Part shown: positions 1 to 27,775 of the stretch, in pieces
Layout: every line of letters begins with the position of its first letter
Numbering within the stretch: position 1 is the first letter of the stretch
The notes under the pieces: generated by a model
What the model saw: only the letters and a program-made list of their open reading frames with translations
Database searches by the model: none
What the model was told of the DNA's origin: nothing
Virus record (IMG/VR): IMGVR_UViG_3300045902_000773
Span: 1 to 27,775 of that record
Length of the DNA: 27,775 nt
Source: a virus
Strand: one strand, 5' to 3'
Translations under genes and position numbers: made by a program

Positions 1-12
1 CCACCCTTTCCC

Positions 13-41
13 TTGACTCTCCACCCGCCGCCGACTAGGGT
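13..41 (+). promoter_or_regulatory. Probable sigma-70-type promoter of the tRNA-fMet gene
   Basis: A -35-like TTGACT (13-18) lies 17 bp before a GC-rich -10-like TAGGGT (36-41). Transcription would start around 48, just ahead of the tRNA at 52. Box quality and spacing are seen in the sequence; activity is inferred. Confidence 0.5.
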
Positions 42-51
42 CCGCCCAGAT

Positions 52-125
<74 letters not shown>

Positions 126-130
126 TTACC

Positions 131-165
131 GGGCCGGTTGCGAAAGCAGCCGGCCCCTTGGTTTT
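131..165 (+). terminator. Hairpin terminator after tRNA-fMet (GNRA loop)
   Basis: Bases 131-141 pair with 146-156 in an 11-bp stem with one G-U, closed by a GAAA tetraloop, and followed by CTTGGTTTT. It starts five bases after the tRNA and probably ends its transcript or marks 3' processing. Confidence 0.7.
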
Positions 166-170
166 CAGGG

Positions 171-208
171 AACGCCGCCGAGAGACCTCGGCGGCGTTTT
201 CGCGTTTT
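171..208 (+). terminator. Second intrinsic terminator, perfect 12-bp stem
   Basis: AACGCCGCCGAG (171-182) is perfectly complementary to 187-198 across an AGAC loop and is followed by TTTTCGCGTTTT. It forms a tandem terminator with the preceding hairpin. The A-rich left flank is short, so termination in the reverse direction is less convincing. Confidence 0.8.
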
Positions 209-514
209 GGCCCACGTTCCGACGGGATCGCGAGCGCGACCGGCGTCGGGCCGGGTCTCTGCCGCGCGGCGTGTCCATAACCGGCTGCGGCCCACCTGGG
301 CCTCGCGGGCGCGATTTTGGCCCAAAGTCTCTCCGCGTCTCTCGCCGCCGGGTGCCCGGGTTATGAGGGGTTCGTGCTCGCGAAGGCTCGGGAGATAGCA
401 TCTGTGTCTCGCGTCATGTCTGACCGGTATAGCCCAACCACAATCTACGATGACACCGGTTTCGAAGACGCGGCGTGTACACGCGGATTTGATTTGCCGG
501 TCAATCTTCGTGCT
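209..514. other. Intergenic stretch without a gene; tRNA-Met-anticodon-like fragments
   Basis: No convincing coding frame exists here; short frames are rich in Arg/Pro, as expected of GC-rich noncoding DNA. CATAACCGGC lies at 276-285 and is followed by a GGCCCA/TGGGCC hairpin (289-302). On the minus strand, 356-367 reads CTCATAACCCGG, identical to the anticodon loop and 3' stem of the tRNA-fMet at 84-95. See the findings. Confidence 0.5.
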
Positions 515-1669
515 TCATCGACGACCGCTGGTCATGTCGGCGATCTCGTTCTTCCGCAAGAACAACTCGAGAGCGCTCGCGTCGCCGCTGTCAGCAACTC
601 CGTCACCATTCAGATCCACAGGCGACTGGTTCATCGCATACAAGTCTTCGATGTCAATCCGTTGGTCGCAGTTGCGATCGGCGTTGTTGCAGCCCGGCTG
701 CACCAAGCGGAAGCGAGAGAAAAACTCGGACCAGATCCGCGGTGCGGCACCGACCTGATATTCATGCGTGCCACCGATGACCTCGGTGTAGCGGAACTCA
801 GTGCCTCCTGAACCAAAAACCAGAGTATTGTGGGTGACGGTCACGGTAGTTGTGCCAAACTGGGTCGTGCGGATACCCGTCACGAGACGTGAGTCCGTTG
901 AGTTTGGCTGGGAGGACGCGCCGTTCCATGCAATCCAGAAGTCGCGCTGCTGTTGATCTTGAACGGTCCGCGGAACACCTGCGGTGACGATGGCGTTCTC
1001 TCCATTACCTCGCCAGAACCACAACGGTACCGGCCCGGAAGGACGACAAAACGTCGTGGGAACACCATACGCCTCGCACCACCCTCCCGACACCGGTGCG
1101 TATGCTGCGACGCTGCTGAACCCAGCGCCTGCAAAGGTATCGGTCATCTGGGCACCGCTGGAGAAACCGGTCATGTAGACCCGTGCTGCGTCGGCGGTTT
1201 CGTTGGTACGAGTCGTGAGGAGCTGTATCAAAGAGGAGAGGAACCCCAGATCATCCCGGTTTGCGAGGCTCGGAGGCGTACCCGTGGGGATCGGCGCACC
1301 CATCCATCGCCATGCATTCCAGACCCCGGTTGTCGGCGTGGTGCCCGGTGTGGCTGCGGGGTAAACGATCATGAGGCGATTCGCGTCCGCGACAGCGTTC
1401 CATCCGGACGCAGCCGCGATGTTGGCGGGCGAACTGGCACCGGGATGAAGGACCAACACGGTCGGCAGCGCCTCGCTCGCAGGAACACCCGGTGGACGAT
1501 ACTCGACCCAAACGCGCTGAACAGGTCCGGTGCTTTCCTGAAACACAGCGGTTCGAGTGGTGCTCTGCGCGATGACCGTCGAGGCCCCGAGAGACGCAAC
1601 CAACGCCACGGCTACGACCTGAACTCCGAGTCTTGTCATGCCAGCAGAACGCTCGAAAGCCCGAGCCAT
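515..1669 (-). CDS. Secreted PHB-depolymerase-family esterase with dockerin-like C-terminus
   Basis: An alpha/beta-hydrolase of about 384 aa. Residues 11-35 form a signal peptide (short basic start, hydrophobic core, cleavage near VIAQ). The core has VLVLHPGASS for the oxyanion region, IVYPAATPG, a WNAWRW segment, and the nucleophile elbow GFSSG with Ser170. A late GGTHEYQ could supply the catalytic His. This matches the extracellular PHB depolymerase/feruloyl esterase family (LpqC-like). The last 60 residues hold two Asp/Asn-rich calcium-binding segments, DRNCDQRIDIEDLY and DLNGDGVADSGDAS, resembling the type I dockerin-like tails common on planctomycete exported proteins. The frame stays open far upstream, so the start is uncertain: ATG 1669 or ATG 1639, both leaving the signal peptide intact, and neither with a clear ribosome-binding site. 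It probably degrades an extracellular ester polymer; the substrate is unknown. Confidence 0.85.
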   Translation of the reverse strand: MARAFERSAGMTRLGVQVVAVALVASLGASTVIAQSTTRTAVFQESTGPVQRVWVEYRPPGVPASEALPTVLVLHPGASSPANIAAASGWNAVADANRLMIVYPAATPGTTPTTGVWNAWRWMGAPIPTGTPPSLANRDDLGFLSSLIQLLTTRTNETADAARVYMTGFSSGAQMTDTFAGAGFSSVAAYAPVSGGWCEAYGVPTTFCRPSGPVPLWFWRGNGENAIVTAGVPRTVQDQQQRDFWIAWNGASSQPNSTDSRLVTGIRTTQFGTTTVTVTHNTLVFGSGGTEFRYTEVIGGTHEYQVGAAPRIWSEFFSRFRLVQPGCNNADRNCDQRIDIEDLYAMNQSPVDLNGDGVADSGDASALELFLRKNEIADMTSGRR

Positions 1670-1796
1670 TGCCCAGATAGCCCGGCATAGGCAGCTTTCT
1701 AGCGGAGTTAGGGAACAGTCCGATAACGATTCAAGCGGGGTGGTCTTCCAGATCCAGCCCCTGTCCATTCGCATGCGGGCAGTTGACGCGAACGTG

Positions 1797-1810
1797 GCGG
1801 TTGCAACCGC
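1797..1810. repeat. Perfect 14-bp palindrome GCGGTTGCAACCGC
   Basis: The sequence equals its own reverse complement. It lies in the gap between the esterase and the recombinase cassette. It may be an operator or recombination core; nothing proves function. Confidence 0.5.
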
Positions 1811-1846
1811 GATCCGCTGGCTATCGCGCCACGCGGCGCGCGACTT

Positions 1847-1864
1847 TTGCATAAGGGCATGCGG
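1847..1864 (+). repeat. TTTGCATAAGGGCATGC repeat, left copy
   Basis: The 17-mer TTTGCATAAGGGCATGC starts at about 1848 and matches 19820-19836 with a single G/A difference. The two copies are about 18 kb apart in the same orientation and bracket the recombinase, RM operon and XRE cassette. Confidence 0.4.
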
Positions 1865-1940
1865 TGATGCGGCGGCGATCGTGGCGGCCACTCTCTCCTG
1901 CACGGAGCTCACCGTGATCTCAAACACTCGGCCCGAGTCC

Positions 1941-2234
1941 ATGACGCCTGCGGAGCGCGACGCGGAAGTGGCGAGCATCTTCGCACTCGGCCTCGCGCGG
2001 GCCATCCATGCGAAACGCCCCCCCGCTTCGCGTTCCACCGGGGAGGGAGGGGGGGCGAGCGAACTGGCGGAATCTGACGCCGATCGACTTGAACTTCCGC
2101 AGCATGCGGACCTCAGTGTATCCGCCCCCCCACACGGCACCGGGGTTAGGGCTCCGGACCGATGCGAAGAGGAACCCACATGTCTCCCACGACCGATGCG
2201 ATTGAACAACAACTCGGCGAGCTCCACCGGATGA
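1941..2234 (+). CDS. Small hypothetical protein ahead of DUF2924 gene
   Basis: A 97-aa frame beginning MTPAERDAEVASIFALGLAR, with a helical basic N-terminus and a segment LELPQHADLSV. As I recall, similar small ORFs (an ERDAEVA-like start and a LEVP...LSV-like end) precede DUF2924/recombinase pairs in planctomycete genomes, which is the main reason to call it. The ATG at 1941 is preferred over longer forms because the recognisable text begins there. No good ribosome-binding site is visible, and the frame runs 55 bp into the DUF2924 gene. The last 25 residues look unlike the family as I remember it, so an old frameshift near the end is possible. Function unknown. Confidence 0.5.
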   Translation: MTPAERDAEVASIFALGLARAIHAKRPPASRSTGEGGGASELAESDADRLELPQHADLSVSAPPHGTGVRAPDRCEEEPTCLPRPMRLNNNSASSTG

Positions 2235-2695
2235 CCACCAGCGACCTGGTGGACCGCTACGAGGAACTGCACGGCCACGCCTGCCGCACGCGCCACCGCG
2301 CCTATCTGATCCGCAAGATCGCGTGGCGCATACAGGCCAATGCGGAGGGCGACCTGAGCGAGCGAGCCAAACGGCGGGCGGCGGAACTCGCCGACGACGC
2401 CGAGATCCGGACGATGGCTCCCCGCTCGTACACCTCCCCGCCGCAGCCCGGCGAGATCCGCACCTGCGTGCGGTCGCTCGACCCGCGCGACCGCCGCGAT
2501 CCCCGGCTGCCGCCGCCCGGCTCCGCGATCGTCCGCCAGTACAAAGGGCGGACGATCCGGGTCATCGTGCTCGGGGACGGTGAAGGCTTCGAGTTCGACG
2601 GCGAGCGGTATGGCACGCTGTCGGTGATCGCCAAGAAGGTGACGGGCCAGCACATCAACGGGTACCGCTTCTTCGGATTGCGGGGTGGGCGATGA
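2180..2695 (+). CDS. DUF2924 domain protein of the recombinase cassette
   Basis: A 171-aa protein. The N-terminal half is helical and basic (RHRAYLIRKIAWRIQ, then LSERAKRRAAELADD). The C-terminal half holds the DUF2924 signature: G-S-AIVRQYKGRTIRVIVL, then FEFDGERYGTLSVIAKKVTG and the ending GYRFFGLRGG. The domain is found in phages and mobile elements, very often beside a serine recombinase; its molecular role is not established. An ATG exists at 2162, but ATG 2180 has AGAGGA seven bases upstream and begins the conserved part, so it is chosen. The stop overlaps the recombinase start as ATGA at 2692-2695, which argues for translational coupling and shared function. Confidence 0.88.
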   Translation: MSPTTDAIEQQLGELHRMTTSDLVDRYEELHGHACRTRHRAYLIRKIAWRIQANAEGDLSERAKRRAAELADDAEIRTMAPRSYTSPPQPGEIRTCVRSLDPRDRRDPRLPPPGSAIVRQYKGRTIRVIVLGDGEGFEFDGERYGTLSVIAKKVTGQHINGYRFFGLRGGR

Positions 2696-4290
2696 CCAAG
2701 CGAGGCCGAACGCCCAGCGTGCCGCCATCGCGGGAACGGGGCGAGGGAGCGCCCGGGCCGATCCGGTGCGCGATCTACACCCGCAAGAGCAGCGAGGAGG
2801 GGCTCGAACTCGAGTTCAACTCCCTCGACGCCCAGCGGGAGGCGGCGGAGGCGTACATCGCCAGCCAGCGGAACGAAGGGTGGATCTGCCTTCCGGACCG
2901 CTACGACGACGGCGGGTTCTCCGGCGGCAGCATGGAACGGCCAGCGCTGGAGCAGCTCCTGAAGGACATCGAGGCCGGCAAGGTTGACTGCGTCGTGGTC
3001 TACAAGGTGGACCGACTGAGCCGTTCGCTCATGGACTTCGCCCGCATCATGCAGACGTTCGACCGCAAGGGCGTCTCGTTCGTCTCGGTCACGCAGCAGT
3101 TCAACACCACAAGCTCGATGGGACGGCTGACGCTCAACATCCTGCTCTCGTTTGCCCAGTTCGAGCGAGAGATCATCGGCGAGCGCATCCGCGACAAGAT
3201 CGCCGCCCAGAAGCGTCGGGGCAAGTGGGCGGGCGGGGTACCCATCCTGGGCTACGACGTGGACCGTTCCGGCGGCAGCCCCCGCCTGGTCGTCAATCCC
3301 CGCGAGGCGGCCAAGGTCCGCGAGATCTTCAAGATGTACCTGGACAAGGGCTCGCTCCAGCGGACGGTGACCGAGCTGCGGCACCGGGAGTGGAAGAACA
3401 AGCGCCGGGTGACCAAGAAGGGGGTGAGCGTCGGCGGTCAGCCCTTCAACACGGGCACCCTCCACGTTCTTCTGACGAACCCGCTCCTGACGGGCAAGAT
3501 CGTCCACCGGGGCAACACGTACGACGGCGAGCACGAGGCGATCGTCGATCCCGCCTTGTTCCAGCGCGTCCGCCAGCAGCTCCTCGAGAACGGTCGGACC
3601 GGTGGTATCGAGATGCGCAACAAATATGGGGCACTCCTGCGTGGGCTCCTGCGCTGCAAGAAGTGCGACTGCGCCATGATCCACACCTTCTACGGCAAGC
3701 GGAACAAGCAGTACCGCTACTACCGGTGCCTGCACGCCATCAAGAACGGGGCACACACCTGCGCCGCATCGACGCTGCCCGGCCTAGAGATCGAGAAGCT
3801 CGTGGTCGACGAGATCCGGGCGCTCGGCAACGACCGGACGTTGCTGGACCGCATCCTTGCAGAAGCCCAGGTCAACGTAGACGAGGAACTGACGGCGCTG
3901 AAGTCGGAGCGGGCGTCGATCCACGCCTCGCTCGGCCGCTTGGAGAAGGAGTTGCGGGAACTGGTAGCGGACCGGAGCGGGAGCACCGCTACCACCGCGC
4001 GGCTGGCCGCCGCTCACGAACGGGTCAGCGGGGCACGCACCCGCCTTGCCGAGGTCGAAACACGGCTGGGTTTGATCGGAGCAAGCGCCCTCACCCGCGA
4101 GGAGGCCCGCAAGGCGCTCAACGAGTTCGACGGGGTCTGGGCGCAACTGTCGCCTCGCGAGCAGGGCCGAGTACTGAAGTTGCTCTTCTCGAGGATCGAG
4201 TACGACGCTGAGAACGCCACCGTCGCGGTGACGTTCCGAGCGACCGGGATCGCCGCTCTGTGCGCCCGACAACTGGAGGAAGCTGCGTGA
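2692..4290 (+). CDS. Large serine recombinase (site-specific DNA integrase)
   Basis: A 532-aa member of the large serine recombinases, which cut and rejoin DNA at att sites through a 5'-phosphoserine. The catalytic resolvase domain starts at about residue 25 with YTRKSS (nucleophile expected at Ser33), followed by FNSLDAQREA, the VDRLSRS motif and the FAQFERE helix. A recombinase domain follows (GYDV...VREIFKMYL, then TLHVLLTNPLLTGKIVHRG). A zinc beta-ribbon uses Cys322, Cys325, Cys346 and Cys357. A coiled coil lies around residues 400-460. All hallmarks are intact, so the enzyme is probably active. It is coupled by ATGA to DUF2924 before it and by GTGA to the HTH gene after it. It may be the integrase of a larger element or may mobilise only its own cassette. 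Confidence 0.95.
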   Translation: MTKRGRTPSVPPSRERGEGAPGPIRCAIYTRKSSEEGLELEFNSLDAQREAAEAYIASQRNEGWICLPDRYDDGGFSGGSMERPALEQLLKDIEAGKVDCVVVYKVDRLSRSLMDFARIMQTFDRKGVSFVSVTQQFNTTSSMGRLTLNILLSFAQFEREIIGERIRDKIAAQKRRGKWAGGVPILGYDVDRSGGSPRLVVNPREAAKVREIFKMYLDKGSLQRTVTELRHREWKNKRRVTKKGVSVGGQPFNTGTLHVLLTNPLLTGKIVHRGNTYDGEHEAIVDPALFQRVRQQLLENGRTGGIEMRNKYGALLRGLLRCKKCDCAMIHTFYGKRNKQYRYYRCLHAIKNGAHTCAASTLPGLEIEKLVVDEIRALGNDRTLLDRILAEAQVNVDEELTALKSERASIHASLGRLEKELRELVADRSGSTATTARLAAAHERVSGARTRLAEVETRLGLIGASALTREEARKALNEFDGVWAQLSPREQGRVLKLLFSRIEYDAENATVAVTFRATGIAALCARQLEEAA

Positions 4291-4751
4291 CGACCGTGGT
4301 GCGGACCATCCATATCACCCGAAAGGCCCGCCGCAAGCGCGTGGTCCTCGGCCCCGAGGCCCCAAAGGCCGAGCTACCCGGCCGTGTGCCACGCGTGGCC
4401 CGCCTACTGGCCTTGGCGATCAAGTACGACCGCCTGCTCCGGAAGGGCGTCGTTGCCGACCTCTCAGAGCTCGCCCGGCTTTGTCAGGTCACGCAGCCGC
4501 GGATGACGCAGATCATGAACCTGCTGCACCTTGCGCCGGATATTCAGGAGGAGATCCTGAACCTTCCGCCTGCGCTCAAAGGCCGCGACCTCGTTACCGA
4601 GCGCGACCTGCGCCCAATCGTGGCCATCACGTCATGGAGTCGGCAGCGAAGCGCTTGGCGGGCGATCCGCAGAGGCCAACCAGTCATTTGTCGCGTGGTC
4701 TGCTCCGGGTCGGATGCTGAAGGACATCGTCGACCGATGCCGCGACAATGA
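4287..4751 (+). CDS. Small HTH protein ending the recombinase cassette
   Basis: A 154-aa protein starting at GTG 4287, which overlaps the recombinase stop as GTGA and has GGAGGA a few bases before it. The N-terminus is strongly basic (RKARRKRVV). A helix-turn-helix is readable at about residues 58-80, SELARLCQVTQPRMTQIMNL, followed by LAPDIQEEIL, reminiscent of the KorB/ParB-type HTH. It may act as a directionality or copy-control partner of the recombinase; this is inference. The last 25 residues (from about GQPVICRVV) look non-native and run 68 bp into the 3' end of the convergent res gene, so an element boundary may have replaced the original C-terminus. Confidence 0.8.
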   Translation: MTTVVRTIHITRKARRKRVVLGPEAPKAELPGRVPRVARLLALAIKYDRLLRKGVVADLSELARLCQVTQPRMTQIMNLLHLAPDIQEEILNLPPALKGRDLVTERDLRPIVAITSWSRQRSAWRAIRRGQPVICRVVCSGSDAEGHRRPMPRQ

Positions 4752-7695
4752 ACTGAGCCGGATTGCTATCAGTGGCTATCGCCTTGAAGTGTGCCTTGCC
4801 GCATTGAATCTTGGCGTTCTCGGATACGCGCCGCGCATCGTCGAACAGCAGGGCTGACGACTTGGTTTCCACGACGAAGTACAGTCGCTCTTCCCCGTCA
4901 TGTTGCACGAGAACTGCCCAGTCGGGGTTGTACGCCCCGAGCGGCGTGGGCACGGTGAACCATCCGGGCAGCTTCGCGTAGACCTTGATGGCGGTGTTTC
5001 GCTCAAGCTCCTGGGCGAACGACTTCTCAACGTCGGAGTCGTACACGACGTGCTCATACGGGGCCTTCGAGGCCGCCAGCATGTTCCGCAGGTAGCCGGT
5101 CAGCTCTTCATTCTCGTAGAGCTCCTGGGCGTAATAGAACTCGTCGCCCAGGCGCTGGTACTTGATGCCGTCCACCAATGCCAGTCGCTTGCATCGGTTG
5201 ATCGCGTCCGCAGCCAACTCGATGAACTCCTGCGGGTTGCGGGAGAAATCATCCAGGCGACCGCTGTCAATCAGGATCTTGGCGATGCTCTTGCGGGTAA
5301 GGCGCGTGCGGTCCTGCAGGTCGGTCAGGATGTCAGGCAACTCGATGTCCGCCTCATTGAGAACAACGAGAGCGGAATCGCCCGACTCGGTCGCCTGCAC
5401 GCCGCCTCGGCCGATTGCGACGTCGGCCTTGCGCCACTGCAGCCGCGTCCTTGCGATCGGTGGTGCGTCGTCGATCGCCTTGCTGGCATCGGCGATCAAC
5501 TTGTCATTGTTGAAGTTGACGCGATATGTGGTCTTGTCACGGATGCGGGCCCAGAGCTGCTTGAACTGCTCGCTGTCCAGCACGGCTCGGCGGGCCTTGA
5601 TCGTCTGCCGCTCGTCGGCGTTCTTGATCTCCAGCTTGCCCGCAAGCTTGCGGAGGATCTCTACGACCTGGTCCTTCTGCCCGGTCTCGCCGACAACGGC
5701 AGGCAGGTCGACCGTCTTGTTCTTGATAGCCTGGCGCAGTGCGTCTTGCACCTTTCCGCGGGCGTCGATGTACCCCTTGGCCTTGAGGTGTTCCCAAACC
5801 TCTTTTGACTGTTCGACGCCGAGCACCGTGACCTTGCCGTCAGCGCTGGCGGTCGCGACCTGTGAGAACTGGTGCTGCTCAACGATGCCAAAGCGGATGC
5901 CCGTGTCTTCCTCGATCTCCTTCTGGAGGTTGTCGGCGAAGGCCTCGTAGCTTTCGTTGGCCACCACGGTCAGCGTGTTGACCTCGAACCCGCGGACGCG
6001 TTGCCCGTCTTGGTTCACGCACAGGCGGAGTCCGCGTCCGATTGACTGACGACGCTCCCGCTTGGTGCGGATGTCGCGGAGGGAGCAGATCTGGAACACG
6101 TTGGGGTTGTCCCAGCCTTCCTTCAGCGCCGAGTGCGAGAAGATGAACTTCAGCGGCGTGGAGAAGCTCAGCAACTTCTCCTTCTCCTTCATGATCAGGT
6201 TGTACGCCTTCTCGGCCGCGTCGCGACCGGTCTGGTTGCCCTCTTCCGTGTCCACGACTCGGCCGGTGCGCTTGTCGATCGAGAAGTACCCGTCATGTAC
6301 CTCCTCCGCGGCCTTCGAGAGGTCAACCTCCCTGAAGAGGGTGTCGTAGTCGGGGTGGCGGGCCCAGCGCTTGTACTCCTCCTCGAAGATCTTGGCGTAC
6401 TCGCCCTTCACGGGGTTGCCGTCTGCGTCGTACTGACGGTACTTGGCCACCTCATCGATGAAGAACAGACTGAGGACCTTGATCCCGAGCGGCCGGAGAC
6501 GCTTCTCCTTGTCCAGGTGCTCCTTGATGGTTCGCTTGATCATCTCTCGCTGGATGCTCGCACCATCGACGTCGCCCCACGACTCACCAGGCTTGAGGTA
6601 TTTCTCGCCACCCGGGTACCGCAGCTCCATGTGCTCGCGCCCTGCTGCCACACGGATCTCGCCGACGCGGCAGTTGGCGTACATCGCACGGCGCGTGGTC
6701 TGTTCGAGGTCGTCGCCGTCCTGGACCAAGACCTCCTTCCGCTCCACGCCGTGGAGGGTCTCGACGTCCAACTCCACTTTCGCCGAGATGACGTTTCGCC
6801 GGTTCTGCACGCCGATCAGGCGCACGAACGGTCGGTTGTGGGCGCTCTCCACGGTGGCGGCAGCCACCTCGATCTGCTTGACCAGTTTCCGCTCGTACGC
6901 ATCCACCGCATCCAGGCGGTACACCATGTGGTGCTTGTTCACATGCGTCGCCGAGTATCGCAGCGTGCAGAGTGGGTTCATCGCCCCGAGAGCTTCCTTT
7001 CCGCGCCCCTCAAGGCCGCCGTCCACGCTCTGGGGCTCATCCACGATGAGGATCGGTCGTGTGGCCTTGATCAGGTCGATTGGCTTCTCGCCGCCGGTCT
7101 TCTCGCTGTCCTTGTAGAGGTTGTTGACGTCCTTTTTGTTGATGGCCCCGACGGTGACCACCATGATCTGGATGCTGGCGCTGGTGGCAAAGTTGCGCAC
7201 CTGGCCGAGCCTGGCCGAGTCGTACAGAAAGTAGTCGAAAGGCACGCCCGCGTACAGCCCCTTGAAGTGCTCCTCGGTGATCTGCAGCGACTTGTACACA
7301 CCCTCCTTGATGGCCACGGACGGCACCACGATGACGAACTTGGTGAAGCCGTAGCGCTTGTTCAACTCGAAGATGGTGCGTAGGTAGACGTAGGTCTTGC
7401 CCGTGCCCGTCTCCATCTCGACGGTGAAGTCGCCCGACGCGAGCACGCTCGCCGGCGCAAGCCCGTTGCGGAGCTGGACGTCCTTCAGGTTCTCCAGCAA
7501 CTCGTCATCGAGGAGGGTGAGGCGGTTGCCCACGCCCAGATCGCTCTCGGCGAAACCCAGCCGCATCTGAGGGTTGGTCACATCGCGCACGACGGTGAAC
7601 TCGGTGCGGCAGATCTCCTGCCCGCGGAACAGGTCGCAGACGGACTCGATTGCCCGCAGTTGATAGTCGAGGTCTGGTTCGAAGTGAAGTTTCAT
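4684..7695 (-). CDS. res: Type III restriction enzyme, Res subunit
   Basis: A 1003-aa DEAD-type translocase/nuclease. Walker A is METGTGKT (94-101). The Walker B/DEAD-like motif is VDEPQ at about 218-222, followed by LRYSATH as motif III, and the second helicase half has ERRQSIGRGLRLCVN as motif VI. The C-terminal nuclease domain shows PDW (Asp925) and ETK (Glu943, Lys945), a complete PD-(D/E)xK site. In type III systems Res hydrolyses ATP, moves along DNA from unmodified sites, and cleaves when bound to Mod. The gene starts 19 bp after mod and is the last of the operon. Its 3' end overlaps the convergent HTH gene by 68 bp. The protein reads as intact. Confidence 0.95.
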   Translation of the reverse strand: MKLHFEPDLDYQLRAIESVCDLFRGQEICRTEFTVVRDVTNPQMRLGFAESDLGVGNRLTLLDDELLENLKDVQLRNGLAPASVLASGDFTVEMETGTGKTYVYLRTIFELNKRYGFTKFVIVVPSVAIKEGVYKSLQITEEHFKGLYAGVPFDYFLYDSARLGQVRNFATSASIQIMVVTVGAINKKDVNNLYKDSEKTGGEKPIDLIKATRPILIVDEPQSVDGGLEGRGKEALGAMNPLCTLRYSATHVNKHHMVYRLDAVDAYERKLVKQIEVAAATVESAHNRPFVRLIGVQNRRNVISAKVELDVETLHGVERKEVLVQDGDDLEQTTRRAMYANCRVGEIRVAAGREHMELRYPGGEKYLKPGESWGDVDGASIQREMIKRTIKEHLDKEKRLRPLGIKVLSLFFIDEVAKYRQYDADGNPVKGEYAKIFEEEYKRWARHPDYDTLFREVDLSKAAEEVHDGYFSIDKRTGRVVDTEEGNQTGRDAAEKAYNLIMKEKEKLLSFSTPLKFIFSHSALKEGWDNPNVFQICSLRDIRTKRERRQSIGRGLRLCVNQDGQRVRGFEVNTLTVVANESYEAFADNLQKEIEEDTGIRFGIVEQHQFSQVATASADGKVTVLGVEQSKEVWEHLKAKGYIDARGKVQDALRQAIKNKTVDLPAVVGETGQKDQVVEILRKLAGKLEIKNADERQTIKARRAVLDSEQFKQLWARIRDKTTYRVNFNNDKLIADASKAIDDAPPIARTRLQWRKADVAIGRGGVQATESGDSALVVLNEADIELPDILTDLQDRTRLTRKSIAKILIDSGRLDDFSRNPQEFIELAADAINRCKRLALVDGIKYQRLGDEFYYAQELYENEELTGYLRNMLAASKAPYEHVVYDSDVEKSFAQELERNTAIKVYAKLPGWFTVPTPLGAYNPDWAVLVQHDGEERLYFVVETKSSALLFDDARRVSENAKIQCGKAHFKAIATDSNPAQFIVAASVDDVLQHPTRSRPRDK

Positions 7696-7714
7696 GCGTG
7701 TGCATCTGCTCGAG

Positions 7715-9754
7715 TCACAGGCTCCGCACGTTCTTCAGGCCGTGCTGCTCCAGGATCGCGGCGACGTTCGTCTTCACCACGTCGTCGGCGAAGGCGTCGT
7801 CGCGGAAGATGACAACGGTCTCGCCTGCAGGATTCAACGACTTGTGCCACTGGGCGATGCCCATCGCAAGCGCCTCGCCGTCGGCGCGGGTGATCGTGGT
7901 GTCGAGGCAGGCGATGAGCGATCCGGCCCCGACGGAGTACACCGTCTTGCCAGCGATGGTCTTGGTCTCGATGGGGACGCACAGGTCGAGGCCTCGCTTG
8001 AGCAGAAGTTCATAGAGAATGTCCTGCTCATTGCAGTCCGTGCGGAGATTCTCCACGTGGGCTTCGAGCGACTCGGCAATCTCCTCGCGGCTCGGTTCCC
8101 ACTCACGGATGCTCGACGAGTCGAGCTTGAAGACGCGGAAGCCGAGGTCGCCGGCGAAGAGCGGATTCTCTTCCTTGATCTTTTTCGCGGCGCGGCGCAG
8201 GCGTTCCTTGGTCAACTCAGCGATGGTGCGGGGCTTGCCGAGTTTGTCGCAGAAGTCGGCGGCGGTCTTCTGGTCCTTGTTCTTCGGGTCGAGCGGCTCA
8301 GGAAGCTGGACGAGGATGTAGCGGCGATTGCCGCCGTCGGCGGCGTTCTGCGCCATGACGGCGTGGCCGGTAGTGCCGGAGCCGGCGAAGAAGTCGATGA
8401 CCACGTCCTCTCCACTCGTGAGCATCTCGACGATCTCCTGCAATACCGTTTCGTCCTTCGGGAAGTCGAAACAATCTTCCCCCATCAGGTCTCGAAGGCG
8501 CTTGGTTGCAGCGCGGCCGTCTTGGTAAAAGACACTGTACGGCGCTTGATTCTCCTGATCCCTCAGGTACGCTTTCAAACAGGGCACTTTTGATTCGTCT
8601 GTGCCGAACTGGACACGATCATCGGCAATCCATGCCTGCATCTTCTGTGGATCGGGTGTTATCCAGCCGCGTGCAGGAATCTTTACCGGCTTCTTCGTAA
8701 TTGGGTGCAGAACCTCGTATTTGGGACCACCGCCCCCTGGCCATGAAATATCCGCTGGGAAGTAGACTCCACGGGCGTCGGCGTGGTTGTAGTGCTTGTG
8801 CGCCTTAGCCGGATGAGAATCGGCGAGACCCTTGTACCAATCTTTCATTGCAGCCGTGATGGCCGCGTAGTCATCCCCGTGTTCGCGCTTGAGCCGTTCA
8901 TATTGTGCATAGATGTCTTCCAGCCCCTTCTTCCGCTGCCGCCATTCGATCTTCTGCTCGGTCAGGAACCCCGCGTCGCGGGCATAGCAAACGATGTATT
9001 CATGCGATACCGAAACGAGCCGAGAGTCGTTCTTGCGCCCCGCCGCCCATACCATGTCAGCGATGAAGTTCTCGCCGCCAAACACATCGTCCATGGCGAG
9101 CCGCAGGCGGGCCTGTTCTGCTTCGTCGCAGGACACGAACATGGCGCCATCGCGCGTCAACAAACCTCTCGCCAACCTTAGCCGCGGATACATCATATTC
9201 AGCCAGTCCGTGTGAAACCGCCCACTGGCTTCCGTATTGCTGCTGATCTTTCGCCCACCCTCCACCTGCCCGGTCAGCTCCAGGTAGTTCCGGATGTTGT
9301 CCTTGAAGTCGTCGGGATAGACGAAGTCCTTGCCCGTGTTGTACGGCGGATCGATGTAGATAAGCTTCACTTTGCCAAAGTAGCTCTTTTGCAGCAGCTT
9401 CAGCACCTCCAGGTTGTCGCCCTCGATCATCAGGTTCTGCGTGGTGTCCCAGTCCACGCTCTCCTGCGGGCAGGGGCGCAGCGTGCCGGTGGAGGGCGTG
9501 AGCGCGAGTTGCCGCGCACGGCGCTTGCCGTGCCAGTTGAGGCCGTACTTCTCGTCGGCATCGGTGACGGTCTTGTCGCCCACCAGCGCCTTGAGCACGT
9601 CCACGTTCACGGCGGCGCCGTCCGGCCCCTCGGTCACCAGCTCGGGAAACAGCGCCTTGAGCCGGGCGATGTTTTCGGCGACAACGTCGGCAGAGGTGGC
9701 GAGCGGATCGGAGGCTGTGATCTTGCGGATGGTCGGGGTGCCGTGAGGGGTCAT
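7715..9754 (-). CDS. mod: Type III DNA methyltransferase, Mod subunit
   Basis: A 679-aa beta-class adenine N6-methyltransferase. The catalytic motif IV DPPY lies at 135-138 (IYIDPPYNTGKDF) and the AdoMet-binding motif I FAGSGTT at 456-462; the order IV before I defines the beta class. The variable segment between them (about 240-390) should hold the target-recognition domain. The C-terminal part (from about 490) is the type III Mod extension that contacts Res. It methylates the recognition site to protect self DNA and gives Res its specificity. The start at 9754 overlaps the DUF262 gene stop as ATGA, and res follows after 19 bp. No simple repeat tract is seen, so phase variation is not evident. 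Confidence 0.95.
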   Translation of the reverse strand: MTPHGTPTIRKITASDPLATSADVVAENIARLKALFPELVTEGPDGAAVNVDVLKALVGDKTVTDADEKYGLNWHGKRRARQLALTPSTGTLRPCPQESVDWDTTQNLMIEGDNLEVLKLLQKSYFGKVKLIYIDPPYNTGKDFVYPDDFKDNIRNYLELTGQVEGGRKISSNTEASGRFHTDWLNMMYPRLRLARGLLTRDGAMFVSCDEAEQARLRLAMDDVFGGENFIADMVWAAGRKNDSRLVSVSHEYIVCYARDAGFLTEQKIEWRQRKKGLEDIYAQYERLKREHGDDYAAITAAMKDWYKGLADSHPAKAHKHYNHADARGVYFPADISWPGGGGPKYEVLHPITKKPVKIPARGWITPDPQKMQAWIADDRVQFGTDESKVPCLKAYLRDQENQAPYSVFYQDGRAATKRLRDLMGEDCFDFPKDETVLQEIVEMLTSGEDVVIDFFAGSGTTGHAVMAQNAADGGNRRYILVQLPEPLDPKNKDQKTAADFCDKLGKPRTIAELTKERLRRAAKKIKEENPLFAGDLGFRVFKLDSSSIREWEPSREEIAESLEAHVENLRTDCNEQDILYELLLKRGLDLCVPIETKTIAGKTVYSVGAGSLIACLDTTITRADGEALAMGIAQWHKSLNPAGETVVIFRDDAFADDVVKTNVAAILEQHGLKNVRSL

Positions 9755-11430
9755 GCGGTGGTGCCTCCGGGCGCGGTCAGCAGTTGGGCGAACTTCTCTC
9801 GGATCAGGTCCTTGCGGGCGGCGATGAAGTCATCGAAGCGATCCAGCTTCCAAAGTTCCTTGTCGCGGGGGATCAGGTGACGATCAAGGTATGCTTCGCT
9901 CTTGTCGGCGAACCAGACGTCGGGCATGGTGTCACCCTTGCCGCCCGCCCCGTTCTCTTCGCGGGTGAGGAGCATGCAGTTGGCGAGCTGATCGCGGACC
10001 GGCTTTCGGTAGCGCACCACGGTGCGCTTGCCGGTCTCGGGGTTGGGGTCTCGGATCGCCGCCAGCACGGACTGGGGGAAGATGTGGTCGATCTGTGGCA
10101 GGTTGTTCTCGTACGCGGGCGTGTGGTTGAAGTCTCGGTACCAGAGGTTGAAGAGCAGGTGGATGGCGTCTGAGCCGTAGCCGAGCTGCCACAGGCGCTC
10201 CTCGGTGAGCTCCAGCGGGCGGTTGGCGGTGCGGATGACCTTGAACGCTTCCGCAAGGTCGAACTTGCCAACTTCCTTGAATCGGCGGCAGAGGCCGTCG
10301 ATGACCGTGTCGGGCTGGCCGGTGAATGACGCGGCCAGGGAGCAGCGGAGCAAATACTCATCGAGCCCGGCCGCACGCTTCCACTCGTCGGGATAATGGA
10401 ATCGGACGTAGACCAGGGGTATGAGCACCAGGTAGCTGGGCAGCGCCTTGTCGCACTGGATGAACGTTTTGCTTCGCACAAAATCGAGCACATCCTGGAC
10501 CGCGCCGGCGATCTCGTGCCACCGGCGCTCGATGTCCTCACGCACGCCGGGCTTGCGGAACTTCTCGACCTCGTAACGAGCGCCCTGCCCTAGCAAAACC
10601 AGGCATGTCTTCAGGACGAAGTCACGGTCGAAGGCGAAGCCGTGGGTGTTGAGGGAGCCAAGCAGCTCCTCCATGCGGTCGTCGGCGACCTCCCAGGTGG
10701 CGCTGAGCAGCGAGAAGAGCAGGTCGGACTTGCCGAGCTTCGTGCCGCCGGAGTTGGCGCGGATGAACACCTCGACGACGTCGTCCTCGGAGTACAGCTG
10801 GGGGTTGTCGATGCTGTCAAGCTCCTGGTAGGTGATCGCCTCGTCCATCTTGAACGTGCGATCGACCAGGTCGAGATGGTCGTCGATCTTGGGCAGATCG
10901 GCGCTCGGCACCTCGTGGACCTGTCGCAGATCCTCAACGATCTCACGCTTCTTTTTGCTGGTGAACACAAGGTCCTTGAAGCGGACCCACGGGAACGCCG
11001 GGGCGGCGGGCATGAACTTGAAGCGGTACTTGACGTCGTCGGGCGCGGCGAGCTGGCCGCTGAGGATGTCGAGATAGAGCTCCCGCCCCTCGTAGCTGCC
11101 GCACAGGCCGATGAACAAGCTCTGCAACCGCTGCTGCCCATCCAGCACTAGGCACTTCTTCTTAGAGTCCTCCGGGACGTAGAAGTCGCTCAGGCGGAGC
11201 GACTCCTTCCAGTTGTCGATGAACTTCCGCCGCCGGATGCCGCTGGTGGTCTTCCAGATGAGCAGGGTGCTGATCGGGTACTCGCGCAGGATCGAATCGA
11301 ACAGGCGGCAGATCTGCTCCTCGCTCCAGACGAACGGGCGCTGGATGTTGGGCAGCCAGAAGCCGCCCTCTTCATCTGGGTTGTTCAGGAACCCCACGAT
11401 CTTCCGGATTGTCTGTTTTTGGTTCTTCAT
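9751..11430 (-). CDS. DUF262/DUF1524 GmrSD-like nuclease
   Basis: A 559-aa protein combining a DUF262 domain (PNIQRPFVWSEEQI at 27-40, DGQQR at 97-101, ParB/Srx-like NTP-handling fold) with a C-terminal DUF1524-type HNH region (IDHIFPQSV from residue 447, then QLANCMLLTREEN). This is the architecture of GmrSD-like type IV restriction enzymes, which attack modified phage DNA, and of several accessory defence proteins. His449 of the DHIFPQ motif is the likely catalytic residue. It starts 13 bp after the DUF4391 stop and overlaps mod by ATGA, so it is embedded in the RM operon. One possibility is that it handles DNA whose modification blocks Res; that is inference. Confidence 0.88.
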   Translation of the reverse strand: MKNQKQTIRKIVGFLNNPDEEGGFWLPNIQRPFVWSEEQICRLFDSILREYPISTLLIWKTTSGIRRRKFIDNWKESLRLSDFYVPEDSKKKCLVLDGQQRLQSLFIGLCGSYEGRELYLDILSGQLAAPDDVKYRFKFMPAAPAFPWVRFKDLVFTSKKKREIVEDLRQVHEVPSADLPKIDDHLDLVDRTFKMDEAITYQELDSIDNPQLYSEDDVVEVFIRANSGGTKLGKSDLLFSLLSATWEVADDRMEELLGSLNTHGFAFDRDFVLKTCLVLLGQGARYEVEKFRKPGVREDIERRWHEIAGAVQDVLDFVRSKTFIQCDKALPSYLVLIPLVYVRFHYPDEWKRAAGLDEYLLRCSLAASFTGQPDTVIDGLCRRFKEVGKFDLAEAFKVIRTANRPLELTEERLWQLGYGSDAIHLLFNLWYRDFNHTPAYENNLPQIDHIFPQSVLAAIRDPNPETGKRTVVRYRKPVRDQLANCMLLTREENGAGGKGDTMPDVWFADKSEAYLDRHLIPRDKELWKLDRFDDFIAARKDLIREKFAQLLTAPGGTTA

Positions 11431-11443
11431 GGGGGGTCCTGAT

Positions 11444-12211
11444 TCACAGTCGTTTGCGAGCCTCGTCGTACCGCGTCTGCAGTTGCCGGAGTTGGAGATT
11501 CAGATCGACCTGTCGTGCCATCTGCCGCTCCTTGGCGGCGGCGGAGCGGAGCGACTTGATCTGCTTGTCGAGATCGGCGCACGCTGCGAGCGCTGCTTGA
11601 CGCTCCGCGGCGAGTTCGGAGGAGCCGGATTCAACGAACACACCCGTGATCCGGGCGGCTTCGACCGCGAGGAGTGCGTCGATCCATGAGCGGTACAGCG
11701 CGTACAGGTTCGGCTGGGGCCGTCGGGACACCATCAGCGTGTTGAGCAGAGCCTCGATGGTTGCGGACGCGGTGGTGGTCAGGTCCGTGGCGACGATGTC
11801 GCCATCGAGCACGACCCGGCCAGACTCGCCCTGCGACCAGCGCTTGTCCGCCGCGCTGAGAACGAATGGACCATCGAGTTGGCTGACGATCAGAAGGAGG
11901 TGGTACGGGATGGCACGGTGAACGAGCTCGAGCAGTCGCGTGGGCTTGCAATCGGGGCGGATGGTGAGCGCGAGCACGATGAGCTCGACGCACTGTCTTG
12001 AGCCATCCTCGAATGACGCGACGCCGACTGTGTTCGGCTTGAGGCTTGCGACCCATCGGAGCTCTTCAACGCCCGACTCGATCAGCCGTTTGTCGGCGGC
12101 GGTGGGCGCACCGTGCTCAACCAGGAGCGTCTTGGGGACGCGCTGGCCGACGAGGGCCGCGGCGGGGAGGCCGAGGGCTTCGATCACTCGCTGGGGCCCA
12201 ATCGACGTCAC
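11444..12211 (-). CDS. DUF4391 domain protein with C-terminal coiled coil
   Basis: A 255-aa protein resembling DUF4391: the motif VPKTLLVEHGAPTAADKRLIE, then EELRWVASLKPNTVGV and a beta-rich middle (YHLLLIVSQ). The last 65 residues are charged and heptad-like (ELAAERQAALAACADLDKQI, ending LRQLQTRYDEARKRL), which suggests a coiled coil for assembly. DUF4391 has no established biochemistry, but it recurs beside SNF2-type helicases and type III Mod/Res genes. The GTG start at 12211 overlaps the helicase stop as GTGA, so the two proteins are probably made in equal amounts and may form a complex. Confidence 0.8.
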   Translation of the reverse strand: MTSIGPQRVIEALGLPAAALVGQRVPKTLLVEHGAPTAADKRLIESGVEELRWVASLKPNTVGVASFEDGSRQCVELIVLALTIRPDCKPTRLLELVHRAIPYHLLLIVSQLDGPFVLSAADKRWSQGESGRVVLDGDIVATDLTTTASATIEALLNTLMVSRRPQPNLYALYRSWIDALLAVEAARITGVFVESGSSELAAERQAALAACADLDKQIKSLRSAAAKERQMARQVDLNLQLRQLQTRYDEARKRL

Positions 12212-15200
12212 GCAGTTGCCTCCGACAGAGGCGCAGTGGCGGGGGCAGAAGCATCGGGAAGCACGACCAGGAACGCGAGGACCTCGAAATCATCGACACC
12301 GGCGACCTCGCCTCGGCGGACATGGGTGCCCCCCGGCGTGAAGAGACTCGCGATGGCCCGCTCGTCGTTCTTGCCCAGGATGGATGTGGCGGCGGACGCG
12401 AAGAGCGTCCGAGTATGCCCCATGTCCTTGCCGTGCTTGGTCTCGCGGTCAAATCGGTTGCATGCGTCGGCATCGGGGAGCGACTTCCCGATGCACAAAC
12501 GCTTGAGACGATCGAGAATCTGCTTTGCCCGCGTGTACGGGATGAGAACGGTTCCGTTGTCACCAACATGGACCAAGTAGTGCGGGGCGAGCGGATAACC
12601 CGGCTCGGGGGCGACCTTTGCAGCGTCGTCCTCTGCGCGAAGGCAGAAGATGATGCCTGGTTCGATGTCGGCGTCGGAAGAGGTTGTCACCGCGAACCTG
12701 CCGGGGGGCTCCGTCTCGAGGCGGTTGGGGTGCTGTCGGGCGTACTCCGCAAGATCGATGCGGAAGTCGGTGAGCGTGAGATCCGCGATGCTGACGCCGG
12801 TGGAGAGGTCTTCGAGGTCGATGACCGCATCCTGAAGCTTGAGGAGCTGTGCTCGACGGTACTCGAGGTCACGCATCATGTTGCCGGAATCAGCCTCGAT
12901 CAGGTTCTCCTCTCCGGTAGCGGAAACGTCCAATAGGACCATCCGGCCGCTTACGCGCTGCTCGAGGTTGATGTACTCCTCCAGCTGCATGTTGGGCCAG
13001 AAGTTGACCAACTGGATCTGAGAGTTGGACGATCCGAGACGATCGATGCGGCCGAAGCGCTGGATGATGCGGACGGGGTTCCAGTGGATGTCGTAGTTGA
13101 TGACACAGTCGCAATCTTGAAGGTTCTGTCCTTCAGAGATGCAATCGGTGCCGATGAGCAGGTCAATTGTCCCCTCCTGAGCGAGGTCCTCGGGGCGTTC
13201 CTTCGAACGCGGGGAGAAGGCAGTGAGAATCGACACAAAGTCCTTGCGGAGAGCTGGCAGCGTGGTTTGGTTGCGCCCCGTTCCCGTGACCACAGCTGAG
13301 TCGATGCCCAGTGCCTGCTTCGCCCAAGGCGCAAGGTTCTGGTAGAGATACTCGGCCGTATCTGCAAACGCCGTGAACAGCAAAATCTTGCGGTTGCCGG
13401 GATTGAAGGGCTCGCTGCACTTCGCGAGGATGAACTCCTTGAGCTTGACGAGCTTGGCGTCGCGCTCAGCCGAAACCAGCCGGGCCACCGACGCAAGCGT
13501 GGACAGGCGATTTCGGTCCTCGATGAGGTCCTGCCGCCAGCGAACGAGGTCTACGTCCGAGAGCAGGACCTTGACCTTGCGGCCGACGAGAAGACTCTCG
13601 AACGCCGAGTCATCGATGTCAACGTCCTCGATGCTGACCTCTTCGACCTCGTCACCCTTGGCGTCGATGCGAGCGAGCATTGACTCGACATCGTTCAGTT
13701 GTCGGTGAACTGTCAGCGCGAACGAGTTGACGGAACTCTCAAGCCGCTTCAGCACGTTGACCCGGAGCAGCTGGATCAGGCTCTCTTCGCGATCGACCTG
13801 ACGCCAGTAGCCCCTCCCACCCGACACCTCGGTGCTGTACTTGCGGTCGTAGGCCTCCTGCTTGTGTGCGAGAACGTACCGCAGCGGCGCGTACGCCGAG
13901 AGGTTCAGGCGTCGGATCTCCTGGTTGAGTTCGCGGATGGAGCGAAACTCGCCCGCGGTATCGATGTCGGCCTTGACGTTGACCGGCTTGCGCCGGTCCG
14001 GAAAGCGGCCGGTCTCGCTCGTTCCGTAGTACTTCTCAATGTGCCTTCGCGAGCGTGCAATAGTCAATAGATCGAGGAGCTTGAAGTAGTCGAAACCCAG
14101 CATCTCCACCAGGCGGCCGGGCGTGCGATCCACAGGATCGAGCTCCAGCCAGCGGTTGAACTGCTTCTGGGCCAAGCGGGTCGTGGAATCGATGCTCGCT
14201 ATGCCGTGGTCGGCGAGAGCTGTATCGTCCCCCTCTGTCGCGAACGCGATCTGATTGCGCAAGTCGGCGAGGCGGTTATTCACCGGCGTTGCCGACAGCA
14301 TCAGAACGCGCGTCCTGACGCCCTCCTTGATGATCTTCTTCATCAGGCGGTCGTACCGTGTCATCCCGCCCTGTCGGGGGCTCTTCTTGTTGCGGAAGTT
14401 GTGAGACTCGTCGATGACGACGAGGTCGTAGTTGCCCCAGTTGACGTGCCCGAGGTCGATGTCTCCCGAAGTGCCGCCGTCGCGTGACAGATCCGTGTGG
14501 TTCAGCACGTCGTAGTTGAAACGATCTGCAGCGAGAATATTGCGCCGGTCGTTCGTCGCGTAGAGCGTCCAGTTGTCGCGCAGACGCTTCGGGCACAGAA
14601 CCAGGACACGGTCGTTTCGAAGTTCGTGATACTTGATCACAGCGAGCGCCTCGAAGGTCTTGCCGAGGCCAACGCTGTCGGCGATGATGCAGCCGCCGAA
14701 GCGGTTGAGCTTGTCGATTGCGCCAACGACTCCATCTCGCTGGAACTTGTAGAGCTTCTTCCAGATGATGGTCTTGCGGATGCCAGTAGCGGCGTTGACG
14801 ACGCGATCTTCGTCCAGCGCGTCGCCACGGCTGCCGAGCAAATGGTGCAGCATGACCGCATAGACGCTCAGCGGATCCTGGTGCTGGCTGATCCGATCAA
14901 GCAACGAGATGAGCTCGGCCTTCGCCGCACCATCGGCCCCCAGGGAGGCCCACTGAAGGTCGAACCACTGAGCGATCATCGCAGCTTCAGCCGGGCTCTC
15001 GGACGCCTGAATCAGGCTGAGCGGATTGCCCGGCGACAAGCCAAGGCCGGCGCTACTGATGGAGAACGCACCGAGAATAGCCTGAGCAGGCTCGTTGGTA
15101 CCGAGCCTCGCGACCAACGCGCCCTGTGGAACACCTTTCGGCGCTTGCCGAACGGCGGCCACTTTCTCGAGCGTGGCCGCGAGTGATCTCGCCAAAGATG

Positions 15201-15438
15201 CTGCCTCAAAGCGGTTCCGTCGGCTGCGGTCGGCCGCGTCGCCCAGAAGCGCGGCGGACTGGGGCTGTGCTGGAATGATGGCTCGAATTGCCCGCATTCC
15301 GCTCATCGCGCTGACGAGCTCGCCGAGAGCGAACATCGACAGCTGTGGAGACGCGAAGTCGAGCTGCGCCACCTGCGATGCGCAACGCTGCACAACGTCG
15401 AAGACCCGGTCATTTCCAGCGTTGGGTACGACCCTCAC
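12208..15438 (-). CDS. SNF2-family helicase of the defence operon
   Basis: A 1076-aa superfamily 2 ATPase. Walker A is DSVGLGKT (254-261), the DEAH-type motif II is DESH (343-346), motif III is LSATPVNNR, and motifs V/VI are SEGQNLQDCDCVINYD and RIIQRFGRIDRLG. Residues 1-170 look like a degenerate phospholipase-D-like module: the segment around FSISSAGLGLSPGN and AQWFDLQW resembles the second PLD half, but no HxK motif is visible. SNF2-type ATPases with this layout occur in phage-defence clusters, where they probably translocate on DNA. The GTG at 15438 has a strong GGAGG six bases upstream, which fixes the start. It is the first gene of the five-gene operon. Confidence 0.9.
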   Translation of the reverse strand: MRVVPNAGNDRVFDVVQRCASQVAQLDFASPQLSMFALGELVSAMSGMRAIRAIIPAQPQSAALLGDAADRSRRNRFEAASLARSLAATLEKVAAVRQAPKGVPQGALVARLGTNEPAQAILGAFSISSAGLGLSPGNPLSLIQASESPAEAAMIAQWFDLQWASLGADGAAKAELISLLDRISQHQDPLSVYAVMLHHLLGSRGDALDEDRVVNAATGIRKTIIWKKLYKFQRDGVVGAIDKLNRFGGCIIADSVGLGKTFEALAVIKYHELRNDRVLVLCPKRLRDNWTLYATNDRRNILAADRFNYDVLNHTDLSRDGGTSGDIDLGHVNWGNYDLVVIDESHNFRNKKSPRQGGMTRYDRLMKKIIKEGVRTRVLMLSATPVNNRLADLRNQIAFATEGDDTALADHGIASIDSTTRLAQKQFNRWLELDPVDRTPGRLVEMLGFDYFKLLDLLTIARSRRHIEKYYGTSETGRFPDRRKPVNVKADIDTAGEFRSIRELNQEIRRLNLSAYAPLRYVLAHKQEAYDRKYSTEVSGGRGYWRQVDREESLIQLLRVNVLKRLESSVNSFALTVHRQLNDVESMLARIDAKGDEVEEVSIEDVDIDDSAFESLLVGRKVKVLLSDVDLVRWRQDLIEDRNRLSTLASVARLVSAERDAKLVKLKEFILAKCSEPFNPGNRKILLFTAFADTAEYLYQNLAPWAKQALGIDSAVVTGTGRNQTTLPALRKDFVSILTAFSPRSKERPEDLAQEGTIDLLIGTDCISEGQNLQDCDCVINYDIHWNPVRIIQRFGRIDRLGSSNSQIQLVNFWPNMQLEEYINLEQRVSGRMVLLDVSATGEENLIEADSGNMMRDLEYRRAQLLKLQDAVIDLEDLSTGVSIADLTLTDFRIDLAEYARQHPNRLETEPPGRFAVTTSSDADIEPGIIFCLRAEDDAAKVAPEPGYPLAPHYLVHVGDNGTVLIPYTRAKQILDRLKRLCIGKSLPDADACNRFDRETKHGKDMGHTRTLFASAATSILGKNDERAIASLFTPGGTHVRRGEVAGVDDFEVLAFLVVLPDASAPATAPLSEATA

Positions 15439-15656
15439 GGAAGCCTCCGGGTGGATGGTTGCTGCGGACTTTTCTGACCAGCGGGAGAGAAGACCGTTGC
15501 AGGCCCAAACGCGGGCGCGGATCGAAGGTCAGGAGGCGAGCACGATCCGACGTCGTCCGGTCTCGGGTTTCGGGCGTCGAATAGTGGGGTGAGCGACAGC
15601 ATGGGAAGGATGTCCGAACTCGCCGATCTCGGTAATCGCACCGCGGCAGGTGCGGT
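15439..15656. promoter_or_regulatory. Divergent intergenic region between RM operon and XRE cassette
   Basis: No gene fits here. The ribosome-binding site of the helicase (minus strand, GGAGG at about 15445-15449) and the promoter of the XRE gene (plus strand, from 15657) flank the stretch, so the minus-strand operon promoter should lie within it. I could not identify its boxes confidently. Confidence 0.5.
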
Positions 15657-15685
15657 TTGACCCGCCGGTTATGTCCATGTACAGT
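15657..15685 (+). promoter_or_regulatory. Sigma-70-type promoter of the XRE-ImmA cassette
   Basis: TTGACC (15657-15662) and TACAGT (15680-15685) are separated by exactly 17 bp, close to consensus. The spacer contains GCCGGTTATG (15664-15673), a word that recurs twice elsewhere in the window, so it may hold an operator for the XRE protein. A start near 15692 means the in-frame ATG at 15671 cannot be used, which favours ATG 15716. Confidence 0.7.
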
Positions 15686-15715
15686 AAACAGGGAACGAGC
15701 GAGCGTCAAACAGCC

Positions 15716-16084
15716 ATGACCGTCCAAAAGCCAAAGTTCGGCACATTCATCCGCGACCGCCGCACGGCCAAAGGGTACAGCCTGCGCCGCTTCGCCGAGC
15801 TTGTCGGCATCAGCCCGACGTACCTGTCGCACGTCGAGCAGGACAAAGTGGACTCGCCGCCGACCGCTGACCGCATTCAGAAAATGGCTGAGTTGCTGGG
15901 TGAGAGTCCGGACGAGCTCTTCGCGATGGCGGGCCGCGTCCCCGAAGACCTGCCGAAAATCATCCAGAGCCAGCCGGAGGCCATGCCCGCCCTGCTGCGA
16001 GCCGCAAAGGGCCTCACGCCCGAGCAACTCAAGAAGCTGCAGGATCAAGCGTCCAAGATGCGGAGGGAGGGCGATCCGTCGTGA
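15716..16084 (+). CDS. XRE-family transcriptional regulator
   Basis: A 122-aa protein with an N-terminal Cro/cI-type helix-turn-helix at about residues 9-70: FIRDRRTAKGYSLRRFAELV, then GISPTYLSHVEQDK as recognition helix region, and IQKMAELLGESPDELF. The C-terminal 50 residues are helical and hydrophilic, probably for dimerisation. It overlaps the ImmA/IrrE gene by GTGA. In such pairs (ImmR/ImmA of ICEBs1, DdrO/IrrE of Deinococcus) the peptidase cleaves the repressor on a stress signal, and the same logic is likely here. The start follows from the promoter position. Confidence 0.92.
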   Translation: MTVQKPKFGTFIRDRRTAKGYSLRRFAELVGISPTYLSHVEQDKVDSPPTADRIQKMAELLGESPDELFAMAGRVPEDLPKIIQSQPEAMPALLRAAKGLTPEQLKKLQDQASKMRREGDPS

Positions 16085-16788
16085 GTGGTCGCGGGGCCAT
16101 CACAGATGTGTCGTTCCTGCCGGAAGTCCGCATTGAGCGCGACGCGGATGTCCTCGTTGCTGAATATGCACAGCGTTGCGGTGCGACCGTCGTCGCGCCG
16201 GTGCCCGTTGAGGACATCCTCGAACTGCACCTCGGCCTGACGTTTGCCATCGAGGACCTCGCGGCGCTGTTCGGGACCGATGGCGTGCTCGGCGCGATCT
16301 GGTTCAACGAGAAGCTGGTCCGGATCGACACCCGGCTCGATCCTTCCGAGAACTCAACGCGGCTCGGGCGATACCGGTTCACGCTGGCGCACGAGATCGG
16401 GCACTGGCGACTTCACCGCTCGTACTACCGCGAGGATCCGACGCAGGCGGCCCTGTTCGATGGGCGCGGGCAGCCCGCGGTCGTGTGCCGCGCCGGAGAG
16501 AAGAAGATCCCGGTCGAATGGCAGGCCGACACGTTTGCCAGCTACCTGCTCATGCCCAAGTCGCTCGTCGTAGCAGCGTGGAAGGACTGGCGCGGAAGCC
16601 TGGACCCCGTGGTCCTCGCTGATCTCGCTCCCGTGTCCGCCGCCGACGGTCGCGACACGGCCGACGCCACACTCGATCGTTTCTCGAAGCCGCTGGCCGA
16701 GCGGTTTGAAGTGTCCGCCGAGGCGATGCGCATCCGCCTCGAGAAGCTCGGCCTGCTGATGCGCGAACGACCCAACACGCTGTTCTGA
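16081..16788 (+). CDS. ImmA/IrrE-family zinc metallopeptidase
   Basis: A 235-aa protein. The zinc site HEIGH lies at 104-108 in the typical context FTLAHEIGHWRLH, and the third ligand is probably Glu146 in VEWQADTFASYLLMP. Before it, IWFNEKLVRIDTRLD is the family's strand preceding the active site. The C-terminus (FEVSAEAMRIRLEKLGLL) is the usual short helical motif. The GTG start overlaps the upstream XRE stop, so the two are translationally coupled. The likely substrate is that repressor, whose cleavage would switch on the cassette, the facing RM operon or the prophage genes. All catalytic residues are present. Confidence 0.93.
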   Translation: MSGRGAITDVSFLPEVRIERDADVLVAEYAQRCGATVVAPVPVEDILELHLGLTFAIEDLAALFGTDGVLGAIWFNEKLVRIDTRLDPSENSTRLGRYRFTLAHEIGHWRLHRSYYREDPTQAALFDGRGQPAVVCRAGEKKIPVEWQADTFASYLLMPKSLVVAAWKDWRGSLDPVVLADLAPVSAADGRDTADATLDRFSKPLAERFEVSAEAMRIRLEKLGLLMRERPNTLF

Positions 16789-16871
16789 CCCTGCATGCCA
16801 CGACACCGGCACGGCACTGTCACGTCCTGAGTGTCAACCATTTAGCAAACGACAGACAAGGAATCTCAGTC

Positions 16872-18059
16872 ATGGCCAAGCCGTTTGATCCCCGCAAAGT
16901 CCTGAAGCAAATCGCCAACTCGCTGCTCCGCGAGTTCTTCACGCGGCGCGGCGAGCTCGCCGACGTCCCGTGGGACCAGCTCAGCGAGCACCGCATCGAG
17001 CCCGTGTTCACGGGCTGGCGGGAACTGCAGGAAGCCAAGCAGCGCGAAGTGCAGATGATCATCCGCGACGTCAACGAACTCGCCGATCACCGCGGCGTGG
17101 CCGTCCTGGCGGAGGAGATCCTCGCCCGCCATCCCGACCGGGCCGAGGACTTTTCCGCGCAGCGCAGCAAGGCCGACAAGGCCATGTGGTCGTACCTGTA
17201 CGCGCCCGAGGTGTTCAACGACGCGGCGATGTTCGCTCGCGCCGATGCGCTGACCGGCGGCCGCCTCTGGAACCGCCGCAACGGCCTGCCGAAGCGCCAG
17301 CTTGAGGATCCCGGGTCACTGTGCAGTCCGCTTGGTGAGGCACTCTCGTCGGTGTACGCGCCGGCCCAGCTCCGTGGCAAGCAGTGCATGGTCGAGCACT
17401 ACCGACGCGCCGACGGCGCGGACTACTTCTTCGCGTACCTCGACGACTACCCCGACAAGCACCTGGTCTTTGATGGGGACGACAACCAGCCGACCGTGCG
17501 TTGGGATCGGTACGCGTTCGAAAACGTCTTCGTCTACAGCGGCGACGAGGGCGTCCTGGAGATCGTCGCGCCCGGCGGCGGGAAGATGTGGACGACCCTG
17601 CAGGTGGCGTTCTGCAAGGCGGTGCTCAAGAAGGACATCCCGCCGGCGGACCCGCTCAAGCCCTCGTATCGCCTCGACCACCTGCTCCAGAACGACTTCC
17701 CGCTTCCCACCGATCCTGCCGATCGTGTCGAGGACGCCCGTATCACGCGGCTGCGCATCGTGCCTCGCGGCGGAGGCGGACACATCGAGATCAAGGCCGA
17801 TCCGCGCGGCGACCGCAACGACATCTACCGCAAGATGGACCGCTGGCTGCGCCGCGAGAACCTGCCAGTCGAAGGGCTGCGCGTCGTCCAGGCGACGTTC
17901 TCGCTCCGTTTCGTCCACAACGGTGTCGGTCGCCAGCCAACGCTGACGTTCGAGGTCTCGGTCCCACACTCCAGCAACCTCAAGAGCAAGCCCGACGAGG
18001 TTCGCGTCATTGGCGAGCGCTGCCTGCGCCGGTGGGAGGTGACCGATGACCAAAGCTGA
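16872..18059 (+). CDS. Unrecognised protein of the XRE-ImmA cassette (395 aa)
   Basis: I do not recognise a family. The N-terminal 130 residues are helical and charged (VLKQIANSLLREFFTRRG, then a long helix ending EVQMIIRDVNELADH). The middle, from about 180, is beta-rich and aromatic (DYFFAYLDDYPDKHLVF, WDRYAFENVFVYSG). A basic stretch GGGGHIEIKADPRGD and a beta C-terminus follow. No signal peptide or membrane segment is seen. AAGGAA stands before the ATG at 16872. Its last 14 bp overlap the next gene, and 83 bp separate it from the ImmA gene. Co-occurrence with a stress-type regulator pair suggests a regulated effector or sensor; that is only context. Confidence 0.8.
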   Translation: MAKPFDPRKVLKQIANSLLREFFTRRGELADVPWDQLSEHRIEPVFTGWRELQEAKQREVQMIIRDVNELADHRGVAVLAEEILARHPDRAEDFSAQRSKADKAMWSYLYAPEVFNDAAMFARADALTGGRLWNRRNGLPKRQLEDPGSLCSPLGEALSSVYAPAQLRGKQCMVEHYRRADGADYFFAYLDDYPDKHLVFDGDDNQPTVRWDRYAFENVFVYSGDEGVLEIVAPGGGKMWTTLQVAFCKAVLKKDIPPADPLKPSYRLDHLLQNDFPLPTDPADRVEDARITRLRIVPRGGGGHIEIKADPRGDRNDIYRKMDRWLRRENLPVEGLRVVQATFSLRFVHNGVGRQPTLTFEVSVPHSSNLKSKPDEVRVIGERCLRRWEVTDDQS

Positions 18060-19020
18060 TCTCTTCCAGATGCTGCTCGTCGCGGCGGACATGCCGGGAT
18101 CGCTCTTCAACCACTCAGAGGTGTCGCGCTGGCCCAAAGAGGCGCTCGACGACCTGCTGAGGTCACACTTGGTGCGCCCCGCTCAGACGGGGCTCACCGC
18201 GCCGTGTCCCCACTGCGACGACGGCCACGTCGAATCGGTGACGGTCGTCGCGCCGTCGGACGACACCGAGAAGCCGCGGTACTTCATCTCCTGCCCGGAG
18301 TCGCTCAAGGTCGAGATCACCGAGGAGATGTGCCGTGGCTGGTCGGTAGACCTTGACGGCGTGGCCTCAGCGCTGGCATCGGCCCTCGCGGTCTCGACAC
18401 CGAAGCCGGTGTTGCCCGGCCGTTTCTGGCGGCTGGGCCGGATGCAGTTGCGCGACACCACGCGCGAGGTCGCTTTCGCGGTGCGACTTGCCGATGACGA
18501 CGCAGAAGTGCTCATGCGCCATGTCGGCGCGGGCGGCCGGGCGGTCGTGTTCGTACCACACCGGGTGCCGGATCCGGGCCGATGGCCCGGGCGCGTGCCC
18601 GCCGTGATTCCCATGCATGGCGTGGCCGCGATGGCCGACGACAACGTTGTGCTCGACCCGCAAGCAGTCATCGAAGCCATCGATGCGGCAGATCGCCTCG
18701 CAGAGCTCACGGGTGGCGTGTCGCTTGATGCACGCGGGAAGAAGCTCGTCCGCGCACAGGTCAAGGCGGAGATCAAGGCGAACTTGACAGACGAGATGCT
18801 GGTGGCCGCGTACCAACTGCATGGCTCGTTCGATAAGGCCGCCGATGCGCTCTCTGAACAGCTGGAGTCGGAGATCTCGCGGGACAGAGTCTGGCGTGCG
18901 GTCCAACGAGCCAAGGAGGCTGGCACTTTCGAACCCGCCGAGGACTCCGCCTCGGTCGGCCGGTCTGTCGCGTCGCAACCCCGCGACAGAGGAAAGAAAA
19001 TCGAACGGTACAGCAAGTAG
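18046..19020 (+). CDS. Unrecognised protein with Cys cluster and C-terminal HTH (324 aa)
   Basis: Residues 20-45 look like a small winged-helix segment (EVSRWPKEALDDLLRSHLV). A Cys pair CPHC (54-57) with Cys83 and Cys96 could bind zinc. The middle is beta-rich (FWRLGRMQLRDTTREVAFAV). The C-terminal 80 residues carry helices that read like a Fis/HTH-type unit (DEMLVAAYQLHGSFDKAADA, then SRDRVWRAVQRAKE). A nucleic-acid-binding role is plausible; the family is unknown to me. The start has a strong GGGAGGTGA site and overlaps the previous gene by 14 bp, so the two proteins are likely made together. It ends the cassette, 217 bp before the phage-type module. Confidence 0.8.
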   Translation: MTKADLFQMLLVAADMPGSLFNHSEVSRWPKEALDDLLRSHLVRPAQTGLTAPCPHCDDGHVESVTVVAPSDDTEKPRYFISCPESLKVEITEEMCRGWSVDLDGVASALASALAVSTPKPVLPGRFWRLGRMQLRDTTREVAFAVRLADDDAEVLMRHVGAGGRAVVFVPHRVPDPGRWPGRVPAVIPMHGVAAMADDNVVLDPQAVIEAIDAADRLAELTGGVSLDARGKKLVRAQVKAEIKANLTDEMLVAAYQLHGSFDKAADALSEQLESEISRDRVWRAVQRAKEAGTFEPAEDSASVGRSVASQPRDRGKKIERYSK

Positions 19021-19082
19021 CGCTTCCATAAGGGCTTAGGTGTGTCGCACGCAGCGATACGCCCCATTCCAACCCTCGATTT

Positions 19083-19209
19083 CCGCGACACCGGGCCCTG
19101 CGTCCGAGGCCGGTCGGCTCATAACCGGCCAGTCACGGGCGCACCTGTGCATCCCTCGCGGCGTGTTGCCGCGGCGCAGTCCTTCGCGTGCGGTCCTGTG
19201 ACTGGTTGG
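19083..19209 (+). ncRNA. Structured leader or tRNA-like RNA element
   Basis: Bases 19112-19117 and 19125-19130 form a 6-bp stem around the loop CTCATAA, the anticodon arm of a tRNA-Met. CCGCGA (19083-19088) can pair with 19156-19161 as an acceptor-like stem spaced 79 nt end to end, but no T-arm consensus follows. Alternatively 19125-19139 pairs with 19195-19209 in a 15-bp helix with three G-U pairs, enclosing hairpins at 19141-19150 and 19157-19173. The two folds exclude each other. It is either a decayed tRNA or a regulatory leader RNA. Confidence 0.4.
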
Positions 19210-19215
19210 CGAGCA

Positions 19216-19235
19216 GACCTCCGGCCTCGGAGGTC
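19216..19235 (+). promoter_or_regulatory. Hairpin sequestering the Shine-Dalgarno of the sigma-like gene
   Basis: GACCTCCG (19216-19223) is perfectly complementary to CGGAGGTC (19228-19235) across a GCCT loop. The right arm contains GGAGG (19229-19233), the ribosome-binding site of the ATG at 19238. The fold would block initiation unless opened. Confidence 0.65.
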
Positions 19236-19237
19236 CC

Positions 19238-19828
19238 ATGACCAGCCGCAGCGATGTCGTGTCCCACCCGTTCACCGCCGACCTGATCCGCCGCAAGGCG
19301 ATGTTCCTCAGCCGCAGCGTTGGCTTCGCCCGCGCGGAAGAGGAGGACCTGCGTCAGGAGATGGCGCTGTTCCTGCTCACCAAGGCCGATCTCTTCGACG
19401 CCAGCCGGGGCTCGATCCAGGCGTTCGCCACCTCGGTCGTGACGAGTTGGATCGGGATGGAGGTCCGCCGCCGTAAGGGCGTCAAGCGTCGCGCCGCTGG
19501 GCGCACGCTGTCCCTGGACGAAGAGCAGCCGGGACACCACTCGCACCGCAGTTCCATCGGCGATCGCATGAACGACGCCGACGGCGGCCGCCGCACCGGC
19601 ACAACGCCCCACACTCCCGCCGAGGAAGCCGCGATCCGCGACGAGGCGGCGCTCGTCGACGCCATGCTCACTCCCCGCGAGCGGATCTTGCTCCGGGACG
19701 TCGCCGAACTCGGCATCACCGGCGCTGCCAAGAAGCGCAAGGTTTCGCGGTGGATTCTGCTGCCGCGCCTCGAAGCGATCCGCGCTCGCATCCTCGAATC
19801 CGCCACATCGCTCTCGGAATTTGCATAA
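19238..19828 (+). CDS. Phage-type sigma-like transcription factor
   Basis: A 196-aa protein laid out like a two-domain sigma-70/ECF factor. Residues 15-80 resemble region 2 (ADLIRRKAMFLSRSVGF, then EEEDLRQEMALFLLTKA, the usual DLxQE helix, and FATSVVTSWIGMEVRRRKG). An acidic/Gly linker of about 50 residues follows. Residues 143-183 form a region 4-like HTH (LTPRERILLRDVAELGITGA, then AAKKRKVSRWILLPRLEAIR). It could direct RNA polymerase to the phage-module genes downstream. The start is fixed by GGAGG 5 bp upstream, itself buried in a hairpin. Sequence divergence from housekeeping factors is large, so a non-sigma DNA-binding role is possible. Confidence 0.75.
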   Translation: MTSRSDVVSHPFTADLIRRKAMFLSRSVGFARAEEEDLRQEMALFLLTKADLFDASRGSIQAFATSVVTSWIGMEVRRRKGVKRRAAGRTLSLDEEQPGHHSHRSSIGDRMNDADGGRRTGTTPHTPAEEAAIRDEAALVDAMLTPRERILLRDVAELGITGAAKKRKVSRWILLPRLEAIRARILESATSLSEFA

Positions 19829-19836
19829 AGGCATGC
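19820..19836 (+). repeat. TTTGCATAAAGGCATGC repeat, right copy
   Basis: It covers the stop codon of the sigma-like gene and differs from the left copy near 1848 at one base. It may be one end of an att-like direct repeat, or a coincidental or translational-end motif. Confidence 0.4.
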
Positions 19837-19871
19837 CCAGCGGGCAGTCGCTCGCTGCGGACCGGCGATCC

Positions 19872-19902
19872 GGGGCCCGGCTCACGACGTGGGCCGGGCC
19901 CC
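19872..19902 (+). other. Perfect 14-bp hairpin with GAC loop between genes
   Basis: Bases 19872-19885 pair with 19889-19902 (10 GC-only pairs plus TCAC/GTGG with one G-U) around a 3-nt loop. No T-tract follows, so a simple intrinsic terminator is unlikely. It may serve as an RNA processing or stability element between the sigma-like gene and the next one. Confidence 0.6.
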
Positions 19903-19943
19903 GGCCCCCGCGGGCTCCCGCACCTCCCACGGAGAACGCCACC

Positions 19944-20240
19944 ATGCGATGTGTCGAGTACCGCTTTGAGTTCAGTCCGGATGTGGATCTGTCGGAGGCC
20001 GAAGACACGCTCCGGCTGTCTCTGCTGGCCGCTGAAGGGCTCTGCGGCGAAGCCAAGGTCCGCACCGAGGTGACGTTCTCCGTCCACCCGCTTCAGGCCG
20101 AGTTGCGTGTGAGCGGGTGCGACACCATCGTCGACTCGGTCGCCCAGATCTGCACGTCTCTGCTCACGCACGAGTTCGGCCGCGAGGCGTTCCGCGTACG
20201 TCGCGAGCCGTCGGCCGAGCCCGCGACGGCTGCCGCGTGA
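19944..20240 (+). CDS. Small hypothetical protein of the phage module (98 aa)
   Basis: The protein starts MRCVEYRFEFSPDVDLSEAE and alternates beta strands and helices (EVTFSVHPLQAELRVSG, then IVDSVAQICTSLLTHEFG), like a small alpha/beta fold. GGAGA lies before the ATG at 19944. Longer in-frame forms would run through the preceding hairpin and are rejected. The stop overlaps an in-frame GTG of the following ATPase frame. No family is recognised. Confidence 0.7.
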   Translation: MRCVEYRFEFSPDVDLSEAEDTLRLSLLAAEGLCGEAKVRTEVTFSVHPLQAELRVSGCDTIVDSVAQICTSLLTHEFGREAFRVRREPSAEPATAAA

Positions 20241-20338
20241 CCCGCCGCCTTCCGCTCGTCCGCCTCGGCCAGGGCGCGTTTACCCGCGACATCTGGCCGG
20301 ACGACATCGAGTCCTCACTCCCCAAGCACGGAGATCCC

Positions 20339-21154
20339 ATGCCCGCAACCGCGACCGCCACCCTCATGAACCAGATCAGCAAGGGCCGCAAGGCCCGTCC
20401 CCGCCGCGTGATGCTCTACGGCACACACGGTATCGGCAAGAGCACCTTCGGCGCGATGGCCGAGAAGCCCATATTCGTCCCCACCGAGGACGGCCTGGCC
20501 GACATCGACTGCGAGTCGTTCCCGCTGGCCCGCAGCCTCGGCGAGGTGATGGCGGCGCTCGAGTCGTTGTACTCGGGCGACCACGACTACCGCACAGTCG
20601 TCATCGACAGCCTTGACTGGCTCGAGCGCCTGATCTGGGCCGAGGTCTGCGCCGACGAGAACGTCGAGAACATCGAGAAGATCGGGTATGCGAAGGGCTT
20701 TGCCTTCGCAGTCGACAAGTGGCGGGCGGTGCTCGGCGCGCTCGATGCGCTCCGCAGCGATCGCGGCATGACGGTCGTGCTCATCGCTCACGCCAAGATC
20801 GAGAAGTTCGAGAACCCCGAGACTGTGCCGTACGACCGCTACTCGCCGCGCCTGCACAAGCTCGCGTCGGCGCTGGTGCAGGAGTGGGCCGACGAGGTGC
20901 TCTTCGCCACGTACAAAGTCCACACCATCAAGGTTGACGAGGGCTTCAACAAGGCCAAGCACAACGGCGTGAGCACTGGCGAGCGGATCATCCGCACCGT
21001 CGAGCGGCCAGCGCACGTCGCCAAGAACCGCTTGGGTCTGCCCGAAGAGATCCCGCTGGACTACCGCGTCTTCGCGGCGCTCGTGCGCGGCGAGGACCCC
21101 TTCGCCGCCGTCACTGCACCTGCCCCCACCACCGACAACGCCGGCGCGGCTTGA
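20339..21154 (+). CDS. Phage RecA-like ATPase (Sak4-type AAA protein)
   Basis: A 271-aa P-loop ATPase. Walker A is GTHGIGKST (28-36), followed by PIFVPTEDGLADID. Walker B is TVVIDS (86-91) in the context YRTVVIDSLDWLERL. The motif VVLIAHAKIEKFENP is a sensor-like strand. This is the phage family often annotated simply as ATP-binding protein and related to Sak4, a RecA-core single-strand annealing/recombination ATPase. The next gene is a DUF669 protein, the usual neighbour and probable ssDNA-binding partner. ATG 20339 has GGAG eight bases upstream. A GTG at 20237 would add 34 residues and overlap the preceding stop, but lacks a ribosome-binding site. Confidence 0.88.
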   Translation: MPATATATLMNQISKGRKARPRRVMLYGTHGIGKSTFGAMAEKPIFVPTEDGLADIDCESFPLARSLGEVMAALESLYSGDHDYRTVVIDSLDWLERLIWAEVCADENVENIEKIGYAKGFAFAVDKWRAVLGALDALRSDRGMTVVLIAHAKIEKFENPETVPYDRYSPRLHKLASALVQEWADEVLFATYKVHTIKVDEGFNKAKHNGVSTGERIIRTVERPAHVAKNRLGLPEEIPLDYRVFAALVRGEDPFAAVTAPAPTTDNAGAA

Positions 21155-21213
21155 GCGCCGTTGCCGTTGTCCATCCCTCATCCGTCCATCACCAATCGCA
21201 AAGGAACTGACTC

Positions 21214-21684
21214 ATGGCAACTCTGAACAACTTCGACGCAAACCAGGTTGACCCGTCCGTCGCGCTCGATCCGCTCCCCGCGGGCAAGTACCTCGCCGTC
21301 GTCTCCGAGTCGGAGCTCAAGCCGACCAAGACCGGGGGCGGCAAGTACCTGCAGCTGACCTTCCAGATCATCGACGGCGAGTTCAAGGGCCGCCTGGTCT
21401 GGGCCCGCCTCAACCTCGAGAACAAGAGCGAAATGACGGTCAAGATCGCTCGCGGCGAGCTCTCGGCCATCTGCCGCGCCATCGGCGTCATGCAGCCGAG
21501 GGACTCGGTCGAGCTCCACAACGTGCCGCTGGAGATCAACGTCGGGCTGAAGAAGCGCGATGACACGGGCGAGCCTGTCAACGTGATCAAGGGCTACGGC
21601 AAGAAGGGCGGCGGGGGCTCGCCGGTGAGCGCTCGTGCTCCCGTCGGCGTCGGCCCGGGGAGCACGCCGCCCTGGAAGCGATGA
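21214..21684 (+). CDS. DUF669 phage protein, probable ssDNA-binding
   Basis: A 156-aa protein with the DUF669 pattern: PLPAGKYLAVVSESELKPTK, then GGGKYLQLTFQIIDGEFKGR and VWARLNLENKS, then EINVGLKKRDDTGEPVNVI. The family sits beside Sak4-like ATPases in phages and is thought to bind single-stranded DNA, with an OB-like fold. The C-terminal tail is Gly/Pro-rich and ends WKR, unlike the acidic tip of bacterial SSB. AAAGGAA precedes the ATG. Right after the stop a pentanucleotide array begins. Confidence 0.88.
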   Translation: MATLNNFDANQVDPSVALDPLPAGKYLAVVSESELKPTKTGGGKYLQLTFQIIDGEFKGRLVWARLNLENKSEMTVKIARGELSAICRAIGVMQPRDSVELHNVPLEINVGLKKRDDTGEPVNVIKGYGKKGGGGSPVSARAPVGVGPGSTPPWKR

Positions 21685-21700
21685 AGAGGACAAGTACGGG

Positions 21701-21800
21701 CGAGGTGAGACAAGGCGGGCTGAGTCTTCGCACGGCATGGCGCGGCGGGGATTGGCATGGCCAGGCCCGGCGGGGCGTGACCTGGCTGGGAAAGGCATGG
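21701..21800 (+). repeat. Pentanucleotide-period (NNNGG) array A
   Basis: One hundred bases fall into 20 successive pentamers, 15 of which end in GG (for example CACGG CATGG CGCGG). It fills the gap between the DUF669 gene and the next gene. Words such as CATGGCCAGG are shared with array C. Confidence 0.8.
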
Positions 21801-21856
21801 ACTTAGCCGCCCCGGACCTTGCGGTTCGGGACGGCATTCAAACAAGGAGCACACGA

Positions 21857-22474
21857 ATGAGCACAGCAACAGCGATCGGACCGAGCATCAGCAACGGCGG
21901 CAAGCGGATCATCGACTCGAGCATTCCGTACCGCGTAGAGGTCGAGATCCAGGGCGACGCGGACCTCTTGTTCCACCGCTGGAACTGCGAGGCCGTCGAG
22001 GCCAAGGCGCGCTCGGCCAAGGGATCGGCGGCGAAGAAGACCGACGACATCGAGTCGTACGTCTACCGCAACGACGACGGCGAACTCTGCCTGCCGGGCG
22101 AGTACCTCCGTCAAGCGGTGATCGCGGCAGCCAAGTTCCGGCAGGATCCTCGTTCTCCGCGCAAGAGCGCGCAGGATCTCGTGAAAGCGGCGGTCGTGAG
22201 TCTGACGCCGCTCGCCGGCCTCGGCACCACGCGGTGGGACTACGAGCACAAGTGCCGCGTGCAGGTGCAGCGCAACGGCATCACGCGGGTGCGCCCGGCG
22301 CTCAAGACCGGCTGGTCCGCGGCGTTCGTGTTCATGGTCAACCTGCCGGAGTACGTCTCGCCCGAGATGCTGCACGGGCTGCTCACCGACGCGGGTCGTC
22401 TGGTCGGCCTCGCGGACTTCCGCCCGACCTATGGGCGATTCCGCGTCACGCGGTTCGATGTGCTGGCGGACTGA
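21857..22474 (+). CDS. Phage protein of the recombination module, possibly RAMP-like
   Basis: A 205-aa protein. It begins with a beta strand YRVEVEIQGDADLLFHRW, continues with the motif ESYVYRNDDGELCLPGEYLR, the helix RQAVIAAAKFRQDPRSPRKS, and ends with a Gly-rich turn and strand GRLVGLADFRPTYGRFRV. Homologues, as I recall them, occur in phages beside DUF669/Sak4 genes with no assigned function. The strand order and the late G-rich loop recall the ferredoxin-like RAMP folds of Cas5/Cas7, but this is only a shape-level resemblance. ATG 21857 is chosen because AAGGAG stands 8 bp upstream; longer forms would translate array A. Confidence 0.75.
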   Translation: MSTATAIGPSISNGGKRIIDSSIPYRVEVEIQGDADLLFHRWNCEAVEAKARSAKGSAAKKTDDIESYVYRNDDGELCLPGEYLRQAVIAAAKFRQDPRSPRKSAQDLVKAAVVSLTPLAGLGTTRWDYEHKCRVQVQRNGITRVRPALKTGWSAAFVFMVNLPEYVSPEMLHGLLTDAGRLVGLADFRPTYGRFRVTRFDVLAD

Positions 22475-22529
22475 TGGGCTCTGGTTGGTTATGGCGAGGC
22501 TGGGCATGGTCGGGCGAGGCTTGGCGAGG
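22475..22529 (+). repeat. Pentanucleotide-period (NNNGG) array B
   Basis: Starting directly at the stop of the upstream gene, 22480-22529 reads as ten pentamers, nine of them ending in GG (TCTGG, TATGG, CGAGG, CTGGG, CATGG and so on). It ends 13 bp before the RusA start. Confidence 0.75.
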
Positions 22530-22542
22530 TTCGAACAGACGC

Positions 22543-22914
22543 ATGGAACTCTCTCTCCCACTCCCACCCTCGGCCAATCACTACTACCGGCGCGTCGGCC
22601 GCGCAACGCTGATCAGTCGCGCCGGGCGGGAGTATCGCGCCGGCGTGAAGGCGGCGTTGCTGGCCATGGGCGCTCCCTCCGTGACGGGCCCCCTCACGGT
22701 GTTGGTGATTGTGTACCCGCCAGATCGGAGGCGTCGCGACCTCGACAACCTACTCAAATGCCTGCTCGACTCGCTTCAGCACGGAGGGCTCTACCGAGAT
22801 GACAGCATGATCGATCGGATCGACATCCGCCGCGGCCCATGCACGCGGGGCGGCGGAGTGCATGTGGCAGTCCACGAACTTCAGGGCCCGGTGTGTTCCG
22901 GTCCGGCGAGGTGA
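22543..22914 (+). CDS. rusA: RusA-family Holliday junction resolvase
   Basis: A 123-aa endonuclease of the RusA family, which cuts four-way junctions in symmetrical pairs using acidic residues and magnesium. The N-terminus LPLPPSANHYYRR is typical. The catalytic block is PPDRRRRDLDNLLKCLLDSL, with Asp66 and Asp68, and a further acidic pair Asp86/Asp87 in YRDDSMIDRI. Length matches E. coli RusA (120 aa). The ATG has no strong Shine-Dalgarno apart from the GAGG of array B. In the phage setting it would resolve recombination or branched replication intermediates before packaging. Confidence 0.92.
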   Translation: MELSLPLPPSANHYYRRVGRATLISRAGREYRAGVKAALLAMGAPSVTGPLTVLVIVYPPDRRRRDLDNLLKCLLDSLQHGGLYRDDSMIDRIDIRRGPCTRGGGVHVAVHELQGPVCSGPAR

Positions 22915-23020
22915 GGCCAGGTCTGGATTGGCGTGGCATGGCCAGGCACGTCGGGGCGGTTCGGGACAAGCACGGCCCGGCGTGGCATGGCAAGGCTCGG
23001 CAGGGCTCGGATTGGCGTGA
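22907..23020 (+). repeat. Pentanucleotide-period (NNNGG) array C with one phase slip
   Basis: Pentamers from 22907 (CGAGG TGAGG CCAGG TCTGG ATTGG CGTGG CATGG) run through the RusA stop. The phase slips by one base near 22971 and continues to 23020 (CACGG CCCGG CGTGG CATGG). It fills the gap before the helicase. Confidence 0.8.
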
Positions 23021-23056
23021 GCGCCGGCGTGGCGAAAGCCGCGTCGGCGGATTGAG

Positions 23057-24763
23057 ATGCAACTGCGACCCTATCAAGCCGAAGCGGTAGAGGCGATCTA
23101 CCACCACCTGCGGACCCGCGACGACAACCCCGTCGCGGTGCTTCCGACCGGCTCGGGCAAAACGCCGCTAATCGCGACGATCTGCCGCGACGCCGTCGGC
23201 CAATGGGGCGGACGCGTCGTGCTGCTGGCGCACGTGAAGGAACTCCTCGAGCAGGCGGCCGACAAGCTGCGCGTCATCGCGCCCGATGTGCCCGTGGGCA
23301 TCTACTCGGCTGGCCTCAAACGCAAGGACCTCGGCTACGCCGTCACGGTCGCGGGCATCCAGAGCATCTGGAAGAAGGCGTGCGACCTCGGGCCGGTGGA
23401 CCTGATCATCGTCGACGAAGCGCACATGGTCCCCGCCGAGGACGACGGGATGTATCGGCAGTTCATCGCCGACGCCAAGGTGGTGAACCCGCTGGCGCGG
23501 GTGATCGGGCTGACGGCGACGCCGTTCCGCATGAAGTCCGGCCCGATCTGCGCCCCGACCCCCCACAACATCCTCAACCACGTCTGCTTCGAGGTGGGGG
23601 TGCGCGAACTGATCGTGCAGGGCTTCCTCTCCCCACTGCGGACCAAGGCGGGGCTCCAGAAGGTGAGCACCGACGACCTGCACGTCCGCGCCGGCGAGTT
23701 CGTCGCCAGCGAGGTCGAGGACCTGATGGACAAGGACGCCCTGGTCGAGGGCGCGTGCGCCGAGATCGTCGAGCACACCCGCCCCCCACACGACCGCGCG
23801 GCCACGCTGATCTTCTCATCGGGCATCCGCCACGGGCAGCACATCGTCGAGGTCCTGAAGTCCAGGCACGGCGTCGAGTGCGGGTTCGTGTCGGGGGAGA
23901 CGCCCGCGGGCGTGCGGAGCGCCATCCTGGATCGCTTCCGCTCGGGGGCGCTCAAGTACCTCTGCAACGTCAACGTCCTGACCACCGGCTTCGATGCACC
24001 GCACATCGACTGCGTGGCGCTCGTGAGGCCGACGATGTCGCCCGGCCTGTACTACCAGATGGTGGGCAGAGGCTTCCGACTCCACCCCGGCAAGTCCGAC
24101 TGCCTCGTGCTGGACTTTGGCGGCAACGTGCTCCGCCACGGTCCGGTCGACGCGATCCGCATCGCCACCGACGATCGCGGCGAGGGCGAGGCCCCGGCGA
24201 AGGAATGCCCGCAGTGCCACGCGCTCATCGCGGCGGGCTACCAGACCTGCCCGCAGTGCGGTCACCAATTCCCCGAGCCCAACAAGCAGAAGCACGAGGC
24301 GCAGGCCAGCACCGAGGGCATCCTCAGCGGCCAGACCACGCGCGAGGAACACCGCGTCAGCGAGACGACGTACCACGTGCACTCCAAGCGCAGCGACCCA
24401 TCCGCACCGCTGACCATGCGCGTCGAGTATCGAGTCGGTTTCAACCGCTACTTCCGCGAGTGGGTCTGCTTCGACCACACCGGATATGCCCGCACGAAGG
24501 CCGAGGCGTGGTGGCGGGCGCGGTCCGTCGAGCCCGTTCCCGGTGGCACGGAGGAGGCGGTGGAGTTGGCGAAGGCCGGAGCGCTCGCGCCGGCGCTGCA
24601 CATCACGGTTGAAAAGAAGGCGGGCGAGCAGTTCGAGCGGGTGGTGGCGCACCGCCTGGGCGACAAGCCGCCGCGCCTCGAGGGCGATGTGGGCCTCCCC
24701 GAGTACGTGCCCGCGCCGGTGGGCACGACATACGGCATCCCCGATGACGAGATTCCCTTCTGA
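23057..24763 (+). CDS. Phage DEAD/DEAH-box helicase with zinc ribbon
   Basis: A 568-aa superfamily 2 helicase. It starts with a Q-like motif LRPYQAEAVEAI, followed by Walker A PTGSGKT (30-36), DEAH (120-123), motif III GLTATPFR, and motif VI QMVGRGFR (334-341). A zinc ribbon follows with Cys384, Cys387, Cys398 and Cys401. The C-terminal 150 residues have no recognised fold; they include VEYRVGFNRYFREWVCFDH, resembling a small DNA-binding appendage. This type of helicase is common in phage replication modules and would unwind DNA for the primase or in recombination. The next gene follows after 14 bp. Confidence 0.93.
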   Translation: MQLRPYQAEAVEAIYHHLRTRDDNPVAVLPTGSGKTPLIATICRDAVGQWGGRVVLLAHVKELLEQAADKLRVIAPDVPVGIYSAGLKRKDLGYAVTVAGIQSIWKKACDLGPVDLIIVDEAHMVPAEDDGMYRQFIADAKVVNPLARVIGLTATPFRMKSGPICAPTPHNILNHVCFEVGVRELIVQGFLSPLRTKAGLQKVSTDDLHVRAGEFVASEVEDLMDKDALVEGACAEIVEHTRPPHDRAATLIFSSGIRHGQHIVEVLKSRHGVECGFVSGETPAGVRSAILDRFRSGALKYLCNVNVLTTGFDAPHIDCVALVRPTMSPGLYYQMVGRGFRLHPGKSDCLVLDFGGNVLRHGPVDAIRIATDDRGEGEAPAKECPQCHALIAAGYQTCPQCGHQFPEPNKQKHEAQASTEGILSGQTTREEHRVSETTYHVHSKRSDPSAPLTMRVEYRVGFNRYFREWVCFDHTGYARTKAEAWWRARSVEPVPGGTEEAVELAKAGALAPALHITVEKKAGEQFERVVAHRLGDKPPRLEGDVGLPEYVPAPVGTTYGIPDDEIPF

Positions 24764-24777
24764 ACCAGGAGTTCACG

Positions 24778-25170
24778 ATGATCACGATCACGATCGAAGA
24801 GGCGGATAAGGACGGCCGCGTGCTGGGGCGGCACGTCGCCTCGGCCCCCATCGACAAGAACGACGCCAAGGGCGTCGGCTCTCTGCTGGCCCGCAGCGTC
24901 GGAGGCCTGATGTACCACGGCCAGACGCGGGCCGAGGTGCCGCTGCTGCTCGCGGCGGCCGGGACGCACCGCTCCAGCCGCTGCACCCAGGCGATCGCGC
25001 ACGCCCTCGGGCTGGCGGGGAGCGAGCACAGCTTCGAGTACGCGGTGAAGCCCGTCGTGGACATCGACCGTCTGCTTGACTACCGCGCGAGCAAGCGCGA
25101 CCGCGAGCACGCCGCGCAGATGCTCAAGATCATGGGCGCCGGCGTCAAGACAAAGGGGGACGACGAGTAA
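24778..25170 (+). CDS. Hypothetical protein between helicase and primase (130 aa)
   Basis: It begins with a beta strand MITITIEEADKDGRVLGRHV, has a small-residue-rich middle (SLLARSVGGLMYHG) and a basic helical C-terminus (LLDYRASKRDREHAAQMLKI). AGGAG lies 6 bp before the ATG. It sits 14 bp after the helicase and 3 bp before the primase gene, so it belongs to the replication operon. No family is recognised; it may be a small accessory factor. Confidence 0.8.
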   Translation: MITITIEEADKDGRVLGRHVASAPIDKNDAKGVGSLLARSVGGLMYHGQTRAEVPLLLAAAGTHRSSRCTQAIAHALGLAGSEHSFEYAVKPVVDIDRLLDYRASKRDREHAAQMLKIMGAGVKTKGDDE

Positions 25171-25173
25171 GCG

Positions 25174-27420
25174 ATGAGCGGCGGCCCGTCCAACGTGCTC
25201 GACGCGGCGAGGTCATACCTCGCGCGCGGCTACGCGCCCATCCCGCTCCCCGCGGGCGAGAAGGCTCCGAAACTGAAGGGCTGGACATCGCTGCGCCTGG
25301 CCGAGCCCGATCTGCCGGCGCACTTCAACGGCTCGCCCGCGAGCGGCAACATCGGCATCCTGCTCGGCGAGCCGAGCGGGTGGCTCGTGGATGTGGACCT
25401 GGACTGCTCGGAGGCGGTCGAGCTCGCGCCGAGTCTCCTGCCGCCGACGCCGGTGACTACCGGGCACGCGCGCCGCCCCCGGTCGCACTGGTGGTACATC
25501 TGCCACGGCGCGGTGACCCGCAAGCATTGCATGCCCGGGACGAACGAGAGCCTGGTCGAACTCCGCAGCACGGGCACGCAGACGGCCGTCGGGCCGAGCG
25601 TCCATCCCGACGGCGATGCTTACGACCCGGTCGAGGGGGAGCCCGCCGTGGTGGACGCCGAGACGCTCGTCGGGGCGGTGGCGGCCCTTGCAGAAGCCAT
25701 CATCGAGCGGCGCGGCGGGCGCAAGGAACGTCCCCGTTCACAGCCAGAGGCGCTAGGAACGCCGACGTTCCCAGCGGGCGATGCCCTGCTCCGCCGTGCC
25801 GCGGCGTACCTCGACCGCATCCCGCCCGCGATCTCAGGCTCGGGCGGGCACAGCCAGACGTATGCCGCCGCGACCGCGATGGTGCATGGGTTCGGGCTCG
25901 ACCCCGAGACGGCGTTCGGGCTGCTGTGGGAGCGGTACAACCCGCGATGCCAGCCGCCGTGGTCGGAGAAGGAGCTGCGGCACAAGGTCAGCGACGCGGC
26001 CAGCAAGCCGCACGACAAGCCGCACGGGTGGTTGCGCGATGCCGAGAAGCCCGAGGACATGGGAGGCGTCGATCTCTCTCGCCTGGTTGTGCGGGGCCGC
26101 GCGCCGGTGACGGATGCGCCCTCGCCCCCTGCGCCTGACGACCCCGGCCTGCTCCCGCCCGAGGCGCTCCGCGTCCCGGGCTTCGTCGGCGAGGTGATGG
26201 ACTACTGCCTCGCCACCGCGCCCTACCCCAGCCAGACGCTGGCGTTCTGCGGGGCGCTGGCGCTGCAGGCGTTCCTGGCGGGGCGCAAGGTCCGCGACCC
26301 CGGCGACAACCGCACCAACATGTACCTGCTCGGGCTGGCGCACTCTTCTTCGGGCAAGGACTGGCCCCGAAAGATCAACGCCCGCGTGCTCCAGGCCGTG
26401 GACCTCGGGAGCGGGCTGGGCGACCGACTCGCCTCGGGCGAGGGCGTGCAGGACGCGCTCCACGGCACGCCGTCGATGCTCTTCCAGACCGACGAGATCG
26501 ACGGCCTGCTGCAATCGATCAACCGCGCCCGCGACGCGCGGTTCGAGTCGATCATGGGAACGCTGCTGACGATGTACTCGGCGTCCAACTCGGTCTTCCC
26601 GATGCGCCGCAAGGCCGGGCAGAGCGAGCCGGGCGTGATTGACCAGCCGTGCCTGGTGCTCTTCGGGACGGCGATCCCGAACCACTACTACGCCGCGCTC
26701 TCGGAGCGGATGCTCACCAACGGCCTGTTTGCGCGCATGCTGATCCTGGAGTCCGGCCCGCGCGGCGCAGGCCAGGAGCCGACCGTCAGCGACCTGCCCG
26801 AGCGCGTGCTCGCGACGGCCAAGTGGTGGTCGGACCTGCGCCCCGGGCCGGGCAACCTCGCCAACGCCCACCCCACGCCGCGCGTCGTGCCGCACACCGA
26901 CGAAGCCCGGGCGCTGCTCGTCGAACTCCGCCGGTCAGCCGAGCAAGCGTACGGCGAGGCCGAGGGCCGGCGCGACGCGGTGGCGACGACCGTGTGGGGG
27001 CGCGCCAGCGAGCAGACCCGGAAGCTGGCGCTGATCTACGCCGTCAGCGAGAACCACGCCGAGCCCACCATCGGCGTTGAGGCGGTACGGTGGGCGTCGC
27101 GGCTAGTCATGCACCAGACCAGGCGGATGCTCTTCATGGCCGCCAGCCACGCGGCCGAGACACCCTTCGACGAACTCGCGCTGCGCGCGATGCGGAAGAT
27201 CCGCGAGGCTCCCGAGGGGGCGCTGCCGCACAGCGTGCTGCTCAAGCGGATGAAGATGGACTCCCGCTCGTTCCACGATCTCATCGACACGCTCGTGCAG
27301 CGCGGCGACGTGCTGGCGGAGTCGGCGGCGACGGCCGGTCGGTCGGCCCTGATCTACCGCTTGGCCGAGAAGGATGGTGAAGGAAGGGTGAAAGAAGAGG
27401 GGGCAGAATGCGGGCTGTAG
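25174..27420 (+). CDS. Prim-Pol / DUF3987 phage replication protein
   Basis: A 748-aa fusion. Residues 8-180 form a bifunctional primase-polymerase (Prim-Pol) domain: ARGYAPIPLPAGEKAPKLKG, the metal motif VDVDLD (Asp73, Asp75), SHWWY and VELRSTGTQTAVGPSVHPDG. Residues 200-290 look like a PriCT-type primase C-terminal segment. From about 335 a DUF3987-type ATPase region follows, with a weak P-loop GLAHSSSGKD (387-396) and LFQTDEIDG (436-444). The C-terminus is a winged-helix-like region. The protein probably primes and drives replication of the mobile element. The Walker A is unusual (SSSGKD instead of GxxxxGKS/T), which is common in DUF3987. Iteron-like repeats begin inside its last codons. 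Confidence 0.93.
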   Translation: MSGGPSNVLDAARSYLARGYAPIPLPAGEKAPKLKGWTSLRLAEPDLPAHFNGSPASGNIGILLGEPSGWLVDVDLDCSEAVELAPSLLPPTPVTTGHARRPRSHWWYICHGAVTRKHCMPGTNESLVELRSTGTQTAVGPSVHPDGDAYDPVEGEPAVVDAETLVGAVAALAEAIIERRGGRKERPRSQPEALGTPTFPAGDALLRRAAAYLDRIPPAISGSGGHSQTYAAATAMVHGFGLDPETAFGLLWERYNPRCQPPWSEKELRHKVSDAASKPHDKPHGWLRDAEKPEDMGGVDLSRLVVRGRAPVTDAPSPPAPDDPGLLPPEALRVPGFVGEVMDYCLATAPYPSQTLAFCGALALQAFLAGRKVRDPGDNRTNMYLLGLAHSSSGKDWPRKINARVLQAVDLGSGLGDRLASGEGVQDALHGTPSMLFQTDEIDGLLQSINRARDARFESIMGTLLTMYSASNSVFPMRRKAGQSEPGVIDQPCLVLFGTAIPNHYYAALSERMLTNGLFARMLILESGPRGAGQEPTVSDLPERVLATAKWWSDLRPGPGNLANAHPTPRVVPHTDEARALLVELRRSAEQAYGEAEGRRDAVATTVWGRASEQTRKLALIYAVSENHAEPTIGVEAVRWASRLVMHQTRRMLFMAASHAAETPFDELALRAMRKIREAPEGALPHSVLLKRMKMDSRSFHDLIDTLVQRGDVLAESAATAGRSALIYRLAEKDGEGRVKEEGAECGL

Positions 27421-27597
27421 ACACATACACACACTTCTTTCTCTCTTTCACCTTCTTACCCCCACCCCCGCGTGCGCGTATGTGTGTCTGCACGCACGCG
27501 CGAGGGGGGGTGAAAGAAGAAAGAAGGGAAAGAAGCCCCTGCGCACGCGCCAGCGGGGTTTTCGTGGGTGAAAGGAGGGGCACGGGGGTGAAAGAAG
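27376..27597 (+). repeat. GGTGAAAGAAG iteron-like repeats, candidate origin
   Basis: GGTGAAAGAAG occurs at 27387-27397, 27509-27519 and 27587-27597, with one-mismatch copies at 27376-27386 and 27567-27577 and an inverted partial copy at 27445-27452. Such 11-bp repeats next to a primase gene suggest an origin bound by the replication protein; unproven. Confidence 0.5.
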
Positions 27598-27775
27598 TCG
27601 GTGGCGGGTCGCCCAGTAGGTACTACCCCGCCCGAGTCGCGTTGCTACGCCGCCGGGAACAGCCGCAGGGGGAGACTGAGTTTGTTGCGCCTGTCCGAGC
27701 GCCGGGCCTGGGGGGCTGGGGGGTTGCCCACGTTGGCGCAGGGCGGGACGTGGGCGGGAGGGCGGGGGTGGGGCG
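27421..27775. other. Non-coding tail with purine/pyrimidine tracts and inverted repeats
   Basis: No gene is supported here. A pyrimidine-rich stretch (27433-27470) is mirrored by a purine-rich stretch (27503-27535). ACACATAC (27421-27428) pairs with GTATGTGT (27478-27485). GGCGGGT near 27602 faces ACCCCGCC around AGTAGGTACT. The last 100 bases are G-rich. See the iterons and terminator for the recognisable parts. Confidence 0.5.
27536..27562 (+). terminator. Possible intrinsic terminator after the primase gene
   Basis: CCCCTGCG at 27536-27543 pairs imperfectly (two small bulges) with the 27548-27558 arm around a CACG loop and is followed by TTTT (27559-27562). It lies 116 bp past the primase stop. 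Imperfect pairing keeps the confidence low. Confidence 0.45.

Follow-up and report, generated by a model that had tools for sequence, protein, structure and literature searches.

Three arrays of five-base units and the RAMP-like gene lying among them, in an IMG/VR virus record of 27,775 bases (analysed over its whole length and hereafter called the window), very probably form a VIPR system. Viral Interference Programmable Repeat systems are described from phage SUSP1 (the model phage) and a P. fulva prophage in a 2026 bioRxiv preprint that is not peer reviewed (PMC13142463). According to this preprint, which counts 667 systems, the phage RAMP protein Vipr is paired with vrRNAs of alternating GGY and NN that carry a structured tail, the arrays comprising 9-16 YNNGG repeats; the NN pairs recognise double-stranded DNA, skipping one base for each pair, and transcription is repressed by the complex. 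We assign the window locus to this type from its homology to the SUSP1 protein ALH47069, the joint gain and loss of arrays and vipr, and the hairpin tails on two of the arrays. Feature by feature, the locus encodes a predicted single-RRM RAMP protein homologous to the SUSP1 protein, GGYNN arrays flank vipr, a structured 3' tail follows arrays A and C but not B, and a 1-nt skip at the wobble base is found for the clade and, in the window, for guides A1 and C (Table 1).

Table 1. Coordinates of the array-bearing locus and of the altered target sites within the window.
Feature	Position	Strand	Details
Array A, guide A1	21699..21733	+	Seven partly degenerate units, NN: GA GA AA GG GA TT AC
Array A, guide A2	21734..21800	+	13 GGYNN units, NN: AT GC GG TT AT CA CC GG GT CT TG AA AT
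Array A, vrRNA-like 3' tail	21806..21835	+	Hairpin GCCGCCCCGGACC-TTGC-GGTTCGGGACGGC, then ATT
vipr, single-RRM RAMP (Cas7-like) protein, 205 aa	21857..22474	+	PHROG 4652, SUSP1 homology, predicted fold
Array B, ~10 units, without tail hairpin	22478..22534	+	Ends ~10 nt upstream of the rusA start
rusA allele inside the cassette	22543..22914	+	RusA PF05866
Array C, ~27 units, one 1-nt slip near 22965	22885..23020	+	Main guide directed to the helicase motif I region
Array C, vrRNA-like 3' tail	23022..23049	+	CGCCGGCGTGGC-GAAA-GCCGCGTCGGCG, then GATT; helicase gene starts 7 nt further on
Altered own target of guide A1 in DUF669	21559..21579	+	DDTGEPV, 9/14 match
Altered own target of guide C in the helicase gene	23123..23173	+	Own VLPTGSGKTPLI where targets have VIPTGGGKTPVI

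Periodic arrays and their unit motif

On the + strand of the window, GG recurs strictly every 5 bp at 21734-21775 (9 GG), 22493-22529 (8), 22900-22946 (10) and 22974-23015 (9), and with degenerate units counted the arrays cover ~21699-21800, 22478-22534 and 22885-23020, in the gaps between DUF669, the RAMP-like gene, rusA and the helicase gene. The best 10-unit stretch scores 10/10; Markov-simulated versions of the window, 600 in all, reach a maximum of 7-8. Five is the only prominent period (10 being its harmonic), and a whole-window scan found no GG-per-5-bp runs on the - strand or in the remainder of the + strand. The strict 5-bp period in three arrays of the same orientation, as reported by the first-pass annotation, is therefore real. 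Its gap lengths of ~100 and ~55 bp hold for arrays A and B, while the ~114 bp given for array C is too short, this array being nearer 130 bp with one 1-nt slip. The words CATGGCCAGG and ATTGGC, which it listed as common to arrays A and C, are indeed present in both, but amount to just two or three common units that need no special explanation.

A scan of viral contigs returned at least 120 stretches with nine consecutive GGNNN units, and nearly all of the matches listed were diverse pentamer arrays, often several per contig and on one strand. Pooling 437 distinct related arrays (4747 units) gave GGYNN as the unit, where Y is a pyrimidine and NN are free: position 3 is C in 73% of units, T in 22%, A in 4% and G in 1%, with little base preference at the last two positions. 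The earlier description of pentamers ending in GG thus has the right period, and GGYNN is the better motif. Very long arrays, with up to 43-44 strict units or ~60 when gaps are included, occur in L031, L194, L151-L153 and L164. Rfam, searched at E<=1, reported no RNA family and no hammerhead in the arrays.

Hairpin tails were evaluated by shuffling. The array C hairpin scores 22 (maximum 16 in 20 shuffles), and across related arrays a hairpin lies within 50 nt in 146/764 cases, against 41-56 (about 47 on average) after shuffling. Stems differ in sequence among relatives with their pairing kept, GNRA-like loops being the commonest, and the array A hairpin recurs in L136 with a different guide. 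Array B is short and, unlike A and C, has no tail hairpin.

By Pfam and PHROG, the surrounding operon encodes a Sak4-like AAA protein, DUF669 (annotated as SSB), the PHROG-4652 protein, RusA, a ResIII helicase and a Prim-Pol. Elsewhere in the window, a tRNA gene at the contig start (52-125) is possibly an attachment site, and a low-complexity purine/pyrimidine stretch past the primase gene (27430-27540) gave weak, sub-threshold miRNA-family matches that are surely due to chance.

A predicted Cas7-like protein and its cassette

The HMM of the window protein's family matches SUSP1 ALH47069 with 113 bits, and hhalign of this family against ALH47069 gives a probability of 99.8. An AF2 model of the vipr product (pLDDT 87.7) has CRISPR Cas7/Csm3 subunits as its best PDB matches (Foldseek E 7e-7; Z up to 12.4 over 163 residues), and the model identifies the product as a predicted small Cas7-like RAMP protein with a single RRM core. 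In phage SUSP1, GGYNN arrays at 27.6-29.2 kb flank ALH47069 (28474-29061), and from this locus we infer that ALH47069 is the Vipr of the preprint's SUSP1 system. The nearest cellular copies, at 93-97% identity, are in Phycisphaerales MAGs, and the closest relatives of the window phage are in Phycisphaerales genomes.

Relatives of vipr are immediately preceded or followed by arrays of the same orientation. Conversely, among 114 array-bearing loci gathered without using the vipr gene, 81 carry a vipr homolog detected by HMM, in most cases no more than 50 bp away from an array and sharing its strand. For the other 33 loci (among L011-L130), a vipr homolog was not detected in the stretch fetched; these could be VIPR loci of other types, truncated contigs or ordinary G-rich repeats. 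A further case is L394, where three adjacent GGYNN arrays (168-313) lie in a fetched stretch without vipr, and one of their guides matches Sak4 orthologs.

Newly fetched relatives of the neighbouring genes, in two sets that share contigs, gave a consistent picture: vipr and arrays are both present in 8 of 78 helicase relatives and both absent in 66, with arrays alone in 4, the corresponding values for 79 DUF669 relatives being 8, 67 and 4. The calls of arrays without vipr are mostly short chance runs. RusA and the helicase adjoin vipr and are also found in VIPR-less siblings, and in most of the closest of these rusA follows DUF669 by 21-30 bp. The rusA allele tracks the cassette: identity to the window allele is 85-97% in most vipr-bearing siblings (55% in L398) and mostly 54-58% in close siblings without vipr. 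Because arrays and vipr are present or absent together and the rusA allele differs with vipr status, the block from array A to array C, with vipr, array B and rusA between them, behaves as one cassette that is gained and lost as a unit. Non-periodic spacers at these borders in related phages, which the first-pass annotation had named as what would speak against its proposal, were seen only in siblings without the vipr gene, and this distribution supports reading the arrays as guides.

Target matches with a one-nucleotide skip

The NN strings of 624 guide families were compared with the fetched sequences, arrays masked, allowing skips of 0 to 3 nucleotides. A gapped score of at least 18 was reached by 22 families at skip 1, none at skip 0, none at skip 2 and two at skip 3, and by 0-3 families when the order was shuffled. 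Only the 1-nt skip thus yields an excess of targets, which indicates that the NN letters are the target code.

Codon frames were analysed on one best target per guide family and taken from protein homology, because frames from the longest ORF or GC3 were misleading in this GC-rich DNA (shadow ORFs). Fourteen families have a target homologous to a protein of the window (DUF669 for 8, helicase for 3, Sak4 for 2 and vipr for 1), and in every one of them the skipped base is codon position 3 (wobble). In ten further families the wobble-frame reading carries a Pfam domain, namely AlpA/HTH (three), DUF3799, ParB/DNA methylase (three), Prim-Pol, RecD2 and terminase. Overall, the wobble base is skipped in 24/24 families with a known target frame, two more families being without one. 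Locus counts here are not independent events, given shared ancestry, and families were collapsed where possible.

The AlpA-like HTH target (L230, 2128-2421, - strand) lies in a Phycisphaerales genome, and three guide families converge there. Neighbouring sites in this one gene are matched by four guides from the closest relatives of the window (L136/L355, L229, L134/L347 and L228). In related phages, three guide families have their targets in ParB_N or ParB/DNA-methylase genes (L288 8785-9717, L317 7214-7708 and L279 8385-9695).

Guides of the window beside altered copies of their targets

Read with the 1-nt skip, guide A1 matches the DUF669 codons for DDNGEFT at 14/14 bases in 100 loci, and the window's own DUF669 is altered there (Table 1). 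This guide is carried only by the window and L221 (30/32 match in the latter), and these two are also the only DUF669 orthologs with DDTGEPV, although the two proteins are just 65% identical overall. The window DUF669 is ~90-100% identical to that of L321 except at 21551-21590, a stretch that shares 36/40 nucleotides with L221, as if the putatively resistant patch had arrived together with guide A1.

The array C guide is shared with L222, whose version matches the helicase motif I codons at 25/26 bases. Once the slip is allowed for, the window's version matches 28/34 bases in 93 helicase orthologs, against 24/34 in its own helicase (PTGSGKT); with the 1-nt slip, this guide might be broken. For guide A2 no target was found: an exact collection scan with 9 NN gave no match, an 8-NN piece gave six matches of which none extends, and up to 3 mismatches gave none in 12 related genomes or in 298 genomes of the class. 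Neither array B (exact collection scan included) nor the 3' end of array C gave a target in the searches made, and an exact collection scan with a piece of guide C had no match.

More broadly, the own ortholog ranks low as a match to its guide, with a mean percentile of 0.21 among all orthologs (Wilcoxon p=1.5e-4) and 0.18 among close orthologs (p=3e-4), each over 17 target sites; percentiles were used since comparing the own site with the best target is biased by choosing the best. Of the guides, 24 share a locus with an own ortholog of their target, and 22 of these sit in the array nearest that ortholog; given how many arrays each locus has, chance would place 8.1 there, and none of 200,000 simulations gave as many as 22. 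As the 24 include variants of one helicase guide, and convergent guides are not independent, we also collapsed the list, which leaves 13 of 14 guides in the nearest array (~4.5 expected, summed by hand). The distance from guide to own ortholog is typically 50-450 bp, a few being far larger. The simplest reading of these sequence comparisons is that guide and resistant allele would stay linked under recombination.

From this nearest-array excess, the low rank of own sites and the restriction of DDTGEPV to carriers of guide A1, we lean, by a narrow margin over even odds, towards guides being kept beside the self-resistant allele of the attacked gene and travelling with it by homologous recombination, as a linked poison-antidote pair that would drive the turnover of replication genes. 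The main rival for this self-sparing and linkage part is autoregulation, in which the locus is still VIPR and the guides beside DUF669 and the helicase gene tune their own operon rather than attack siblings. It would account for guides adjoining the own homolog of their target and for own sites that still match ~70% of guide bases, but not readily for own sites that match worse than most orthologs, nor for a DDTGEPV allele found only with the guide it escapes, and we regard it as improbable.

Other explanations of the arrays

The first-pass annotation had suggested recombination hot spots that invite module exchange; on this reading the 5-bp motif would recruit Sak4 or DUF669. Exchange there is: the cassette with its rusA allele is swapped as a block, close relatives show mosaic guides and tails, and DUF669 carries the 40-nt L221-like patch. 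However, siblings without VIPR swap these genes too, with no arrays present, the arrays track vipr rather than sak4 or DUF669, and the 5-bp period serves a target code in which NN match target codons under a single skip rule, so that hot spots are very unlikely as the explanation of the motif.

Slightly less credible still are leader RNAs that regulate the downstream operon gene, either bound by a ring- or filament-forming protein (TRAP-like) or folded as two-tier G-quadruplexes. A GGNNN unit fits both a two-tier G4 and a 5-nt protein footprint, and the arrays lie just upstream of start codons. Such leaders predict free NN, yet NN match foreign codons far above shuffles; G is the rarest base at position 3 and A is rare, and some cassettes have long tandem array sets downstream of vipr. 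What remains of the earlier suggestion of protein-binding arrays or G-rich RNA is that the arrays would act as RNA guides, and the RAMP-like protein is expected to bind them rather than Sak4 or DUF669, the candidates named then. Decayed simple tandem repeats can be set aside as having a negligible chance, for although short-period repeats are common in intergenic DNA and TRF reports weak arrays in the window, which it describes poorly, the units share only GGY, NN are nearly uniform with GG and phase kept (the opposite of decay), and NN carry the target information.

Proposed mechanism

By extension from the preprint (PMC13142463), the arrays of the VIPR locus would be transcribed into vrRNAs, Vipr would coat the GGY triplets, the exposed NN pairs would read double-stranded DNA, and binding would repress the target. 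We further propose that the targets crippled in sibling phages or prophages sharing the cell would be the DUF669 single-strand-binding protein, the helicase and Sak4, and that regulators (AlpA) of co-resident siblings would likewise be hit. Because each guide tends to adjoin its own altered target copy, guide and resistant allele could move together in phage recombination.

Comparison with known systems

Set against the preprint (PMC13142463), the locus resembles VIPR in its phage-encoded RRM-core RAMP protein, flanking GGY/NN tandem arrays and structured 3' tail, as well as in the 1-nt skip at the wobble base and in guides against rival mobile elements, other VIPR systems among them. It differs from VIPR as described there by its place within a replication/recombination operon (Sak4-DUF669-vipr-RusA-helicase) in relatives of Phycisphaerales prophages, by main targets that are sibling replication genes with guides adjoining the own mismatched copy, by some related arrays of up to 60 units (9-16 in the preprint), and by showing no clear vap accessory gene. 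The 1-nt-skip code, as given there, is here independently confirmed on hundreds of natural arrays without the authors' data, and VIPR is placed in the replication operon of these phages.

The predicted Cas7-like fold is shared with class 1 CRISPR-Cas systems (type III Csm3, and the Cas7 backbones of types VII and IV), as is RNA-guided recognition with periodic non-pairing, inferred for both, but the guide is a noncontiguous GGY/NN string rather than a contiguous spacer. A tandem-repeat scan found no repeat-spacer array, and Pfam and PHROG found no Cas protein among ten neighbouring ORFs. TRAP binding sites are NAG triplets every 5 nt, in which the two spacer nucleotides carry no message; the spacing of a triplet plus two nucleotides of RNA is alike, whereas the NN of the window would specify targets. 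With homing endonucleases and poison-antidote elements, too, the carrier's own allele is altered at the attacked site and linked to the attacker, a likeness of logic and not of cleavage or super-Mendelian spread. New here is the rule that guides are usually found in whichever array lies closest to the phage's own mismatched copy of their target, which is testable and would explain both the avoidance of self-attack and the exchange of guides and alleles, and intergenic sequence may thereby offer a direct way to read phage-phage conflict.

Follow-up and report, generated by a model that had tools for sequence, protein, structure and literature searches.

The repeats at the 3′-end of a phage Prim-Pol gene raise the question of what they are for. 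The window analyzed here is the whole of an IMG/VR virus record, 27,775 bases long, in which the replication module comprises a Sak4-like ATPase, a DUF669 single-strand binding protein, a helicase and lastly a 748-aa Prim-Pol. Little is known of the origins and initiators used by phages of uncultured Planctomycetota. We consider it likely that the repeats constitute the origin, or at least the core of the origin, from which a tailed phage or prophage of Planctomycetota replicates.

The repeated 11-mer is present in five copies at one mismatch or fewer, all on the + strand (Table 1), against 0.34 expected, and none of 100 dinucleotide-preserving shuffles reached five; the whole window holds no further copy. 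The site thus contains a cluster of short repeats beyond chance, as iteron-type origins do. The three exact and two one-mismatch direct copies described in the first-pass annotation were all located, its inverted partial copy was recovered as CTTTCACC within the longer arm CTTCTTTCTCTCTTTCACC, and copies 1 and 2 lie inside the Prim-Pol ORF, in keeping with its statement that the repeats begin in the last codons of the replication gene. Whole phage records with the same iteron type as the window have their copies gathered in one cluster, with a few stray single one-mismatch matches elsewhere. All three exact copies in host genome G024 fall within its two prophage loci, and other host genomes have a few iteron copies elsewhere. 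The motif GGTGAA presumably resembles the iteron of phage P4. An ORF at 27408 was rejected as coding: it was found in the window and in all close relatives but L064 (12 of 13), with lengths running from 33 to at least 133 aa and with frames that are broken. An RNA family search at gathering score returned only a tRNA, far from the repeats, and what a lax threshold added, one short match and otherwise hairpins of miRNA-like kind, scored well under the gathering cut-offs.

Table 1. Positions of the features discussed, numbered from the first base of the window.
Feature	Position	Strand	Remark
tRNA-Met	51-126		extreme left end
Large serine recombinase	2692-4290		near tRNA-Met
Defence-like gene block	4684-16788
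Small ORF	19238-19828		weak sigma-70 region 2 match, E 7e-4, under Pfam cut-off
Initiator gene, AEP Prim-Pol, 748 aa	25174-27420	+	PF09250, E 1.1e-14; Pfam Prim-Pol residues 12-156
Predicted recognition helix codons, residues 697-710	27262-27303	+	DSSP on AF2 model
Wing-tip codons 720-723 (T-A-G-R)	27331-27342	+	residue 723 best predicts iteron 3′ half
Iteron copy 1, GGTGAAGGAAG	27376-27386	+	one mismatch; inside Prim-Pol ORF
Iteron copy 2	27387-27397	+	exact; inside Prim-Pol ORF
AT-rich 40-bp peak, candidate unwinding element	27418-27457		between iteron sets; 0.62 vs 0.35 background
Inverted iteron arm, CTTCTTTCTCTCTTTCACC	27434-27452	-	kept in close relatives
Inverted partial copy, CTTTCACC	27445-27452		within the inverted arm
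C-tract, then alternating purine/pyrimidine GC-rich tract	27459-27503		inverted-repeat loop; kept in relatives
Right arm, iteron copy 3 then AAAGAAGGGAAAGAAG	27508-27536	+
Iteron copy 3	27509-27519	+	exact; in right arm
Iteron copy 4, GGTGAAAGGAG	27567-27577	+	one mismatch
Iteron copy 5	27587-27597	+	exact
Second conserved noncoding element, ~85 nt	27617-27697		3′ of iterons

The arrangement of the site is more elaborate than the simple run of direct repeats first described: an AT-rich peak separates two iteron sets, and one set includes an inverted arm. In all 70 loci with at least four GTGAA anchors (70 of 97 loci, the other 27 having fewer than four), the 40-bp stretch richest in AT fell between anchors, against 64% for random placement, and the median share of random segments from the same locus with an equally high peak was 3%. 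The layout of iterons, AT-rich peak, and inverted plus direct iterons persists across lineages. In its sequence, the site has the AT-rich region beside iterons that is typical of iteron-type origins, and also the plan of PICI and SaPI origins, in which such a region lies 3′ of rep with an iteron set on either side. The asymmetric tracts and inverted repeats noted earlier are also borne out, by polypyrimidine, alternating, and polypurine tracts and by a DNA fold of z -5.1, which none of 200 shuffles equaled in stability. The ungapped inverted repeat of the window scored 9 against a shuffle maximum of 9, showing no excess; the inverted repeat is imperfect. Across loci, the inverted repeat exceeded all 10 shuffles in 73 of 97, with a median loop of 52 nt, and in L009 the counterpart of the inverted arm belongs to a perfect 20-bp inverted repeat. 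GC skew, a check put forward with the first reading, lent the origin no support, with no switch at the site in seven phage contigs.

Scans with the Prim-Pol yielded 57 viral loci and 44 loci in genome contigs, the latter mostly Phycisphaerae and other Planctomycetota as labeled in the records. In 13 of 13 relatives whose Prim-Pol is 82 to 87% identical, the two gene-end copies, inverted arm, GC-rich loop, and copies beyond are all kept, so that the copies and layout, conservation of which had been proposed as a check, are intact rather than absent or scrambled. Farther relatives carry different units in the same place, such as GGTGAAACGTG, GGTGAATCTTC, GGTGAAGGAAG, and GTGAAAAGTTA, as well as TTGAAAGATT, GACAATAAG, and GGACAAAAG. 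Segments of 450 bp were also scanned without bias for repeated 9-mers in 93 loci, six others with too little downstream DNA being skipped. The segment following Prim-Pol had the highest repeat density of its locus in 63 cases and ranked within the top 1% in 66; in 30 of the 93 the site was not the top-ranked segment. By eye, no such repeats were seen with four distant phage primases (Vibrio H188, Sinorhizobium NV1.1.1, Synechococcus Ssp-JY40, and Pseudomonas PaMx42).

Adjacency to the initiator gene, a feature of iteron-type origins, holds apart from six loci in which the element is displaced. In this Pirellula group, there are no copies directly behind the Prim-Pol gene, and a TTTCACC arm, an AT-rich stretch, an alternating tract, and GGGGTGAAA copies instead lie 1.5 to 3.8 kb downstream, as seen in the displayed sequence of L030, L034, L086, and L102 and in the motif positions of L085 and L104. 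The element has identical spacing in L085, L086, L102, and L104, which are therefore likely near-copies; L103 showed no copy, and the L084 sequence is truncated. The DNA separating Prim-Pol from the displaced element holds, in L034, an ORF (9594-10661) that weakly matches Mrr-like restriction enzymes and, in L102, the ORFs of 336-3900, and this region may be an insertion spot adjoining the origin. Because displaced copies survive at such distances, the element is separable from the gene end, and we rejected a terminator or 3′-UTR reading of an element that persists behind other ORFs. The same persistence bears on the proposal that the inverted-arm stem-loop is itself the origin or a transcription terminator, the repeats being merely its arms. 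The fold stability, the excess of inverted repeats over shuffles, and a loop length near that of pRN1, given as a 21-nt stem with a 58-nt loop in the available text of PMC4234260, all fit such a structure. However, the ungapped arms of the window do no better than shuffles, conservation extends to direct copies beyond the stem, among them those within the ORF, no terminator-like site was found on the + strand, and the repeat unit tracks a residue of the Prim-Pol wing (see below). We regard the stem-loop proposal as quite improbable.

The Prim-Pol is the proposed initiator. It matches the PHROG 3022 DNA primase at E 1e-54, and an AF2 (AlphaFold) model built from 50 family members has a mean pLDDT of 84.8. 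Residues 335-658 are modeled as an MCM-like AAA+ domain that aligns best with the structures of MCM subunits (Z 17.5, rmsd 3.7, 266 aligned), suggesting that AEP and MCM-like AAA+ are joined in one protein as in BcMCM, the MCM part being assigned by fold. The model ends in a C-terminal winged helix (wHTH; residues 664-730) with wing strands at 713-719 and 724-730 and, between them, the turn of the wing at 720-723. A separate model of the C-terminal part gave VIA-align Z scores of 9.7 to 11.3 to winged helices, with Z-alpha, MarR-like, and other winged helices tied as matches, so that no conclusion is based on the Z-alpha likeness. By sequence, the C-terminal profile matched no PDB chain at E 1, and a wHTH search at E 5 gave three weak matches to solved structures. 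DUF3987 is found in the C-terminal parts of 26 of 42 family members and is absent from the window's own protein.

A second strongly conserved noncoding element follows the iterons, with the pattern ATAGGTACTTCC ... CGCGGGAACAGCCGC ... GACAGAGTTTGTTT ... GTCCG, which occurs within 700 bp of the Prim-Pol stop in 65 of 139 loci, compared with 3 matches in 933 kb upstream. It is a candidate promoter, leader, or packaging site. In L286, L321, and L146 it ends just ahead of the next gene, a placement that, together with the likeness of the C-terminal fold to MarR-like repressors (Z about 10), could indicate that the repeats are operators through which the Prim-Pol winged helix or a phage repressor controls transcription of the downstream operon rather than replication. 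The sites nevertheless lie 3′ of the gene of the wing-matched protein, away from its promoter, they flank the AT-rich peak in all 70 loci with at least four anchors, and no sigma-70-like promoter was found at the site, although this last is a weak test. Control of transcription is, in our estimate, an unlikely role for the repeats.

The putative origin and Prim-Pol vary together. With helicase similarity fixed, iteron similarity followed wHTH similarity (partial r 0.58, 0 of 2000 permutations) in a test in which residues 731-735 overlap iteron-encoding DNA; the reverse partial correlation was 0.09 (464 of 2000 permutations). A sliding-window and per-column Mantel test peaked at residues 731-740, and because it was noisy, without a sharp peak, and those residues are encoded by iteron DNA, we replaced it with a class-based mutual information (MI) scan of 354 columns, up to residue 729, in 68 loci with a classifiable iteron. 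Residue 723 ranked first against iteron class (z 20.9), followed by 720 (14.1), 722 (10.0), and 649 (6.8), and the mean MI z was 4.9 for residues 713-729, 1.4 for 691-712, and 0.1 to 0.4 in the blocks before 691. Exchange of a linked block can yield part of the correlation, since the iterons and the wHTH codons are adjacent on the DNA, but the concentration of signal in the wing speaks against simple linkage. It is possible that C-terminal codons and iterons are exchanged together, which would itself fit a functional pair. The iteron 3′ half matched residue 723 as GTGAAnSAAG with Arg (40/40), nCTTS with Trp (7/7), and the ACGTG type with Ser/Thr (8/8); the units GTGAAAGAAG, GTGAATCTTC, and GTGAAACGTG accompany the Prim-Pols of the window, of L087 with a Trp wing, and of L023 with a Ser wing, respectively.

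The pairing rule was set on 40 dereplicated loci among 66 of the LLKRMK type, the main wHTH type. In this training set, for which iteron classes were drawn up after viewing the wings, so that the held-out test alone is free of that influence, Arg wings had GTGAAnSAAG in 16 of 24 loci (six unclassifiable, two nGAYn). Among Trp wings, GWP went with nCTTS (4/4) and GWH once each with nCATS and nCTTS; the remaining wings were GSA with the ACGTG type (3/3), TK[PS]GRF with nGAYn (6/6), and GPK with AAGTW (1/1). For the held-out test, 218 loci were fetched with three other members, 184 of which had the C-terminus and 50 of which were used, all with helicases more than 8% divergent from those of the training loci and of one another; loci were excluded as too near a training locus or one another, or as having too little helicase. 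Arg wings had nSAAG in 24 of 28 held-out loci (three with none, one nGAYn) and the other loci of the wHTH type in 0 of 10 (Fisher p 2e-6, uncorrected for kinship). A Trp wing again went with nCTTS, as did L212, which the pattern placed outside the wHTH type, and PRAG[ST] wings (L125, L132, and L171) went with ACGTG, the pattern having been widened afterwards. On a helicase-domain tree of 79 loci, a minimum of 22 changes was counted for the wing class and of 23 for the iteron class, and among the 68 loci bearing both traits, seven independent supported pairs showed wing and iteron changing in the same direction in 6.5 on average and in the opposite direction in none.

The covariation suggests that the initiator may bind the iterons, and the original view of the site as origin-like gains from it as well as from the intact layout in close relatives. 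The tie between repeat unit and Prim-Pol wing residue from lineage to lineage also weighs against the repeats being terminase-binding sites (cosB or pac) for packaging, a role that the terminase large subunit gene ~4 kb downstream in L061 and L071, beyond where the window stops, would accommodate but that we hold to be highly improbable. We lean, by a modest degree, toward residue 723 at the wing tip being a specificity switch, in which Arg, Trp, Ser/Thr, and Lys/Asn would each select their own iteron 3′ half through many switches, amounting to a readable code for AEP-MCM origins.

Geminivirus Rep is an unrelated rolling-circle Rep. In its iteron-related domain, iteron bases vary with specific Rep residues, and specificity has been switched by short recombinant segments, as given in the available text of PMC2974675. 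The DNA-binding domain of Vibrio cholerae PLE RepA covaries with its origin and has been repeatedly swapped (PMC8263062, available text), but this RepA_N initiator is without predicted primase or helicase activity (PMC7145576) and has another type of repeat. The available portions of PMC7581432 and PMC6092414 do not describe a single wing residue that sets specificity in SaPI or PICI. For AEP proteins, origin recognition by a C-terminal winged helix, through recognition helix and wing, was proposed earlier (PMC5862659).

We infer a sequence of events in which copies of Prim-Pol would bind the iterons through the C-terminal winged helix, with the conserved GTGAA half read by the recognition helix and the variable 3′ half by the wing tip. 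Once assembled on both iteron sets, the complexes would load the MCM-like helicase onto the intervening AT-rich stretch and melt it, and initial primers would be made by the primase domain as the origin fires.

Our preference for an origin draws on the fact that known origins of like architecture, those of SaPI Rep, Cch2, and pRN1, adjoin the 3′-end of the initiator gene. According to the available parts of the respective reports, the iterons of SaPI Rep and Cch2 lie directly 3′ of the initiator-helicase gene and are bound by its C-terminal domain (PMC7581432), and PICI origins have an AT-rich region flanked by two iteron sets (PMC6092414). The window resembles SaPI/PICI and SCCmec Cch2 in having iterons directly 3′ of the initiator gene, resembles PICIs further in the two sets around an AT-rich region, and differs from these systems in the primase fused to an MCM-like AAA+ domain, the terminase gene that relatives L061 and L071 have of their own, and an iteron set with an inverted arm around an alternating GC-rich loop. 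For ORF904 of the Sulfolobus plasmid pRN1, the accessible text of PMC4234260 describes a ~100-bp stem-loop just 3′ of the gene that is needed for replication, and mentions a similar stem-loop 3′ of a phage replication gene. ORF904 shares with the window's Prim-Pol an AEP primase, a helicase, and a C-terminal winged helix, but its helicase is described as SF3 and its origin as without iterons, whereas the window has iterons and a helicase model whose best matches are MCM subunits, although that helicase may also be related to SF3. The same text describes phage P4 alpha as a primase-helicase whose winged helix binds origin repeats; unlike that of the window's protein, the P4 alpha primase is of the bacterial (Toprim) type. 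BcMCM, from a Bacillus cereus prophage, fuses an AEP primase to an MCM helicase, and the available text of PMC4538821 describes no origin or iterons for it, in contrast to the Prim-Pol of the window. The Prim-Pol family studied here would seem to merge the iteron plan with the stem-loop plan.

Elsewhere in the window, the left end with its tRNA-Met and serine recombinase is possibly an integration end. The defence-like gene block holds a type III restriction enzyme and methyltransferase, a HEC-05-like protein, a large SNF2-type helicase protein, and a regulator/peptidase pair with capH/capP-like matches. The small ORF with the sigma-70 region 2 match is possibly a phage sigma factor and might use the second conserved element.

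As far as literature searches show, the Prim-Pol family, its origin plan, and a wing-tip residue that predicts the iteron are new; searches by title and the start of the abstract, with few subscription journals covered, returned no paper on these origins or on a wing/iteron code. Within the family, at least 22 natural changes of specificity in a single protein-DNA pair are available for study, together with prediction from a single residue. If our reading is true, the position of the origin, and perhaps origin compatibility, would be predictable from sequence, and the joint change of initiator and iterons would become a directly testable question.
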